This document shows positions 1-64,000 of a DNA stretch of 64,000 nucleotides, one piece after another. The notes beneath the pieces are model-generated. The model did no database searches and was not told the origin of the DNA. It was given only the letters and a program-made list of their open reading frames with translations. The stretch is from positions 1-64,000 of the forward strand of contig JAAEEP010000007.1 in NCBI GenBank assembly GCA_013415695.1, written 5' to 3'. A program made the translations under genes and the position numbers. Source of the stretch: Methanomassiliicoccales archaeon. GTDB taxonomy: Archaea > Thermoplasmatota > Thermoplasmata > Methanomassiliicoccales > JAAEEP01. Positions within the stretch are counted from its first letter, which is position 1; each line of letters begins with the position of its first letter.

Positions 1-618
1 TTCTACAAGACAGTGTTCGGCCGCATCGTCAAGGAGAGCAAGGCCAAATACCTGCTCCAGGGAACCAACTTCACCGATGTGGAGGAGACGGTGGCCGGCA
101 TCAAGAGGCAACACAATATTCTAGAGCAGCTGGGCATCGACACCAAGAAGGAATATGGATACAAGGTCATAGAGCCCATCATCCAGCTTCGAAAGAGCGG
201 CGTGAGATCTGTGGGCAAGGTTCTGGGACTTCCTGAGGAGATCTTCAAGAGCCCGCCCTTCCCCGGACCTGCCTTGGCCACCAGGGTCATTGGAGAGGTC
301 ACGCCCGAGAGGGTCGCCACCGTCAGAAAAGCCACGGTGATAGTCGAGCAGGAGCTCAAGGGAATAGGGGCTTTCCAGTATCTCGCCATTCTGCACGAGG
401 ACCGTGTGACGGGGATTCGTGACAAGAAGCGCGACTTCGGGCTTCAGATCGAGATCAGGTGCTGGGACAGCACCGATGCGGTCAACGCGACGCCCACGAA
501 CCTGCCGTTCGAGAAGCTCACCCGCCTGGCAAACAGGATAACCGCTGAGGTGCCTGGGGTAGTGAGCGTCACATACAACCTCGCGACCAAGCCGCCCTCG
601 ACCATTGAGGCTATCTAG
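1..618 (+). CDS. guaAb: GMP synthase subunit B, C-terminal part (5' end outside window)
   Basis: This is the ATP-pyrophosphatase subunit of GMP synthase, which aminates XMP to GMP with ammonia from a separate glutaminase subunit. The frame is open from base 1, so the N-terminal P-loop domain lies upstream. What is visible is the end of the ATPase domain (QGTNFTDVEE, IKRQHN) and the dimerisation domain, with the family signature PPFPGPALATRV and the C-terminal segment YNLATKPPSTIEAI, which resembles the usual GuaA ending (KPPGTIEWE). Archaea normally encode the glutaminase and synthetase as separate genes, and no glutaminase domain is seen here. A strong hairpin terminator follows the stop. 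Confidence 0.93.
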   Translation, partial: FYKTVFGRIVKESKAKYLLQGTNFTDVEETVAGIKRQHNILEQLGIDTKKEYGYKVIEPIIQLRKSGVRSVGKVLGLPEEIFKSPPFPGPALATRVIGEVTPERVATVRKATVIVEQELKGIGAFQYLAILHEDRVTGIRDKKRDFGLQIEIRCWDSTDAVNATPTNLPFEKLTRLANRITAEVPGVVSVTYNLATKPPSTIEAI

Positions 619-633
619 AGGGCATTGCTTCTC

Positions 634-674
634 GGTGAGATCCAGGGAACATGAGGACCTGGTCTCACCTTTTT
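634..674 (+). terminator. Hairpin plus T-run after guaAb
   Basis: GGTGAGATCCAGG at 634-646 pairs with CCTGGTCTCACC at 658-669, with one bulged base, and is followed by five T residues. It lies 16 bases after the guaAb stop codon, so it probably ends that transcript. Confidence 0.75.
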
Positions 675-791
675 CAATTCTATGAAGACCTAGCGGTTGG
701 CGTCATACGAATGAGGAGGCGCGATCCCCAAGCATTTGAGAACGGGATTGATTTAATATGAGATGATTTCCTAATATACGCAGGGGATTGA

Positions 792-1031
792 ATGGTTATT
801 GCATACATATTGGTGACCTCCCGCGAACCTCCTTCCTGCAACTCGTTCAACGTTAGAGATCAGCTTCTCAAGTTGGACATCGTCAAGGAAGCCCACGTGG
901 TATTCGGGCAGTACGATCTTATCGTCAAGGCTGAGATCTCAAATCTGGATGATCTGAAGAAGCTCATCTTCGAGGATATCCGTTCCAATGAGTGCGTTCA
1001 GACGACGACCACCCTTTCAGTCATTCCGTGA
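792..1031 (+). CDS. Single-domain Lrp/AsnC ligand-binding (RAM) protein
   Basis: The 79-residue protein is only the RAM (ACT-like) ligand-binding domain of the Lrp/AsnC family and has no helix-turn-helix. It shows the typical pattern: AYILVTS strand, then VKEAHVVFGQYDLIVKAEISNLDDLKKLI, then a threonine-rich last strand (TTTTLSVI). Stand-alone RAM proteins usually form oligomers that bind amino acids and may modulate full-length Lrp proteins or enzymes; the ligand is not visible here. An SD-like GGGGATTGA precedes the ATG, and a TATA-like TTTAATAT sits near 752-760. It is monocistronic, facing the nitroreductase gene. Confidence 0.85.
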   Translation: MVIAYILVTSREPPSCNSFNVRDQLLKLDIVKEAHVVFGQYDLIVKAEISNLDDLKKLIFEDIRSNECVQTTTTLSVIP

Positions 1032-1096
1032 GCCGTCAGTGGACTGCTTTGCATCAAGGCCGCGATCAGGAAGGAGTTCCAGAGAATCTTCTCCGT

Positions 1097-2179
1097 TCAC
1101 CACTTTTCCCTATGGGTCAGTTGCTTGATATCCACCCTCCCTGGTTTCGACCTTCTATCCCTACCAGGTTTGCCCACTGTCAACAGGACGATCGGTCTTA
1201 CATGATCAGGAAGTTTAAGGATCTCTGAAACAATGGCTTCATCGAAGCACCCTACCCAGCAGCTTCCGTAACCCTTGCTCACAAGATACAGCTCCATGTA
1301 AGAGACAGAGGAGGCGACATCCTGCAGCACGTACAGCTCCTTCCCCCGGTCCTGATATTGGGTCTCGATCTTTGACATGTTCGCACAACAAACGATCACC
1401 GCCGGAGCTTCGGCCAGGAATTTCTGGCCAAAGGCTGCGCTCGCGAGGGCCTTCTTCTTCTCCTTGTCGACCACGATGATGAAATCTCTCGCCTGCAGGT
1501 TGCCCGCTGAAGGTGCTCTATTGCCGATTTTCAAAGTCTCGTTTATGATATAATCCGAGAGCGCGTCAGGCTTGTACTTCCTCACCGAAGTGCGTGCATC
1601 CACGCATTCATCGAAGCTTTTAGATGGTTTGGAGTACACCCTATCTGGTTCTATCTCGGATGATGGTGGCATGAGCTTCACGACCACGTCTGCGACTTCG
1701 TCGGCGCTCGCTCTCATCATCAGTGGCATCGACTCTATACCGGTCTCCTTCAGTTCCATCTTATTGAAGCTCGTGAAGAAGAGAACCCTGGGATTGGTCT
1801 CGAGATCGCATATCACCTCTAGCAGATCATCCTTCACCCTGACCCTGGAGAGATCGTCGATCTCGACCATTTCCTCAATCTCATAGCGAGGTGACTTCCA
1901 GGGAACTCCCTTTCTCTTCACCTTGATCCTTCTCAGGAATGCCAATCGCTGATCCGTTACCGCGAGAGCACCCTCTATGAACCCTTCCCATATTGAGGAG
2001 TAGATGTCGATCAGTTCTGTCTCAAGAGGTCCGCTTATGACTGGTAGATTAATGTTCTTGAATATCTCCTCGACTTTGATCTGGAAGGCACTGTAGACCT
2101 GCACCAGTTCCTCGTCTTCCCTCAGATCAATGATTCTCGCAAACATCCCGAGCAAGTCCATTGACTCTATAGAGGTCAT
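1097..2179 (-). CDS. Nitroreductase-family flavoprotein with N-terminal PH-like domain
   Basis: Residues about 190-345 form a nitroreductase (FMN-dependent oxidoreductase) domain: DARTSVRKYKPD at its start, IGNRAPSAGNLQARDF for FMN binding, and the C-terminal GYGSCWVGCFDE segment. These enzymes use NAD(P)H to reduce nitro, quinone or flavin substrates, and the substrate cannot be told here. The first 185 residues are not nitroreductase. They include WEGFIEGALAVTDQRLAFLRRIKVKR and later beta-rich segments, which resemble a GRAM/bacterial PH-like module, so the protein may be tethered to a membrane or partner. The fusion is the unusual point. It is convergent with the RAM-domain gene. Confidence 0.8.
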   Translation of the reverse strand: MTSIESMDLLGMFARIIDLREDEELVQVYSAFQIKVEEIFKNINLPVISGPLETELIDIYSSIWEGFIEGALAVTDQRLAFLRRIKVKRKGVPWKSPRYEIEEMVEIDDLSRVRVKDDLLEVICDLETNPRVLFFTSFNKMELKETGIESMPLMMRASADEVADVVVKLMPPSSEIEPDRVYSKPSKSFDECVDARTSVRKYKPDALSDYIINETLKIGNRAPSAGNLQARDFIIVVDKEKKKALASAAFGQKFLAEAPAVIVCCANMSKIETQYQDRGKELYVLQDVASSVSYMELYLVSKGYGSCWVGCFDEAIVSEILKLPDHVRPIVLLTVGKPGRDRRSKPGRVDIKQLTHREKW

Positions 2180-2281
2180 CTTAACACCGATAATAATATT
2201 GTAATTAACACCTAATAGACCCTTGCATTGGTGGTCAATGGAAAACTTGATTTTACAATGGTGACCGTATCCAACTTGGAC

Positions 2282-2545
2282 CTATGTCTTCCACTTGTCC
2301 CGGTTGGTCAACCCGATTATCAGGTAAATAACACCGAGGGCGGTTATTCCTAGCAACGCCCAAGTGACGATTACTGAGAGGACGATCCCCATTGGGGCAA
2401 AGATAATTCCGAGGATGAAAAAGGCCCTGTAGTCCGGCTCCACCGCTCCCTCCTTTCTCTTCTTCCAGAGGAAGATTACCAAGAATAATCCAAGAAGGGT
2501 CAACAAACCAGCAACTATCAGAAGTATCAGAATCCAATCGGTCAT
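2282..2545 (-). CDS. Small two-to-three-helix membrane protein
   Basis: This is an 87-residue protein of unknown function. The chosen ATG at 2545 has the SD sequence GGAGGA just upstream, so an upstream in-frame ATG at 2605 is unlikely. It has a hydrophobic helix at residues 4-27 (WILILLIVAGLLTLLGLFLVIF), a basic loop KKRKEG, then one or two helices (FFILGIIFAPMGIVLSVIV and LLGITALGVIYLIIGL). The arrangement suggests a small integral membrane protein. No family was recognised. Confidence 0.6.
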   Translation of the reverse strand: MTDWILILLIVAGLLTLLGLFLVIFLWKKRKEGAVEPDYRAFFILGIIFAPMGIVLSVIVTWALLGITALGVIYLIIGLTNRDKWKT

Positions 2546-2622
2546 TGCTCTTCCTCCTGTCGGGGTTAATGACGTACAATCTACTAAATGTTGCCCTGAA
2601 CGCAAATCTGTCTACTGGGCGG

Positions 2623-2799
2623 TCAACTGTCTTGAGCGGATACCTCGTTTTCACCGTCGATCGCGAACTGGTAGACGGTTCCGCTGTCTACAATGAAGAA
2701 CACGTCTTTTTCTGAGATCCTGGTGTGGAATATCCTCAGGAAGTAGTCATTCGCCAGTTTGCTCAGGTCATTGATGGAACTCAAGGTCTGCTTGGGCAT
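2623..2799 (-). CDS. Hypothetical 58-residue protein, possibly a 3' remnant
   Basis: This short minus-strand frame has a protein-like composition: SSINDLSKLANDYFLRIFHTR, then EKDVFFIVDSGTVYQFAI, ending NEVSAQDS. The frame stays open further upstream (reading RPSFGGPDDKDIPQ) to an in-frame TGA just before 2853, but there is no ATG there and no clear SD before the ATG used here. It could be a real small gene, or the 3' end of a decayed one. The hydrophilic and hydrophobic alternation argues against chance, but no family was recognised. Confidence 0.3.
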   Translation of the reverse strand: MPKQTLSSINDLSKLANDYFLRIFHTRISEKDVFFIVDSGTVYQFAIDGENEVSAQDS

Positions 2800-3218
2800 T
2801 TGGGGTATGTCTTTGTCGTCAGGTCCTCCAAAAGAAGGGCGGTCGAGTCATTTACAGTACTGTTCCGAAAACTCTGGGTTGGCTCTAGATCATACCAAGT
2901 GGATACATATTAGGGGGAATGATGAGAAGAAAGAGATTTCATCAGCGATGTGGCCGACAACTTCAAGACGACGACCGAGAACCCATTTTGCCACCATTTG
3001 AATTGACAATCGACATCTCTAATGAGATCGCTTTGCTATGTCCGTTCTAAGTAGATCAAATTCTTATGATGTGAACTGAGGACCGCAGAAAGTCCCGAAA
3101 AGCCTCGGTCTTCAAGAAAAACATTGCTAAATATTAGTTGTCAAATGAACTGCTCACCGTGCCTATTCGATGAAGTGACTACCCATACGATGCAAGTACG
3201 GTGCTCGGAGATATCCAA
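2800..3218. other. Gene-poor stretch with coding-like fragments
   Basis: No intact gene was found. On the plus strand near 2933-3003 one frame reads RDFISDVADNFKTTTENPFC and then stops, but has no start. Other frames here are short and disagree. A TATA-like CTAAATATTAG at about 3126-3136 could drive the following CMD-family gene with a leader of about 60 bases. The stretch may be a decayed gene. Confidence 0.3.
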
Positions 3219-3617
3219 ATGACCGACACTATGGAACCTATCGAGGAGAATGAACAGGATTCGGTAGTAAAGGAAAGGCTGGAGAAGATCAGGAAAGTAT
3301 ACGGTTTTACACCCCTGGTGTCCGAGGTCCTCTCTGAACGGGGCGATATTTTCATTCCATTCACGGATCTCACTGCGAGCGTATTCTTCAGACCTAAGCA
3401 CCTGGACCAGAAGACCGTCGAGCTGGCGGCGATAAGCAGCGCTGCCGCGCTGGCAAGCGAGCACTGTCTCGGTGTCCACATCGAGCAGGCCAAGAGTCTC
3501 GGAGTCACCGAGGAGGAGATCTTCGAGGCCATGATGGTGGGCTCCATGATGTCCATGAATCGGAGCCAGTCGATCGCTTTCAGGAAGTTCAAGGATTCTC
3601 GATCGAGAGAGGAATAA
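3219..3617 (+). CDS. Carboxymuconolactone decarboxylase/AhpD-type protein, one-cysteine form
   Basis: The 132-residue protein belongs to the CMD/AhpD alkylhydroperoxidase-like fold. The active-site stretch is ALASEHCLGVHIEQAKSLGVTEEEI. AhpD enzymes use E-x2-C-x2-C-x3-H; here the first cysteine position is serine and only one cysteine remains, so classical disulfide peroxidase chemistry is unlikely. Such forms often act as decarboxylase-like or uncharacterised oxidative-stress proteins. The ATG at 3219 was chosen because the motif GGAGAT lies a few bases upstream, although an upstream GTG at 3201 is in frame. It stands alone, before the adenylating enzyme. Confidence 0.8.
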   Translation: MTDTMEPIEENEQDSVVKERLEKIRKVYGFTPLVSEVLSERGDIFIPFTDLTASVFFRPKHLDQKTVELAAISSAAALASEHCLGVHIEQAKSLGVTEEEIFEAMMVGSMMSMNRSQSIAFRKFKDSRSREE

Positions 3618-3873
3618 TGGCCTTGTTGAGACTCAGTACCAGCCTCCGATCGATAAAGCTTCGAAAAGGGGTGGCCGGTGATCGTGCGAGTTGGGTTGGA
3701 AAAGAAGATTGTGCTTCATTTCAATCACTTCATGGTCTTGAGGGAGACAATGGATCTTGAGAGGATCTTCAACCCCCGATAGCTGCCACCCAATGGGGAC
3801 GTCGAAGGCTCTCCCGTCCCCAAGGTCATCATTTTGTGATGTGTTACATCGGCACGATTTTTCATGCTCACCA

Positions 3874-3883
3874 ATATTTTATA
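3874..3883 (+). promoter_or_regulatory. TATA box of the adenylating-enzyme gene
   Basis: The A/T-rich box ATATTTTATA is centred about 27 bases upstream of GTG codons at 3906 and 3909, the usual archaeal spacing from TATA box to transcription start. It lies downstream of the ATG at 3864, so that ATG would not be in the transcript. The gene is therefore probably leaderless. Confidence 0.6.
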
Positions 3884-3905
3884 CAAGCCAGCCCTATCTT
3901 GCCCT

Positions 3906-5525
3906 GTGGTGTCAGAGGATATCACCCAACTGGACCATACGGTGGTCGATGAATTCTCCATTTCCTACGATGAACGTTTGAAAAGGCATGAGAAGCTTCT
4001 GACCGAGATCACCTCTCAAGCGTTGAAATCTCCCATTTATTCTGATCGCATAAGGCAGCTGTCCTCCCTAGAAGAGCTTAGCTCCCTACCTTTGACCTCA
4101 TACGAATTCATTTTGGAACGCACCGAAAAGGAAGGTCTGGATAAAGTCCTGCTGGCTCCCATAGTGCAGTGCTTTCACACTTCAGGTTCAACTGGAGAAC
4201 CTAAGCGTTTCTATTATGGAGAAGAGGACATCCATCGCATCGCATTCGAATACGCCATGATGTCCCGGATCATTGGTGTCAAGCCTGGACAGAAGGCGTG
4301 GAACCTGGGAGGACGTCTTCCCGACCTCTCCGGTTACTTTCTGATCGAGGTGGGTAAGATACTGCATATGGACGATAGTATCTCCACCCTTCTAAAGGAC
4401 GATAAGGATCTGATCAAGGCACTTCGACGGATTTCCTCTGAAAAGGATATAGACATCATGGCCAGTGGTGCCCTCATAATTTACCTGATCGGAAGGATGA
4501 GCCAGGAACCTTTTTTCCTCAGTGGTTTGGTCGAGGATAAGGCCATCAGAACGTACCACCTCCCCAGACCGCTGGCAAAGCTCGCCAGACGGATCTACCT
4601 GAGGGGGATAGATATGGGTGCACTGAAGGACATCACCGATAATGTTACTATAGCCATCTCATACGCCGAGGCGCTTAATCCATACATGGGGGAGTTGGAG
4701 AAGTGCTACCCCCGCCTCCGTATCTACGATGTTTACGGAAGCACGGAAAATCCCATCACGGCCGCTCAGATCGATCTCTCGATCAACGGCTTGAGCATCT
4801 TCCTCAACACGCTCATTCCCGAGATCGCCTCACCGGAGGATGTGCTCAAGGGCAAGGAAGACCCCCAGTACAGGGTCGAGGGGGTTCTGTGGCATGATTG
4901 GAAGCCTGGGATGAAAGGGGAACTCCTCATCACCCGCCAGGGGCAGTGCCTTCCTCTGGTGCGCTACCCTACTGGAGATACCATCGAAGTTCTGGATTCC
5001 GCTCACGAGATCGAGGTCGAGGTGAACGGCGTACCACTTGCGCTAAAGCTCCCTCTAATCAGGGTCCTGGGCAGATCGGTGGAGACATTGGACTTCGAAG
5101 CACAAGATGAGTCGGGCAACTTCTTGGGGATCAAGATCTATTCAAGGTATGTCAACGAAGCCCTTCACCGCTCCAGCAACGTTAAATGGTGGGAACTCTA
5201 CAATATTCGAGAGATGCCAGCCCGCCTGGCTCTGGTGGTCATCCCTGAATCTGGCCCAGCGGATGTCGAGCGGTTCAAGAACGAGGTGGTACGCCGCCTC
5301 ACCGAGGAGCATTCGGACCTGCCTCAGTCATTTCAGATCGCCAATGATCTGAAGAAGCTGGAGGTCATCGTTCTGTCTCCCCAGGACTACAACGTGATCC
5401 AGGCAGAGATAGACCGGCGAATCAAAGAAGGACGTTCCTATGGACAATTGAAGCCCAAGCACATCTATGTGATGTCGACCGATGAGGAGTTCAAGAGCGT
5501 CATGCGCGATAAATATGGAAGATAG
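3906..5525 (+). CDS. Phenylacetate-CoA ligase-like adenylate-forming enzyme
   Basis: This ANL-superfamily enzyme probably activates a carboxylic acid with ATP to an acyl-adenylate and then a CoA thioester. The phosphate-binding loop is HTSGSTGEPKRFYY (about residue 95), and the adenine/acyl motif is VYGSTEN (about 277). RYPTGDTIEV carries the conserved aspartate of the hinge region. Overall length (539) is longer than typical PaaK (about 440). The acid substrate is unknown. The GTG at 3906 or 3909 is preferred over the ATG at 3864 because a TATA box lies between them. It is convergent with a condensation-type acyltransferase, a pairing that suggests acid activation followed by acyl transfer; that link is inference. 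Confidence 0.75.
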   Translation: MVSEDITQLDHTVVDEFSISYDERLKRHEKLLTEITSQALKSPIYSDRIRQLSSLEELSSLPLTSYEFILERTEKEGLDKVLLAPIVQCFHTSGSTGEPKRFYYGEEDIHRIAFEYAMMSRIIGVKPGQKAWNLGGRLPDLSGYFLIEVGKILHMDDSISTLLKDDKDLIKALRRISSEKDIDIMASGALIIYLIGRMSQEPFFLSGLVEDKAIRTYHLPRPLAKLARRIYLRGIDMGALKDITDNVTIAISYAEALNPYMGELEKCYPRLRIYDVYGSTENPITAAQIDLSINGLSIFLNTLIPEIASPEDVLKGKEDPQYRVEGVLWHDWKPGMKGELLITRQGQCLPLVRYPTGDTIEVLDSAHEIEVEVNGVPLALKLPLIRVLGRSVETLDFEAQDESGNFLGIKIYSRYVNEALHRSSNVKWWELYNIREMPARLALVVIPESGPADVERFKNEVVRRLTEEHSDLPQSFQIANDLKKLEVIVLSPQDYNVIQAEIDRRIKEGRSYGQLKPKHIYVMSTDEEFKSVMRDKYGR

Positions 5526-5549
5526 AGAACTGGATCTCGATCGTTCTGC

Positions 5550-6917
5550 CTATTCGTGGTCCATGATGGCTCGATCAGTGAATTCTGAACATCCTACCAA
5601 ATCGGATGCGACATGTTCACCAGGGAGCTCATCGAGAAATAGATTGAGGAATCGATCCATGATGTTGGCCTCAATCGCAGAATCGCAGTAGCTGAGGCTC
5701 AAGGTCATGGTTTGGCGGAAGGTGCTCACACCCATTCCTATGTTGGGAGGGTAGAGAGTTGGTCCCAGCATCTGGAGGTCCTTGACGGGAACATGACCGA
5801 AATCGACCGCCTCGGGATCGATCATGCCCAGGTTCGAAAGGGCAGGATGAGCGATCTTGAAGTTGGTGTACTCTTTCAGCTTTCTCAAGAAGAATGTGCC
5901 TGGAAGTAGGGCCAACTCTAGAAGTAACATCTCTGCCAGCTCCACCCGGTCTCTCTTCTTCTTGTCCATATCTTGGTGGACTCTTTGCAAGGTTTCCTCA
6001 AAGCTCTCATCATCCCTTCGATCGATGGTAAGGAAGTAGACCGCCGAGATGTCGCTGATGATCTTTTCCCTCCCTTCGGGAAGGTACCGGCGTAGGTTGG
6101 TCGGAGCCTCCACCCTGAGGCGCCTATTCAGCGGTGGATCACAGATTATGAAGAGAGAACGGCAGAAGGCGGTGAGGAGCACGTCGTTCATTGTGACCCC
6201 CTTTTCCCTAGCGTATGAACGAATGATGGCCAAACGTTCTGGCCCAATCTGCCTGATGGTCAAGGTCTGCCTGGACAGGTCATCACTGATTCTCGAAATT
6301 CCCCAGCCCGACCCTGGCTTCTGAATCCGAGAGAGGGCCCTGATTGCAGGGAGGAGACCAGTCTGCTTCAGCACTTGACGGGGTCCCTGGCGGCCACTTG
6401 TGTTGGCCTTGGGGCAATAATGTGGATTCTCCTCAAGTTCTCGGTACAACGAGGCGAGCAGAGAGAGATAGTGGATGGCTCCACCCCCATCTATGGCCAC
6501 ATGGTTGGATCTGATGCATAGGATATCGCAATCCGACCGGAACAATCCTACCCGGATCTGGGGAGCTTTCTCCGGCAGCACCGGTTCGATCATGAAGTCG
6601 AAGAGGTCAAGATCGGAAGGCAAGCACTCGACCATGGTGAAAAAACTTGACCAGTCCTTCTCGTCTACCAGTTGCCAATAGGGGCGCCATCGATCGTCCA
6701 CGAATCGATACCCAAGCATCGGCTCGGCCTCAATGGTAAGTCTCGCAGCCCTGGCGAGACGTCCCTCGTCAACATGACCGTCGAAGAATACAAGGATGCG
6801 GGCCTGTCCATCCATATCGACGGTCCCCAGGTTCATGATCTGGTCGATCGAGGAAGAAGCGATCCTCTGGGGCAATTCGACATGATCATTGTCCTTGGCC
6901 TTGAATCTAGGAAGAAT
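5550..6917 (-). CDS. Condensation-domain/WS-DGAT-like acyltransferase, probable ATT start
   Basis: The protein has the acyltransferase fold shared by NRPS condensation domains, alcohol acetyltransferases and wax-ester synthases. The catalytic motif appears as NHVAIDGGG (about residue 138): the second histidine and the Asp-Gly are kept, while the usual first histidine is Asn. The C-terminal region has SNLGMIDPE and a later channel segment. Homologues typically start M-x-RF-P, which matches ILPRFKAKD at an ATT codon (6917) behind the SD GGGAGGT with a 7-base spacer. The only ATG upstream (6983) adds 22 atypical residues. Acyl donor and acceptor are unknown. Confidence 0.75.
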   Translation of the reverse strand: MLPRFKAKDNDHVELPQRIASSSIDQIMNLGTVDMDGQARILVFFDGHVDEGRLARAARLTIEAEPMLGYRFVDDRWRPYWQLVDEKDWSSFFTMVECLPSDLDLFDFMIEPVLPEKAPQIRVGLFRSDCDILCIRSNHVAIDGGGAIHYLSLLASLYRELEENPHYCPKANTSGRQGPRQVLKQTGLLPAIRALSRIQKPGSGWGISRISDDLSRQTLTIRQIGPERLAIIRSYAREKGVTMNDVLLTAFCRSLFIICDPPLNRRLRVEAPTNLRRYLPEGREKIISDISAVYFLTIDRRDDESFEETLQRVHQDMDKKKRDRVELAEMLLLELALLPGTFFLRKLKEYTNFKIAHPALSNLGMIDPEAVDFGHVPVKDLQMLGPTLYPPNIGMGVSTFRQTMTLSLSYCDSAIEANIMDRFLNLFLDELPGEHVASDLVGCSEFTDRAIMDHE

Positions 6918-7099
6918 GTGGCATACCTCCCTCAGCACTAGTGGCAACTGGCCGAACGGGCCAATGAGATTAATGCATTGCAATCGATAAATAGATGATT
7001 CAAATTATTCGGCAATCGATCATGTTGACGCTCACATCATTATTTCGACAGTCTTTATATGTGACATATTATATCAAAAACCGAAAAAAGAGGTATTTG

Positions 7100-7816
7100 A
7101 TGCCCATCATCAGTTGTAAAGACCTTACAAAGACCTACATCACAGGCAATATCCGAGTGGAAGCCCTGAGAGGGATCACTCTGGAGATCAAGAAAGGGGA
7201 GATGGTGGCCATCATGGGCCCCTCCGGATGCGGAAAGACCACCCTCCTGAACTGCCTATCCGGCCTTGATGAGGTTACCTCTGGGAAGATCTGGGTAGAG
7301 GACATCGACCTTACCACACTCGACGACAATCAGAAGACTAATTTCCGTGCCAACCGAATGGGTTTCGTTTTTCAATTCTACAATCTGCTGCCTGTGCTCT
7401 CAGCTACCGAAAACGTGGAGCTTCCCCTGCTAATATGTGGGTCCAAGGACAACGAGGCCCGGAGTAGGGCCCAGCAACTACTTGACCGGGTCGGTCTGAA
7501 GGAAAGGGCGACACAGCGACCAGCCGCCCTCTCTGGTGGAGAAAGGCAAAGGGTCGCCATTGCCCGTGCCCTGGTAAATAATCCCGCAATCGTGTTCGCC
7601 GATGAGCCCACCGGTGATCTGGACAAGAAAACAGCAGAAGGTGTTGTCTCACTGCTCAGGCAGTTGAACAAGGAGCAGGAGCAGACCTTTGTCCTCGTCA
7701 CCCACGACCCCGAGGTAGGAGCAAGCTGCGATAGGATCATCCACATGAGGGACGGACTCATAATGAACGATGGCGGAACGGACGGGATATCTCAGAAAAT
7801 CGAAGAAACGGGGTGA
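7100..7816 (+). CDS. ABC transporter ATPase, LolD/MacB type
   Basis: The 238-residue ATP-binding subunit of an exporter-type ABC system contains Walker [10 protein letters not shown] (about residue 40), Q-loop [10 protein letters not shown], signature LSGGERQR, Walker [13 protein letters not shown], and the H-loop VTHDPEV. The ATG at 7100 fits the family N-terminus ([12 protein letters not shown]). The 35 codons upstream cover the promoter, with TATA-like CTTTATATG near 7053. The stop lies 4 bases before the GTG of the permease gene, so the two are translationally linked. MacB/LolD-type systems move lipoproteins, peptides or drugs, and the cargo here cannot be inferred. Confidence 0.93.
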
Positions 7817-7820
7817 GACT

Positions 7821-10784
7821 GTGACGCGCTTGAGTATGGCCATCGTTTCCCTTATTCTCGTCATACTCTTCATCGACGCACTTCTCATGCTTTCCTTTCC
7901 CGACGCCCTATTGGTTGGGATAGCCCTGATAGTCGTATTCATTCTGATCGATGCCCGCTGGAATCGAGTTCTCTTCCTGATGGGAAGGCGCAACATCCTC
8001 AGGAGGAAGGGCACAACTGCTCTCGTGGTGTGCGGGCTCATGGTGGGAACCGCAATAATCTCGGCATCGTTCGTGGTGGGAGACACCCTGGACAACATGA
8101 TCGTAGGGGAGACGACCAAGGGAAGCGCTGGGGTAGACTTCGTGATCGAATCTCCAGGTGAGCAAGGCACTAGGCTATTCAATGACACTGTCATGACCTC
8201 GCTCGAGGATGACCTCTTAGGCATCGACAATGTCCAATTCGTCCAATCTTTCGTGGAGTCTTCCGCTAGCGTGCTCGACAACGAGACCCAGCTCTCCAAT
8301 GCGGATGTACGATTCATGGGGCTTACCCCTGGTCTTCTATCGTCCTATAGCCTCGTCGATCAGAGCGGAGAGCAGATCTCCAGCGTGCCTAATGAAGGGG
8401 AGGCGTATATCAATGGGAAGCTCGCCACCGAATTGGACGCAGCACAGGGGGATCACCTTACACTGTTCACCGGGAACACTAGTTTGAACCTCGTTGTTCA
8501 GCGCATAGCAAAGTATGAGCAGCTGGGCAGCTTTGATCTCGAACCCCATGTATACCTGGACCTGGGCACCGCGCAGAATCTCACCGGTCACCCTGATCAT
8601 AAGAACATACTGTTCGTTTCGCTAGGAAGCCATCAGATATCCGATATCGACAAGGCCAGAGAGGACATCAACTCGACCTTGCAGACATACCAGGTGGAAG
8701 GGTTCAAGATCACTGAGGACAAGCAGCAATCGATCGAAGATGGGTTGGAGAACATGGCCACCTATACCAGCCTCTTCTTCATGCTAGGGTCCTTCTCCGT
8801 CATAGCCGGCATCGTTCTCATTGCCAACATCTTCACCATGCTGGGAGAGGAGCGAAAGAGCGAGATGGGCATTTCCCGGGCCATTGGCATGAAGAGGTCC
8901 CACCTTATTCGTGTGTTCACCTATGAGGGGATGCTGTATGCGGCCATGGCCGCGGGGATTGGCACTCTAGCTGGGCTTGCGCTTGCCTATGTTCTCGTTT
9001 CCATGGCCGCAGGCGTCTTCAACCTCGGCGACTTCCCACTTGCCGAGTACTTCACCTTCACTCCCTTCTCGCTGGCAATAGCGTATCTCATAGGCTTCCT
9101 GCTCACCCTCTTGGTGGTCTACATCGCGACCAGGAGGATATCCACACTCAACATCGTGAGGGCGATTAGGAACATACCCGAGCCACCTCTGGCCCGCAAT
9201 GATCGCAGGAGCCTAATGATGGGAATAGTACTCTGCTTGGGCGGAGCTGCCTTGGTCATCATGGGGGTGCTTATGGAGTCGCAGCTGTTCTGCATGGGCG
9301 GTCTATCTTGCGTAACGATATCCCTTGGATTCCTGCACAGGGAGTTGCTGGGGGACAGGATAGCATGGAACATGGCGGCTATAGCCACACTGATCATCTG
9401 GCTTCCCCTGCCCTTTGAGATCTTTCCTTACGAGGGGTTCATCGAGCTCTTCGTCCTGGCTGGAATCTTCATGGTGAGCGCAGCCCTCATACTGGTGATG
9501 TTCAACTCCAACGGCATCATCTGGTTCTTCACCAAGATCTTGAGGGCGAGGAAAGGGTACCGGGCGGTGATCAAGACAGCCATATCGTACCCGCTCAAGT
9601 CGAAGTTCCGCACCGCCCTGAGCGTTTTCATCTTTGGCCTGGTGATCTTCACTGTCACCACCCTATCCGTGATGTCAGGCATCCTGGGTGTGGGCATCCC
9701 CAAGATGGCCGCTGAGACCTCCGGGGGGTTCGACATCATCGCCTTCACCAACCCATCCACGCCTCTGGAGGAAGGACTATGGGATTACACCAACACATCC
9801 TCCTCGTTCCTTGACGGAGCGAACATCACCAACGTGGTATCGTTGGATTCTGGAAGAGGCTTGATGAACAGTCTAGTAGAGACCTCTTCTGGCGAATTCA
9901 TACGCAATGAAACACCCTATAATATCTTGGGTTTCGAAAGCACCTTGATAACCGAGGGTAAATACTGGCTGGCAGACTGGAACAAGGACAGATTCGCCTC
10001 GGAAAAGGAGGTGTGGGATGCCGTACTGGCCGATACCAGTCTGGTGATCGTCGACGGAAGCATGCTGATAAGCGAGATGTCCGACTTCATGCCTGGACCC
10101 CGAGCTGAGATCGGGGACGAGATCTCGGTAACGACATCCAATGGAACATATTCCTTCACTGTCGTGGGCATCATGAAGCAGCCTGTTTTGACCGGCATGT
10201 TCGTCAGTCATGAGTTCACAGGGCAAAGTATGAACATCCGCTATTCTGGAGTGTACCTGATCAAAATTGAGGAGGGTCTGGATGTGGATAGGCAGGCAGC
10301 CTTGCTGGAGAGAGAGTTCCTCGCCTACGGGATGCAGACCATTCCGGTGGACACCGTGGCCAAAGAGATCGTTCAGCAGATCAACGGCGTGTTCACCCTG
10401 TTCAGGGCGTTCCTCGGTCTAGGTTTGATCATAGGAATCTCTGGTCTGGGGATCATCACAATACGCTCCATTCGTGAAAGAAGGCTGGAGATAGGAATGA
10501 TGCGCGCCATCGGCTACACCAAGAGGATGGTGGTCACTAACTTCGCCCTGGAATCCTCGTTCATCTCCTTCTTGGGTATCGTTCTGGGCTCTCTCTTAGG
10601 GATATCCGTGGGCTACACTGTGTATTTGGAGGCATTCCAGGAGATCGGATATGATTTTGTCATTCCCTGGGGAGAGATCATCATTGTGGGCATCGGAGCG
10701 TTCCTAGCAACTCTGCTGAGCGTCTTTCCGGCCGCCAGGGGAGCAAGCAAGGTCAGTCCCGCTGAGGTGTTGAGGTTCGAGTAA
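7821..10784 (+). CDS. Large FtsX-family ABC permease (MacB-like, duplicated)
   Basis: This 987-residue permease pairs with the ATPase just upstream. It starts with one or two helices (AIVSLILVILFIDALLML), then GRRNILRRKGTTALVVCGLMVGTAI, then a large extracytoplasmic domain, and a first FtsX domain (SLFFMLGSFSVIAGIVLIANIF, about 330). A second set follows: a helix near 610, another large domain, and a C-terminal FtsX domain (FLGLGLIIGISGLGIITIRSIRERR). The repeated ERR/ERKSEMGISRAIGMKRS and ERRLEIGMMRAIGYTKRM segments are the FtsX coupling motifs. GTG at 7821 was chosen because GGGGTGAG sits just upstream. It acts in the cytoplasmic membrane; the cargo is unknown. Confidence 0.9.
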   Translation: MTRLSMAIVSLILVILFIDALLMLSFPDALLVGIALIVVFILIDARWNRVLFLMGRRNILRRKGTTALVVCGLMVGTAIISASFVVGDTLDNMIVGETTKGSAGVDFVIESPGEQGTRLFNDTVMTSLEDDLLGIDNVQFVQSFVESSASVLDNETQLSNADVRFMGLTPGLLSSYSLVDQSGEQISSVPNEGEAYINGKLATELDAAQGDHLTLFTGNTSLNLVVQRIAKYEQLGSFDLEPHVYLDLGTAQNLTGHPDHKNILFVSLGSHQISDIDKAREDINSTLQTYQVEGFKITEDKQQSIEDGLENMATYTSLFFMLGSFSVIAGIVLIANIFTMLGEERKSEMGISRAIGMKRSHLIRVFTYEGMLYAAMAAGIGTLAGLALAYVLVSMAAGVFNLGDFPLAEYFTFTPFSLAIAYLIGFLLTLLVVYIATRRISTLNIVRAIRNIPEPPLARNDRRSLMMGIVLCLGGAALVIMGVLMESQLFCMGGLSCVTISLGFLHRELLGDRIAWNMAAIATLIIWLPLPFEIFPYEGFIELFVLAGIFMVSAALILVMFNSNGIIWFFTKILRARKGYRAVIKTAISYPLKSKFRTALSVFIFGLVIFTVTTLSVMSGILGVGIPKMAAETSGGFDIIAFTNPSTPLEEGLWDYTNTSSSFLDGANITNVVSLDSGRGLMNSLVETSSGEFIRNETPYNILGFESTLITEGKYWLADWNKDRFASEKEVWDAVLADTSLVIVDGSMLISEMSDFMPGPRAEIGDEISVTTSNGTYSFTVVGIMKQPVLTGMFVSHEFTGQSMNIRYSGVYLIKIEEGLDVDRQAALLEREFLAYGMQTIPVDTVAKEIVQQINGVFTLFRAFLGLGLIIGISGLGIITIRSIRERRLEIGMMRAIGYTKRMVVTNFALESSFISFLGIVLGSLLGISVGYTVYLEAFQEIGYDFVIPWGEIIIVGIGAFLATLLSVFPAARGASKVSPAEVLRFE

Positions 10785-10858
10785 GGCCTCTATGGTCCCA
10801 GGACCCTGAGGGGAATGTTCGACGCCACCTGGGAAGGACACTGACCGGTTATCGCCTT

Positions 10859-12253
10859 CTAGACCTTCTTCCCCCGTGCCAGGGAGGTGAACCCCCCAAT
10901 CATCGCTATCCCAGCTGACACCAGGAACGCAGCCCTGAGCCCCTCGACGAATGCTGATGCGTCGATACCGATATCCATGGGAAGACCCGAGAACAGACCG
11001 GAGAGGCTTGCCATCCCCGCGATGCTGGCCACGATCGCACCCATGATGGCCAGGCTCATCGACTGACCCACGAACCGCATGGTGGCGACGGTCCCCGATG
11101 CCACCCCGAGTTGCCTCCTCTCGACCGAGCCCATGACCGCGCTGGTGTTGGGGGAGGAGAACATCCCCATCCCCAGGCCGATGATGACGAGCCCCATCAC
11201 CACGAACCACACTGGAGAAGAGAGCCCGATGAAGCTCAACCATAGCAGCCCGAAGGCGATTATGAACATCCCACCGGAAGCGAGAGATCTTGACCCCAGC
11301 TTATCAGAGAGCCACCCGGCGAAGGGGGAGAGAACGGCCATCGTGACCGGCATGGTCAGAAGGATGGTGCCGGCCTCCAGGACGGTCAGGTCAAGCACCT
11401 GCTGCAGGTAGAAGGAGATCATGAAGGAGACCCCGAAGTAGGAGGCGTAGTTCAGAAGGGCGGAGAGGTTGGCGTACGCGAACAGTCTGTTGTGGGTGAA
11501 GAGCCTCAGATCCAGGAGGGCCCGTTGCCCCATCCTCCTCTCGACGAGGATGAATCCGATCCAGCACAGCCCCGAGATCAGGATCAGCATCACGCTCTCC
11601 AAGCCGATCCACCCCCACTGCTCCCCCAGGGTCAGCTCCACAAGGAGAGTAGAAAGAGCCACAGAGAACAGGACAAGCCCGGCCACATCGAATCGCTCCC
11701 GGCCGGTCTCGAGCTTCGATTCCCTCATGATGATCATGGCCAGGGCAATCACCAGGATCCCGATGGGGATGTTGATGTAGAAGATCGACTGCCATCCGAA
11801 GGCGTGGGTGAGGATGCCTCCCAACGGGGGACCGAGGGAAAGCCCGACATAGACTGCCATCACATTGACCCCCAGTGCCTTACCCCTCTCCTCTTTGGGG
11901 AACACGTCGGTCACGATGGCGGTGGCGGTGGCCCCGATGAACGCCGCCCCTATCCCCTGCATGATCCGGAAAACGATCAGCTCTGCACCGGTCTGGGAGA
12001 GGCTGCAGAGCAGCGAGCCGAGAACGAATATCAAGAATCCGCCCACGAACACCGGTTTCCTGCCCCGGATGTCCGAGAACCGCCCCATGGTCAGGATCAA
12101 CACTGAGAGGGCAAGCAGGTACGCAGTGGGCACCCAGATGATCTCGGCGTAGTCCATGCTCAGATCCTGGGCGATGGTGGGGAGCGAGACACTCACGATG
12201 GTGCTGTCCAGAGGTGCCATCATGGCACCTATGGAGGTGATGAGAAGAACAAT
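10859..12253 (-). CDS. MFS exporter, DHA2 (EmrB/QacA) type, probable ATT start
   Basis: This 14-helix drug:H+ antiporter family protein has motif A-like GRFSDIRGRKPVF, the first-helix motif APLDSTIVSVSLP, and motif C-like GPPLGG. Starting at the first ATG (12223) would remove the first half of helix 1. An in-frame ATT at 12253, preceded by GGAGATA, restores IVLLITSIGAMMAPLDST, which fits the family. A GTG at 12284 with a G-rich SD is in another frame and would need a frameshift. It is convergent with the ABC exporter. The substrate is unknown; such pumps export lipophilic compounds. Confidence 0.85.
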   Translation of the reverse strand: MVLLITSIGAMMAPLDSTIVSVSLPTIAQDLSMDYAEIIWVPTAYLLALSVLILTMGRFSDIRGRKPVFVGGFLIFVLGSLLCSLSQTGAELIVFRIMQGIGAAFIGATATAIVTDVFPKEERGKALGVNVMAVYVGLSLGPPLGGILTHAFGWQSIFYINIPIGILVIALAMIIMRESKLETGRERFDVAGLVLFSVALSTLLVELTLGEQWGWIGLESVMLILISGLCWIGFILVERRMGQRALLDLRLFTHNRLFAYANLSALLNYASYFGVSFMISFYLQQVLDLTVLEAGTILLTMPVTMAVLSPFAGWLSDKLGSRSLASGGMFIIAFGLLWLSFIGLSSPVWFVVMGLVIIGLGMGMFSSPNTSAVMGSVERRQLGVASGTVATMRFVGQSMSLAIMGAIVASIAGMASLSGLFSGLPMDIGIDASAFVEGLRAAFLVSAGIAMIGGFTSLARGKKV

Positions 12254-12442
12254 GCGTCGATATCTCCGATCGTCGTCCGTTCACCCAGCCCCCTTCCTCA
12301 GGTCGCTGACCGAGAGAGTATTAGGTGCAGATTAAGATTCGGAATCCCCGCATGGACCTGTGACGAGCGCATCGACCTCTTGATGAAGGGGGGAATGACC
12401 GTTAATGAGGAGTACCTCAAAGTGTATGTCGAGGAGGAGTAC

Positions 12443-14488
12443 ATGGACCTCGACAGCCTCTTCGATCCGAGATCGATCGCGGTCATCGGTGCATCCGGCA
12501 GGCAGGGAAGCGTGGGCTACATCTACCTCGATTCCATCGTGAGCAGTGGATACGAAGGGAAGGTCTATCCCGTCAATCCAAGGTATGATGAGCTTCTTGG
12601 CCTGCAATGCTACGATTCCATCGAGTCCATTGGGAATGTGGACCTTGCGGTCATTGCGACGAACAAGATGGTGGCCATCGACCTATTGGAGAATTGTGCC
12701 AATGTGGGAGTGAAGGCGGCGGTCATTCCCACCGGCGGATTCGAGGAGGTCGGGGAGGAGGGGGCGGAGCTCGAACGCAAGATCCGGGAAATCGCCTCCG
12801 AGAATGGAATGGCCTTGCTTGGTACCAACACCCTGGGCTTCATCAACAATCACATCGGCCTCCAGATCAACTTCAACCCCCGACTGCTGCCATCAAAGGG
12901 AAACGTCTCCATCATATCCCAGAGCGGTGGGATGGGGCTTTCCATCATCTCCAAGCTGAGGGAAGAGGGAGTTGGAATGAGCAAGTGGATCGGGGTGGGA
13001 AACAGGACGCTGCTCGACTTCCCAGAGTTCCTTGAATATCTTGCCAAGGATGAGTCCACAACTGTCATAGGGGCCTTCATGGAGGGTACGGAAAGGGCCA
13101 AGCAATTCTGCGAGCTCGCAGCAAGGATCGTTCCCCACAAGCCTGTGGTGGTCTACAAGATGGGCAAGAGCGCCTCCGTGGACTATCTGGCGGTAACCCA
13201 CACCGGGACCGGTATCGGGAAGACGGGGGCATACAAGGGAGCGTTCAGGCAGCATGGCGTGCTGACCGCCGATTCTACCAGGGATCTAGTGGCAAAGCTC
13301 AAAGCCCTCGCTATCGCGGGCAGGATCGGTGGAAAACAGCTGGGAATGTTCACTTATACGGCGGGACCCACCATTGCCGCGGCAGACCTGCTCAATGATC
13401 ACTTCACCCTTCCCCAACCGAGCGAGGAGACCATCAGGATCTTCGAGGATTTTATGAAGGGAGCCCCTCCGACCATCCTCAAGAACCCCATGGATGTTGA
13501 CGGCCAGGGCTATACTCCTGAAAGTTATCAATACTTTCTGAACGCCTACGCAGCAGATCCGGGATTCGATCTTCTGGCGACCGTCAGCACTGCGGGCCTG
13601 CTGTTCCCAAAGGACCAGCTGCTTGAAGCCAAGAAGGGAAGCGGGAAGCCCATCCTACACTGCCATGTCGCCGATTCAATCGAGATCTTCGGCAGCGAGA
13701 GGGATCAGCTCCATGAGGCTGGAATACCTATCTACACCACAGCCGAGGAGCTTGCGGTGGGGCTGATCGCTCTATCTGAATACATGGATGCTGTGAAGAG
13801 GATACTGGAAAGGGGGAACCAGCAACCCCAGATCATGGTGAGCGCCTCTCACTTCGGAGATAGTATTCTCGATGAACACGAGTCCAAGATGATACTCGCC
13901 GAGGCGGGATTGCCGGTCGTAGAGGAACGGGTGGTCTCCTCCAGGGAGGAGATGGTGAAGGCTGAGGAAGAGCTTGGCTTCCCGCTGGTGCTGAAGGTGC
14001 TGTCAAGGAGGATCGCACACAAGTCGGATGTTGGAGCTGTCAGGACCGACATAATTGATCATGAGACGCTAATGGAAACCTGGAACTCCTTCAAGAAGAA
14101 ATGGCCTTCTGAAAATGTACTCGTCCAGAGAATGATCCATGGCGGGGTGGAGATCATCGTGGGAAGGATACTCGATCCCGTTTTCGGAGATATAATCACA
14201 TTAGGTGTGGGTGGGTTCATGGCCGATCTCTTTTCTCCATCTGCAGGGGTTTGTCCGTGCACCCGTCAGGACTGCATCTCCATCATTGATGCCCTCGAGC
14301 CTCAGGAGATCCTCAATGGATATAGGGGAACAACCCCAGTGGACAGGAATGCCTTGGCAGATCTCATGGAGAAGGTGAGCAGAATCCATATCAAAGACGA
14401 AAAGATCGACGAGATGGACCTGAACCCTGTGATCGTCAAAGGAGATTCCCTCAGTATAGTGGACGCCCTTATCCGGAAGGGGGAGTGA
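12443..14488 (+). CDS. acd: ADP-forming acyl-CoA (acetate-CoA) synthetase, fused alpha-beta
   Basis: This enzyme makes ATP from ADP, phosphate and an acyl-CoA, releasing the acid; in archaea it is the main route from acetyl-CoA (made by pyruvate:ferredoxin oxidoreductase) to acetate plus ATP. The alpha part begins DPRSIAVIGASG (CoA-binding) and continues through the succinyl-CoA-synthetase-like ligase fold (SQSGGMGLS, then VTHTGTG with the phosphorylated-histidine position). The beta part is an ATP-grasp domain (ILAEAGLPV, LKVLSRRIAHKSDVGAV, LNPVIVKGDSLSIVDA). ATG 12443 has GGAGG 5 bases upstream and fits homologues. ATG 12395 and 12383 are in-frame alternatives. Confidence 0.9.
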   Translation: MDLDSLFDPRSIAVIGASGRQGSVGYIYLDSIVSSGYEGKVYPVNPRYDELLGLQCYDSIESIGNVDLAVIATNKMVAIDLLENCANVGVKAAVIPTGGFEEVGEEGAELERKIREIASENGMALLGTNTLGFINNHIGLQINFNPRLLPSKGNVSIISQSGGMGLSIISKLREEGVGMSKWIGVGNRTLLDFPEFLEYLAKDESTTVIGAFMEGTERAKQFCELAARIVPHKPVVVYKMGKSASVDYLAVTHTGTGIGKTGAYKGAFRQHGVLTADSTRDLVAKLKALAIAGRIGGKQLGMFTYTAGPTIAAADLLNDHFTLPQPSEETIRIFEDFMKGAPPTILKNPMDVDGQGYTPESYQYFLNAYAADPGFDLLATVSTAGLLFPKDQLLEAKKGSGKPILHCHVADSIEIFGSERDQLHEAGIPIYTTAEELAVGLIALSEYMDAVKRILERGNQQPQIMVSASHFGDSILDEHESKMILAEAGLPVVEERVVSSREEMVKAEEELGFPLVLKVLSRRIAHKSDVGAVRTDIIDHETLMETWNSFKKKWPSENVLVQRMIHGGVEIIVGRILDPVFGDIITLGVGGFMADLFSPSAGVCPCTRQDCISIIDALEPQEILNGYRGTTPVDRNALADLMEKVSRIHIKDEKIDEMDLNPVIVKGDSLSIVDALIRKGE

Positions 14489-14568
14489 TCCCCCCCACGG
14501 CCTCGGGGACATGGATTTCGATATACTGGCCGGTGAATGAAGAGCGAAATGCGATCAGAAATTATATT

Positions 14569-15573
14569 CTAGGTCTTGGAGTTCGTATCCAAAGTCTTGT
14601 ACCAGATGGCTGTTCTCTTGATGCCCTCATCGAGGCCGATCCTGGATTGGAATCCAAGATCCGCCACAGCGTTCGAGCAGTCCAGCTCCCCATGATCCTT
14701 GCCGAACAGGAAGATGACAAATGTGGAATATCTGGGTTCATTCTTGTAACCGCCCAGCGCCGATTTGAACTCGTTCATCCTCGCTGCGAACATGGCGGAT
14801 CGATAGGACACTGACCTGTACTTCGACTCCCTGCCAAGCTCGTTGGATATCAGATCGTATATCCGTCTGATACGGCCCCTCTCCGGACCGTCAATGTTGT
14901 AGGTCCTTCCCACAGCATTATCCCTGTCTGCAGCCTTCATGAAGGCTTCAACGACATCATCCACATAGATGAGGGGAAACCTCGTCTTGCCGTCGCCGAC
15001 GATCATTCCCTCACCATTATCAATGATGTTGAACCAGTAGTAGGCGGCTGTCATGTCTCGCGGTCCATATATCACACCGGGCCTCAGGGCGGTCCCTTTG
15101 ATGCCTCTCTCTGCACACTTCTTGAAGAAGACCGCCTCGGCCTCTGTCTTTGTCCGGGAGTATACATTCTTGATGTCTGGTCGGTCGGTCTTCACCGAAT
15201 CAGAATCCACGGCACCATCTGGACCAAGCGCCGCCATGGAGCTGGTGTGGACTACCTTGTCGACCTCTGCATCAGCTGCGGCGGCCACAATCCTCTCTGT
15301 CCCGGCCACGTTGATGTCGTGGATCTTATCATAGGATTGATGGAATCTCACCGAGCCAGCGCAGTTGAAGACCATGTCGACATCATTCATGATCCCTTTC
15401 ATGGAATCCGCATCGCGAAGCTCTCCATACCTGACCTCGATGGGGAGATGCTTAACGGCAGATAGGTCGCTGGTCTTGCGGGCGAAGACGACGACGTCCT
15501 CGCCACGACGGTAAAGCTCCTCGACCACATGCCCTCCTAGGAATCCGGATGCTCCCGTGACCAAGCTTGTCAT
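14569..15573 (-). CDS. Extended-SDR NAD-dependent epimerase/reductase
   Basis: The 334-residue Rossmann-fold enzyme has TGASGFLGGH for NAD(P) binding at the N-terminus, NCAGSVRFHQSYD, the SSMAALGPDG region, and the catalytic YSRTK. It resembles dihydroflavonol-4-reductase/nucleoside-sugar-epimerase and 3-beta-HSD-like proteins, so it reduces or epimerises a sugar or lipid alcohol. The ATG at 15573 was preferred because a TATA-like GGTTCTTTTA (15597-15606) lies about 28 bases upstream, predicting a leaderless mRNA. It lies between the acd gene and an acd-like remnant on the opposite strand. Confidence 0.85.
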   Translation of the reverse strand: MTSLVTGASGFLGGHVVEELYRRGEDVVVFARKTSDLSAVKHLPIEVRYGELRDADSMKGIMNDVDMVFNCAGSVRFHQSYDKIHDINVAGTERIVAAAADAEVDKVVHTSSMAALGPDGAVDSDSVKTDRPDIKNVYSRTKTEAEAVFFKKCAERGIKGTALRPGVIYGPRDMTAAYYWFNIIDNGEGMIVGDGKTRFPLIYVDDVVEAFMKAADRDNAVGRTYNIDGPERGRIRRIYDLISNELGRESKYRSVSYRSAMFAARMNEFKSALGGYKNEPRYSTFVIFLFGKDHGELDCSNAVADLGFQSRIGLDEGIKRTAIWYKTLDTNSKT

Positions 15574-15767
15574 TAGCAGTCTCGATTGCACCCGAGGTAA
15601 AAGAACCTATCCGCCTGAAAGGCATGTTGAATTGCGATTCTCGAGATATCTTCGACCTACAACGAATTACGAACAGGAAGACACACTGCTCGTGGTCGAT
15701 TCCGTCCTGATTTAAGGGCGCGATCCCAACTAGACCATGGTTCCCTTGCCATGTGTCTCAAGGTGCT

Positions 15768-15922
15768 GTCAGTGAACGGGAAACGCTGGACGATCTGATG
15801 GGAACGGGAGCAGGATCGAGCTGATGAATGAAGAGATAGAGAAAAAGGATCTCTTTCCAGTAATCGCATTAGGTGACTCTCTTCACATTGTCGATAGGCT
15901 AATCAGGGACAGGAGAGGTTGA
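15768..15922 (+). pseudogene. Decayed 3' end of an ADP-forming acyl-CoA synthetase gene
   Basis: Frame one reads VSERETLDDLM, which matches PVDRNALADLM of the intact acd gene near 14340. After a frameshift, the plus strand reads IELMNEEIEKKDLFPVIALG and then DSLHIVDRLIRDRRG, followed by TGA at 15920-15922. This matches KDEKIDEMDLNPVIVKG and DSLSIVDALIRKGE at the end of acd. There is no start, and the rest of the gene is absent. It is a diverged paralogue rather than a recent copy. The 15574-16045 interval holds nothing else clear besides promoter-like AT-rich sequence. Confidence 0.75.
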
Positions 15923-16045
15923 ACGCATCCTATCTACAAACATCTGTGTCTGATCTGAAACCTTCAACGATATCAGAAGTCTCACCCAATAATGGATATT
16001 GCATCTAAAATTAGATAAGATATCATGGGATAAGCTGCGCCAACA

Positions 16046-17470
16046 ATGGGTACGGTAAGAGTTGTGGCGAAGAACATTGGAGCCTTCACCATAGCGAAGG
16101 CCATCACCATGGCCCTTGGCTTTGTGTTCCTCGTTCTACTGGCAAGATATCTAGGGGACGTAGATTTCGGTAAGCTGGGATTTGCCCAATCCTTCACGGA
16201 GTTCCTGGTGGTCTTCGCCGATATCGGACTCAGCACGGTGACCATAAGGGAGCTGGCAAGGAGAAAGGATCAGACGCCCAAATTCCTCAGCAACATCTTT
16301 ATGATCAAACTGCTGCTCTCAATAGCGACCTTTGGTTTGATCGCCCTGGTCATCAATCTTCTGGGATACCCCCAGGACACCGTGATGGTCGTATACATCA
16401 TCGGTGGAAGTGCCATAATCACCAGTTTCTCTGCCTTCCTGCGATCCATATTCAGGGCGTTCGAGAGGTTGGAGTACGAAGCGGCCCTCAACATCGTGAA
16501 GAGCATCATCGTCACCTCAGTAGGAATCTCAATTCTCTTTGCGGGATACGGCCTGATCGAGGTTGCGTACGCATACATCATCGCTGCTGTGATAGATTTC
16601 GGCCTGGCCTTGATCTTGGTTACCTTCAAGTTCTCCCGACCTGAGTTCAAGCTAGATCCGGAGTTCTGCAAGAGGATCATCTACCTAGCGCTACCCTTTA
16701 CTGTCACCATCCTATTCGGCATAATATACCTCCAGATTGACATAGTGATGCTCTCGATCATGAAGGGTGATGCCCCAGCTGGTTGGTACAAGGCCGCCAC
16801 TACTCTCATCTATAGCCTGGTGTTCATCCCCGAGGTCTTCGGATATGCCATCTTCCCGGTGATGTCAAGGCTCTTCATCAGCTCAAAGGAGCTTCTGAGA
16901 AGACTTCTGGAAAGGTCCATGAAGTACCTATTCATGATCGGGCTTCCCATCGCTATACTCACCGTCGCCGTATCAGGTGAAATTATACCTTTCCTCTACG
17001 GGGAGGAATATGAACCCACCATTATGATTCTCCAGATACTTGCCCTGTATCTGCCATTGAGGTTCATGAACCACGCCACCGGTTACACTCTCTCGTCGAC
17101 AGACAGGCAATCTAGGAGGGCCATCAGTGCGATATTGGCCGCGGTATTCAATGTTTGTCTGAACCTAATCCTCATACCCATCTACGGGGCCAATGGTGCG
17201 GCCATGGCAACGGTGGCGACAGAGGTCGTCCTCTTCTCGTTCTACTACCTGTTCGTGTCTGCTCATTTCCACAGGGTGAAGTTGACGCCAGTGCTGACCA
17301 AGCCTTTGATAGCTAGCCTGCCAATGATATTTACCCTCTATTTACTCGCCGATTTCAGCCCATTCATCTCGGTCCCACTGGCCGTGATGATCTACCTGGC
17401 AGTTCTTTTCCTGATCAATGGAATGGACCAAGAAGATAGAAGAATAATAAGGGAATTGTTGGGCAGGTGA
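16046..17470 (+). CDS. Polysaccharide flippase, Wzx/RfbX type
   Basis: This is a 474-residue MOP-superfamily lipid-linked oligosaccharide flippase with 12-14 predicted helices. The N-terminus NIGAFTIAKAITMALGFVFLVLLARYLG is typical of the family (RYLG, then FGKLGFAQS). Internal landmarks include the helix VMLSIMKGDAPAGWYKAATTL and FLYGEEYEP. It moves glycan precursors across the cytoplasmic membrane for N-glycans, S-layer glycans or exopolysaccharide. The next gene, an FrhB-pyruvyltransferase fusion, starts 32 bases after the stop and probably modifies the same glycan. Confidence 0.88.
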   Translation: MGTVRVVAKNIGAFTIAKAITMALGFVFLVLLARYLGDVDFGKLGFAQSFTEFLVVFADIGLSTVTIRELARRKDQTPKFLSNIFMIKLLLSIATFGLIALVINLLGYPQDTVMVVYIIGGSAIITSFSAFLRSIFRAFERLEYEAALNIVKSIIVTSVGISILFAGYGLIEVAYAYIIAAVIDFGLALILVTFKFSRPEFKLDPEFCKRIIYLALPFTVTILFGIIYLQIDIVMLSIMKGDAPAGWYKAATTLIYSLVFIPEVFGYAIFPVMSRLFISSKELLRRLLERSMKYLFMIGLPIAILTVAVSGEIIPFLYGEEYEPTIMILQILALYLPLRFMNHATGYTLSSTDRQSRRAISAILAAVFNVCLNLILIPIYGANGAAMATVATEVVLFSFYYLFVSAHFHRVKLTPVLTKPLIASLPMIFTLYLLADFSPFISVPLAVMIYLAVLFLINGMDQEDRRIIRELLGR

Positions 17471-17501
17471 GCTTCCTGACTCACATCATTTCAATCTGGA
17501 G

Positions 17502-20075
17502 GTGCATCGGATAGCCATAAAGACCATTGAGGAGATCGTGGCAAGAAGGATCTGCTCAGGATGTGGTACCTGCATCGGGCTCTGTCCAAGCAAGGCTATC
17601 TCGCTCTATATTGATCGGAAGAAGGGCATCTTTCAACCGAAGGTTGGTGGCAAATGCACTCAATGCGGCTTCTGTTATCGGATATGTCATAGAGGGGAGC
17701 TTCTCGAAGAGCCCTGGGAAAGGATTGTTTCTAGCAAAACAGAGATGGAATCAGTGACAGGACCTTATCTGGGTACCTATTACGGATTCTCCACTAACCC
17801 GGAAATAAGGAACTCCTCATCGTCCGGAGGACTAGTGACCGAGATCCTGGCTTTCGCGCTCGAGGAGGGAATGGTTGACGGAGCCTTGGTGACTAGAATG
17901 AATCCCGATGATCCGCTCGAACCCGAGACCTTCATAGCCAGAACGCGGGAAGAAGTCCTAGAATGCTCGGGATCGAAGTACTGTCCCACACCGGTTAACG
18001 CTGCTCTTCGAGCCGTTCTGGATTCGGACAAGGGTGAGAGGTTCGCAATCGTGGGACTCCCCTGCCATGTGGAGGGTTTGAGCAAGGCCTGTGAGTCCGT
18101 GAGTAAACTCAAGGGCAGAATCACACTCAAATTGGGATTGTTCTGCAATCATACCCCCACATTCTGGGGGACCAGATCGCTAATCAACAAGCTCGATGTG
18201 GGTCGTGATGAGATTGCGGAAATCTCATACAGGGGTGAAGGATATCCAGGTTTCTCAAAGGTCGAATTGAAGGATGGCAGGACCGTTCGTTCCAGCTTTC
18301 CTTCATCATGGGATATCCTTGGATCCTCCCTATTCTATGCCACTGGGTGTCTGGTATGCGACGATGGTCTTTGTGAAAAGGCCGATATCTCATTTGGGGA
18401 TGCCTGGCTCCCTATGTTCTCCAATGATGATTCTGGAACATCCCTGACCATCTCAAGGACTGAGTTGGGGGAGGAAATCCTAGACAGGGCCGTTGATGCG
18501 GGGAGGATCCAGCTAGGCAACATTGGCATGGAGGAGATACTTGATTCTCAAGGAAGAATGCTTTATCTGAAGAAGGCCAGCATAGAGGCAAGAGGGAAGC
18601 TCTTGGGTGTGAGGATATCGCCAAGTAGGCACCTGACAAACCCCTTTGACTATCTACACTCTGTATTTTACCTATGCAATAGCCAGATCATCTCAAGATT
18701 GGCACGATCAAGGATTATCGGTGGGAAAGTATCCAGCCTATCAAAGAGGGCTGAGAACGCTGTTTGGCAGATCACCATGAGGATGGGGAGGGACTTCCCT
18801 GGTAACCCCAAGACCACAATAGGGATAGTCAACCACACCTCCTGTCTGAACAAGGGCACGGCCGCCCTGGTAAAAACAAGAGTCAAGCTTCTCAACGAAC
18901 TGATTCCTAACGCCCGCTTTCAGGTGTTCGGTGCCGATCCGGACTTCACTCCCGAAATGGAGTACCTGAAAGATGTGGACATCACTTTTAGTAGTAACGT
19001 GCTGTCAATAGGGCGCTCTCCCAAAGTACTTTTCAAATCGTTCAAGAACCTAATAGAGATCCTGCTTGCCTCCAAGGGATGGGGGAGTATGGGCAACGAG
19101 AGCGTAAGGAGATACCATGCTTGTGATTACATAGTCTCGACCGGAGGGGATATGCTCACGGAAGATTATGGCCTGCTCTCCCTTGCGTCAACCGCTTCGA
19201 ACCTCACGCTGGGGAAGACCCTGGGAAAGCCTGTGATAATCTATGCTGAATCCGTGGGACCCTTCAAGAAGAGGCTGAGCAGGATGCTTGCCAAGTACAC
19301 ATTCAGACGAGTCGACCTCATCACGCTGAGGGACGAGATCTCAAAAGGTCATCTTCTTGATATCGGAGTTGAGGAGTCCAGGATACATGTCACCACCGAT
19401 TCGGCATTCCTGTTCGAACCTGCTCCTGAGGATAGAGTAAATGAGATACTGGAGCAGGAGGGGTTGTCCGATATAGATGGCCTATTGTTTGGGATAGCCC
19501 CCAGCAAGATAATCGCCAGCTACGGCTTCGATGATATTCAGGATTCGAAGGCCAAGTACGAAGCTTACACCTCACTCATGTCCAAGTTGGTGGAGTACAT
19601 CAACTCCAAGATGAATGCCAGCGTGGTGCTCGTTCCACACGTGATGGGACCTGGAAGAAATGACGACAGGATTGTCAGCAGGGATATCGTGCAGAAACTG
19701 GGAGCTAGATCACGATGTATTTCCCTCGAGAAGGAGTACGCTTCAGAGGAGGTGAAGGGCATCATTGGAAAATGCGATCTATTCATAGGTTCGAGGATGC
19801 ACTCGACTATTGCCTCCACATCCCAGTCGGTGCCCACCATCGCAATCGCCTATTCTCATAAGACACATGGCATCATCGGCAGAATATTGGGCCAGGAGGA
19901 TTTCATTCTGGATGTTAAGGATCTCAATATGGAGAAGCTCATCGACAAGATCGAGAAGATCTGGAATAGGAAAGACCAGGTAAGTGAGGAGCTGAGCTCG
20001 ATCATGGGATCCGTTAGGGCAGAAGCGGTGAGGAACGGTATCTTGGTGAGCGATTTCATCAACTCAAATGAATAG
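17502..20075 (+). CDS. FrhB-like iron-sulfur/flavin protein fused to polysaccharide pyruvyl transferase
   Basis: The 857-residue fusion begins with two 4Fe-4S motifs (CSGCGTCIGLCPSKAI, CTQCGFCYRICHRG), then an FrhB/FpoF-type F420-hydrogenase beta domain (GFSTNPEIRNSSSSGGLVTEIL, CSGSKYCPTPVNAAL, GLPCHVEG) to about residue 410. The C-terminal half (IGIVNHTSCLNKGTAALVKT, STGGDMLTEDY, FIGSRMHSTIAS) is a WcaK/CsaB-like pyruvyl transferase. These are usually adjacent separate genes in polysaccharide loci; the flippase upstream supports a glycan role. The start is uncertain: GTG 17502 lies within a perfect SD (GGAGGTG), six bases after which an in-frame ATA occurs; GTG 17538 is another option. Confidence 0.88.
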   Translation: MHRIAIKTIEEIVARRICSGCGTCIGLCPSKAISLYIDRKKGIFQPKVGGKCTQCGFCYRICHRGELLEEPWERIVSSKTEMESVTGPYLGTYYGFSTNPEIRNSSSSGGLVTEILAFALEEGMVDGALVTRMNPDDPLEPETFIARTREEVLECSGSKYCPTPVNAALRAVLDSDKGERFAIVGLPCHVEGLSKACESVSKLKGRITLKLGLFCNHTPTFWGTRSLINKLDVGRDEIAEISYRGEGYPGFSKVELKDGRTVRSSFPSSWDILGSSLFYATGCLVCDDGLCEKADISFGDAWLPMFSNDDSGTSLTISRTELGEEILDRAVDAGRIQLGNIGMEEILDSQGRMLYLKKASIEARGKLLGVRISPSRHLTNPFDYLHSVFYLCNSQIISRLARSRIIGGKVSSLSKRAENAVWQITMRMGRDFPGNPKTTIGIVNHTSCLNKGTAALVKTRVKLLNELIPNARFQVFGADPDFTPEMEYLKDVDITFSSNVLSIGRSPKVLFKSFKNLIEILLASKGWGSMGNESVRRYHACDYIVSTGGDMLTEDYGLLSLASTASNLTLGKTLGKPVIIYAESVGPFKKRLSRMLAKYTFRRVDLITLRDEISKGHLLDIGVEESRIHVTTDSAFLFEPAPEDRVNEILEQEGLSDIDGLLFGIAPSKIIASYGFDDIQDSKAKYEAYTSLMSKLVEYINSKMNASVVLVPHVMGPGRNDDRIVSRDIVQKLGARSRCISLEKEYASEEVKGIIGKCDLFIGSRMHSTIASTSQSVPTIAIAYSHKTHGIIGRILGQEDFILDVKDLNMEKLIDKIEKIWNRKDQVSEELSSIMGSVRAEAVRNGILVSDFINSNE

Positions 20076-20152
20076 TACGAGATGGTTCATTCCCAGGCCA
20101 ATGATTCTATTATACTAACAGCTGATTGAATTGATGAGGGACCTGGATAAAT

Positions 20153-20163
20153 CATATATATAG
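20153..20163 (+). promoter_or_regulatory. TATA box for the SCP2/alcohol dehydrogenase operon
   Basis: CATATATATAG is the strongest TATA-like sequence in the 226-base gap before the SCP2 gene. It predicts a transcript start near 20185 and a leader of about 115 bases. A second, weaker TATA-like sequence at about 20243-20252 would give a shorter leader. Confidence 0.4.
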
Positions 20164-20301
20164 CGAACTCCGAATTCGATATGGTTGATTGGGCAAGGTG
20201 GGACTTTCCTTGGCATTGATCACAAGAGGGAGCAATCCTCCCCGTTAAATCCTATTCACAATGAAAGAATGCCTTTTCAATCCAGAACAAAGGTGATATG
20301 A

Positions 20302-20715
20302 ATGGAGGAGAAGTTAAAATTCCCGAGCGAGGAATGGTTCGACAGGTACGTCGAGGAGCTGAACAACAGCAAGGAGTACGCAGAGGCCGCTAAGGATTGG
20401 GAGGGGGACTTCCTCTACGTGATCACTCCGGACAAGAACTTCGACGAGGAGTACGTCTATTATCTGGACCTCTACCATGGAAAGGTGAGAGATCACTACA
20501 AGGTGGAGAGCAGAGATGCCAAACAAGCGGAGTTCATGTACATTGGAAAGTACGAGAACTGGAGGAAGATGGGAGAAGGTAAATTGGACGGCATGAAGGC
20601 CATCCTGACCGGGAAGATGAAACTCAAGGGTAACATGACCAAGGCCATGAGGTACACCAAGGCCGCCGCTGAGCTCACCAAGGCCTCAACAAGAGTCCCA
20701 ACCTTAGAAGACTAG
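20302..20715 (+). CDS. SCP2-like sterol/lipid-binding protein
   Basis: The 137-residue protein has the SCP2 (sterol carrier protein 2) pattern. It starts with a helix EEWFDRYVEELNNSKEYAEAAKDWEGDFLYVI and has a beta sheet with YYLDLYHGKVRDHYKV. The C-terminal stretch GKYENWRKMGEGKLDGMKAILTGKMKLKGNMTKAMRYTKAAAEL is diagnostic. These domains bind lipids or acyl-CoA in a hydrophobic tunnel. A GGTGAT SD precedes the ATG. The iron alcohol dehydrogenase starts 13 bases after the stop, so both probably act on the same hydrophobic or acyl-derived substrate. Confidence 0.88.
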   Translation: MEEKLKFPSEEWFDRYVEELNNSKEYAEAAKDWEGDFLYVITPDKNFDEEYVYYLDLYHGKVRDHYKVESRDAKQAEFMYIGKYENWRKMGEGKLDGMKAILTGKMKLKGNMTKAMRYTKAAAELTKASTRVPTLED

Positions 20716-20728
20716 AGTTGGTGGCACG

Positions 20729-21892
20729 ATGTGGCAGTTCACCAGTCCACAAAAAATCATCTTCGGCGAGGATGCGTTGGACAGTCTGGAAGAGCTTGAA
20801 GGGGAGAAGGCGTTGATCATTGCCGGTCAGACGGTGAAGAGACTGGGCCTCATCGACAAAGTCTCCGAGCTTCTGGCGGAGGCGGACATAGATGTTGGGG
20901 TTATCGACAACATAGAGCCGGAGCCTTCGATCGAAACGGTGAAGGCGGTGGCTGAGATCGCCAGAGATTTCGAGCCGGACTGGATCATCGGTCTGGGGGG
21001 AGGGAGCAGCATGGACGCAGCGAAGGCCATATGGGCTCTTTACGAGCGACCGGACCTGGATGTCGGTGACATCTCACCCCTTGAGACCTTGGGACTAAGA
21101 AAAAAGGCACGGTTCATGTGCATTCCCACCACAAGCGGATCCGGTTCGGAGGCCACCTGGGCGACCGTGATCACGGACAGGGAGGGGAAGGTGAAGAGAG
21201 AGCTCGCCTCGAGGGAACTGGTTCCTGATGTGGTGATATTGGAACCCTGGCTCACCTCCACAATGCCCCCTCATCTCACCGCTAGCAGTGGAATGGATGC
21301 TCTTACTCATGCGATCGAGGCGTACGCAAGCAACTGGAGGAATGATTTCTCGGACACCTTGGCTATCAAGGCTATTCAAATGGTATTCGAATATCTCCCC
21401 TTGGCTGTGTCGAACGGCGAGGATATGGTGGCAAGGGAGATGATGCAGAACGCCGCGACCATGGCCGGGATGGCCTTCAGCAACTCATTCGTGGGAATGG
21501 CACATGCCATAGGACACTCGCTAGGAGCGATTTTCGGCATTGATCACGGAAAGGCTGTCGCGTTGTTCCTTCCACACGTCATCAGGTACAACGGAGAGGT
21601 AGTTTCCTCCAGATACGCTGAGATCCTGGATGCCCTGGAGATCGACTTCGATTTCGAGGAGGACGCGCCCAACATCCTTGCCCAAGCACTGGTGGAGCTG
21701 ATGATGGAGATAGGTCTGCCATGCGAGATATGTGAGATGGACATCGATTGGAAGGATTACGAGACCGAACTTGAGAACCTGGTGGAAAGAGCCTTGATGT
21801 CCTCAGCAAACCTGGCGGGCCCGAGAGAAGCAGAGTTCGATGACTACCGAGAGATCATAGTCGTAGCATTTGGATCCTTGGACAAGGGTTGA
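20729..21892 (+). CDS. Iron-containing alcohol dehydrogenase (group III)
   Basis: The 387-residue NAD(P)-dependent dehydrogenase has the N-terminal signature PQKIIFGEDAL, the dinucleotide loop IIGLGGGSSMDAAKA (about 85-100), the PTTSGSGSEATW segment, and metal ligands in GMDALTHAIEAY and GMAHAIGHSLGAIFGIDHG. It interconverts an alcohol and an aldehyde; the substrate is unknown. It forms an operon with the SCP2-like gene (13-base gap, SD GGTGG). It is one of three iron-dependent dehydrogenases in the window, each in a different context. Confidence 0.9.
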   Translation: MWQFTSPQKIIFGEDALDSLEELEGEKALIIAGQTVKRLGLIDKVSELLAEADIDVGVIDNIEPEPSIETVKAVAEIARDFEPDWIIGLGGGSSMDAAKAIWALYERPDLDVGDISPLETLGLRKKARFMCIPTTSGSGSEATWATVITDREGKVKRELASRELVPDVVILEPWLTSTMPPHLTASSGMDALTHAIEAYASNWRNDFSDTLAIKAIQMVFEYLPLAVSNGEDMVAREMMQNAATMAGMAFSNSFVGMAHAIGHSLGAIFGIDHGKAVALFLPHVIRYNGEVVSSRYAEILDALEIDFDFEEDAPNILAQALVELMMEIGLPCEICEMDIDWKDYETELENLVERALMSSANLAGPREAEFDDYREIIVVAFGSLDKG

Positions 21893-22029
21893 AACTCATA
21901 TTCCAGCCGCCCATAAAGGGGGTTCGGGACCCATGTCCTCAAATGATCTGGTGTAGCCTCAGACTCAATCAGGTAAAGACCCGCACCTGTTGAGACAAGA
22001 TAAAGATGTCCAATTCGATTCTCATGGAA

Positions 22030-22707
22030 TCATGATCTGTCGAGAATGAAGATCCCATCGATATTCGCTCTCCTCACAGGTTCCCCGGAATAGAGCGTCT
22101 CCTCCACCTCCTCGTGTAGGTCTAGTTCGATGAAATGCTCGAAGAGCTCACGCATCTCTCCAGGCGTGAAGTAGTGAGTGGATATGGATCCTCCTCTGAG
22201 GAAGGTGTTCCTTTCGATCTCTTTGCCCCTTCCGAACCTCATGTCCCTTGTGGAAAGAGCGCTAACGATCGTCCTTCCCCCGGGCCTTAGGACCCTCTCC
22301 ATCTCAGCGACGGCTTCATTCCTTCCAGATTCTGAAAGGTGCTCCAGCAAATGGGATGAGATTACCACATCGAAATAATCATCGTGGAAAGGCAGGAAGC
22401 GGGCATCGGCCACCATTAAGCTTACCTTTTTCTCCTTGACCGCGAAGCGGCAGAGTTCGATCGCCTTAAAGGAGAAGTCGATCGCCACGATCGGAAGATC
22501 ATCCCCCTTGAGGGATGCGATGGTCTTTCCGTTCCCGCATCCAATCTCCAGAACCCTTGAACCGTTGGGCAGCGAGATCTCGAATTTGGTTATTCCCCTC
22601 CACATTACGCCCTTGCGTTTGTACTCGCCGTCCCAATTGCGCCTCTGCTGCCTGAAGATCGGGTCGGTCTCGACCATAGTATCCTCGATAAGAAGGGGCA
22701 CCCTCAT
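22030..22707 (-). CDS. Class I SAM-dependent methyltransferase
   Basis: The 225-residue protein carries motif I VLEIGCGNGKT (about 52-62), acidic loop PIVAIDFSFKAIE, and motif VVISSHLLEHLSESGRNEAVAEMERVLRPGGR, which is typical of the UbiE/methyltransf_11 clan. The substrate cannot be assigned. It ends KSIFILDRS-like (IDGIFILDRS). It lies downstream of the pyruvate:ferredoxin oxidoreductase gene on the same strand (55-base gap), so they might be co-transcribed, but a functional link is not evident. Confidence 0.88.
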   Translation of the reverse strand: MRVPLLIEDTMVETDPIFRQQRRNWDGEYKRKGVMWRGITKFEISLPNGSRVLEIGCGNGKTIASLKGDDLPIVAIDFSFKAIELCRFAVKEKKVSLMVADARFLPFHDDYFDVVISSHLLEHLSESGRNEAVAEMERVLRPGGRTIVSALSTRDMRFGRGKEIERNTFLRGGSISTHYFTPGEMRELFEHFIELDLHEEVEETLYSGEPVRRANIDGIFILDRS

Positions 22708-22761
22708 TAAGCTTGGTCTCGGAGTGGATCATCTGTTGGTCTTGAAATCGATCGAAGAGGT

Positions 22762-25700
22762 TCAGCCCCTTTTCTTCTTCGACCAGCCGTAATCCATCTC
22801 GGACATCTGCTTGTAGAGATTCCATCTCCTGTCGACGTCCTGCTGTGCCAGCAGGGCCATCTCCTCCGCCCTGGCAGGGTCCATAGACTTCAGTATGCGG
22901 TACCTGTTCTCCGAGTACATGTACTCCTTCACAGGAATTGAGGGCTCCTTGGAGTCTATCTGAAGAGGGTTGAGACCTTCCTCAGCTCTCCTGGGGTCGA
23001 AGCGGTACAGAAGCCAGTGTCCCGATGCGACCGCCTTCTCCTGCTCCTCCAGCTGACGGGTCATGTTGATTCCATGGGCTATGCAGGGACTGTAGCAGAT
23101 CACCATGCTCGGTCCGTCGAAGCTCTCGGCCTCGATGATCGCCTTCACCGCCTGAGCTGGATTGGCGCCCAGCGCGACCTGCGCAACGTAGACGTACCCA
23201 TAGGTCTGGAACATCAATCCAAGATCCTTCTTGGGCATCGACTTGCCGGCGTAGGCGAACTTGGCCGTTCCTCCTCTCGAAGTGGATTTTGACATCTGCC
23301 CACCTGTGTTCGAATACACCTCTGTGTCGAGCACGAGCATGTTCACGTTCTTCCCGGAGGCGAGTATATGATCAAGCCCCCCAAATCCAATATCATAGGC
23401 CCAGCCGTCCCCACCGAACACCCACACCGACTTTCGGACCAAGTGGTCTGCGAGGGAGAGCATCCTATCGTCCTTTTTCTTCTCCGCCAGGGATTTGAGC
23501 TCCCTAACTCTGTCCCTCTGCTTCTGCACCAGCATATCGCTGGATTGATCAGCGTCCAGTATCTCGCCTTTCATCTTGTTGGGGAGGTAAGGGACCGTTG
23601 CGAGATACTCCCTGGCCGCGTGCTCCAGGTGGTCGCAGGTCATCCTGAAACCGAATCCGATCTCCGCCGCGTCCTCGAAGAGGCTGTTTGTCCACGCGGG
23701 ACCCAATCCGTCGGAGTTCTTGCAGTACGGCGTTGTGGGCAAGTTGCCTCCGTAAATGGACGAGCAGCCTGTCGCGTTGGCCACGAGCATACGGTCGCCG
23801 AAGAGCTGAGTTATCAACTTCACGTAGGGAGTCTCACCACATCCAGCGCAGGAGCCACTGAACTCGAACAGCGGTCGGAGGAACTGCGATCCTTTGACGG
23901 TGCCCTTGTTGAACAGATCCTGAGGCACCTCCGGTATATCAAGGAAGAAGGACCAGTTCTTCCTCTCCTCCGCTCTCAACTCGAAGGCGTCATGCATGTA
24001 GAGCGCCTTCCTCTCGCCGTCCTCCGGATCCTTTCCAGGACACACTTCCCTGCATACCCCGCAACCGGTGCAGTCCTCCGGTGCGACCTGTACCGTGTAC
24101 CTCATCCCCTGGAACGCTTTTCCTTTTGCGTCCACGGACTTGAAGGTGGGTGGTGCCTTTTCCAGTATCCCAGGATCATAGGCCTTCGTCCGGATGGTGG
24201 CGTGAGGGCAGACGAGCGAGCAACGGCCGCACTGTATGCATAGTTCAGGCCTCCAGAACGGGATTTCGATGGCGATGTTTCTCTTCTCGAACTGCGAGGT
24301 GGCGGAAGGCCACTTGCCGTCCGGGGGCATCAATGATACCGGGATCTCGTTGCCTTGTAGGCTGATCATCTTGGCCGTGATGTCCTTGACGAAATCGGGA
24401 GCGTCATCAGGAACAGTGGGAGGGATCTGGATAATGCTGCAGTAATTCTTGGTCTTGTACTCCACTTTACTTAGACCTTCCAAGGCACGGTCGACTGCCT
24501 GGTAGTTCCTGTCAAGGATCTCTTTTCCCTTGCGGCCGTACGCCGCCTCAATGTTCTTCTTGATCAGGCTCGAAGCCTCATCCATGGGAATGATTCCTGC
24601 AAGCCTGAAGAAGGCCGTCTGCATGATGGTGTTGATCCTCACCCCCAGGTACAGTTCCCTTGCCAGGTCGGTGGCGTCCAGTATGTAGAAGTTCGCTTCC
24701 CTCTCGATTATCTGGCACTGCACTTTGAAAGGCAGCCGGTCCCACACCTCATCGGGCCCGTAGGGGGAGTTCAGAAGGAAGGTGCCTCCCTTCTTCAGGA
24801 ACCTGAGCATGTCGTACTTCTCGATGAAGGACCAGTTGTGGCATCCCACGAAGTCTACCGATTGGCAGAGATAAGTGCTGAGTATTGGCATGTCGGAGAA
24901 ACGAACATGGCTGGTGGTCCTGTTGCCGGCCTTCTTCGAGTCGTATTCGAAGTAACCCTGGGCGTACTTGTCCGTCGCCTCTCCAATGATCTTGATGGTG
25001 CTCTTGTTCGCGCTCACGGTGCCATCCGAGCCAAGCCCCCAGAACATGGCCTGATATCCCATTCCACAGACCTCGGTGATGCTTTCGTCCCAATCGAGGC
25101 TAGTGTGGCTCACATCATCTCTTATTCCCACCGTGAAATGGTCCTTGGGATCATCCTGGGCCAGGTTGTCGAACACCGCCTTCACCATTCCCGGGCTGAA
25201 GTCCTTGGACGAGAGGCCATACCTTCCCCCGATGATCAGCGGTCTGGTCTCGAAGCTGCTGATCCCTTTTTCCAGCATCTCATCTACAGCCGCTACAACA
25301 TCCAGGTAAAGCGGCTCGCCCAGGCTTCCCGGTTCCTTGGTGCGATCCAGTACGGCGATCTTCTTGACCGATGTCGGAAGAATATTAGCCAGATGCTCGA
25401 CGCTGAACGGTCGGTACAGGTGAACGATCACCACGGCCACCTTCTCACCCCTCGATTTAAGGAGGTTCACCACCTCCTTGGTGGTCTCTCCAGCAGAACC
25501 CATGATCACGATCACCCGCTCCGCATCGTCCGCCCCGAAGTAGCGGAAAGGTTGATACGATCTACCGGTGAGTTGCTCGAACCTCTTCATGCACCTCTCA
25601 ACTATCTCCGAAACCCTCTGGTAGTAGAGGTTGACCGTCTCCCGTCCCTGGAAGTATACGTCAGGGTTCTGACTGGTCCCGCTTATCATCGGGTGGTCTG

Positions 25701-26328
25701 GAGAAAGGCCCCTGTTCCGATGCCGGAGGGCGGCCTGCTGATCGATCATCTCCCTGATGTCGTCCTTTTCCAGGATCTCTATCTTCTGCACTTCGTGGCT
25801 GGTCCTGAACCCGTCGAAGAAGTGGATGAAGGGCAAACTCGCCTCTAAACTGGCAGCGGTGGCGATCATCGCCAAGTCCTGAACCTCCTGGACGCTTCCT
25901 GAGGATAGCATGCAGAAACCTGTGGTTCGGCAGTTCATCACATCCGAATGATCACCGAATATTGACAAAGCTTGACAGGCCAGCGACCTTGCGGCCACAT
26001 GGAAGACCGTGGGCAGCAGCTCGCCGGCGATCTTGTGCATGTTGGGAATCATCAGCAAGAGCCCCTGGCTGGCCGTGAAGGTGGTTGCCAGCGCTCCCGA
26101 TGCCAAGGCCCCGTGGATGGTGGCTGAGGCACCCGCCTCCGATTGGAGCTCGACCACGTCGGGCACGACTCCCCAGATGTTCTCCTCCCTCTCGGCCGAT
26201 AGCTCGTCGGCGATCTCGCCCATTGAACTCGATGGAGTGATAGGATATATGGCGATCACTTCGTTGCAGGCATGCGCGACCCTGGCAGCAGCGGTATTGC
26301 CATCCAGGGCCTCAGATCTCTTATCCAT
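22762..26328 (-). CDS. nifJ: Pyruvate:ferredoxin (flavodoxin) oxidoreductase, single chain
   Basis: This 1188-residue one-chain enzyme converts pyruvate and CoA to acetyl-CoA, CO2 and reduced ferredoxin, or the reverse. Domain order: N-terminal thiamine half (GNTAAARVAHACNEVIAIYPITPSS), domain II, the gamma-type domain (VCGMGYQAMFWGLGSDGTV), the EKR linker (AAYGRKGKEILDRNYQAVDRAL, about 620), a 2x4Fe-4S insert (CIQCGRCSLVCPH and CTGCGVCREVCPG), and a C-terminal thiamine-diphosphate domain (GDGWAYDIGFGGLDHIL and NTGGQ). Full length matches bacterial NifJ; many archaea use four-subunit enzymes instead, so horizontal transfer is possible. SD GGAGATGA precedes the ATG. The product could feed the ADP-forming synthetase. 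Confidence 0.96.
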   Translation of the reverse strand: MDKRSEALDGNTAAARVAHACNEVIAIYPITPSSSMGEIADELSAEREENIWGVVPDVVELQSEAGASATIHGALASGALATTFTASQGLLLMIPNMHKIAGELLPTVFHVAARSLACQALSIFGDHSDVMNCRTTGFCMLSSGSVQEVQDLAMIATAASLEASLPFIHFFDGFRTSHEVQKIEILEKDDIREMIDQQAALRHRNRGLSPDHPMISGTSQNPDVYFQGRETVNLYYQRVSEIVERCMKRFEQLTGRSYQPFRYFGADDAERVIVIMGSAGETTKEVVNLLKSRGEKVAVVIVHLYRPFSVEHLANILPTSVKKIAVLDRTKEPGSLGEPLYLDVVAAVDEMLEKGISSFETRPLIIGGRYGLSSKDFSPGMVKAVFDNLAQDDPKDHFTVGIRDDVSHTSLDWDESITEVCGMGYQAMFWGLGSDGTVSANKSTIKIIGEATDKYAQGYFEYDSKKAGNRTTSHVRFSDMPILSTYLCQSVDFVGCHNWSFIEKYDMLRFLKKGGTFLLNSPYGPDEVWDRLPFKVQCQIIEREANFYILDATDLARELYLGVRINTIMQTAFFRLAGIIPMDEASSLIKKNIEAAYGRKGKEILDRNYQAVDRALEGLSKVEYKTKNYCSIIQIPPTVPDDAPDFVKDITAKMISLQGNEIPVSLMPPDGKWPSATSQFEKRNIAIEIPFWRPELCIQCGRCSLVCPHATIRTKAYDPGILEKAPPTFKSVDAKGKAFQGMRYTVQVAPEDCTGCGVCREVCPGKDPEDGERKALYMHDAFELRAEERKNWSFFLDIPEVPQDLFNKGTVKGSQFLRPLFEFSGSCAGCGETPYVKLITQLFGDRMLVANATGCSSIYGGNLPTTPYCKNSDGLGPAWTNSLFEDAAEIGFGFRMTCDHLEHAAREYLATVPYLPNKMKGEILDADQSSDMLVQKQRDRVRELKSLAEKKKDDRMLSLADHLVRKSVWVFGGDGWAYDIGFGGLDHILASGKNVNMLVLDTEVYSNTGGQMSKSTSRGGTAKFAYAGKSMPKKDLGLMFQTYGYVYVAQVALGANPAQAVKAIIEAESFDGPSMVICYSPCIAHGINMTRQLEEQEKAVASGHWLLYRFDPRRAEEGLNPLQIDSKEPSIPVKEYMYSENRYRILKSMDPARAEEMALLAQQDVDRRWNLYKQMSEMDYGWSKKKRG

Positions 26329-26429
26329 GATTTCATCTCCATCGTGAACATGGCAGTAGGGTAGGCTTTAACCTTTTCCTGGCATTGAAAAGAGGGGGGA
26401 CTCACGATGGACCGACAACAGCAATTGGA

Positions 26430-27080
26430 TTACTGGAATCCATTCCCTTCGAGTTCAAGGACCCTCTTGCCGAACTCTTTTAGATTAACGACTGAGTCAC
26501 TATTCCCTTGATCTTCCCGGTCAAGATGAACAGCTGTGATTCCAGCCTTCGATGGCGAGTCTACATCATCGAACCACCTGTCCCCGACATGGACGACCTC
26601 TCCAGCCTCCACTCCAAGAAGGGAGCACACCTTCTGATACGATCTTGGATCCTTCTTGACCATGCGGAGGTGAGATGGAACTGAGAATATCTGGTCAAAC
26701 CTATCCTCGATGGATTTCAGCTCGATGTCCAGGAACTCTTTGGGAGCGTTGGAGGTGACGATAAGGCGGTGTTCAGCCCCAAGCATCTCGAGCACCTCTT
26801 CCACCTCCGGATAGAGTATTTCCAGACCTTTGATTTCCTCCAGGAAGGAGGAGGTATCTCCCAGACCAAGGCGATGGAACCAGTAATCAAGGCTGAACCA
26901 ATCTGGATTCTCATCTCCCACCGTACCGAACTGCCTAAACAGTTCACTTCGAGCATCATCGATCCCAAGTCCGTTCTTCTCAGCGTACCGTTCTGGGATC
27001 TTCTCGAACCACACGATGTGACTGAACTGATGATCGACGAGTGTTCCGTCGGCATCGAAGGAGATCACCTTGTACCTCAT
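26430..27080 (-). CDS. HAD-superfamily hydrolase (phosphoglycolate phosphatase-like)
   Basis: The 216-residue phosphatase shows motif I FDADGTLVDH (about residue 8), motif II TSNAP, motif III lysine in VKKDPRSYQ, and motif IV HVGDRWFDDVDSPSKAG. The helical cap lies between motifs I and II (WFEKIPERYAEKNGLG). The substrate is unknown. The ATG at 27080 was chosen because the fold starts there and GGGCAGGTG precedes it. The longer reading upstream to 27245 adds unrelated residues. A C-rich then T-rich run after the stop (about 26386-26400) may end the transcript. Confidence 0.88.
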   Translation of the reverse strand: MRYKVISFDADGTLVDHQFSHIVWFEKIPERYAEKNGLGIDDARSELFRQFGTVGDENPDWFSLDYWFHRLGLGDTSSFLEEIKGLEILYPEVEEVLEMLGAEHRLIVTSNAPKEFLDIELKSIEDRFDQIFSVPSHLRMVKKDPRSYQKVCSLLGVEAGEVVHVGDRWFDDVDSPSKAGITAVHLDREDQGNSDSVVNLKEFGKRVLELEGNGFQ

Positions 27081-27296
27081 CACCTGCCCCTTAGCCCAAA
27101 TATCACTTATATCTGTTGGGGAGCAGCCCTTCCCGTGTCGGACGTTGTTCCATCCTGATGTTGAAAAATGAAGGTGGCGCAACAGATCGCAATCTGTTGA
27201 TCTGATTGATTGATTCTGGAATTGAATAATGGTTTTATCTATCAACAGTTCATTTGACAGAGAGAGCGATCCGAATTAGCGCTGCTTGGTGATGAT

Positions 27297-28364
27297 TTGC
27301 CTGTTCGTATCCAGATAATCGGAGGCTTCCTTGGAGCCGGAAAAACCACCCTGATAACCAAGATGGCGAAGAAGCTGATGGATCAGGACATGAAGGTTGG
27401 GATAATCATGAACGATCATGTCGATTCCCTGGTGGACACCCAGTACTCCAAAGAGCTAGGGCTGGACTGCTGCGAGGTCGCCGGAGGATGCTTCTGCTGT
27501 CGATTCCCGGATTTCCTTGAGAACGCTAGGGAACTGGTGAAAAATGAGGGCCCTACGCTGATATTTGCGGAGCCAGTAGGCAGCTGCACGGACCTCATGG
27601 CGACGGTAGCCGCACCGCTCAAGCGGGTCTACGGAAACGAGTTCCAGGTGGCTCCCTTGATCATCATGGTGGATGCCGATAGGGCCGTCAGAAACAGGAT
27701 GAATGACAATTCCCTGGGAGGATACCTAAGGCAACACCAGATCTCGGAGGCTGAGTATGTGGTCCTGTCCAAAGTAGATCTTGTTGACAAAGGGGATCTC
27801 GAAAGAGTATCTTCCATGGTCAACGAGATCAATCCCAAGGCGAAGGTATTCCTCTATTCATCTGGTGCGGAGGATGGCCTTGATGCTATTCTCTCCTTGG
27901 CGCTATCGGAGGAGGAAAGTCGCATTGACCCTCGGGAAATTGATTACCATGTATATGCCGAGGCGGAGGCGGAGCTGGGCTGGTATAATGGGACCTTCCT
28001 TGCGAAGGTGGAGAGGTTGGATGCATACCTGCTATGTCGGGAGCTGCTCGAAGATATTTCGTCGAAATTCCCGGTGGAGGATGTTGCCCACGCCAAGATC
28101 ATGCTTGCCTCCGAATCGAACGCGGCAAAGATGAGCGCGGTGATGGGGCGTGTCTCTATCGACGCCGTAGCGGGCTCTAGATTCGCTTCAGGCGAGGCCA
28201 GGATGACCATCAATGCCCGGATCGCCACTGATCCTCAGATCCTCAGGATGATCGTGAACCAGGCGGTTGACCACGCAGCCGAAAGGTTCGGATTGATCTT
28301 TGAACTCGATAAGGAGGATTTCTTCTCTCCCGCAGCACCGAATCCCACCTACAGGATGAAATGA
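27297..28364 (+). CDS. CobW/UreG-type metallochaperone GTPase
   Basis: The 355-residue P-loop GTPase has Walker A GGFLGAGKTT (9-18), the metal-binding GGCFCCRF (C-x-C-C, about 63-70), Walker B-like ADRAV, and the guanine-specifying SKVD. COG0523 proteins insert or store Zn, Co, Ni or Fe, or act in cobalamin metabolism. Its place at the head of a corrinoid methyl-transfer island makes corrinoid or cobalt handling plausible, but this is inference. It starts with TTG behind GGTGAT. A TATA-like TTTTATCT lies near 27233. The stop overlaps the next ORF by 4 bases (ATGA). Confidence 0.85.
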   Translation: MPVRIQIIGGFLGAGKTTLITKMAKKLMDQDMKVGIIMNDHVDSLVDTQYSKELGLDCCEVAGGCFCCRFPDFLENARELVKNEGPTLIFAEPVGSCTDLMATVAAPLKRVYGNEFQVAPLIIMVDADRAVRNRMNDNSLGGYLRQHQISEAEYVVLSKVDLVDKGDLERVSSMVNEINPKAKVFLYSSGAEDGLDAILSLALSEEESRIDPREIDYHVYAEAEAELGWYNGTFLAKVERLDAYLLCRELLEDISSKFPVEDVAHAKIMLASESNAAKMSAVMGRVSIDAVAGSRFASGEARMTINARIATDPQILRMIVNQAVDHAAERFGLIFELDKEDFFSPAAPNPTYRMK

Positions 28365-28639
28365 TTGCGAGAGAATCGCCTATATCCGCTAGGATTCATG
28401 ATTCCTTGATCGACCCTCTGTGTCAAAGAATATCAGGAAATCCTCTTATACTGGGATTGGATTCTGCGTGCTTCAAAATCAAATCGGAGCGGATCGATCT
28501 GTTGAACCGTGACCAAAGGATGAAATTCGCGAATACCGCAATGAGCACCGGAATACTGATGTTCCTGGGATTGATCTGTGCCTCAGTATGCGTAGCCCTG
28601 GTGCTGACCGTCCAGATGGTCCTAGAGCTTTTTCTCTGA
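28361..28639 (+). CDS. Small protein with C-terminal membrane helix
   Basis: This 92-residue ORF overlaps the CobW stop by ATGA. The first half is hydrophilic and not recognised. From residue 54 it reads MKFANTAMSTGILMFLGLIC followed by ASVCVALVLTVQMVLELFL, a convincing single membrane helix. The true start could be the internal ATG at 28520, giving a 39-residue membrane peptide. The function is unknown. Co-expression with the CobW gene is likely because of the overlap. Confidence 0.45.
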   Translation: MIARESPISARIHDSLIDPLCQRISGNPLILGLDSACFKIKSERIDLLNRDQRMKFANTAMSTGILMFLGLICASVCVALVLTVQMVLELFL

Positions 28640-28699
28640 TCATCTTATTGAATTTGCAGCTAGATCAGATGGAATTGGTACCGAGGAATTCCACGAGGA

Positions 28700-29014
28700 T
28701 CATTTTCTGGCCTTCTCGCCAGTTGCGTAGGAGCGCTTGATTCCCCCCTTGAAGTACCAGCGGTAGAGGAGGGCCATGTCTCGTGGGAAGATCCCCACCT
28801 TGTCACCATCTTTTACCGATGAACTCAATTCCGTGTACTCATGGTTGAGGAATATGTGGCTGGTCTCCATCTCGTCGACCTTGAGTATCCCCAGTATGTC
28901 ATTGATCGTTTCAATGTCGTCAATGGGCATTTCCACAATGCCCACGTATCCGCTATCATCTAGCTTAGGTGCTTTGCCCTTGAGATTCCCGAAAAGCCTA
29001 ACCTGCACGGTCAT
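28700..29014 (-). CDS. MoaD/ThiS-like protein with extended tail, AOR partner
   Basis: This 104-residue ubiquitin-fold protein starts MTVQVRLFGNLKG. It has a beta-grasp pattern, ending the core with VKDGDKVGIFPRDM. Canonical MoaD ends in Gly-Gly, but here the chain continues for about 30 residues past the core, with an internal Gly-Gly at 90-91 and a 13-residue basic tail (IKRSYATGEKARK). It may need trimming, or may act as a structural AOR subunit rather than a sulfur carrier. It follows the AOR gene with a 55-base gap, so both probably share a transcript. The T- and A-rich stretch before the ATG contains no obvious SD. Confidence 0.72.
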   Translation of the reverse strand: MTVQVRLFGNLKGKAPKLDDSGYVGIVEMPIDDIETINDILGILKVDEMETSHIFLNHEYTELSSSVKDGDKVGIFPRDMALLYRWYFKGGIKRSYATGEKARK

Positions 29015-29069
29015 GGTGAATCCTCTTTCTTTAATAAATTTAAAGGGGAAAGGGTTTGGGGTAAGTGAT

Positions 29070-30827
29070 TCACTTCCCGAACACACTGTCCAGCTCTTCA
29101 TCTGGGACGTCGTAGACCTCGTTCGACGGAGGCAACGGTTCGATCCTGAAGAACTCGGGGAGCCTGTCGTCCTCGTTGGAGAATCCCGCTCTGATGTTGA
29201 AGTCCCTCTCCAAGAGCACTATCTTGGAACCGAGGGCGATCGCGTCGTCTGCGGACCATTTTGTTCCCAGCACTCCGTTGCAGGATTCCACAATACCATC
29301 AAATCCCTCGGGTATGTCCACGGTCGCGAAGGTCGTGAACAGGCAGTATCCCGAAGAGTCGATGAAGGCGGTGTAATTCTGGAAGTTCCTTGATAGCTGT
29401 CCCTTCTTCTTGTCCAAGGGATCTAGTTTACCCCCCACGCCAAGGATCTCTGGAGCTATCGCATATCCAGCCGTGTGGTCCGCACCCATGGGAGTCGTGG
29501 CGTAGGTCACACCGATTCCCTTGATCGGCCTGGGGTCGTAGGCGGGCAGCCCCTGACCCTTCACCGCTGGGACCCTGTGAACGCCGAAGGCCTGTCCCGC
29601 AAAAGCACATCCGTTAGCCAGCAGGCGCCCGGTTGCGGTCTTATTCTCGATCTCCTTCATCAGCTTGATGGCCTTCTTGCCGTCGCCGAAGTCTGCGAGA
29701 CCTCCTTCCATGGCCACACCCATTGTGTCACCCATCTCGATAGTGTCCAAGCCCAAATCGTTGCATGCTCTGTTCAGCTCTCCCACGTCGTCTAGGTCGT
29801 AGATGCCGCAGTTCGGCCCCAGAGCCCACACGGACTCGTACTCGAGAACGCCAACTGGATCGACGCCACCCTGCTTCACCCATACTTCAGAACATCGGAT
29901 GATGCAACCTGGGCTGCAGGCGTGCGGCCTCTCTCCTCCTCTGGCCTTGATGACCTCGGCCTTCTTCTCTCCAGACACCATTGGTGCCATGTCATCGTAT
30001 CCGGCGGAGAAGTTGCGGTGGGGTAACGCTCCAGCTTCATTGATGACATTCACAAGGGCGGATGTTCCATAGGTATTGAGGGTACCACCCTTCTTGGTGA
30101 TGTCATGCGAGGTAAGAGCATTGGTCAGCTTCTTGGTCCCGATCTTGAAGACCTCCTCGTCGGCCATTTTCACCCCCGGCCCGCCAGAATCATCGATTAC
30201 GATGAACTTCAGACCGCGGGCGGCCATTACAGCTCCAAGTCCTCCTCTTCCCGCGTACCTCGAGGGCATTCCCTCTGGGTCGTTGAAAGCCACTCCGGCC
30301 CCCGCTCCTCCCATTTCACCGGCTATGCCGCAGGCGCAGATGCCCACATCGACACCGAATCGTGCGCGAATATCATCGTACGCCTTATACAGTCCCATGT
30401 TCGACCAAATGGTAGCATCGTGGAACTCGATCTCATCCTTGAGTATGTTGACCATGAAGTAGTCATCTTTCTTGCGATGTCCTTCGACCACTATGGCCTT
30501 GAGCCCAAGTCGGGCCACCTTCTGCGCGAAGCTGGTTCCCGCGTTAGCCTCCTTAATTCCCCCCGTCAGGGGCGATTTTCCCCCAACCGATAGTCTACCA
30601 GAAGTCGGTGCCTTCGTACCAGTAACTATACCAGGTGCTAGAACGAGCTTGTTGTTCGGTCCCAATGGATGGCAGTCCGCTGGGACCTCTTCAGCCACTA
30701 TGGACGATGTCAACCCCCTTCCACCAAGATTCTTCCACTTGTCGGGGACATCCTCCATGGTGGCCTTGAGCTCGGTCATATCCAATCTTAAGATTTTGGT
30801 AGCCACCTTCTCACCTAATGTTATCAT
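29070..30827 (-). CDS. Aldehyde:ferredoxin oxidoreductase (tungstopterin family)
   Basis: The 585-residue enzyme oxidises aldehydes to acids (or reduces acids) with ferredoxin, using a tungsten bis-pterin and a 4Fe-4S cluster. It starts with KILRLDMTE, then KNLGGRGLTSSIV, LAPGIVTGTKAPTSGR, FNDPEGMPSRYAGRGGLGAVMAARGLK, and the cluster cysteines CSPGCIIRC with a later Cys in SSGYCLF. YATTPMGADHTAG is the pterin motif region. ATG 30827 matches homologue N-termini. An ATG at 30872 is in frame, and a TATA-like sequence near 30893 could serve either. The preferred aldehyde is not predictable. The MoaD-like gene follows. Confidence 0.93.
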   Translation of the reverse strand: MITLGEKVATKILRLDMTELKATMEDVPDKWKNLGGRGLTSSIVAEEVPADCHPLGPNNKLVLAPGIVTGTKAPTSGRLSVGGKSPLTGGIKEANAGTSFAQKVARLGLKAIVVEGHRKKDDYFMVNILKDEIEFHDATIWSNMGLYKAYDDIRARFGVDVGICACGIAGEMGGAGAGVAFNDPEGMPSRYAGRGGLGAVMAARGLKFIVIDDSGGPGVKMADEEVFKIGTKKLTNALTSHDITKKGGTLNTYGTSALVNVINEAGALPHRNFSAGYDDMAPMVSGEKKAEVIKARGGERPHACSPGCIIRCSEVWVKQGGVDPVGVLEYESVWALGPNCGIYDLDDVGELNRACNDLGLDTIEMGDTMGVAMEGGLADFGDGKKAIKLMKEIENKTATGRLLANGCAFAGQAFGVHRVPAVKGQGLPAYDPRPIKGIGVTYATTPMGADHTAGYAIAPEILGVGGKLDPLDKKKGQLSRNFQNYTAFIDSSGYCLFTTFATVDIPEGFDGIVESCNGVLGTKWSADDAIALGSKIVLLERDFNIRAGFSNEDDRLPEFFRIEPLPPSNEVYDVPDEELDSVFGK

Positions 30828-31095
30828 TCGTTCAGCATATTCAAATATGTTACGAAATGCGTAGTGAAACATATCGCTATTTGACGGATGTAATTTTAAT
30901 AGTGCAGTCTAGTTAAGAGAATACGCAAATCTGAATACGGCAATCGCAATATTACGCGGTGCTGGATTCGTAAGGGATCTTGAGCAAGGATTTCGGGTCA
31001 ATCCCGATAATACGCTTATTTAACAATCATTTATTCAGAATCCGCTTGAGTAAGATGGTTATGTTTATCAGGTGGTCCCATATATTTACGTTGGA

Positions 31096-31725
31096 ATGAT
31101 TGAGGCCTCGATTACCCTGGAGATGCCCGATAACTGGGTGAAGGTAGTAGGGAGCAAGTTCCCGACCCCCATCAAGTTCATAGAGTGCTTGCCTTACGGT
31201 GAGTCGGGCGGAAGGTCACTGGTGGAGATAGAGGGAGACCCCACTACTACTGACCAGATGATCGAGGAGATCAAGAAGCATCCCAGCGTGTGCAAGGTCG
31301 ATGTTTCTACATTCGGGGACGGCCGTATCTCGGGGTCGATAGTGACCAATAAATGCGTGGCGTGCAGGGCATTGACCGGAACAGAGTGCTTCCTGACCCG
31401 GGCGAGGAGCATGCCTGACGGTAAGGTGCAATGGACCGTGACCAGCGGCGGTAATTCCTCACTGGCGAAGCTAGTCGACCGCCTGAAGGATTCGGGATGC
31501 ACTGTCCAGATCAATAGCATCACGAAGATAAGTGGACAGAACGTTATCACCAAAAGGCAGGAGGAGATCATGAGGTTCGCCCTGGAGAATGGATTCTACG
31601 AATATCCCAGGAGGATCACCATCAGAAAACTCGCCCAGAAGCTGGATATCTCCCCATCGACCCTGAACGAGATCCTCCAGAGGGGCGAGAGGAATATCGT
31701 GGAGTCGTTCTTCAAACACAAATGA
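31096..31725 (+). CDS. Bacterio-opsin activator-type (HTH_10) transcription regulator
   Basis: The 209-residue protein has a C-terminal HTH_10 domain: ITKRQEEIMRFALENGFYEYPRRITIRKLAQKLDISPSTLNEILQRGE (about 155-200). The N-terminal 150 residues look like a ligand- or redox-sensing domain. Clustered cysteines (NKCVACRALTGTECFLTR) could bind a metal or sense redox state. It is divergent from the AOR gene and probably controls AOR/MoaD or the methyl-transfer genes. The ATG at 31096 is preferred to an in-frame GTG at 31072; TATA-like sequences occur near 31014-31020 and 31078-31085. Confidence 0.85.
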   Translation: MIEASITLEMPDNWVKVVGSKFPTPIKFIECLPYGESGGRSLVEIEGDPTTTDQMIEEIKKHPSVCKVDVSTFGDGRISGSIVTNKCVACRALTGTECFLTRARSMPDGKVQWTVTSGGNSSLAKLVDRLKDSGCTVQINSITKISGQNVITKRQEEIMRFALENGFYEYPRRITIRKLAQKLDISPSTLNEILQRGERNIVESFFKHK

Positions 31726-31805
31726 TCTTGTTCGTATCCTGATCCTCGACCGCAACCACTTTTCTAGATAATCGACTCGAGTCCATCGTACTATTGAGGT
31801 TCGAT

Positions 31806-33812
31806 CTACGCCCTCTCATAGAACTGCATTGGCTTTCCTATTGATCTGAAGACCATGTTCAGCTGTATCAGTAGGTCCCGATCCCCATTCTCCAGACCAG
31901 AGAGCGCGATCGGCTCCTCCTCCTTGAACACCTCAATTCCGTGGGCACCTGATTGACGTGCCCTGCTGACCACGATCTCCTCTCCCAGTTCCCTGGCGTA
32001 CGCGATGGCCTGGGAGAGCCTTTCGAAGTCCTTCTTTTCGCCGGGCAGATGCACAGAGCATGGCGGATCCTCCAGCCCAGCCATTCCTGGCTTGGGTTGG
32101 ATCAGTATCTCCACGGTCTCGATGATGCTCCCTGTAATGGCGCCCACCGCATTCCCGACCTCGCTGTGATCTGGAACGATTAGTTCGGTTCCCATGTTCC
32201 TTGCCACCGAGGGGAGATATGTCTCGACTGGAGCGCCAATCCCGATGATCTTCTTATGGAGGTCCATTCTGCAGGAGTAGTCCGGTCCTCTCATTCCAGC
32301 GACCATCATTTCAACCAGATGATCCGCCACCGGGCAGTAGGATGTCTCCCTCGTCTCCTCGTACACCAGCTTCCTCAACAGTTCCCTGGAAATCTCGTCA
32401 ATGACCTTCTGTTTCACCATTGTGCAGAACTCTTTGGGACTCGTCCCCAGCCGCTCGCTATAGAACCGCACGGCCAATATCGATGCGGATGGATCGTGTA
32501 TCACATATGATCCTTCTACGTGAAGGATGTCGGTTGGGGTCAATCCCACCCGACTGATGACACCATATTCCTCAAGACGGCTGATGCTGTAGGAGAAGGG
32601 AAGTATCCCCGTTCTCTCCTTGAGATCCGTCAGGAGGCCTGGTCCCTCTTCTAGTACACTCAAGATCTGCCAGTCCTCATTGCCCAGCCGGAAGTTCTTG
32701 GGTATCCTGTTGAAGATCAGGAAATCCGTCGGTTGATAAAGCCTGGATTTGTCGATGTATGTGGGATCCGAGTACTTCTCGTCCAGATCCAACTTCTCCA
32801 ATCGTTCTCGGATCCTGGGATAGATGGAACAGGCATGACACAAGGGAATGACCCTGTTGGGTAGGAGTCGGATGTTTCCTCGGTTCACCACGATCCGGCT
32901 GTCGCCGCCTATCCCTCCGGTGGAGACGCTTATGGCCCTCACCCTTGTCCTCCAGTTGGCGATCCTGGCCCCCTCGGGGTCCAGCCTGGGCATTCCGTCT
33001 CTGAGAATCCCTATGTCGGTGGTGGTGCCGCCCATGTCGATGATCACCGCGTCTTCCTCATCCGTCAGATATTTGGCCCCGTTGATGCTTGCCGCAGGCC
33101 CTGACAGTATCGTTTCCACGGGACGTTCCCTTGCCACCTTCTCGCTCATAATCGATCCGTCCCCCTTCATGATCATCAAGGGGGCTTGAATCTGTAACTC
33201 TTCCAGTATCAATTTCGCTGACGAGATCAGTTCCGATATCACTGGTATCAGCCTGGCATTGAGAACGGCTGTCAATGTTCTCTCTTGAAATCCAAGATCG
33301 GTGGAAAGCTCGTGACCACATACCACGGGAAGGTGAGTCAAGGTGCTGATGAGTTCTTTGGTCTCGACCTCGTGTTCTGGATTCCTCACTCCCAAGTAAC
33401 CCGAGACGGCGAACGCGTCCACGAAATCCCTTACCTCGAGGATGAACCCCTTGGCCTTATCGACATCAAGAGGTTCGGTCTCCTCCCCCGCAAGGTCATG
33501 CCTTCCCTTCACCTTGATCCGCTTCTCGGTTGGAACCGAAAGGCTGTATTCCTCACCAATGGCGATCAGGGCTACCCTTGATCCCTTTCCCTCTACCACG
33601 GAATTCGTGGCAAGTGTGGAAGACAGCGAGACCAGCTTGATGCAAGGGAATAGATCCCTGTCCAGCTGAGATAGGGAATTTGAGATTCCCTTTGAAAGAT
33701 CTTCCCGGGTGGTTGGTGCTTTCGCCTTGCTCAATACATTTCCGGTCCCCATGTCAAGAATGACTGAATCGGTGTAAGTGCCACCGGTGTCGATGCCCAG
33801 GCCAAATTTCAT
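31806..33812 (-). CDS. Hydantoinase/oxoprolinase (HyuA-like) ATPase-fold protein
   Basis: The 668-residue protein opens GLGIDTGGTYTDSVILD and has IIDMGGTTTDIGILRDGMP, the two phosphate-binding loops of the actin-like hydantoinase A/N-methylhydantoinase family. Members open hydantoins or 5-oxoproline with ATP, but close relatives sit beside corrinoid methyltransferase genes in methanogens and acetogens, where their role is not established. A helix-turn-helix-like insert appears in the middle (ILSVLEEGPGLLTDLKERTG... RLEEYGVISRVGLTPTDIL), which is unusual. SD GAGGTGA precedes the ATG. The stop of the RACo-like gene lies 33 bases upstream of this start. Confidence 0.85.
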   Translation of the reverse strand: MKFGLGIDTGGTYTDSVILDMGTGNVLSKAKAPTTREDLSKGISNSLSQLDRDLFPCIKLVSLSSTLATNSVVEGKGSRVALIAIGEEYSLSVPTEKRIKVKGRHDLAGEETEPLDVDKAKGFILEVRDFVDAFAVSGYLGVRNPEHEVETKELISTLTHLPVVCGHELSTDLGFQERTLTAVLNARLIPVISELISSAKLILEELQIQAPLMIMKGDGSIMSEKVARERPVETILSGPAASINGAKYLTDEEDAVIIDMGGTTTDIGILRDGMPRLDPEGARIANWRTRVRAISVSTGGIGGDSRIVVNRGNIRLLPNRVIPLCHACSIYPRIRERLEKLDLDEKYSDPTYIDKSRLYQPTDFLIFNRIPKNFRLGNEDWQILSVLEEGPGLLTDLKERTGILPFSYSISRLEEYGVISRVGLTPTDILHVEGSYVIHDPSASILAVRFYSERLGTSPKEFCTMVKQKVIDEISRELLRKLVYEETRETSYCPVADHLVEMMVAGMRGPDYSCRMDLHKKIIGIGAPVETYLPSVARNMGTELIVPDHSEVGNAVGAITGSIIETVEILIQPKPGMAGLEDPPCSVHLPGEKKDFERLSQAIAYARELGEEIVVSRARQSGAHGIEVFKEEEPIALSGLENGDRDLLIQLNMVFRSIGKPMQFYERA

Positions 33813-33845
33813 GTTTCAATTCACCTCGTGAGTAGTATCGAACGA

Positions 33846-35702
33846 TCAACGACGCAGCTGAGATATTACGCCTGGAAATAACTCGTCCCGGAAATGGGGG
33901 AGGAATAGAGCCTCGAAGAACTGCTCCTGGAAATTGGAACGAGCCGCCAGCTCGATGTACTTAATGTTCTTAGCCAGCCGCTCAGCTTCCATCCTTGATC
34001 CGCGGTTGAGAAGAGCGATCTTTGCGCCGGAACCCGCTGCGTTCCCGATCGGTATTATCCGTTCCAGTGGAATCTCTGGCAGCATACCCATGAACAGCGC
34101 GCTCCTTGGTGAGATGTAATTGCCGAAGGCTCCAGCAAGCAGTATGCTGTCTAGTTCATCCTGGGTTATTCCCATCTCCTCCATGAGGGCGACCGCTCCC
34201 ACGTACATTGCCGCCTTGGCACTGAGGACCTCTCCGATATCCTTCTGGGTGATGGAGATCACTTCCCCATTGGCCGACTCGCTCTCTGGGGCAAGGACGA
34301 ATTGAAGCGCTCCGTCGATATTGCATATTCGCGGATGATCCAGTTCCCTGTCTATCTTGCCCCTTTCGTTAATGATGCCCGCCCGGAACATCTCGGCTAT
34401 GGCATCGACCACCGCGGACCCGCATATACCCTTGGCCTTGGCCCCGTTGATGGTGGAGACTGTTACCTCAAGGTCGTCCCCTATGATGATATGATCTATG
34501 GCTCCACTTGAGCCCCTCATACCATGCTTGATGTTCCCGCCCTCAAGAGCGGGACCGGCCGCGCATGATGTGCTTGCCACTCCATTGGAGCTGCCAATTG
34601 AGATCTCGCCATTAGTACCGATATCGATGACCATACGTGGCTCTTCACTCTCCCAAATCCGAGAGGCTATGAGGACGCTCATGTGATCAGCGCCCACGAA
34701 TCCGGCCACGTTTGGAAGCGAATATGCGTAGCTCTCCTGAGCGAGATTGATCCCAAGACTGCTGGCCTTTACCTCGAAGGGCTCCGCCACAACGGGTACG
34801 TAGGGGGCGCGTCCAAGCCCGTATGTATCGAGCCCGAAGAATAGATGGTGCATGGCGGTGTTGCCCACGATCACCATCTCGTAAACGCTCTGTCTGGATC
34901 TTCCTGCTTCCCTGCAGCATTCACCAACCAGCTTTTCTATCGCGGAAGAAATGACGTTCTGCAAGGTCTCGGCCCCGCCCTCGTTGCGCATGACATAGGT
35001 CATCCTTGAGAGTACATCATCGCCGTACTTGATCTGAGGATTCATCATGGACCTGACGGCAAGACATTCACCGGTTTCAAGGTCCATGAGGTACGCGACG
35101 ACCGTGGTGGTACCGATATCCACGGCCAATCCATTGACTCCCTCGTTCCCCTCTTGGAGAACTCCAAGTATCTCTCCTTGGCGAACCACGGCCAGGATCT
35201 CCTCGCCTGACCTCAGACTGGCTGAAAGGGAGTTGAGCACATGGGGGGACGGCAATCTGGTAGAGATTTCGTTCTCCCCAAGCGCCAAGTTGAACCTCTC
35301 TAGGTCAGCAACGGGATTATCAAGAGAAGCTGTGGGTACTCTCAATCTCAAGGTGCGAACAACAGGTTCCATTGCGATCGATATGGCTGAATCCTCGAGG
35401 ATGACCTGGTCACCTCTCATTGATTCTGCCGGTACCTCGACCACCATGTCATCTGAAACGGTCACAAGGCATGCGAGTCTAATCCCTCGCCCAAGGTCTT
35501 CCTCCGAGATGTGAGCCCGGTCCTCTTCGTTTATTGGCGGCGCATTCTCCTTGATAATGACCTTGCACCTGCCGCATTTTCCCCTTCCACCGCAGACCAT
35601 CTCCAGAGATATGCCGTTGTGCTCAGCGATCTCGGCGAGCGAACCTGCCTCCGATGATGTGATCACCGATAGGCCGGATGGTTCAAACAGTACCTTGGGC
35701 AT
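33846..35702 (-). CDS. RACo/RamA-like reductive activator of corrinoid proteins (ASKHA)
   Basis: The 618-residue protein begins with a plant-type 2Fe-2S ferredoxin domain (CGGRGKCGRCKV, last cysteine in RLACLV), followed by a linker and the DUF4445 ASKHA ATPase domain (AVDIGTTTVVAYL, VIDIGTNGEI, GICGSAVVDAIAEM, LLAGAFGNYI). Such proteins reduce inactive Co(II) corrinoid to Co(I) at the cost of ATP, restoring methyltransferase activity. The neighbour encoding a corrinoid protein is its expected client. The ATG at 35702 has GAGGT 7 bases upstream. TTG at 35726 also fits but gives a weak N-terminus. Confidence 0.92.
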   Translation of the reverse strand: MPKVLFEPSGLSVITSSEAGSLAEIAEHNGISLEMVCGGRGKCGRCKVIIKENAPPINEEDRAHISEEDLGRGIRLACLVTVSDDMVVEVPAESMRGDQVILEDSAISIAMEPVVRTLRLRVPTASLDNPVADLERFNLALGENEISTRLPSPHVLNSLSASLRSGEEILAVVRQGEILGVLQEGNEGVNGLAVDIGTTTVVAYLMDLETGECLAVRSMMNPQIKYGDDVLSRMTYVMRNEGGAETLQNVISSAIEKLVGECCREAGRSRQSVYEMVIVGNTAMHHLFFGLDTYGLGRAPYVPVVAEPFEVKASSLGINLAQESYAYSLPNVAGFVGADHMSVLIASRIWESEEPRMVIDIGTNGEISIGSSNGVASTSCAAGPALEGGNIKHGMRGSSGAIDHIIIGDDLEVTVSTINGAKAKGICGSAVVDAIAEMFRAGIINERGKIDRELDHPRICNIDGALQFVLAPESESANGEVISITQKDIGEVLSAKAAMYVGAVALMEEMGITQDELDSILLAGAFGNYISPRSALFMGMLPEIPLERIIPIGNAAGSGAKIALLNRGSRMEAERLAKNIKYIELAARSNFQEQFFEALFLPHFRDELFPGVISQLRR

Positions 35703-35883
35703 GTTGATTACCTCTATCTGTCGCAAGTCTCTGAAATATATTATTATTTAGTATCTACCCGTCGGCATGACGCCATTAATGGAGCGTTTTCATCGTGCAT
35801 TTGACACAAACCGCAGAAATTCTATGGGCGTGAAAATCCAAACCGGATGGAAATAAATAAAAAAGGAAAGGGGGGGTTTGAAA

Positions 35884-37080
35884 TCACCAGTTAGGCTTGA
35901 TTTCTTCCCTGTACTTGGTACCTAGCTCATCCGCGGTGATCAGAGCGGAGTATACCCTTGCAGGACTCACTGGTGTCGCTCCCAGCAATAGCACCTTGTC
36001 CTGCATGCAGGACTTGCAGGCACCAGCCCAGATCAGGTCAAGATCCGGTGAGACTCCCTTGCCCAGCAGGTCCTCGAAGGTTATCGACAGCCCGACGGAG
36101 TCTGCCCAGGCAATTGCCTCCCAGATCTCTTCCGAAGGTCGGTCCTCAAGGATCATCTGGGTTATGGTGGTGAACGATATCACCTGACCGTGCGGTATGT
36201 GCCTGTCCGCCTTGCGGTGCAGGGCTAGCAATCCAGCTCCAACCAGACCATCGTGAATTCCGTGTCCTCCAGCCAGGCCGCCGCTCTCGAATCCCACACC
36301 CGCCATAAGGGTGTTGGTCTCGATAATCCTCTCGAGCGCAGGTGTGACCACCTTATGCCTGTTGGCTGCCAAGGCCTGGACACCGAACTCCCTCAGCTGG
36401 TTCCAGCACTCATTCGCGATTAGCCTGGAAGAGACGGTGGAATATCCCCCTACAAGCGTGGGCGTCTCGGCCTGCTTGGAAGCCTCCATCTCGAACTTGA
36501 TGCACATCGCGTCTCCCATTCCGTTTATGGTCTGGGATACTGGACCTTCCGCGATGATCTTTGAATCCATGATTACCGCGTGAGTGTCCTCTGGATAGAG
36601 ATCGTACCTGTTCCATGTCAGATCGTCGTTGTATATGACCGAGAGAGCGCTGGTGAAACCAGCCATGGAGGCGACTGTTCCAACAAGAACAAGCTTGCCG
36701 CCCATATCCACATTGTTGGCAACTCTCCTGGCGACATCGCACATCGATCCCCCGCCGACTCCAACGATGAAGTCGGCCTCGGATGCCTTGGCCGCCTCGG
36801 TTACCTTGTTGTTCTCGGTGTCGGAACACAACCAAACGCCTGGATACTCATCAGCAACCTCTACGCCGTTCTCGGCAAGGCTGTTCCTGACGTTCTCGCC
36901 GGCAATCTTCAACGCCGTCGTTCCACCCATTATGAACGCCTTCTTTCCAAGGTGTCCACAGTATTTACCAGTGTCCTTCGAAGCCTCGGGACCCTGAACA
37001 TAGATGGCCGGAGACTTCCAAACGAATGGAAGCTGGGGCTTTATCCAGTCCATTTCTTTCAATCTATAAGTCATTACCAT
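35884..37080 (-). CDS. GldA-like iron/zinc-dependent dehydrogenase in the corrinoid island
   Basis: The 398-residue protein resembles glycerol dehydrogenase and glycerol-1-phosphate dehydrogenase: FIVGVGGGSMCDVARRVANN for NAD, then the metal-binding FESGGLAGGHGIHDGL and HIPHGQVISF. It oxidises or reduces a polyol, hydroxyketone or aldehyde; the substrate is unknown. It is divergent from the corrinoid operon and shares the AT-rich promoter region, so it is probably co-regulated. GGAG precedes the ATG (37080). The end carries a poly-C then poly-T stretch (minus strand, about 35864-35880), a likely terminator. Its place here may mean that the methyl donor derives from an alcohol. Confidence 0.85.
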   Translation of the reverse strand: MVMTYRLKEMDWIKPQLPFVWKSPAIYVQGPEASKDTGKYCGHLGKKAFIMGGTTALKIAGENVRNSLAENGVEVADEYPGVWLCSDTENNKVTEAAKASEADFIVGVGGGSMCDVARRVANNVDMGGKLVLVGTVASMAGFTSALSVIYNDDLTWNRYDLYPEDTHAVIMDSKIIAEGPVSQTINGMGDAMCIKFEMEASKQAETPTLVGGYSTVSSRLIANECWNQLREFGVQALAANRHKVVTPALERIIETNTLMAGVGFESGGLAGGHGIHDGLVGAGLLALHRKADRHIPHGQVISFTTITQMILEDRPSEEIWEAIAWADSVGLSITFEDLLGKGVSPDLDLIWAGACKSCMQDKVLLLGATPVSPARVYSALITADELGTKYREEIKPNW

Positions 37081-37385
37081 TGATTCTCTCTCCTTCGAAC
37101 CAGATGTTCGCGATGGCTGTTGGTCAGAAGATTTATTTATAGTTTAATGTAGAATGACTTCAGATACGAGTCGAATTCTCCGTAAATAGTTGGTGAATCA
37201 GAGAAATTCGAAGATTTAAATACTCGGTATTGATTTTAGTTTTGATGTTGTCTACGAATATCGTTTTGATAATGTTCGTTTTAACAATAGTGAAAGGCAG
37301 ATATAACGTAAACTTTTTTTAGGGGATTATTATACAATAGTTTAGCCCAAACCCATATAAGGTGAAAGGGCTCGGAGGAGTAACT
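37081..37385. promoter_or_regulatory. Divergent promoter region of the corrinoid operon
   Basis: This 305-base AT-rich interval has no gene. On the minus strand, CTATAAATAAAT (about 37132-37144) is a good TATA box for the GldA-like gene. On the plus strand, ATTATTATACAAT (about 37326-37338) predicts a start near 37360 for the corrinoid gene. Near-repeats TCGTTTTGATAATG at 37261 and TCGTTTTAACAATAG at 37276, spaced 15 bases apart, could bind a regulator; ATTTAAATACTC near 37211 is another TATA-like box. Confidence 0.5.
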
Positions 37386-38012
37386 TTGTATGAAGAATTG
37401 GCACAGGCAACCGCGGTTGGTGATGTCAAGAAAGTCACAGTGCTTGTTGACGGAGCTCTCGAATCGGGTAAAGAACCCACAGAGATCGTTGAAAAAGGTC
37501 TCGCAGCCGGAATGGAGATCATCGGTGAGAAGTACGACAAAGGGGAAGCGTATCTCGTTGACGTCATCGTAGCCGCAAACGCCTTCAAGATCGCTATGAA
37601 CTTGATAAGGCCCCATTTCAAGGCTACTGACAAGAAGATAGGTACCGCAGTAATGGGAACCGTCGAGGGAGATATACACGATCTTGGGAAGAACCTCGTA
37701 TGCGTCGCATTGGAGGTAAGCGGGTTCAACGTGATTGATCTCGGAAACGATGTCACGCCAGAATCATTCTCTTCCACGATCAAGTCCGCTGACGCTGATG
37801 TCTTGGGCATGTCCACCCTGATCACGACCACCATGGTTAATATGAAGAACACCGTCGATCTGTTGAATGAAGATGGTGTCAGGGAGAACGTGAAGGTCAT
37901 TGGCGGGGGAGCGCCAATAGACGCCGCGTACATGAAGGAGATCGGCGGTGACCTGTACGCTCCGAACGCTTTTGAGGCGGTGACTGTGATCAAGAAAGCT
38001 ATGGGGGCATAA
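37386..38012 (+). CDS. Corrinoid (cobalamin-binding) methyl-carrier protein
   Basis: The 208-residue MtbC/MttC/MtaC-like protein has an N-terminal four-helix cap (B12-binding 1, residues 1-80) and a Rossmann-type B12-binding domain starting GTAVMGTVEGDIHDLGKNLV, in which D-x-H-x-x-G supplies the lower-ligand histidine. It carries the methyl group between methyltransferases. The TTG at 37386 was chosen because GGAGGAG lies 5-6 bases upstream. An in-frame GTG at 37362 would add KGLGGVT. The stop is 2 bases before the methyltransferase gene, so they are co-translated. Confidence 0.95.
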   Translation: MYEELAQATAVGDVKKVTVLVDGALESGKEPTEIVEKGLAAGMEIIGEKYDKGEAYLVDVIVAANAFKIAMNLIRPHFKATDKKIGTAVMGTVEGDIHDLGKNLVCVALEVSGFNVIDLGNDVTPESFSSTIKSADADVLGMSTLITTTMVNMKNTVDLLNEDGVRENVKVIGGGAPIDAAYMKEIGGDLYAPNAFEAVTVIKKAMGA

Positions 38013-38014
38013 AA

Positions 38015-39175
38015 ATGGATGAGATGACTCCAAGAGAGAGGGTTGAGACAACCTGCAGATTCAAGGAGCCTGATCGAGTACCCATCGATTTTGGCGGCTT
38101 GATATCCACAATACTGGATGCAGGCCCCTATGGATATCGTGCTCTGGCAGAACATCTGGGTGTCACTGATTATGAAAAGCCTGCTGTGGCTTACATCTTG
38201 AACAGCGTGGCCAATATTGATGAGAGGATCTATCAGAGATTGCACTCTGATTTCAGGCACGTTTTCCCTCCGAACGCCGAGGGACCCATCACCGTCCACG
38301 AGGACGGAACGATGACCGTTGTGCATGGAATCAGATTCAAGCCCCTTGGCAACTGGTATAACCCCTTCGACTTCCCTCTGGGAAATGCGACCACCATCGA
38401 GGATATACAGAATTACGGCAAGTGGGCGAACCCCAACGATCCATACTACTTAGAGGGCACTGAGGAGACCCTGAGGCACCTCAAGGAGGATACGGATTGG
38501 TCGGTTTACGCTCTCTGCGGATACTGGGGAATGCTGGGACACGCATACGCGTTCGTCGCAGGATTCGATAAGTTCCTGTCCGACATGATCGTTAACCCGG
38601 AATTCTACCACGCCATGATGGAGCACATCCTGGACCTGAACGTGCAGTGGATAGAGAACTACTGGGGGAAGCTTGGTGACTACCCCGATGTGATCCTGAT
38701 CGGTGATGATATGGGAGCTCAGGACGGGCCATTTATGCCACCGAGGATGTTCCAGGAATTCGTCAAGCCCTACATGGGCAAGCTGATCAAGACCATAAAA
38801 AAGAACAGCAAGGCCAAGCTCAAACTGCACTCATGTGGCTCGGTATACCAGCTCATCCCTGATCTGATCGACATCGGCGTGGACATACTGAACCCCATTC
38901 AACCTCTGGCCAAGGATATGGCTCCGGCGAAGCTCAAGAAGGAGTTCGGAAGGGACATCGTTCTGCACGGCGGAATCGACGAGCAGAGGATGCTGGCATT
39001 CGGCACCAAGGAGGAGGTCATCGAGGGCACCAAGGAGTACCTGAAGATCCTGGCTCCGGGTGGCGGATACATCGCAGCAGCGTCCCACAACATCGAGCCC
39101 GAGACCGCACCTGAGGTCGCGGTGGCGATGTATGACACCTGCTACGAGTTCGGAAGGTATCCGATACCTCAGTGA
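38015..39175 (+). CDS. URO-D-fold corrinoid methyltransferase (MtaA/MtbA-like)
   Basis: The 386-residue protein has the uroporphyrinogen-decarboxylase fold used by methylcobamide:CoM and related methyltransferases. It starts TPRERVETTCRFKEPDRVPIDFGG. The zinc-binding region appears as LKLHSCGSVYQLIPDLIDIGVDILNPIQP, and HGGIDEQRMLAFGT follows. It could be methyltransferase II (to CoM or a pterin) or an unusual substrate-specific enzyme; sequence alone cannot decide. It forms an operon with the corrinoid gene (2-base gap). No MttB-, MtmB- or MtaB-type gene is recognisable nearby. A hairpin plus T-run follows at 39195. Confidence 0.9.
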   Translation: MDEMTPRERVETTCRFKEPDRVPIDFGGLISTILDAGPYGYRALAEHLGVTDYEKPAVAYILNSVANIDERIYQRLHSDFRHVFPPNAEGPITVHEDGTMTVVHGIRFKPLGNWYNPFDFPLGNATTIEDIQNYGKWANPNDPYYLEGTEETLRHLKEDTDWSVYALCGYWGMLGHAYAFVAGFDKFLSDMIVNPEFYHAMMEHILDLNVQWIENYWGKLGDYPDVILIGDDMGAQDGPFMPPRMFQEFVKPYMGKLIKTIKKNSKAKLKLHSCGSVYQLIPDLIDIGVDILNPIQPLAKDMAPAKLKKEFGRDIVLHGGIDEQRMLAFGTKEEVIEGTKEYLKILAPGGGYIAAASHNIEPETAPEVAVAMYDTCYEFGRYPIPQ

Positions 39176-39194
39176 AGGATTAAGAAACGAATTC

Positions 39195-39223
39195 AGGGAG
39201 GTCAACCTCCCTTTCAATTTTTA
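39195..39223 (+). terminator. Hairpin and T-run after the methyltransferase gene
   Basis: AGGGAGGT (39195-39202) and ACCTCCCT (39205-39212) form a compact stem, followed by TTCAATTTTTA. It lies between the methyltransferase and the DUF1638 gene and could cause partial termination. Confidence 0.6.
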
Positions 39224-39304
39224 CATTCCAGGTGGAGCCGAAAACATGATATTCGAAATGTTGTGGTATATGAGCAAGACCTTCGAATTACAGGAGGTGA
39301 TTTC

Positions 39305-40105
39305 GTGGAAGAGAACGGCACACTAGCTATCATCGGCTGCCTCCTCATGGAGGACGAGATGGTTCACGTCATTACTCATGATTCCAGTATCAAGAGCGTC
39401 CTCGTTATAGAGAACGAGGTGAATGACAGCATACTGTCCAAACTCAATGACGGGCTTGAAGGGGTTCCCATCGGGCTGTTGAACGAGGATGAACTCCAAT
39501 CACTTCCCAAGAATGATGGGTTCTCGATCCTTGTCTGGATGAAGGACATGGCGCTCCATGAGAGCCCCGAGATACTGAAGAAGGACATGATAGAGACCAT
39601 TCGGAAGCTCAGGGGAACCTGCGATGCCGCCATGCTGTTCTACGGGCTATGCGGGAACGCGCTCAAGGATATTGGCGGCCTATCCAAAGAAGCGGGGATG
39701 CCGGTCACCATACTCAGGGATTCGAGGGGAGAGATCGTGGACGATTGCATCGCTGCTGTCATAGGTGGAAGAGAAGCTTACCAGAAGATCGTCAGCAGGG
39801 ATCTGGGTGTTTTCTTTCTGACACCGATGTGGGCGGAGGTCTGGAGGGAGATGGCAGTGAGAACGAGGGTGGTTCCACCGGGATACGATATCAGCCTCTA
39901 CAAGATGGTACTCCAGAGCTCTGGATACACGAAGGTCATCAAGATCGACACGGGATTGAATGACGCCGAGAAGTTCGAAGATCAAGCGGTGGAGTTCGCT
40001 GAGATATTCGAACTCGAGAAGGTGGACATGAATGGAGATCTGGACCTCGTGAAGGAATCCTACGAGAAGGCGAAGGCCACTATCAAAGATGAAGTATCCA
40101 CCTGA
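39305..40105 (+). CDS. DUF1638 protein of the methyl-transfer island
   Basis: This 266-residue protein belongs to a family (DUF1638) that often sits beside corrinoid methyltransferase genes. It starts LAIIGCLLMEDEMVHVI and includes CDAAMLFYGLCGNALKDIGGLSKEAGMPVTILRD and DDCIAAVIGGREAYQKIV. Several cysteines (GC, LCGN, DDC) suggest metal binding. The family resembles cobalamin- or metal-handling proteins, but its activity is unknown. GTG 39305 was chosen because it follows a perfect SD, GGAGGTGAT, by five bases. The upstream reading to 39263 has no such signal. A stem-loop at 40112 follows. Confidence 0.85.
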   Translation: MEENGTLAIIGCLLMEDEMVHVITHDSSIKSVLVIENEVNDSILSKLNDGLEGVPIGLLNEDELQSLPKNDGFSILVWMKDMALHESPEILKKDMIETIRKLRGTCDAAMLFYGLCGNALKDIGGLSKEAGMPVTILRDSRGEIVDDCIAAVIGGREAYQKIVSRDLGVFFLTPMWAEVWREMAVRTRVVPPGYDISLYKMVLQSSGYTKVIKIDTGLNDAEKFEDQAVEFAEIFELEKVDMNGDLDLVKESYEKAKATIKDEVST

Positions 40106-40111
40106 AACATT

Positions 40112-40138
40112 TTGAACGGCACAATCGAAGCCGTTCAA
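40112..40138 (+). terminator. Stem-loop after the DUF1638 gene
   Basis: TTGAACGGC (40112-40120) pairs perfectly with GCCGTTCAA (40130-40138) around a nine-base loop. It lies just after the stop codon at 40105 and probably ends the methyl-transfer transcript. Confidence 0.6.
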
Positions 40139-40273
40139 TTATCATTCTGATTACTCATTGTCGTTATTTTATCTTTCCTTCTATCGACCCTCGTTCTTTA
40201 TCCCGTACATGTACGTCGATGAGATAATGCTGAAAGGCGTCATGTATCATTCGAGACGAAGAGGCTGAAGCAA

Positions 40274-41107
40274 ATGGCAGAGGAAGCAACAATACCCATG
40301 GCTAACGAAGAGGACCTGAAGGTCTTGAGCAATTTGAAGCGAATAAAGCACGTTATCATAGTCATGAGCGGCAAGGGCGGTGTGGGAAAAAGCACGGTTG
40401 CCGCCAACCTTGCGGTCGCACTTTCAATGAAGGGATATGAAACGGGTCTGATGGACGTGGACATTCACGGGCCCAACATCCCAAAGATGCTCAAGATAGA
40501 GGACGCCGTCATTACTGGAGATAAAACAGGGTTGTACCCTGTTCAGGTACCCCCACACCTAAAGGTGATGTCCATGGCGTTCCTCCTCCAGGACAGAGAC
40601 GCCCCTATCATCTGGAGGGGACCCATGAAGATGGGAGCTATAAGGCAGTTCATTGGGGATGTGAAATGGGGTGATCTGGACTACCTCATAGTAGACCTTC
40701 CCCCAGGTACTGGTGATGAGCCATTGAGCATCGCTCAGCTAATCCCAAAGGCTGATGGCTCCATCGTCGTGACCACCCCGCAGGACGTGGCACTGCTCGA
40801 TTCCAGGAAATCGGTCAACTTCTCACGATCGCTCAAGCTGCCCGTAATCGGAATAATCGAGAACATGAGCGGCATGGTCTGCCCTCACTGTGGAGAACAC
40901 ATTGACCTGTTCAAGATCGGAGGGGGTAAGAGATCCGCTGAGGAACTTGGCGTTCCCTACTTGGGTGGTGTTCCAATAGATCCCAAGGTAGTACACTCAG
41001 GAGACGATGGCATGCCTATCGTGCTGTACGATTCTGGCTCTCAGGCAGCGAGTGCCTTCATGGAAATCGTGGACAAGATCACCGACAAACTGAAAAAGAA
41101 TGATTAA
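40274..41107 (+). CDS. Mrp/NBP35-type iron-sulfur carrier ATPase
   Basis: The 277-residue P-loop protein has a deviant Walker A SGKGGVGKST (about 34), GLMDVDIHGPNIPKML, the switch region YLIVDLPPGTGDEP, and a conserved C-x-x-C (VCPHCGE, about residue 200) that binds a bridging 4Fe-4S cluster between two subunits. Mrp proteins deliver Fe-S clusters to target enzymes. It heads a set of Fe-S and NifX-like genes. It is followed by a large hairpin at 41109, which may reduce read-through. Confidence 0.92.
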   Translation: MAEEATIPMANEEDLKVLSNLKRIKHVIIVMSGKGGVGKSTVAANLAVALSMKGYETGLMDVDIHGPNIPKMLKIEDAVITGDKTGLYPVQVPPHLKVMSMAFLLQDRDAPIIWRGPMKMGAIRQFIGDVKWGDLDYLIVDLPPGTGDEPLSIAQLIPKADGSIVVTTPQDVALLDSRKSVNFSRSLKLPVIGIIENMSGMVCPHCGEHIDLFKIGGGKRSAEELGVPYLGGVPIDPKVVHSGDDGMPIVLYDSGSQAASAFMEIVDKITDKLKKND

Positions 41108-41108
41108 G

Positions 41109-41138
41109 AAAGAGGGGGGGCCCCTTGGCCCCCTCTTT
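41109..41138 (+). terminator. GC-rich hairpin between Mrp and NifX-like genes
   Basis: AAAGAGGGGG (41109-41118) pairs with CCCCCTCTTT (41129-41138) around a ten-base loop. It is immediately after the Mrp stop codon. No T-run follows, so it may be an mRNA processing or stability element rather than a terminator. Confidence 0.55.
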
Positions 41139-41179
41139 ACCCAGGAATGGACTTCTGGGATGAAAGGAGGAAATCAAAC

Positions 41180-41566
41180 ATGAAATTATGCGTGACATCA
41201 CAGGGCGACGATCTCGATTCAGAGGTCGACCCCCGGTTCGGAAGATGCGCCTACTTCTTGATAGTGGACACCGTGAGCATGGAGTTCGAGGCCGTCTTGA
41301 ACGGGGGAGTGGGCGCGGCAGGCGGTGCTGGTGTCCAGGCCGCACAGGCAGTAGCTGGACTAGGCGCTGAGGCAGTGGCCACCGGCAATATTGGACCAAA
41401 CGCTTTCGAGGCTCTGAGTGCGGCGGGGATTCGCATGTTCACCGGAGCTTCCGGGACGGTGAGAAGAACGGTGGAGGCTTTCAAAACGGGCGCACTCAAG
41501 GAGACGACCGCTGGCCCTACTACAGGCTCGCACTCAGGAATGAGAGGTGGAAGAGGAAGGATGTGA
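41180..41566 (+). CDS. NifX/NifB-type dinitrogenase-cofactor-family protein
   Basis: The 128-residue protein has the NifX/VnfX/NafY fold. It starts MKLCVTSQGDDLDSEVDPRFGRCAYFLIVD, where PRFGR is the family hallmark. The central part has GAGVQAAQAVAGLGAEAVATGNIGPNAF, and a Gly-Arg-rich end. Such proteins bind Fe-S or Mo-containing clusters; in sulfate reducers the related orange protein binds a Mo-Cu cluster. The metal is unknown. GGAGG 9 bases upstream supports ATG 41180. The next, similar gene begins 37 bases later. Confidence 0.9.
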   Translation: MKLCVTSQGDDLDSEVDPRFGRCAYFLIVDTVSMEFEAVLNGGVGAAGGAGVQAAQAVAGLGAEAVATGNIGPNAFEALSAAGIRMFTGASGTVRRTVEAFKTGALKETTAGPTTGSHSGMRGGRGRM

Positions 41567-41603
41567 TACTGGGAGGCCCAGATCAACTGAAGGAGAGATT
41601 CGA

Positions 41604-41963
41604 ATGAAGGTAGCAGTACCGACCAATGGAGAGCGGGGGCTGGACGAAGAGGTTGGCCTCCATTTCGGCAAGGTACCCACATACACAATCGTTGACACCC
41701 AGACCAACCTTGTCAAGATAGTTGAGAACACCAGCGAACATCGTGGAGGGGTGGGGCTTCCACCGGACCTGATCGCGAAAACCGGTGCCGATGTCATGAT
41801 AGTCTTCAATGCGGGAATGAGGGCTATAAATCGACTGCAGGAGCTGGGAATCGATGTCTACACCGGAGCCCAAGGCACGGTGAGGGAGGCAATAGAAGCG
41901 CTCCAGGATGGTAGATTGGAACCTGCAAACGCCCAGAATGCCTGTAAAGAGCATGAGCACTAG
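41604..41963 (+). CDS. Second NifX/NifB-type protein
   Basis: The 119-residue paralogue starts MKVAVPTNGERGLDEEVGLHFGKVPTYTIVD. It has IVENTSEHRGGVGLPPDLIAKTGADVMIVFNAGMRAINRL and a C-terminal tail with a Cys-His-rich end (ACKEHEH) that could bind metal. SD AAGGAGAG precedes ATG 41604. Its stop overlaps the first codon option of the following MinD-type gene, so translation is coupled. With the preceding protein it may form a heterodimer or pass clusters along. Confidence 0.9.
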   Translation: MKVAVPTNGERGLDEEVGLHFGKVPTYTIVDTQTNLVKIVENTSEHRGGVGLPPDLIAKTGADVMIVFNAGMRAINRLQELGIDVYTGAQGTVREAIEALQDGRLEPANAQNACKEHEH

Positions 41964-41968
41964 TGATA

Positions 41969-42814
41969 ATGATGAAGATAGCCGTCGCAAGCGGGAAAGG
42001 CGGCACGGGAAAGACCACGGTGGCTGTGAACCTCGCCTTGTCCCTCAAGAAGTGTACCCTCGTTGATTGCGATGTGGAGGAGCCAAATTGTGCCATTTTC
42101 CTCAACACGTCCATGCAGAAATTGGAGGAAGTGAGACTTCCTGTCCCGGTATTCGATCTGGATAGGTGTACCTACTGTGGCAAATGTGCTGATTTCTGCA
42201 TGTACAATGCCATCGCGGTCTTTCCCGAAAAGCTGCTGTTCTTCCAAGACATGTGCCATTCTTGTGGTGGATGTGCGATCCTGTGTCCAGAGAACGCAGT
42301 TACCGAATCCACGAGGAAAATTGGTGAGATAGACCACGCCCGCATTGCCGAACTGGACATCTACCAGGGAAAGCTGGAGGTAGGGGAACCCCTTGCAGTG
42401 CCCATCATCAGGAGAGTCAAGGAGTACGCCAAAGATCATTCCGTGGTGATTTACGATGCCCCTCCCGGGACGGCATGTCCCGTGATTGACACCCTGAAGG
42501 ATGCTGACATAGCCCTGCTGGTCACAGAGCCAACGCCGTTCGGCCTACACGATCTGAAGCTTGCCGTCGATGTCGTCAGGAAGATGAACATCCCTTTAGG
42601 GGTGATAATCAACCGGGATGGAGTGGGCAATGATTGTGTGGATCGCTATTGTGAAGAGGAGGGCATAGAGATCGTCATGCGCATCCCCAATGATCGCAGG
42701 ATCGCAGAGATGTACTCGAATGGGATACCTTTCATCTTTGAGTTACAAGAGTACAGGGAGATCATGCTCCAGTCCTATTGGAGGATATATCAGATAGCGG
42801 AGGCGGGACCGTGA
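41969..42814 (+). CDS. MinD-family ATPase with ferredoxin insert
   Basis: The 281-residue protein combines a ParA/MinD P-loop (SGKGGTGKTTVAVNLA) with a 2x4Fe-4S ferredoxin insert (CTYCGKCADFCMYNAI and CHSCGGCAILCPENAV, about 63-115). The switch segment is VVIYDAPPGTACPVIDTL. Two such ATPases in tandem, next to NifX-like proteins, are the hallmark of the orange-protein (ORP) gene group in sulfate reducers. The ATPase may drive cluster transfer. The ATGs at 41969 and 41972 are both possible, and a GTG at 41963 overlaps the upstream stop. The stop overlaps the next start by one base. Confidence 0.92.
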   Translation: MMKIAVASGKGGTGKTTVAVNLALSLKKCTLVDCDVEEPNCAIFLNTSMQKLEEVRLPVPVFDLDRCTYCGKCADFCMYNAIAVFPEKLLFFQDMCHSCGGCAILCPENAVTESTRKIGEIDHARIAELDIYQGKLEVGEPLAVPIIRRVKEYAKDHSVVIYDAPPGTACPVIDTLKDADIALLVTEPTPFGLHDLKLAVDVVRKMNIPLGVIINRDGVGNDCVDRYCEEEGIEIVMRIPNDRRIAEMYSNGIPFIFELQEYREIMLQSYWRIYQIAEAGP

Positions 42815-43674
42815 TGGAAGTCACTGTGATAAGCGGGAAAGGCGGCACGGGAAAGACCACGCTGGCTGCCGCTTTCGCCTCCCTTGCCCAGAACGCCGTT
42901 CTTGCGGACTGCGACGTGGACGCGGCTGACCTGCACCTTATACTCGATCCACTTGTGGAGGAGCGGAGGGACTTCCTGGGACTGAAGCTAGCGATCAAGG
43001 ACGAGGATAAGTGCATCGACTGCGGTCGCTGCCTGGATCACTGCCGATTCTCGGCCATCAGTGAAGATTTCGAGATAATACGCGACAGCTGTGAGGGATG
43101 CGCCGTCTGCCAGCTGGTTTGCCCGGAGGACGCCATCTCGATGGTAGACCGCATATCTGGAGAAGCTTTCATCTCAAGCACTAGGTTCGGGCCCATGGTG
43201 CACGCATCGCTGATGGCTGGAGAGGAGGCATCGGGGAAGCTGGTGGCCATGGTGCGAGAGATGGCAAGGAAGGTCGCTAAGAATAGTGAGAAGGATCTCG
43301 TACTCATAGATGGTCCTCCTGGAATAGGATGCCCGGTGATCGCCGCCATCTCCGGCGTTTCTATGGTCCTTGTGGTTACTGAACCAACCCTGTCGGGAAT
43401 GCACGATCTGGAAAGAGTGCTTGGGGTCGCCGAACACTTCAAAATCCCTTCCGCGGTCATCGTCAACAAGGCCGACATAAATGAGGACAACACCAACAAG
43501 ATAAGGACCTACTGCTCTGAGCGGGATGTACCATTCTTGGGCCGGCTGCCCTACCATGACTCGGCCACGGAATCCATGATCAAGGGACAAACACTGATCG
43601 AGCATGTCGATAATCCCCTGGCTCCGATCATCAAGGATATGTGGAACAAGATGGAGGAGATCCTGAGTGAGTGA
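42814..43674 (+). CDS. Second MinD-family ATPase with ferredoxin insert
   Basis: The 286-residue partner of the preceding ATPase has Walker A SGKGGTGKTTLAAAFA, CDVDAADLHLIL, two 4Fe-4S motifs (CIDCGRCLDHCRFSAI and CEGCAVCQLVCPEDAI), and LVLIDGPPGIGCPVIAAI. The pair probably forms a heterodimer with ferredoxin domains facing each other, as proposed for bacterial ORP partners. The ATG overlaps the previous stop (TGATG), and the downstream IscU-like gene overlaps its 3' end by eight bases, so all are translationally coupled. Confidence 0.92.
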   Translation: MEVTVISGKGGTGKTTLAAAFASLAQNAVLADCDVDAADLHLILDPLVEERRDFLGLKLAIKDEDKCIDCGRCLDHCRFSAISEDFEIIRDSCEGCAVCQLVCPEDAISMVDRISGEAFISSTRFGPMVHASLMAGEEASGKLVAMVREMARKVAKNSEKDLVLIDGPPGIGCPVIAAISGVSMVLVVTEPTLSGMHDLERVLGVAEHFKIPSAVIVNKADINEDNTNKIRTYCSERDVPFLGRLPYHDSATESMIKGQTLIEHVDNPLAPIIKDMWNKMEEILSE

Positions 43675-44110
43675 GAAGGACCCGTTCGAGAAGGCCATTG
43701 AGGAGATACAGGCCAGGATAGTCGAAGATGAGGAACGCCTCTACTCGCCGATCGTATTGAAGGAATCACGGAACCCCTACCACATGTGGAAGATGGAGGA
43801 CGCTCATGGCCGGGCCCAGGTTCAGGGGATCTGCGGGGACACCATGTGGATCTACCTGAAGGTCGATGGAAAGACTATCCTGGAGGCGAGCTTTGAGACC
43901 GATGGTTGCGGGGCAACCATGGCCGTGGGGAGCAGGTTGATGAAGATGGTCGAGGGCTTGGAACTCGCAGATGTGCTGATGATGACCGATGACGATCTAA
44001 TTGATGAGTTGGGAGGCCTTCCAGAGGACAGCCTGCACTGCGCAGGTCTCGCCGTCTCGACCCTATATAAGGCGGTTGATGACCTATACGCTAAGGGCGT
44101 AGTAGGGTAA
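43667..44110 (+). CDS. IscU-type iron-sulfur scaffold
   Basis: The 147-residue protein has the three IscU cysteines: ICGDTMWIYLKVDG (about 56), SFETDGCGATMAVGSRL (about 82) and DSLHCAGLAVSTLYKAV (about 125). IscU assembles 2Fe-2S and 4Fe-4S clusters before transfer. An N-terminal 40-residue extension is helical and acidic. It starts with GTG overlapping the upstream stop, so it is coupled to the MinD gene. The absence of an IscS-type desulfurase next to it suggests sulfide or another sulfur source, a known feature of anaerobic archaea. Confidence 0.9.
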   Translation: MSEKDPFEKAIEEIQARIVEDEERLYSPIVLKESRNPYHMWKMEDAHGRAQVQGICGDTMWIYLKVDGKTILEASFETDGCGATMAVGSRLMKMVEGLELADVLMMTDDDLIDELGGLPEDSLHCAGLAVSTLYKAVDDLYAKGVVG

Positions 44111-44152
44111 AGTTATACTATCCCGCATTCTTACGGTATATAGAGGATAAAA

Positions 44153-44437
44153 TTGAGACGTACGGAGGACGTTCTAAGGACTGAGATCATAGAATCCCTG
44201 CGTGGGGTGATGATTCCCGAGAGCAACGCCTCTGTCTATGACCTAGATCTGGTTCATGATGTGCAAATCAAGGATGGGCATGTCCGGTTGATCTTCTCTC
44301 CCGGGGCAATGCTGTGTTCCAGCGTTCAGGTAGCCTTCAGCATTAAACAAGCGGTGGGATCCGTTTCCGGAGTTCGCAAGGTCGAAATTCACGTGGCGGA
44401 CTACGAGAGGGTAGTTCTATCAAAGAATGTTGATTGA
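44153..44437 (+). CDS. MIP18/SufT-like (FSCA domain) iron-sulfur maturation protein
   Basis: This 94-residue protein has the FSCA (DUF59) pattern: TEIIESLRGVMIPESNASVYDLDLVHDVQIKDGHVRLIFSP, a cysteine in GAMLCSSVQVAFSIKQAV, and GVRKVEIHV. Such proteins help carry Fe-S clusters to apoproteins. The start codon is TTG. It ends close to the next NifX-like gene and follows the IscU-like gene by 42 bases, in the same Fe-S cluster assembly group. Confidence 0.82.
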   Translation: MRRTEDVLRTEIIESLRGVMIPESNASVYDLDLVHDVQIKDGHVRLIFSPGAMLCSSVQVAFSIKQAVGSVSGVRKVEIHVADYERVVLSKNVD

Positions 44438-44489
44438 GAGTCCTTCCCTGGTTCTTCATATAGGGCGCTGTCCATTCCTTTTTGATATC

Positions 44490-44813
44490 ATGAGGATAGC
44501 AGTCTCTGCTGAGGAACCATCACTTGACTCGGAGATAGGGGAGGATCTTGGCCACTCCCCTTATTTCCTGGTTGTGGACACTGAAACCATGGAGTTCGAG
44601 TCAGTGGAGAATGAGGCGGTCACCTGGGACATGGGAGCCGGTATGAAGGCTGCGGACATCGTCATTTCATTGGGTGTGGAGGCACTTATCACCGGCGCCA
44701 TAGGAATGCACGGCTACTCCAAGCTATCCAAGGCCAATATCATGGTGGCCAGTGAGGATGAGGGCAAGATAAGGGATCTGATAGAGATTTTCAAGAGAAG
44801 GCACGGCCTCTGA
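44490..44813 (+). CDS. Third NifX/NifB-type protein, probably leaderless
   Basis: The 107-residue protein starts MRIAVSAEEPSLDSEIGEDLGHSPYFLVVD and has ADIVISLGVEALITGAIGMHGYSKLSKANI. It follows the NifX pattern with a reduced C-terminus. A TATA-like CTTCATATAG at 44455-44464 lies about 28 bases upstream of the ATG, so it may be transcribed from its own promoter and translated without a leader. The earlier in-frame codon at 44427 lies within the preceding gene and is unlikely. Confidence 0.85.
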   Translation: MRIAVSAEEPSLDSEIGEDLGHSPYFLVVDTETMEFESVENEAVTWDMGAGMKAADIVISLGVEALITGAIGMHGYSKLSKANIMVASEDEGKIRDLIEIFKRRHGL

Positions 44814-44845
44814 AGAATAGAAATGAACTTAGAGTGTGTCAGAGA

Positions 44846-45919
44846 TCAGTTGTTGATCTCCTTCATCACAGCGTTCTCCAGAGCGATATCTGGTATATGG
44901 CCTTGAGCCGAGGATACATTCTGTGAAAGGATGTTCCTTGTCTCGGGCGGCATTTCTCCAAGGAAATCATCCGCACCACGACATTGGGGCTTCACATCCT
45001 GTTTTTCCAGGTAATTCTTGATGCCTCTCAGAAGATCCGAGAGCGAGTTCAGCACAAGTGCACAGATGCACATGACGAATCCGAGGGTGAACAGGAAAGC
45101 AGCAACCACGGTCTGGAAAAGCCACCCCATGCCCCAAATGGTCAACTCAAATAGTGAGAGGAAACCCAATATCAGTCCAACGCATGCGATAACGAAACCA
45201 GGAACGCCAATCATGAGCAGGGGCCTGTTCTTGCTGACCGTGTTGATTATCCTGCCCATCACGGACAGGCCATGGGTCACTGGGTGCTTCTTGTGTTTGT
45301 TTGGCACATCATAGATAGCGGTAATAGGGACCTCCCTGACTCTGAGCCCCTTCTCCGCGAAATTGCAGATCATATCGGATTCGATATTGTACCCCTTCGA
45401 ATGAAAGTCAAGGTTGGAAATGGCAGTCTTGCTGAGAGCGCGGAAACCGGATTGGGAATCGGTTATGTCGAGCTCACATGCAGCGTTGGTCAGTCCGTTG
45501 AGCACCTTTTGGCCTGCTTTCCGGTAGGCTGGTATTCGATGCTTACTCTCCAGAAAGCGAGAGCCAATTACTAGATCGGATTCCCCATTCAGAACGGGAG
45601 CGGCAAGTGACGATATCTGTCCCGGATCGTGCTGACCATCCCCATCCATTGTGACAATGGCCTTGAAGCCATTGGTACCAGCATGTCTGAGTCCAGTCAG
45701 CAGTGCGTTTGCCTTCCCAGTGTTCCTTGACATGTCGATGATCTCGGCCCCTGCAAGCCGGGCTATCTCTGATGTCTTGTCAACGGATCCATCATTGACT
45801 ACGATGACGTGCTCACAATGCTTTCTCGCCTCGAGAACCACGCTGCCGATGGAAACCTCCTCGTTGAAAGCAGGTATGACGCAGACTATCCCATTCCCTC
45901 TGTCACTAATATTGATCAC
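44846..45919 (-). CDS. GT2-family glycosyltransferase with two membrane helices (DPM-like)
   Basis: The 357-residue enzyme has the GT-A fold of dolichyl-phosphate sugar synthases: CVIPAFNEEVSIGSVV, VIVVNDGSVDKT, VTMDGDGQHDPG (DxD), and FLESKHRIPAYRKAGQKVLNGLTN. It ends with two helices (LLMIGVPGFVIACVGLILGFLSL and FQTVVAAFLFTLGFVMCICALVL) and a 60-residue cytoplasmic tail. It likely moves a sugar to a polyprenyl phosphate. The GTG at 45919 has a TATA-like GTTAATTTTC about 27 bases upstream, suggesting leaderless mRNA. It is convergent with the NifX-like gene. Confidence 0.9.
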   Translation of the reverse strand: MINISDRGNGIVCVIPAFNEEVSIGSVVLEARKHCEHVIVVNDGSVDKTSEIARLAGAEIIDMSRNTGKANALLTGLRHAGTNGFKAIVTMDGDGQHDPGQISSLAAPVLNGESDLVIGSRFLESKHRIPAYRKAGQKVLNGLTNAACELDITDSQSGFRALSKTAISNLDFHSKGYNIESDMICNFAEKGLRVREVPITAIYDVPNKHKKHPVTHGLSVMGRIINTVSKNRPLLMIGVPGFVIACVGLILGFLSLFELTIWGMGWLFQTVVAAFLFTLGFVMCICALVLNSLSDLLRGIKNYLEKQDVKPQCRGADDFLGEMPPETRNILSQNVSSAQGHIPDIALENAVMKEINN

Positions 45920-46150
45920 CTAGACTTCAGGCTCCCCCCGAAAATTAACAATGACCTCCCATATATCTTTTGTGTTCGTTATCAAGATTGGTAATTATGA
46001 CGGGAACTTGTCAGTTGGATTTCATTATTCCATTTGATAAAAATCAAGATTGATACATTCATTTTACACAAGGGGAATGAGGTCGGATCAAGAACACTCA
46101 TCTCATGAATATGAAAAGGTAAATATCATCTCGGGACTCATGACGGGGAT

Positions 46151-46498
46151 ATGGGATTCAAGGCCGTTCCCTACACTGACGTTGAGCTTGAGAATGTCAC
46201 CGAAGAGGGTGCCGAAGGTGCAAAGATCCGGTGGTTGATCTCGAAGAAAGATCAAGCGACAAGATTCGCCATGCGGTATTTCGAGATCGCTGAGGGAGGG
46301 CACTCCCCCCTTCACACCCATCCTTGGGAGCACGAGGTCTTCGTGATGAAAGGTAAGTGCAAGGTTGTCTGTGACGGTGAGGAGTCCGTTTTGACCGAGG
46401 GAGGTGTGATCTTCGTACCGGAGAACACCAAGCACAACTTCCAGAACATTGGAGAAGGGGAGCTGCACTTCATCTGTGTCGTGCCCATGATGGATTAG
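46151..46498 (+). CDS. Cupin-domain protein
   Basis: The 115-residue single-domain cupin binds a metal through motif 1 (HSPLHTHPWEHEVFVMKG) and motif 2 (VPENTKHNFQN). The reaction is unknown; small cupins bind sugars or oxidise small molecules. A TATA-like AGGTAAATATC (about 46114-46124) lies about 28 bases upstream of the ATG, so a leaderless transcript is likely. It lies between the GT2 gene and the zinc-ribbon/DtxR operon and is convergent with the latter. Confidence 0.9.
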   Translation: MGFKAVPYTDVELENVTEEGAEGAKIRWLISKKDQATRFAMRYFEIAEGGHSPLHTHPWEHEVFVMKGKCKVVCDGEESVLTEGGVIFVPENTKHNFQNIGEGELHFICVVPMMD

Positions 46499-46577
46499 AG
46501 GGCGGGGCTGAGCGTAAAAGTCGTAGCAGCTTGAACGATAGTTCTTGAGAAAGTCACCTGCGACATGTCAGTTCATG

Positions 46578-46748
46578 TCAGCCAGACCTGAATTCCTCCA
46601 TGACGCTGTTATCGAAAAGGATACCGTGAAGGCTTCGTTTGATCTCGGTACAACCGCACTCAGGGCATTCATTTGGCTTGGGTTCTCCGTATGGTACCTC
46701 GAATAGCTCGCCGCAATTGACGCATTCGAACCATCTTGTTGCGAAGAT
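46578..46748 (-). CDS. Small zinc-ribbon protein with probable non-AUG start
   Basis: This frame reads IFATRWFECVNCGELFEVPYGE, then a second C-x-x-C-x-C set (NECPECGCTEIKRSLHG), ending FDNSVMEEFRSG: a 56-residue four-cysteine zinc ribbon. It has no ATG, GTG or TTG upstream. The in-frame ATC at 46748 follows GGGGTGA by four bases and sits right after the DtxR stop TAA (46761-46763). The frame that does begin with GTG here lacks the paired cysteines and is judged a shadow. It is in an operon with the DtxR-type regulator and DUF5320-like genes. Confidence 0.6.
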   Translation of the reverse strand: MFATRWFECVNCGELFEVPYGEPKPNECPECGCTEIKRSLHGILFDNSVMEEFRSG

Positions 46749-46760
46749 ACTTTCACCCCG

Positions 46761-47147
46761 TTAATACTTAGGTGGCAATACTAAATCAATTTTGCCTATG
46801 AGGTTCTGAAGCCTTTCTGCAGAATCGTCGCTGATCTCATGCTCAAGTCTACATGCCTGGATGATCGCTTCATCCTCCTCCACGCCGAGTAAGATGAGGA
46901 ATCTGAGAATGGCCTGGTACCTCTGTTCCACCCTGGTAGCGATCTCCTTTCCCCTCTCGGTCAGCCGGGCGCCCTGATAGGGCTTCCAGGCAATGTATCC
47001 CTTGTTGTTGAGCTTTCTGCAGAACTCGCTCACCGAGGATGGTCTGATCCCCAAACGCTTTGCGATAAGGGAAGTACACACCCGATCGTTCCTTTCCTGA
47101 AGGGATTTGATGGTCTTGAGGTACTGCTCGACCGAAGATCGCCTCAT
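46761..47147 (-). CDS. DtxR/MntR-type metal-dependent regulator
   Basis: The 128-residue protein has a winged helix-turn-helix (YLKTIKSLQERNDRVCTSLIAKRLGIRPSSVSEFCRKLNNKGYIAW) and a metal-binding dimerisation domain with RLEHEISDDSAERL, where the H-E pair is typical. It probably represses transport or Fe-S genes when Fe(II) or Mn(II) is abundant. An excellent SD, GGAGGTTTC, precedes the ATG. It is downstream of two DUF5320-like genes and could control that operon itself. Possible operator: the palindromic site at 47940-47971. Confidence 0.85.
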   Translation of the reverse strand: MRRSSVEQYLKTIKSLQERNDRVCTSLIAKRLGIRPSSVSEFCRKLNNKGYIAWKPYQGARLTERGKEIATRVEQRYQAILRFLILLGVEEDEAIIQACRLEHEISDDSAERLQNLIGKIDLVLPPKY

Positions 47148-47186
47148 GAAACCTCCAATAAAAGGAGGGCACTAGGGCCCTTTCAT

Positions 47187-47501
47187 TCACCAGCGATACC
47201 AGGACCCGCGCCTTGGGGGCATGTAGTATGGGTCATAGTACGGGTCGTAGGGTTGGTCAAAGTAAGGGTCGTAGCACTGACCCCAACCATAGAATCGGCC
47301 GTACCCCCTACCGGGACCTCTGCCGTATCCCATGCCAAGGCCTCTTCCCCTTCCGAAGCCACGCCTTCTGCCCCATCCCATTCCCATTCTGGGAACTTCT
47401 GGGTTGGCGAAACCCGGCATGGGATACCCGACACACAATCCGGCCCTTCTACCTGTCATGGGACCTGCTCCCATGGGGCCCGTTCCATCTCCTCTGGGCA
47501 T
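47187..47501 (-). CDS. DUF5320-like Gly/Arg/Tyr-rich protein
   Basis: This 104-residue protein starts MPRGDGTGPMGAGPMTGRRAG followed by LCVGYP, the hallmark of DUF5320-type proteins, and then a Gly-Arg and Tyr-Pro-rich low-complexity tail (QPYDPYYDPYYMPPRRGSWYRW). Such genes sit next to NifX/MinD Fe-S gene clusters in anaerobes, and their role is unknown. The cysteines (LCVG, GQCYD) could bind metal. ATG 47501 follows GGTGATTGAG, the same signal as in the upstream gene, and nearly overlaps that gene's stop. Confidence 0.75.
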   Translation of the reverse strand: MPRGDGTGPMGAGPMTGRRAGLCVGYPMPGFANPEVPRMGMGWGRRRGFGRGRGLGMGYGRGPGRGYGRFYGWGQCYDPYFDQPYDPYYDPYYMPPRRGSWYRW

Positions 47502-47502
47502 C

Positions 47503-47808
47503 TCAATCACCACCTTTCTTTCTTTTCTCTATCTCCTTCCTCAGGGACTCGATCTCCTCGGAGATGTCATCACGCTCCATCTCCATCATCTCGAGCTCCT
47601 GCTCCATCATCCTGATCTCCTCTTCCGGATCGATCCGCATCCGTTGTGGGTACTGGTATGGCACCATCCCTGGTTCGGGATAGGGATACATCACTTCCGG
47701 AGGCTGACCCAGACCGTAGATCTGATATCTACCCCTGGCCCACCCAGGGACCCCGGTCTGCCTGTATATCCACCTATATCGATTTCCTCTTCCATATCCG
47801 CCTGGCAT
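47503..47808 (-). CDS. DUF5320-like protein with C-terminal coiled coil
   Basis: The 101-residue protein starts MPGGYGRGNRYRWIYRQTGV, has a Pro-Tyr-rich centre, and ends with an acidic-basic coiled coil (PEEEIRMMEQELEMMEMERD, ISEEIESLRKEIEKRKK). The coiled coil should make it an oligomeric scaffold or partner of the next protein. ATG 47808 follows GGTGATTGAG. The stop is one base upstream of the next start, so the two are co-translated. The leader upstream can fold (47809-47898). Confidence 0.72.
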   Translation of the reverse strand: MPGGYGRGNRYRWIYRQTGVPGWARGRYQIYGLGQPPEVMYPYPEPGMVPYQYPQRMRIDPEEEIRMMEQELEMMEMERDDISEEIESLRKEIEKRKKGGD

Positions 47809-47898
47809 CTCAATCACCTATATGAGGGGGGATGGAGTGTCATCATTTTCCCGCGGGTCCGGAGCTTGTGCAAGCCAAGGAGGTCGTATGACACTCCA
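47809..47898 (-). promoter_or_regulatory. Foldable 5' leader, possible riboswitch or binding site
   Basis: On the minus strand, CTATTTATATTA (47917-47928) is a good TATA box; transcription should start near 47897-47898. The predicted leader begins with TGGAGTGTCAT (47898-47888) and its last third contains the perfect complement ATGACACTCCA (47843-47833), enclosing about 44 bases with small internal stems (GCTTGCACAAGC and CCCGCGGG). The SD GGTGAT and start codon follow right after. The 11-bp closing stem makes a regulated RNA structure plausible. Confidence 0.55.
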
Positions 47899-47939
47899 TA
47901 TATGAACTATGTAGAAGTAATATAAATAGTTTATGAATT

Positions 47940-47971
47940 ATTGCGCATATCTTTATGTATAAATGCGCAAT
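47940..47971. repeat. Inverted repeat, possible operator or terminator
   Basis: ATTGCGCAT (47940-47948) and ATGCGCAAT (47963-47971) form a perfect 9-bp inverted repeat around 14 bases, followed by a related TTGTGCAA. It lies about 45-75 bases upstream of the predicted transcript start for the DUF5320/DtxR operon and just after the HdrA-like gene. It could be a DtxR-type operator or a terminator stem. Confidence 0.5.
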
Positions 47972-47987
47972 TGTGCAATTTAACGAA

Positions 47988-49115
47988 CTACTCCTTCAAC
48001 CGGGCCAGCTTCTCCGCCCAGGTTCCAGTGAGTCCAGAGACCTCCTCCCTGGGTTCGTTCATTGGGTTTGGACCCAGCTTCACCACCTCTTCTATGAAGC
48101 TGTCCACGACATTGGCGTACTCCTCGGCCTGATCTGCGTCTATCCAAGCTACGCTGAACCGCCCCCTGTCGAAGCCGAACTGTGCAAGCAGCTTTCCAAG
48201 CAAGGTCATTCTCTTTCTGGTGCGAAGGGAGCCAACCTCAAAGTGACAATGTCCTGGTTTTCCACCAATTATCATGACTCCATCAGCTCCATTGGAAAGC
48301 GCCCTCAGTATCCATTCGGGATCGACCCTGGCTGAGCAGAGTGTTCTGACGACCCGAAACCTTGGATCCATCTGGATGCGCTTGATGCCAGCCATGTCAC
48401 CCGCCGCGTAGCCGCACCAGTGGCAGGCGAATATCACGATGTGAGGAAATCCATTGCTTCCCTCGGTAGCGGCGTCAACCTCTGCAAGGATTTCATCGTT
48501 GGAGAAGAGCTCCATGTCCATAGCACCGCTGGGGCATGAGGAGACACAGACACCGCAGCCCTCGCAGATCTTGGGATCCACATTGGATAGCAGCCCCTCT
48601 GCATCCTTACGGGAGACAATGGATATCGCGTCAGCCTCACAGACGGTCTTGCACACACCGCATCCGTCGCAGAGTTCGGCATCGACCGAAGCGATCGTGC
48701 CGTGGATCGAGGGAGTCATCCTTCTTGATCTCGCGATGGCCATGAGCATCTGGTCCTTGGCCTTCTCTGTTGCCCCCTTGCCATCGCAGGTGTGTATCCA
48801 AGCGCACTGCTCTCGTAGGTTGGCCATCTCGACCATATAGCGATTCATCCCAGAACTCTCGATGATATCCCGAAAGTGATCCATGTAGATTCTCGGTGAG
48901 CAGGCTCCTATCACGATCCTCTCGAGATCATAATCTCTGATGGTCTGACCCATGGACTCGCTCATGCTGGGAGAACAGAGGAAATCGTACATCTCAACAT
49001 GGATCACATCATCTATCTTCCTGCAATGATCCGCCACCTCAAGGAGGTCTATGCTGTCAATAGTACCACCGCAATTGCAGAGAAAAACTCCAATTCTGCA
49101 GCCATTTTCGCCCAT
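47988..49115 (-). CDS. HdrA N-terminal/ferredoxin/MvhD fusion without flavin domain
   Basis: The 375-residue protein starts like heterodisulfide reductase A (IGVFLCNCGGTI, ACSPRIYMDHFRDI, ANLREQCAWIH) and has two 4Fe-4S motifs (CDGCGVCKTVCEADAI, CEGCGVCVSSCPSGAM, about 147-200). It ends as an MvhD/FlpD-type 2Fe-2S electron-entry domain (HIVIFACHWCGYAAGDMAG). The FAD-bifurcating middle part of HdrA is missing, so it should be an electron relay rather than a bifurcating enzyme. SD GGAGTG precedes the ATG. Its electron partner is not visible. It lies upstream of the DUF5320/DtxR operon on the same strand. Confidence 0.88.
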   Translation of the reverse strand: MGENGCRIGVFLCNCGGTIDSIDLLEVADHCRKIDDVIHVEMYDFLCSPSMSESMGQTIRDYDLERIVIGACSPRIYMDHFRDIIESSGMNRYMVEMANLREQCAWIHTCDGKGATEKAKDQMLMAIARSRRMTPSIHGTIASVDAELCDGCGVCKTVCEADAISIVSRKDAEGLLSNVDPKICEGCGVCVSSCPSGAMDMELFSNDEILAEVDAATEGSNGFPHIVIFACHWCGYAAGDMAGIKRIQMDPRFRVVRTLCSARVDPEWILRALSNGADGVMIIGGKPGHCHFEVGSLRTRKRMTLLGKLLAQFGFDRGRFSVAWIDADQAEEYANVVDSFIEEVVKLGPNPMNEPREEVSGLTGTWAEKLARLKE

Positions 49116-49251
49116 GTATTACACTCCTTGGCCTATATTTCAGGAAGACCTGCCTATAAGGAGGTACGGTATCTACTGAATCATATATTTAATGGTGTTA
49201 AGAATCTATAGAAAATGAAAAATTAGGAGGGGGAAATGGTTTCTGCGAAAT

Positions 49252-49635
49252 TCACTCCTCGCCCCACCAAAGACCGTGGATATTGCAGTGTTCCCGGGCT
49301 TTGATCTTGTCCGCGGGGACACAGAATTCGGTCTCGGGCGCATCGCCTGCCTTTAGGAATTTTCTCTGAGACAGACCAGCTCCCCAGCAGACCTCGATCC
49401 ACTCGATGTGGTGCTCCTCCAGCATCGGATGGGGGTTGGCACCAACCTTGACCTTTACTCCTTTTGATGTGCGTTCGATTACTGGCACATGTTTTTCGTA
49501 ACCCTGATCAGAGCTGTGTACCTCCAAGAGGATCATGGGCTCGCCACAGCAGATCAGCTGTCCCACGCCCTCTCTCAATACCTCAATGATGTTACCACAG
49601 ACCTCGCACTCGTAAACCTGCATACTCTTAGTCAT
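49252..49635 (-). CDS. dfx: Desulfoferrodoxin (superoxide reductase)
   Basis: The 127-residue protein reduces superoxide to peroxide. It has the N-terminal desulforedoxin-type FeCys4 centre (YECEVCGNIIEV and LICCGEPM) and the catalytic FeHis4Cys domain (KHVPVIE, HHIEWIEV, CNIHGLW). It acts in the cytoplasm and gets electrons from rubredoxin or other donors. It follows the rubrerythrin gene (17-base gap), so both form an anaerobic oxygen-defence operon. A weak SD, AGGAAATGAT, precedes the ATG. Confidence 0.96.
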   Translation of the reverse strand: MTKSMQVYECEVCGNIIEVLREGVGQLICCGEPMILLEVHSSDQGYEKHVPVIERTSKGVKVKVGANPHPMLEEHHIEWIEVCWGAGLSQRKFLKAGDAPETEFCVPADKIKAREHCNIHGLWWGEE

Positions 49636-49652
49636 ATCATCATTTCCTAGTT

Positions 49653-50234
49653 TCAGAACTCCTCACACATCAGCTGGTAGTACGACCTGGAGTGATCGCA
49701 TGAAGGGCACTTTTCCGGCGGCTCTTTGCCGAAGTGCTTGTATCCGCACTCCCGGCAGAACCACCAGACTTCCTTTTCCTTCTTGAAGAGCGTGCCAGCC
49801 TCCAGCTGCTTGAGGAGCTTCATGTACCTCTCCTCGTGATGCTCCTCCGCTCTGGCAATGTTCAGTAGCCTTTCCGCAACCTCAGGGAAGCCCTCCTTCC
49901 TGGCGATCTCCGCGAACTCCGGGTACATTCTGGTATGTTCGTAGTTCTCCCCTGTAATTGCGGATTTGAGGTTGGCGATGGTGTCACCACATATGGTGGG
50001 AACATCGGCCGGAACATCGATGTCATCGAAGTTGGGGTCCCCCTTCTTCAACCGGTTCATGAGCTTGAAGAGCCACTCGGCGTGCTCCTTCTCATTGTCT
50101 GCTGTGATCCTGAATATCTCGGCGATCTGCTCGTAACCTTCTTTCTTGGCCACTTTCGAATAGAAGGTGTATCGGTTCCTCGCCTGACTTTCGCCAATAA
50201 ACGCTTTCGCTAGGCTTTCAATTGTCCCTTTCAA
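49653..50234 (-). CDS. rbr: Rubrerythrin
   Basis: The 193-residue peroxide reductase has a di-iron four-helix bundle ([28 protein letters not shown] and [11 protein letters not shown]; second pair [21 protein letters not shown] and [15 protein letters not shown]) and a C-terminal rubredoxin centre ([22 protein letters not shown]). The start is TTG at 50234, 7 bases after the SD AGGAGGC. It reduces hydrogen peroxide with rubredoxin- or NADH-derived electrons and pairs with the superoxide reductase that follows. Confidence 0.96.
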
Positions 50235-50384
50235 ATGGATAGCCTCCTAAACAAATTAATTTCTACCCTTGGTATTTCACGATTTCGGTAATACCCTGTG
50301 TAAGCGTTGAAGGCGGAGGTTGAAACCCCCGGAAAAGCCATTCCCGAATCGAAAATCGAGCTTTCCGGGCAAGCGCCGAAGGGG

Positions 50385-50669
50385 TCACTCCTCCAACATC
50401 TCCTCGACTTCCTCCCTGCCGGCTTCGAGCTCCTTCACCTGCTCTTCATCTTTCATCAAGAGCATGGTCTGGAACTCACCGACGTGTGTCTTCTCCTCGC
50501 CCGCAATTTCCATCAGGACCTTCTTGATGTTCACATCCTTGGCCAAGGCGGCCATCTGCTCATAGAGGTTAATGGCATCCAGCTCAGCGATGATTGCCGT
50601 TCTTAGAATCTCACGGTCGATGTCCTCTTGCTTGACCCTATTAAGATCGATCGGTATTGTATGCATCAT
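50385..50669 (-). CDS. Ferritin-like protein similar to encapsulated ferritins
   Basis: The 94-residue protein reads REILRTAIIAELDAINLYEQMAALAKDVNIKKVLMEIAGEEKTHVGEFQTML. E-x6-Y and E-E-K-x-H-x-x-x-E are the iron-binding pattern of small two-helix ferritins that dimerise into a ferritin-like active site. Relatives include encapsulin cargo ferritins. No encapsulin shell gene is seen in the window. The ATG at 50669 follows GGAGGAG by nine bases. A possible cargo role is inference. Iron storage next to rubrerythrin and superoxide reductase makes sense. Confidence 0.8.
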   Translation of the reverse strand: MMHTIPIDLNRVKQEDIDREILRTAIIAELDAINLYEQMAALAKDVNIKKVLMEIAGEEKTHVGEFQTMLLMKDEEQVKELEAGREEVEEMLEE

Positions 50670-51050
50670 GATATTTCTCCTCCCGGGGTTTTCCACCCCT
50701 GGATAATATTCCGACCTCATTCCCTTAAATCTTTCTAGAGAGTGAGAAGGCTGACCGGAAAAAGAGGGGGGATGGCCATTTGGCCACCGTAGCAAAAGGG
50801 GTTTCGAGATTACGCAATATCGACTGTCTTTCCAGGCCCTTCTTATTCACCCAAGAAGGATCTGAATCTTCTAAAGCTGTTTTCTGCCGTCAGATGACCT
50901 AATCTAATGATCAGGAATGACGAAGTAATCCGCTGGATATTCTCATATTCGTTTTCTTCCAAAGGATTACTAATAAAGGATTGAGCTGATACTATTTATT
51001 TATTATCTTTGATGATAACAATTCAAATTGACCAAGAACTTGGACGATTG
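50670..51050. other. Intergenic region with promoters
   Basis: No gene was found in this 381-base gap. It holds the ferritin-like gene's SD, an A-rich/G-rich run (AAAAAGAGGGGGG, 50759-50771) that on the minus strand is C-rich then T-rich, and AT-rich sequence (about 50990-51030: ACTATTTATTTATTATC) downstream of the hydrolase gene. The C/T runs may be terminators, as seen after several minus-strand genes here. Confidence 0.45.
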
Positions 51051-52322
51051 TCAAACACCATCCGGTAACAAGCTCCCTATCCAGTCAACGATGTCCTCTA
51101 CAACCTCTTGGGCCAGATGTCCAGGCAGAGTATATTCCTGCGGGGTGGAAGGACCCTCACCTTCTATCATCATATGGTTCAAAGTGGGGTAGCTGATGAA
51201 CTTGACGATCTTGCCAGAGAGCGCCTTCTTCCAGAGATCGTAGTCCTCCATGGTGACCTGGTAATCCCTCTCGCCCTGGAGGATGAGCATGGGCACCTTG
51301 AGGGAAGAGGCGACCTTCATCTGGTCATAAGAAGCAAGGTCATCCCAGTAGCTCCTTCCAGCGCCCAGCACCATCTCTCCATCGCCGATGTCAAGTTCCT
51401 TTATCTTGGTGACGGTCTCCCTTGCCTCCACCAGGAGGGCGGCCTCGTTCTCATCGATGATCCCATCCAAGTTGACTAAGTACTCAATCTGCTCGAGGAA
51501 GGCATCCTCCAGCTTGGCTGCATCGCCTGCCATCATGACGATCCCTGCTACTCGATCGTCGAGCGATGCGATACGCGGAGCCATCATTCCTCCAAGACTG
51601 TGTCCCAGCACGAAGATCCTGGAAGGGTCCACCTCCTTGGTTTGGGTAAGCAGTTCCACTCCAGCCAAGGCGTCTTCGATCACCTCGTCCATTATTGTGA
51701 ACGGGATTGATGAATCAAAGAGGTCCGGGCGGGCCTTGGGTCGCTTGTCGTAGCGAAGGACCGCAATCCCATCACTGGAAAGACCCCAGGCCAGGTCCCG
51801 GAACACCTTGGTCTCCCAGAGAGTCTCGTCCATGTCGTTGGGACCGGAACCATGTACCAGAACCACCGCCGGGAAAGGTCCTTTCCCCGTGGGGATGGTC
51901 GTCTTCCCTGGAAGACCGCAGTTACCCACCGTGCAGTCTTTCTCCTCGAACGCTGTTGGATCTGCGTATTCCGGAGGCTTGAAATCAGATTGGGCGGGGA
52001 CGAACCAGACTCCGGCGATCTCGCAGGCCTCGTTGAACACGACCTTCACATCCAGAATAGAACCTGAGGCGAAGACGCCGGTAACATACAGGATATTGTA
52101 GGGTCCCTCTCTCTCGAGCCGGGATCCATTCAACCTCAGGAGCAATCCGAACTTTTGTATCACACCCTTCCAGGCCGCTTCCAGGTCATGGGGAGTCATG
52201 GCTGCCTTCATTTCCGTAGCAAAAAGAGTGTGAGCTCTCTCGAAGTTTCCGTTCGCGAGAAAGCCTACCAGCTGCATTCCGATGATTGTGAGCGTCTGAT
52301 CATTGCACTCTTCCGATCCCAT
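51051..52322 (-). CDS. Alpha/beta hydrolase with N-terminal DUF3887-like domain
   Basis: The 423-residue protein has an N-terminal domain of about 110 residues (GFLANGNFERAHTLFATEMKAAMTPHDLEAAW, typical of DUF3887), then an alpha/beta hydrolase: PAVVLVHGSGPNDMD (oxyanion), LGHSLGGMMAP (nucleophile Ser), LILQGERDYQV (Asp), LNHMM (His). It probably hydrolyses an ester or peptide. The ATG at 52322 was chosen; upstream in-frame ATGs extend into the promoter and the rmlC gene start. No signal peptide is clear. A TATA-like GTTTTAATC lies near 52386. Confidence 0.85.
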   Translation of the reverse strand: MGSEECNDQTLTIIGMQLVGFLANGNFERAHTLFATEMKAAMTPHDLEAAWKGVIQKFGLLLRLNGSRLEREGPYNILYVTGVFASGSILDVKVVFNEACEIAGVWFVPAQSDFKPPEYADPTAFEEKDCTVGNCGLPGKTTIPTGKGPFPAVVLVHGSGPNDMDETLWETKVFRDLAWGLSSDGIAVLRYDKRPKARPDLFDSSIPFTIMDEVIEDALAGVELLTQTKEVDPSRIFVLGHSLGGMMAPRIASLDDRVAGIVMMAGDAAKLEDAFLEQIEYLVNLDGIIDENEAALLVEARETVTKIKELDIGDGEMVLGAGRSYWDDLASYDQMKVASSLKVPMLILQGERDYQVTMEDYDLWKKALSGKIVKFISYPTLNHMMIEGEGPSTPQEYTLPGHLAQEVVEDIVDWIGSLLPDGV

Positions 52323-52465
52323 GAAACACGTATAGATCGAAATGGCAATAACCGTAACCCATCGAGATAGTTGATTTCTAAGATTAAAACCCGAAAAATG
52401 GGGTTTTCGTTGAGAAAGGGCACGAAAGGATAATGGTGTTCCCACGAGATTCGGGACTGATAAGG

Positions 52466-52999
52466 ATGAAGTTCATCGAGACCGCGATAGCCGGCGTCTA
52501 CATCATCGAGCTGGAGCGTTTCTATGATGAGAGGGGTTTCTTTGCGGAGGCATTTCAGACTGAGAAGTTCCGTGCCTTGGGTCTGGAGGCCGAGGTGGCC
52601 CAGACCAATTTGTCCTACAATATCAATCGGGGTGTGATAAGAGGACTTCATTTCCAGCGGCCTCCGAAAGCCCAGGCCAAGCTCATCAGGTGCACTAGGG
52701 GTTCGATATTCGATGTCGCTGTCGACCTGAGGAAGGGATCCCCAACCTACAGGAGATGGGTCGGGGAGCTACTATCTGAAGAGAATAGAACGATGCTTTT
52801 CATACCGGCGGAGGGAATGGCTCATGGATATCAGGCTTTAGAGAATCAGACCGAAGTGGAGTATATGGCATTCGAGCTCTGGGCTCCCGAGACCGAGGGA
52901 GGATACAGGTACGACGATCCAGCCTTCGGGATAGAATGGCCTCTGAAAGATGTGATAGTGTCCGAAAAGGATGGAACATGGGCTCCATTCCAGGAGTGA
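52466..52999 (+). CDS. rmlC: dTDP-4-dehydrorhamnose 3,5-epimerase
   Basis: The 177-residue cupin-fold epimerase starts MKFIETAIAGVYIIELERFYDERGFFAEAF. It has NYNINRGVIRGLHFQRPP with the catalytic His, and a LFIPAEGMAHGYQAL segment. It makes dTDP-4-keto-rhamnose. ATG 52466 fits homologues; the upstream ATG at 52433 adds 11 residues. The rmlD gene follows with a TTG whose SD overlaps this stop. This pathway's dehydratase (rmlB) is not in the window. Confidence 0.93.
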   Translation: MKFIETAIAGVYIIELERFYDERGFFAEAFQTEKFRALGLEAEVAQTNLSYNINRGVIRGLHFQRPPKAQAKLIRCTRGSIFDVAVDLRKGSPTYRRWVGELLSEENRTMLFIPAEGMAHGYQALENQTEVEYMAFELWAPETEGGYRYDDPAFGIEWPLKDVIVSEKDGTWAPFQE

Positions 53000-53004
53000 T
53001 CATC

Positions 53005-53856
53005 TTGAAGGTTGCTGTTATAGGAGCTGGAGGGCAGCTGGGATCTGATCTGGTCAAGGTTTTCGAGGATGTCGTTGCTCTAGGTCACAAGGATATCGAG
53101 GTCACTGACCCTTCGAGTTGTGAGGTCCTGCAGAAGATCGCTCCAGATGCGGTGATCAATACCGCCGCATTCCACCGAACCGATGGCTGCGAGAACGAGC
53201 CTGAGAAAGCCTTTGAGGTCAATGCCATAGGTGCATTGAACGTGGCGAGGATCTGTTCCTCGATCGGAGCGGTGAACGTTTACATCAGCACCGACTACGT
53301 ATTCAGCGGGACAAGTGGTCACTATTACGAGGAGGATCCGGTTCGACCCATCAATGTGTACGGATCGAGCAAGCTCGCAGGCGAGGTTCTAACCCGGGCA
53401 TACTCTCCCGAACATTACATTCTGAGGGTCTCGTCCCTCTTCGGAACCGCCGGAGCCAGCGGAAAGGGGGGCAACTTCATCGAGACAATGATTCGGAATG
53501 TGAACAAGGAGGATGGGCTCAAAGTAGTCGATGATGTTGTCATGTCACCCACATACACACTGGATGCCGCAGAGGCCATAAGAGCTGTTCTAGAGAGAGG
53601 GTTAAGGTTTGACACCTATCATGTCACCAACTACGGATCTTGCTCCTGGTTCGAGTTTGCCCAGGCGATATTCCAACTGCTCGGAAAGACCCCCGCAATT
53701 CATCCGATCATCTCATCGGAATACCCCACGCTCGCAAGAAGACCCAGCGATTCGTCCCTTTCCAATCATAGATTGCGGGAGGCGGGTATAGAGATGCGAT
53801 TCTGGAAGGACGCACTCAAGGCCTATTTGGTGGAAAAAGGCCATATTCAAGAATGA
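53005..53856 (+). CDS. rmlD: dTDP-4-dehydrorhamnose reductase (first copy)
   Basis: The 283-residue SDR enzyme has KVAVIGAGGQLGSDLVKVF for NAD(P), PDAVINTAAFHRTDGCE, STDYVFSGTSGHYYEEDPVRPINVYGSSKLAGE (Y-x-x-x-K) and GNFIETMIRN. It reduces the product of the preceding epimerase to dTDP-L-rhamnose. The TTG at 53005 follows GGAGTGAT by a few bases, and that SD overlaps the rmlC stop, so the two are coupled. A second, diverged rmlD-like gene lies at 58718-59641. Confidence 0.9.
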   Translation: MKVAVIGAGGQLGSDLVKVFEDVVALGHKDIEVTDPSSCEVLQKIAPDAVINTAAFHRTDGCENEPEKAFEVNAIGALNVARICSSIGAVNVYISTDYVFSGTSGHYYEEDPVRPINVYGSSKLAGEVLTRAYSPEHYILRVSSLFGTAGASGKGGNFIETMIRNVNKEDGLKVVDDVVMSPTYTLDAAEAIRAVLERGLRFDTYHVTNYGSCSWFEFAQAIFQLLGKTPAIHPIISSEYPTLARRPSDSSLSNHRLREAGIEMRFWKDALKAYLVEKGHIQE

Positions 53857-53999
53857 ATATGGATCCATCATAGAATTGTTCTGATAGGGGTAAGGTAAAA
53901 ATACCTATTCCAATATTTCGTAATACGATTCAGAAATAAGTGTTACGATTGTATACCGTAATTATTATCGGATCGAAGGAAACCGCGGGCGGAAGAAGC

Positions 54000-54713
54000 A
54001 TGGCTATTCACAAGGTAACATATAACCCCGACTATCGGAGAGGGAATGTCCACAATCACGGTTGCGGCTTCAAGTGTACATGGTGTTCCTACCGATTGAA
54101 GGAAAGGGAGATGCCCTGTAGGTTCCTCCACGATGATGAGGTCAAGACAGCACTGTCCAATCTCGATGTGGACCGGGTGCATTTCATAGGAGGGGAGCCC
54201 ACCACGTATCCTGGACTTGCCGAACTGGCGAGTTTTGCTCATGACGAGATGGGGGTTGTCACCAAGTTAGGCCACTCAAATGGAGCTAGAGTTCCCCCTG
54301 AGGGCATCGACGAGGCGAACATCAGCATCAAGACACTCAAGGAAAACATCCATGTGGACCACTGCGGGGTACCGAGCAGCATGGTCCAGAGCAACTTCAG
54401 GACCGCATACGAGAACGGTGTGAAGCTGGACGCGAGTTCGGTGCTCATTCCAGGCTTGATCGATGTCGAGGAGATATTGAGGATCGCCGAGTTCGTGTCT
54501 TCGATTGACGATACCATCCCGTACCACATCATAGGCTACATCCCGGTCCCTGACGCACCATGGAGAAGACCAAGTTTCGAAGAGGTGCAGAGGGCCGAAG
54601 CCGGCGCAAAACAATGGCTAAAGACTGTCACACTATCCTGCTGGTCAGAGAAAGAATGGAGCATGGATCCCGCGGAAAGGGACCAGAGATACAGGAAGAT
54701 AAGGGTGGCCTGA
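54000..54713 (+). CDS. Radical SAM protein of the activase type
   Basis: The 237-residue protein has the 4Fe-4S radical SAM motif in GCGFKCTWCSYR (C-x3-C-x2-C), followed by DRVHFIGGEPTTYP and ISIKTLKENIHVD. It lacks SPASM cysteines and resembles pyruvate-formate-lyase/ribonucleotide-reductase activases, but the partner is unknown. The ATG at 54000 was chosen because the family starts at IHKVTYNPDYRRG. A TATA-like TAATTATTA lies near 53957. It faces the next, larger radical SAM gene. Confidence 0.85.
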   Translation: MAIHKVTYNPDYRRGNVHNHGCGFKCTWCSYRLKEREMPCRFLHDDEVKTALSNLDVDRVHFIGGEPTTYPGLAELASFAHDEMGVVTKLGHSNGARVPPEGIDEANISIKTLKENIHVDHCGVPSSMVQSNFRTAYENGVKLDASSVLIPGLIDVEEILRIAEFVSSIDDTIPYHIIGYIPVPDAPWRRPSFEEVQRAEAGAKQWLKTVTLSCWSEKEWSMDPAERDQRYRKIRVA

Positions 54714-54748
54714 GTCTCAATTGGGTTGATCATATTCCTAGTGGCAAC

Positions 54749-55861
54749 CTAGAAGAAGTCGGGATCGCTCCTGGGATTCGGATTCTGGATGAAATATAGA
54801 AGCTTGTTAAGCTCGTGCCCCTTGCAGCAGACCTGGCATTCGGAGAAGTCCAGTAGATTGCAGTACTCTGTCGTTCTTTTCCTCATGTCCGATTCCCAGA
54901 TCTCTTTCACCGAGTTATCGTGAATATTGCCAAAGGTGAATCTCTCGTCGTCAAGATGGTGGGTGCAGACGCACAGATCTCCGTTGGCGTTGAGCACCAG
55001 AATGAACTGGTGATACTGACATTTGTCATATGGCCGAAGGTAGACATCACCCGACACCATGTCCATGAACTTGTCGTAGGAGAAGAACACCTGGAATCCT
55101 TCGCGCTCGTGCTTCTTGAGCGCTTCCAGCTTTGCGACCACGTCGCGGTAGAAGTCGATCTCCTCCTCGCTCACAAGCTCGCCTGGCTGTGGAAGTACCG
55201 GCCTCACTTGAAAGCCGTCGATGCCCTGCTCTCTCGCGTCTATCACTGTCTGTTCAAGATGAGGGTAGTTCCACATCGAGAGGTTCACGTTGGCGACGAC
55301 TCGAGGACGAATTTCGGACTCGCACATCGAGCACATGTTCTCCAGTACGCGCTTCATGGCTCCCTGGCCCACGCCCTTCATCTCGCAGTACGAATCATTA
55401 TCCGTCGAATCGAGGGAGAAGCGAACCCAGGTCATGTTCTCGACGAGAATGTCGACCAGGCTCGACTTGAACAGACCGTTGGTCATCATGCCCTGTTTCA
55501 ATCCCATTTCGGACGCGTACTCGATCGCCTCGTCGATGTGCGGGTAGATAGAGGGCTCACCTCCCCCAGTCCAGTCTATGGATTTCCCCCCGAGCTCGGC
55601 GAACTCCTTGAGAAATTTCCTAAGCGCGTCCATGTCGATATCCTCTTTCTTGCGCGCGTATTCGGTCAAGCACCACTTGCAGGCCATGTTGCAGTTGTTT
55701 GTCGGATTCAGTTCCACCTGGATGGGGAAAGTCGATCCCGTATTCAGGAACTCACATATCCTGGGCATGTGCCATAGAAGCTTGTTCTGATTACCATACG
55801 GATTGCTTCCGGATATCTTATCGAAGCGCTTCTCCGCATCGGAATCCCCTTTGGAGGACAT
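54749..55861 (-). CDS. Radical SAM/SPASM-type protein
   Basis: The 370-residue protein has C-x3-C-x2-C in NNCNMACKWCLTEYARK (about 57-64), GGGEPSIYPHIDEAI, and a C-terminal cysteine-rich SPASM-like segment (LCVCTHH, ECQVCCKGHELN). SPASM proteins modify peptides, sugars or cofactors. The target is unknown. The ATG at 55861 has a TATA-like box (CTTATTTGAC in the minus sense, about 55882-55894) 27 bases upstream, so it may be leaderless. The pair of convergent radical SAM genes may act on related substrates, but nothing else shows this. Confidence 0.87.
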   Translation of the reverse strand: MSSKGDSDAEKRFDKISGSNPYGNQNKLLWHMPRICEFLNTGSTFPIQVELNPTNNCNMACKWCLTEYARKKEDIDMDALRKFLKEFAELGGKSIDWTGGGEPSIYPHIDEAIEYASEMGLKQGMMTNGLFKSSLVDILVENMTWVRFSLDSTDNDSYCEMKGVGQGAMKRVLENMCSMCESEIRPRVVANVNLSMWNYPHLEQTVIDAREQGIDGFQVRPVLPQPGELVSEEEIDFYRDVVAKLEALKKHEREGFQVFFSYDKFMDMVSGDVYLRPYDKCQYHQFILVLNANGDLCVCTHHLDDERFTFGNIHDNSVKEIWESDMRKRTTEYCNLLDFSECQVCCKGHELNKLLYFIQNPNPRSDPDFF

Positions 55862-55931
55862 CCAGGCTAAATATCATTGTCAAATAAGAAATTTTGCGGT
55901 CGGCTTTGCTACAGAATAATGCAGTCCAGGA

Positions 55932-57149
55932 TCAATCCAGGAAGTTTCCCTCGTACATTCTCTCCAGGATCCAGAGATAGTCTTTCTCGGTGTTTATCTT
56001 CCTGCAGCAGCTCGCCGCGGTGGTGATGAAGTAGGGCTGCGTGGCTATCGCACTGGCCATCTCGGGAAGATCGTCCCTGTTGACACCTTCTATCTGCCGT
56101 AGATTCCATGGCATCCCCAGCTCCTTGAGCAGGTCCACACTCGCCTTGATCAGTTCTAGACCCGCCTCCTTGATATCAAGGCCGGAGATGTCAATGCCCC
56201 ACCAATTGGCAAGGTTTGCCAGCCCTTCTGGGAATATGTCCAGGGAGTACCTCAAGCAGTATGGTAAGGCAATCCCCTGTGAGACCCCATGAGGGATGTG
56301 GTATCTTCCCCCCACCATCTGTCCTATGAGATGCCCCTCACTCACGCCTCCGTAGTTGAGGGTAAGCCCACCCAAAGTGGCCTGCATCATCATCTGGAAC
56401 CTCGCCTCCTTTTCCTTTCCATCCTTGAAAGCCCTAGGGAGAAAAACCGGCACAATCCTCACTGCCTGCAACGCCAGCGCCTCTGTGAATGGGTTGGTGT
56501 TGGCGTTGAGGTATGGCTCAAGAATGTGGGTAAGGGCATCAATTCCCGTGGAAGCGGTGATTCCAGGCGGGAGAGCCATGGTAAGCCCAGGATCCACCAG
56601 AGCCCTGGGTGGGATTATCTTGGGATCGGCGAAGCCAACCTTTCCCTCCACATCGTCCAGTGATGTGATGGCAAGCCAAGTGTTTTCCGCACCAGTCCCG
56701 GCGGTGGTGGGAACTGCAAGCAGGGGTTTCGAAGGATTCTCGAACCTCCCAACCCCCAGATCCTTCATGAAGTAATCATGCAGATCCTTTGGATTCGTCA
56801 TCAGTCCAGCGACGATCTTCGCCACGTCGATGCTGCTTCCTCCCCCAAATCCCACAAAGACATCTGGAGCAAAGTTCTCGATGTCCTTTCTACATTCCTC
56901 GATCAAGCCTTGCGTTGGCTCTCCGGCGACGCCAGCCCAGACCTCGGTCTCAAGCCCGGCGGCCTTCAGAGCCTCTATCACAGGTTCCACAAGACCCAGT
57001 TCCATGAGCTTACTGTCCGTGATGACCTGGGCTCTTGGACCCCCTGCAAGAGATCGAGCCTCCTTTCCCACCCTTGATATCGTTCCAAAGCCGAAGACTA
57101 TTCTCCCGGGTTGGGAGAAAGTGAACATCTTATCGAAATTGATGGTCAA
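55932..57149 (-). CDS. Iron-containing alcohol dehydrogenase
   Basis: The 405-residue dehydrogenase has GRIVFGFGTISRVG at the N-terminus, FVGFGGGSSIDVAKIVAGL for NAD(P), VPTTAGTGAENTWLAI, and metal ligands in GIDALTHILEPYL and GRYHIPHGVSQGIALPY. The start is TTG (57149), close to a GGGG-type SD. It ends with a double cysteine (ASCCRKINTEKDY) that is unusual for the family. It is upstream of a separate radical SAM gene on the same strand, with a MoaD-like gene 157 bases upstream. Substrate unknown. Confidence 0.9.
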   Translation of the reverse strand: MTINFDKMFTFSQPGRIVFGFGTISRVGKEARSLAGGPRAQVITDSKLMELGLVEPVIEALKAAGLETEVWAGVAGEPTQGLIEECRKDIENFAPDVFVGFGGGSSIDVAKIVAGLMTNPKDLHDYFMKDLGVGRFENPSKPLLAVPTTAGTGAENTWLAITSLDDVEGKVGFADPKIIPPRALVDPGLTMALPPGITASTGIDALTHILEPYLNANTNPFTEALALQAVRIVPVFLPRAFKDGKEKEARFQMMMQATLGGLTLNYGGVSEGHLIGQMVGGRYHIPHGVSQGIALPYCLRYSLDIFPEGLANLANWWGIDISGLDIKEAGLELIKASVDLLKELGMPWNLRQIEGVNRDDLPEMASAIATQPYFITTAASCCRKINTEKDYLWILERMYEGNFLD

Positions 57150-57305
57150 GCGAGTACCCCTGATTGAGAATGTCAGGTAGAGTTGAAAATATTTCCGTAT
57201 GTCAGTCGATCGATGGACGGAATCCAGCGATCATTGAGAGAAATGCATAGGTGAAATGAATTCCAATTCAATCGATTGGAATGGCATGCACGAGGCTTGG
57301 TCCTA

Positions 57306-57584
57306 TCATCCTCCGGCCACGGGTGGGAAAACCGCGATTCTGTCTTTGGCATCGACCTTTGTGTCCAGGCCATCCAAGAAATCGATGTTCCTGCCATTCA
57401 CCATTACCTTGACTCTCGGTCGAAGTTCCTCTCTGGCAGAAGAGGTGAACATCTCCCCTTCCATGGCTGGAAAAAGGTCCGCGATCTGGTTCATGATTCC
57501 CCTGACATCATTGACTTCCAGCTCTACCTCCTTGATTCCGGTGATCTCCTGGAAGGACGCGAACAGTTTGACTCGTACTCTCAT
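57306..57584 (-). CDS. MoaD/ThiS-type sulfur carrier
   Basis: The 92-residue ubiquitin-like protein starts MRVRVKLFASFQEITGIKEVELEVND and ends DAKDRIAVFPPVAGG, with the canonical C-terminal Gly-Gly that is thiocarboxylated in molybdopterin or thiamine synthesis. It could serve the tungstopterin of the AOR at 29-31 kb. Its GG tail contrasts with the extended tail of the MoaD-like protein beside AOR. The ATG at 57584 was chosen; upstream codons add a Phe-rich N-terminus without a signal. Confidence 0.88.
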   Translation of the reverse strand: MRVRVKLFASFQEITGIKEVELEVNDVRGIMNQIADLFPAMEGEMFTSSAREELRPRVKVMVNGRNIDFLDGLDTKVDAKDRIAVFPPVAGG

Positions 57585-57647
57585 TTCAATTGAACCAAGG
57601 AAACTGAAGAAGGAAAAACCTTTTGGAACCACCAGGATAGATGGTCA

Positions 57648-58721
57648 CTACAAAATCACCTGACAATTCTCACCTATCACGAAACGATAGCCCTTTGGAA
57701 GACGGCCGTTTGAGGAGACTATTGTCGATGCACTACCGATGAGAGAGTCTACGATCTTAACTTGACAATCTATCATAGTACCCTCTATCACAATGGATGA
57801 CTCAATCTCCCCGCCTTTGATGATCACCCTATCTCCTATGGAGGTGTATGGCCCGATATAACTGTCTGGACCTATCACGCAACCGCTACCTATGCTGACG
57901 GGGCCCCTGATCACGGTTCCCTTCTTGATCAAGGTATCGCCCCCAATGGAAACGCGTCCGCGAATCATCACCCCATCCTCTATCCTTCCGTTTATCTCTC
58001 CCTCAAGATCTTCAAGCACCAGGTGATTCGCAAAAAGGATGTCTTCCGGTTTGCCAGTGTCCTTCCACCAACCCTTGACCCTCATCGCTTCTACACGACC
58101 GTATTTCGTCCTGATACCATCTATGGCCTCGGTGATCTCCAGCTCGTTTCTCCAAGAGGGTTTCAGGCTGTCAATGATGGGGAAGATGCTCTTTCTGAGG
58201 AAGTAGATGCCTATCATGGCGAGATTGCTCTTAGGGTCCTTAGGCTTCTCCACTATGGACTTGATCTCACCGTTCTCGTCCAACTCGGCAATACCGAACT
58301 TCTGTGGCTGATCCACTTCGCAGAGGGCCACCAGTGCCTCAAGGTCCGAGTGCTCGAACCGCTCCTTCATGTAGCGTATTCCGCCCTTGAGTATGTTGTC
58401 ACCCAGGTAGACGCAGAATGGCTCGCCACCGATGAACTCCTCTGCACATCCCACGGCGTGGGCGATTCCCATCGGTTCTCCTTGGGTGATGTAGGTCATC
58501 CTCACCCCGTATTCCGAGCCGTCACCCAGCAGCGCCTTGACCTTGTCTGGCATGTTCTGGCCCAGTATGACGCCGATTTCAGTTATTCCCGCCTCTCTAA
58601 GATCCTCTAAGCAGTACAGGATGTTCGGCTTGTTGGCAATTGGAATGAGCTGCTTTGGCCCTGTGTGTGTGAGCGGCCTGAGCCTCGTTCCACTCCCGCC
58701 GGCGAGTATGAGTCCCTTCAG
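57648..58721 (-). CDS. rmlA: Glucose-1-phosphate thymidylyltransferase (long form), CTG start
   Basis: Translating from CTG at 58721 gives a complete 357-residue enzyme: LILAGGSGTRLRPLTHTGPK (nucleotide loop), YLGDNILKGG, EKPKDPKSN, WWKDTGKPEDIL, and a C-terminal left-handed beta-helix (IRGRVSIGGDTLIKKGTVI). The nearest ATG (58553) would remove the catalytic loop. No ATG, GTG or TTG lies between the CTG and the upstream stop TAG. GGGAGGGAGA lies just before the CTG, and CTGA overlaps the stop codon of the rmlD-like gene. It makes dTDP-glucose for the rhamnose pathway. Confidence 0.88.
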   Translation of the reverse strand: MKGLILAGGSGTRLRPLTHTGPKQLIPIANKPNILYCLEDLREAGITEIGVILGQNMPDKVKALLGDGSEYGVRMTYITQGEPMGIAHAVGCAEEFIGGEPFCVYLGDNILKGGIRYMKERFEHSDLEALVALCEVDQPQKFGIAELDENGEIKSIVEKPKDPKSNLAMIGIYFLRKSIFPIIDSLKPSWRNELEITEAIDGIRTKYGRVEAMRVKGWWKDTGKPEDILFANHLVLEDLEGEINGRIEDGVMIRGRVSIGGDTLIKKGTVIRGPVSIGSGCVIGPDSYIGPYTSIGDRVIIKGGEIESSIVIEGTMIDCQVKIVDSLIGSASTIVSSNGRLPKGYRFVIGENCQVIL

Positions 58722-59641
58722 CTCTCTCCCTCCCTAGAACGCATATCCTCAAGTGCTTCCCTCAACGAGGTGATACTCGTATTTAATTCTGCTTCCACCT
58801 TTACTACCGAAAGACAGGAGATTCTGGGCCTTGGTGCTGACATACCGGCTTTCTCCATGCTCAAGGGCCGTATCAGATTGTGATCAAGATCAAAAACATC
58901 AGCTACCAGCATACCCAGCTCGTAGCGTGAGACGCACTCTCTTCCAGACAAATGGAAGATGCCTCTACCCTCACCCTCGAACATCGAGATCGTTCCTCTA
59001 TCCTTGGACAACAGGTCAAGCATGAGGGAGGCGGCCTCCGGAGCGTAGGTAGGAGTGTTCCACTGGTCATTGAAGAGTGATACTTCCTCATTAGCTTTCA
59101 ACCTGCGAAGGACCTTGAGGACGATGTTGTCCCGAACTGAAGTGCCCTGCCATCCAAAGACCACTGAGACTCTACAGACAATATTTTGGACTGACGCTTC
59201 AAGCACAAGCCGTTCTCCTTCCAGTTTAGTTCGTCCATATATGTTGAGGGGATCCGGTAAATCCTCTTCACGATACGGGGAGTCCTTCAACCCGTTGAAT
59301 ACGTAGTCAGAAGAGATGAAGAGCATGGGGCACCCAAGTCTCGCACAGACCTCGGCCACATTCAGTGTTCCCTCCACGTTGACATTCCAAGCCACCCCCG
59401 GATTTCGCTCACACTCATCGACATCGCTGACAGCAGCCGCTAGGATTACACCTTCTGGTTGGAATCGACTCAACAGATCATTCACCCCCTCCGGGTCCAG
59501 TATGTCCAGGCTTGAGCATGATATGACTCCGGGATCATTCGTCAGAAAGGTACCCAGTACATTCCAGCCTCTGGACTCTGCTTCTTTAATGATGTGGTAG
59601 CCGACCAGCCCAGAGGAGCCCACCACTGCCACTCTCCTCAT
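58718..59641 (-). CDS. dTDP-4-dehydrorhamnose reductase-like protein (second copy)
   Basis: The 307-residue SDR enzyme has VAVVGSSGLVGYHII for NAD(P), EGVILAAAVSDVDECERNP, SSDYVFNGLKDSPYREEDLPDPLNIYGRTKLEGE (Y-x-x-x-K) and a GWQGTSVRDNIVL region. It is diverged from the copy at 53 kb and could be an rmlD paralogue or a MAT2B-like protein. The ATG at 59641 is preceded 27 bases upstream by a TATA-like TTTTATCAA (minus sense, about 59663-59671). The stop overlaps the rmlA CTG start. Confidence 0.85.
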   Translation of the reverse strand: MRRVAVVGSSGLVGYHIIKEAESRGWNVLGTFLTNDPGVISCSSLDILDPEGVNDLLSRFQPEGVILAAAVSDVDECERNPGVAWNVNVEGTLNVAEVCARLGCPMLFISSDYVFNGLKDSPYREEDLPDPLNIYGRTKLEGERLVLEASVQNIVCRVSVVFGWQGTSVRDNIVLKVLRRLKANEEVSLFNDQWNTPTYAPEAASLMLDLLSKDRGTISMFEGEGRGIFHLSGRECVSRYELGMLVADVFDLDHNLIRPLSMEKAGMSAPRPRISCLSVVKVEAELNTSITSLREALEDMRSREGES

Positions 59642-59758
59642 GAGGAAAGAAATGGCCACTGATTGATAAAAAATTTCGTGGAGCCGTTGTGATCCCACAT
59701 CGATTTAGAGAACTCAACAGGATTATATTGGATATCGCTTCTTAGGGTCTGGAGTTAG

Positions 59759-60601
59759 ATGAATATCCTGGCCATCAACGGAAGCCCTCGAAAGGATGGG
59801 AGAACGAGCGCCCTCCTGAAATTCCTCATGGAGACCGGGGTAGAAATGGGCTGCTCATGCGAGTTCATACATCTGATCGATCTGGACATCGAAGACTGCA
59901 GGGCTTGCATGGTCTGCAAGGAATCGGGAGAGTGCGCGGTCGACGACGATATGAAATCTCTCTATGACAGGATCAGGGAGGCCGACATCCTCATGTTGGG
60001 CTCTCCGATCTACATGGGCGCGGAATCGGGGAGAATGAAATGCTTCCTGGACCGGTTGTATGCCTTCCTGGTCAGGAAAGAGGGAAATGGAGCCCCCTTC
60101 AACACCACCATGCCCCCTAGTAAGGGGATGCTGGCGGTGTTCACATGCAATAACGACCAAGGTTGCATTGTCTATGACGAGACTGCTTCAAGATACTCCA
60201 GGTTCTTCAGCGACCTGCTCCGTTTCCAGAAGACCATGGCCTTTGTGGTGCCAGTCGCAGACAACAAGGATATTGCAGAAAGTTGCTACGCCAGGAACCT
60301 CACCTCAGCAATAGCCAGCCTGATCCTGGGAGAGGATATGGTCTCAGAACAGCAGGTTGAGGAGAGGACGATTGAAGGTCGAGGGGTGGAGGTCTGGGGA
60401 AAGGACTTGATGTATTCTAATGAGGATGAAGAGGACCTTCTCTTCTCGGAAGATGAGATCCATCCTGCCCTTGAAGGACATCATGAGGTACAGGACGGTA
60501 GGGAAAAGAAGCATCCTCTCCGATGCCCACGCAGTCTGGCGAGGGAGAGATACCCTATGGAAGATGAGGAAGACGATCTATTCTCCGAGGATGACCCCTA
60601 G
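59759..60601 (+). CDS. Iron-sulfur flavoprotein/NADPH-FMN reductase family, acidic repeat tail
   Basis: The 280-residue protein has a flavodoxin fold: ILAINGSPRKDGRTSALLKFLM (FMN), a cysteine motif DIEDCRACMVCKESGEC that may bind Fe-S, and GSPIYMGAESGRMKCFLDRL. The core matches about 200 residues, and the rest is an acidic tail in which EDEEDLLFSEDE and EDEEDDLFSEDD are near repeats. The tail may mediate protein contacts. A TATA-like GATTATATTGG lies near 59722. The next gene starts 43 bases after the stop. Confidence 0.82.
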   Translation: MNILAINGSPRKDGRTSALLKFLMETGVEMGCSCEFIHLIDLDIEDCRACMVCKESGECAVDDDMKSLYDRIREADILMLGSPIYMGAESGRMKCFLDRLYAFLVRKEGNGAPFNTTMPPSKGMLAVFTCNNDQGCIVYDETASRYSRFFSDLLRFQKTMAFVVPVADNKDIAESCYARNLTSAIASLILGEDMVSEQQVEERTIEGRGVEVWGKDLMYSNEDEEDLLFSEDEIHPALEGHHEVQDGREKKHPLRCPRSLARERYPMEDEEDDLFSEDDP

Positions 60602-60643
60602 CTTCGAAAGGATTATCTGAGGTGTCTTCCTTCGCTGAAGTGG

Positions 60644-61690
60644 ATGGAAGAAAAGGAACAGAGGATCAGGGCCTGCTCATACTGTGGCTCCACAAGGATC
60701 GAGCCTAAGATTCTATTTGGAGGACCGATGGCCCAACTGGACCACAAGGACGGTAAGTACTGGTGCCTTGATTGCGGGAAGGAGTCTGTCCCACTTGATT
60801 TTCATTCAAGCTACGAGGTCCAGGACTTTAGAGAATCTGCCGAATCGCAAACCCAGGATCTACCCGTGGAGGACTTCCTTAGAGTGCCCATCGTGCCCCT
60901 GAACACTGGACCCCTATTCAGGATGGGTCCTATGGAGCTCCCGATAGGAAAGGTGGCCAGAGTCGTCAATGTGAACTGGAATGAGAATCGACTCGAACCT
61001 TTGGAATTCAGCGTTCCCTTCCTTGATTACTGGAGAGCCGTCTCTGGAAAGAGGTATAACGCCCGCGAGATGTTCCTGATGGACCTCTCTGGTATGAACG
61101 ATGGTAAACCGAATTTCATGGCTCTCAAGAAGCTCATCAAACACCGCTATGAAATGTGGCTCGACATTGGAATAAGAGATGTGCAGGACCTGTTTGATAG
61201 CTTCGCCATGGACATCTCCTGGGCTGTCGCAGGTACCCTCAGTTGCCCTTCCACGAAGCTCTTCGAAGAGATATTCGATCTATCCGATCGATGTGTCCCC
61301 TGCATATACATCGACAGGGAGGTGAGATGGGATCGATCTGATGCTGGGCCTACGGACCTAGGTCGACTCGTGCGGTTTCTATTCGACACTGGTTTTGAAC
61401 GATTGGCCATCATTGATCTCCCTAGACTAGGAAAGAGAGAAGGATATTCGGAGCATCTGGTGGACTATCTTGAAGGATATGAAGGTGAGATATTGATCGG
61501 TGGAGGAGTGCGCGAGACGGATTTCGAAACCCTCCAAGAGCGGGGATTCAAAGGAGCCTTGGTTGATCCTTTCACTCCAGTAATCGAGAGCATCATCGAA
61601 GAGCCAGAGGATGCTGAGCCAACCGAGGATTCCATGCCATCTTCGGATTATTCAGAGCGAAGGATGCCGGAGGCCCTACCCCATCACTAG
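60644..61690 (+). CDS. HisA/HisF-like TIM-barrel protein with N-terminal zinc ribbon
   Basis: The 348-residue protein starts with a zinc ribbon (ACSYCGSTRIE and YWCLDCGKESV, about 10-45), followed by a HisA/HisF-related (beta/alpha)8 barrel. The C-terminal end of the barrel, EILIGGGVRETDFETLQERGFKGALVDPFTP, has the phosphate-binding GGGV. A related archaeal group is linked to one-carbon or histidine-like chemistry, but the reaction is not known. An acidic C-terminal tail follows (residues about 325-348). It may be in an operon with the flavoprotein upstream (42-base gap). Confidence 0.7.
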   Translation: MEEKEQRIRACSYCGSTRIEPKILFGGPMAQLDHKDGKYWCLDCGKESVPLDFHSSYEVQDFRESAESQTQDLPVEDFLRVPIVPLNTGPLFRMGPMELPIGKVARVVNVNWNENRLEPLEFSVPFLDYWRAVSGKRYNAREMFLMDLSGMNDGKPNFMALKKLIKHRYEMWLDIGIRDVQDLFDSFAMDISWAVAGTLSCPSTKLFEEIFDLSDRCVPCIYIDREVRWDRSDAGPTDLGRLVRFLFDTGFERLAIIDLPRLGKREGYSEHLVDYLEGYEGEILIGGGVRETDFETLQERGFKGALVDPFTPVIESIIEEPEDAEPTEDSMPSSDYSERRMPEALPHH

Positions 61691-61692
61691 AT

Positions 61693-62436
61693 TCAATCTG
61701 ACGATAGGATCCGTATGAATATCGCAGTTATTAGGGACATCAATACCCACCCCAGCATTGATTCGAATATCGCCAATGCCTTGCCTATTCCTGAAGGGAT
61801 GAAGTCGCCGTAGCCCACTGTTGTCCATGTGACTCCGCTGAAGTAGAAAACGTCGTAGAATGAAGCGAAATCGCCGGTATTGGAAACGACCAGATTATTC
61901 ATATAAAGTATGGTGGCGAAGGTGTACATCATGAGGAAGATGGAGATGAATGCAAAAGCCATCAGGAGGAGAGGTTCCCTTGCCCGGTTATGATAGTGGA
62001 GCACCCCTTCAAAGAGGATTGTCACCATGAAGATGAGTGGGATTATGATGAGTGCGGATGACGCCGCTCTCAACACAGGGACACCGGTAATTCCTGCCAG
62101 CGTGCTTACCAATATGGAGATAGCAAGGACGGTGAGAGGTGAGACCATGATCAGGAAAACCGCCATTCCGACCATCCTTTGCTTGCCAAAGAGTGAACGG
62201 TTGAAAATGAGGATGGCCAACGCAGCAAAAAGTAGAACTGCACTCAGTATCCCAAAACCGACTCCGGATATCAATTCAGCTGAGGACCCACCTGGATTGG
62301 CAAAGAGTGGAGTGAAAAGATAGAGAGCGAAATAGAGAACGAGCATTGCCCTGGAAGGCAATGGTGCAGTATTGAAGAATGCTGTGAAGTACCCATATAA
62401 TGAAGAGGGTTCCCTTCCAAAGCTAGTGGGAGACAT
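61693..62436 (-). CDS. Potassium channel (two-helix pore type, with extra helices)
   Basis: The 247-residue membrane protein has helices at about 28-46, 60-80, 90-115, 120-145 and 155-180, then the pore domain: FYDVFYFSGVTWTTVGYGDFIPSG with the selectivity filter TVGYGD, then a last helix FESMLGWVLMSLITAIFIRIL. It conducts K+ across the cytoplasmic membrane. No cyclic-nucleotide or RCK domain is fused. It is convergent with the HisA-like gene, two bases between stops. Confidence 0.88.
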   Translation of the reverse strand: MSPTSFGREPSSLYGYFTAFFNTAPLPSRAMLVLYFALYLFTPLFANPGGSSAELISGVGFGILSAVLLFAALAILIFNRSLFGKQRMVGMAVFLIMVSPLTVLAISILVSTLAGITGVPVLRAASSALIIIPLIFMVTILFEGVLHYHNRAREPLLLMAFAFISIFLMMYTFATILYMNNLVVSNTGDFASFYDVFYFSGVTWTTVGYGDFIPSGIGKALAIFESMLGWVLMSLITAIFIRILSSD

Positions 62437-62567
62437 GATCTCAACCTTTGGCTCGCCATTTTAATGATATAATAGGTAAAATAAGTTCTGCCACACTTGA
62501 TATGTTAAGGTAACTTTGGATAGGACTTCCGGTATTTTCCTTGTTCCAAAAACGAAAAACCCGATAT

Positions 62568-63129
62568 TTCGATAAAATGGTTCCTTCCGAACAGATTTAG
62601 GATAATTTTAAAGAGATTGTCGGCAGTATATACAAATGATAAACGCAAGAAGGAGGATTGATTTCAAGAGTGGGGCGTTTCTGATAATCTTAGGAGCCTG
62701 GGTAACACTGATTAGGACTTGAAATTCCTATTTTACAAATGTAAAGGTATTTTCTAGACTGCGAAAAAATTCCCCCATATTGAACAGAGTTAAGATTCAT
62801 TGTATTTTCTTGTATATTACACTGAATTTCTTTACATTTAGACAAAATTTTATTCACACTGGCTTAAAAATAAGAAATGATTATCGAAATTCGATAATAA
62901 TGAACCACATCTAATGACCTCGTGGGCCGCTTATAGCTGTAAATTATCCATATAAAATGATACCCAGATACTTTAGATTTCATAAATCCATGAAATCCGA
63001 AAAGAGCTTCGATAAAAAGAATATAAATATTAAATTACTAATAAATATTACTACTCTTATCTTGATATGCTGGCTACTCATTTCATGGTCTCCCTGATAG
63101 ATTATGACAGGGAAGATTTAATTATCGAA
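62568..63129. repeat. Set of TTCGATAA/TTATCGAA half-sites, one palindromic pair
   Basis: TTCGATAA occurs at 62568-62575, 62890-62897 and 63009-63016; its reverse complement TTATCGAA at 62881-62888 and 63122-63129. The two near 62885 form a palindrome, ATTATCGAA-A-TTCGATAAT (62880-62898). Five copies of an 8-mer in 560 bases is far above chance, even at this AT content. They look like binding sites for a dimeric regulator upstream of the terminal membrane-protein gene. Confidence 0.55.
62636..62722 (+). CDS. Possible leaderless micropeptide, 28 residues
   Basis: The ATG at 62636 lies about 27 bases downstream of ATTTTAAA (62605-62612), the spacing seen for leaderless genes in this window. The reading frame gives MINARRRIDFKSGAFLIILG and ends AWVTLIRT before TGA, a basic start followed by a short hydrophobic helix. 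Length is too short for certainty. If real, it would be a small membrane-associated peptide. Confidence 0.25.
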   Translation: MINARRRIDFKSGAFLIILGAWVTLIRT

Positions 63130-63308
63130 AAAGATAGTATATTAGTTCAAAAATTAGGGTACTGGCCAATATCTTACATCTAACATATATTAAACGCCTT
63201 GAAGGTATGCTTTACCTTAGTAAGGGGCAATATCGCTACCTTTAAGTATCAAGAAACAAGTAACCTATTGCTATGGCCGTCTGAGGACGACCACTTAGGG
63301 GGAAAACT

Positions 63309-64000
63309 ATGGCAAACCCAGCAATAGTTTTCGGTATGATGGGACTAGTCTATGGTCTCTGTCACTGGATATTCTATACCAGTGGCGTCCGAGCTGGATC
63401 TGCATGGTGGGGATCTAAACCCGCCGAAGGGGAACTTGTTCCCGAGCAGGCCATCGGAGCCATGGGTTGTCTTGCTGCAGCTATCGCACTGCTAACAATG
63501 GCAGTGTGGCACTTCGCAGCTGACCCGTTCGGCCCACTGGGCCTTAGCAGCTGGTCTTTGATGTTCTCCGTTGTCCCCGCGCTGTATGGTTTCCTATTCT
63601 TGGGAACATTCTTCTGTGCAACACGGGGCTGGGACTGGAGACCCATTGGAGACGCTGCTCTATGGGGTGCGACAACCCAGTTTATATTGATACCATTCGC
63701 AGCTAACATGGGAGTCACATGGGACTTCAACCTTGGGCTGTGGGTTTATGGTATCACGGCTACGACTTGGGGCCTGTTGATCCACGGTAAGTGCAGTGCG
63801 AGAATACACCAGATCAACCTCATTCTATCCATGATTACCACTTGGTACTACATGATCATGGGAGGAATCTTTGTTGGAGCTGCTTCGACATCATGGGGCA
63901 ATTTCGTCAGTGATGTTCAGGGAGCTCTAACCCAAGATGAGTGGGTCTGGCTGTGGATCATCGTTGGTATCGTCAACATGATAATGATGATCTGGACCTA
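63309..64000 (+). CDS. Seven-helix AmiS/UreI-like channel (3' end outside window)
   Basis: The frame runs off the end of the window. It shows seven hydrophobic helices (for example NPAIVFGMMGLVYGLCHWIF, AIGAMGCLAAAIALLTMAVW, YGFLFLGTFFCA). The segment GWDWRPIGD after the third helix, and the aromatic helices that follow, resemble acid-urea or amide channels of the AmiS/UreI type. The identification is tentative; other small-solute transporters are possible. An A/G-rich SD (AGGGGGAAAA) precedes the ATG. It lies downstream of a long AT-rich region with repeated half-sites. Confidence 0.5.
   Translation, partial: MANPAIVFGMMGLVYGLCHWIFYTSGVRAGSAWWGSKPAEGELVPEQAIGAMGCLAAAIALLTMAVWHFAADPFGPLGLSSWSLMFSVVPALYGFLFLGTFFCATRGWDWRPIGDAALWGATTQFILIPFAANMGVTWDFNLGLWVYGITATTWGLLIHGKCSARIHQINLILSMITTWYYMIMGGIFVGAASTSWGNFVSDVQGALTQDEWVWLWIIVGIVNMIMMIWT

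Follow-up and report, generated by a model that had tools for sequence, protein, structure and literature searches.

A URO-D-fold methyltransferase and its corrinoid protein in a methyl-transfer gene island of a deep-branching methanogenic archaeon

The stretch of DNA analysed here, referred to as the window, comprises 64,000 nucleotides from contig JAAEEP010000007.1 of a Methanomassiliicoccales archaeon (assembly GCA_013415695.1). An island of ten genes occupies positions 27297 to 40105. All ten had been named in a first-pass annotation made from the letters alone, and they were found in place by open reading frame listing and by Pfam and NCBIfam scans, which agreed with each assignment, although the MoaD-like match is weak. 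The genes are as follows:

27297 to 28364, plus strand: CobW-family GTPase, a possible metal or cobalt chaperone (PF02492, 103 bits)
28700 to 29101, minus strand: MoaD/ubiquitin-like small protein (weak Ub-Mut7C match of 21.5 bits, cut-off 23)
29070 to 30872, minus strand: aldehyde:ferredoxin oxidoreductase (AOR)-family tungsten enzyme (AFOR_N 190 bits, AFOR_C 265 bits)
31072 to 31725, plus strand: HTH_10 transcriptional regulator (PF04967, 63 bits)
31806 to 33812, minus strand: HyuA-like ASKHA ATPase (PF05378/PF01968; Hydant_A_N 108 bits, Hydantoinase_A 112 bits)
33846 to 35726, minus strand: RACo-type corrinoid reductive activase (RACo_C_ter 299 bits, Raco_middle 193 bits, N-terminal Fer2 33 bits)
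35884 to 37080, minus strand: GldA-like iron/zinc alcohol dehydrogenase (Fe-ADH 67 bits; metal-ligand motifs kept)
37362 to 38012, plus strand: methyltransferase corrinoid protein (B12-binding 86 bits, B12-binding_2 59 bits)
38015 to 39175, plus strand: URO-D-fold corrinoid methyltransferase, proposed substrate-side MT1 (PF01208, 92 bits)
39263 to 40105, plus strand: DUF1638 protein, proposed corrinoid reactivation partner (PF07796, 128 bits)

Two divergent operons, separated by 281 bp, carry the GldA, RACo and HyuA genes on the minus strand and the corrinoid protein, URO-D and DUF1638 genes on the plus strand. Within the latter, 2 bp separate the corrinoid protein gene from the URO-D gene and 87 bp separate the URO-D gene from the DUF1638 gene; the MoaD-like and AOR genes overlap by 32 bp. 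Because the AOR-MoaD pair and the CobW gene both lie beyond the HTH_10 regulator, their membership of the island is less secure than that of the divergent operons. The island is a genuine B12-dependent gene set for methyl transfer, and its host is a deep-branching methanogenic archaeon that represents its own family within the order Methanomassiliicoccales. The host genome measures 1.99 Mb and is 99.6% complete; its contig 13 bears the genes mcrB, mcrD, mcrG and mcrA. A contaminant origin of the contigs bearing mcr or MtaA-type genes is not supported, their tetranucleotide correlations with the window being 0.948 and 0.954.

None of the ten island proteins matches an MtxB family in the Pfam and NCBIfam scans. 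This agrees with the first-pass annotation, which had recognised none in the island. Genes of the MttB, MtmB or MtaB type are lacking from the window and from the whole genome as well: whole-genome searches with positive controls in M. acetivorans found no gene for any of the three. The search for donor enzymes covered MttB, MtmB, MtaB, MtrH and MtrE. MtrE is absent from the whole genome, which rules out a full Mtr complex, and the single MtrH gene follows a truncated MtrA gene at the edge of contig 28; soluble MtrAH is known from environmental Methanomassiliicoccales (PMC6147122; PMC10804542). No tRNA-CUA or tRNA-Pyl was found among the 29 tRNAs detected, which is weak evidence, as introns may hide others. 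The organism therefore seems to be without the usual methanol and methylamine enzymes, as far as MttB, MtmB and MtaB represent them. Across the order, MtaB is present in 104 of 147 genomes, and it is absent from the family of the window and from the seven genomes that make up the next two families.

The genome encodes three B12-binding_2 proteins. On contig 28, such a corrinoid protein is accompanied by two MtaA-type genes, both scoring above the TIGR01463 and PRK06252 cut-offs, by RamA and by two HyuA paralogues. On contig 8 (locus L014), another lies between two URO-D genes; a RACo gene is nearby, directly followed by an AOR gene.

The first-pass annotation had started from the premise that a corrinoid system normally pairs its corrinoid protein with an enzyme of the MttB, MtmB, MtbB, MtaB or MtrH type, and had described the island as being without a recognisable methyl donor enzyme. 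The premise is not supported, because MT1 enzymes of the URO-D superfamily are well established, including MtvB, OdmB, VdmB, MtoB, CdmB and CmuA (PMC13222342, PMC8630106), and the list of MtxB types was accordingly incomplete. The description is likewise incorrect, as the URO-D fold represents an established class of MT1.

The URO-D-fold protein of the window scores far below the cut-offs of the MtaA/CmuA subfamily models (53 versus 235 bits for TIGR01463, 64 versus 244 bits for PRK06252). It belongs to a family with a bootstrap value of 100, 85 members of which were united with a support of 1.0 in a FastTree tree; the position of CdmB in that tree was without support and was set aside. Placement inside the MtaA clade was rejected both for the window protein together with its copy in a Methanomassiliicoccales genome of another family (G001; AU p = 0.0002) and for the family as a whole (AU p = 0.014). 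A union of the window protein with CdmB and a CdmB-like protein was neither recovered nor rejected (AU p = 0.28), in a tree that took in these two proteins and no full-length O-demethylase references. The two observations named beforehand as counting against the first-pass reading, an MtxB gene elsewhere with the same regulatory sequence and a URO-D protein grouping within typical MtaA/MtbA, were thus not made; the genome yielded mcrBDGA and none of MttB, MtmB and MtaB. A structure model built from 43 sequences has the URO-D/MtaA fold with a pLDDT of 94. The adjacent corrinoid protein reaches 192 bits with TIGR02370 (cut-off 215) and has the cobalt-ligand motif DxHxxG as DIHDLG at residue 104.

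The trio of GldA, corrinoid protein and URO-D genes recurs in G001 (locus L028) at 73, 59 and 71% identity, respectively, with GldA again divergent from the pair and with other flanking genes, on a contig of only 5 kb. The association within the island is therefore more than chance. A GldA gene beside the corrinoid/URO-D pair was found in these two genomes only, and their divergent promoters share no evident regulatory motif, only two short palindromes. The order corrinoid protein, URO-D, DUF1638 is repeated in a Synergistaceae genome (L036), and the pair is also present in one deltaproteobacterial and one Asgard genome; besides the window, the pair was seen in G001, L036, L038, L072 and L102. 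In Desulfosporosinus (L102), a pterin-binding, MT2-like MeTr gene is adjoined by the URO-D and then the corrinoid protein gene, which places a URO-D protein of the window's family on the substrate side. An alignment-based contig scan listed the best 80 loci, so that counts represent a sample; a single-sequence contig scan with the window protein gave no match. A corrinoid protein gene is nearby in 8 of 48 family members with HxC and in 1 of 36 with HxD at the motif described below. Since most members are without such a neighbour, MT1 activity is not family-wide.

Taking these observations together, we consider it on balance probable that the island encodes an MT1/corrinoid pair of the URO-D type, with RACo and DUF1638 as reactivators and the methyl group probably destined for CoM, although every catalytic step is one that we infer. 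Removal of the methyl group from the substrate probably falls to the URO-D-fold protein itself, and relatives with this function are already known. This view corresponds to the first of two possibilities raised by the first-pass annotation; the second, a donor enzyme elsewhere, is less favoured, as the genome has no MttB, MtmB or MtaB. The URO-D protein would demethylate a methylated substrate that it binds, with the corrinoid protein in its Co(I) state as the methyl acceptor, and occasional oxidation to Co(II) would be repaired by the ATP-dependent 2Fe-2S activase with the assistance of DUF1638. The methyl group would then probably pass to CoM via the two MtaA-type enzymes of contig 28, the single MtrH being the other candidate acceptor. 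The absence of an MT2 gene from the island itself counts against this reading.

Among the accessory proteins, RACo carries the motif CGGRGKC at residue 45 and scores 473 bits with the AcsV model, below its cut-off of 800. Mutant fitness data connect proteins of the DUF1638 and RACo/RamA-like types with the reactivation of B12 during methionine synthesis (PMC5764234). The GldA-like protein retains GMGD at residue 187, GGHG at 271 and HGQ at 297, but is a divergent copy (294 bits with PRK09423 against a cut-off of 336, versus 355 bits for a paralogue on contig 11); its substrate may well be the demethylated product or a similar alcohol. AOR, of which the genome has a further gene near the corrinoid/URO-D pair of contig 8, may oxidise an aldehyde or feed electrons to RACo. 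The first-pass annotation had taken the dehydrogenase and AOR as a hint that an alcohol or aldehyde may be involved. Homologues of the HTH_10 regulator (29–32% identity) lie beside HyuA in three sampled Methanomassiliicoccales loci.

Under an alternative that we regard as unlikely, if the best of those considered, the URO-D protein would be of the MT2 kind, or bifunctional like MtsA, and carry the corrinoid methyl group to CoM or another thiol, with a substrate-side enzyme that is unrecognised or located elsewhere. In favour of this alternative is the motif H272-x-C274, which aligns with HxC in the zinc site of MtaA, with H358 as a possible third ligand where MtaA has Cys. In the 85 family members His272 is invariant and position 358 is His in 80, whereas position 274 is Cys in 49 and Asp in 36. 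With the HxC half of the MtaA zinc site kept, a role on the CoM/thiol side or a bifunctional one could still be accommodated. Foldseek also gives an MtaA as the nearest solved structure (4ay7, E 7e-14), closely followed by HemE. Against this stand the exclusion of the protein from the MtaA clade, the negative searches for MttB, MtmB and MtaB, the arrangement in Desulfosporosinus, where the MT2-like enzyme adjoins the pair, and the two MtaA-type genes on contig 28, in view of which the window protein is not needed as an MtaA.

It is more doubtful that the methyl transfer of the island belongs to anabolism or salvage, as in methionine synthesis or the recycling of selenium and sulfur methyl groups, rather than to energy metabolism. 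Such a role has been shown for split methionine synthases that come with RamA-like and DUF1638 proteins: in Phaeobacter, DUF1638 and a RamA-like protein do serve methionine synthesis (PMC5764234). In addition, mlp clusters have been proposed to act in methyl-selenide recycling or methionine salvage (PMC10418091), and many members of the URO-D family come from organisms that are not methanogens. However, a type I mlp cluster needs at least two MtaA-like proteins, a corrinoid protein and Ram on one strand (PMC10418091); with one URO-D gene, and with RACo on the other strand, identity of the island with such a cluster is ruled out. Furthermore, the island has no homocysteine methyltransferase, and its GldA and AOR neighbours suggest catabolism.

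The MT1 reading finds its closest parallels in the Mto, Mtv, Odm and Vdm aryl-O-demethylases, which likewise combine a URO-D-superfamily MT1 with its own corrinoid protein and a RACo-type activase with a 2Fe-2S domain, and of which MtoABCD of Methermicoccus operates in a methanogen (PMC8630106). In contrast to these systems, the island is without MtoA, the MtrH-like MT2 (the only MtrH being that of contig 28), and adds GldA, HyuA, AOR and DUF1638. The Cdm system of Acetobacterium dehalogenans (CdmBCA, acting on chloromethane; PMC13222342) also has a URO-D-fold MT1 with a separate corrinoid protein; however, CdmB is without HxC, whereas the window protein has retained HxC and has His in the position of the third ligand, and the two show only weak profile similarity (E 0.005). 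MtaA, MtbA, MtsA and CmuA share the URO-D fold, the HxC motif and a corrinoid protein partner with the window protein, which differs from them by the change of the third zinc ligand from Cys to His, by scores below all curated cut-offs and by its position outside the MtaA clade. The URO-D MT1 kind is already known; its genetic setting here is new, and the host is a methanogen that appears to be without classical MtxB enzymes (MttB, MtmB and MtaB).

HyuA connects the island to a wider cluster. Homologues at E ≤ 1e-40 are present in 130 of the 147 genomes of the order, and 20 sampled HyuA loci, several of them on contigs that end early, contained a URO-D gene in 18 cases, a gene for a 118-aa protein in 17, CobW in 16 and a corrinoid protein gene in 13. 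The gene order of this cluster is corrinoid protein, URO-D, CobW, a 154-aa protein, the 118-aa protein and HyuA. As in the window, it carries a closely related HyuA (up to 57% identity), a CobW protein (about 31% identity) and at times DUF1638 and HTH_10. Unlike the window protein, its URO-D protein has the motif HxC...C and belongs to another lineage, with a best match of 23% in the window's genome; its corrinoid protein is also of another lineage (44% identical to that of the window), and RACo, GldA and AOR were not seen beside it. No description of the cluster was found in the literature searched, and it is apparently undescribed. HyuA-like genes elsewhere adjoin methanol and methylsulfide genes in M. 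acetivorans (PMC11619418) and occur in glycine betaine clusters (PMC9768040). Within the order, HyuA is a conserved ATPase that accompanies corrinoid systems. That HyuA rather than the URO-D protein prepares the substrate, using ATP to open or phosphorylate a methylated lactam, hydantoin or enol, and that the URO-D/corrinoid pair then takes the methyl group from this N- or O-methylated ring compound, is the least credible proposal: it would suit this wide conservation beside corrinoid/URO-D clusters and methylotrophy genes, as well as the ApcE subunit of acetophenone carboxylase (an enzyme with hydantoinase-like subunits), which is a weak fold match to URO-D (9fou), but HyuA was seen without a HyuB partner, the Pfam hydantoinase profile does not match the window HyuA in its C-terminal half, and a role as corrinoid-reactivating ASKHA ATPase fits equally well.

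Methanomassiliicoccales matter in guts and wetlands, and published environmental members are described as largely methanol-specific (PMC10804542). The present genome has Mcr without MtaB, MttB or MtmB, and the main candidates for methyl entry are the island of the window, MtrAH and the URO-D pair of contig 8. The wide presence of the HyuA-like ATPase as a partner of corrinoid systems represents a further, testable gap. At its most speculative, and with little likelihood in our estimation, the genome would represent an Mcr-bearing lineage of the order devoid of classical methanol and methylamine methyltransferases, in which URO-D-type enzymes feed methanogenesis. One of these enzymes would have a methoxylated or methylated alcohol or polyol as its substrate, and GldA and AOR would oxidise the demethylated product. 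If this were true, methyl group and electrons alike would come from one molecule.

Besides the corrinoid island of the window, the genome carries a second island on its contig 8 (L014:349-10208), in which the genes are arranged in the order RACo-AOR, aminotransferase, amidohydrolase, URO-D, corrinoid protein and URO-D. Both URO-D proteins bear the HxC...C pattern, and no classical substrate-side methyltransferase (MtxB) is encoded within the island, which is a candidate for a second URO-D-type methyl-transfer system.

A conserved gene cluster recurs across Methanomassiliicoccales among the sampled HyuA loci (L182-L200; for example L189:3481-9755 and L197:4078-10137). It encodes a corrinoid protein, a URO-D protein (HxC...C), a CobW-like GTPase, proteins of 154 and 118 aa, HyuA and a DGC-domain protein, with DUF1638 and HTH_10 as occasional extra members. 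A literature search found no description of this corrinoid-URO-D-CobW-HyuA cluster.

Downstream of the window's island, a run of Mrp/MinD-like ATPases and small NifX-like proteins was recognised by eye (window 40274-44813), as were ferredoxin-type cysteine motifs in two of these ATPases. In a Synergistaceae genome, the corrinoid-URO-D-DUF1638 genes are preceded, at a distance of ~1.8 kb on the upstream side, by an encapsulin (Linocin_M18) gene (L036:1419-2285).

On contig 28 of the window's genome, an MtrH gene directly follows an MtrA gene (L013:2-1585 for the pair); the MtrA gene is incomplete at the contig edge and encodes a C-terminal extension, and a genome-wide search found no MtrE. The same contig carries two MtaA, RamA, two HyuA paralogues and one corrinoid protein. 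Contig 1 encodes a single-polypeptide fusion, followed by CdhD/gamma genes and close to an AcsV-like RACo gene:

L242:9983-14083, fusion protein of 1367 aa
residues 21-646, bacterial-type CO dehydrogenase (TIGR01702)
residues 668-1365, acetyl-CoA synthase alpha/beta module (NF040764)

Finally, the family of the window's URO-D protein includes a large branch, mainly from Anaerolineae and Gammaproteobacteria (L059-L114). Among the matches listed, H-x-D replaces H-x-C in many members and a corrinoid gene neighbour is almost never present, which suggests that the chemistry of this branch is different.
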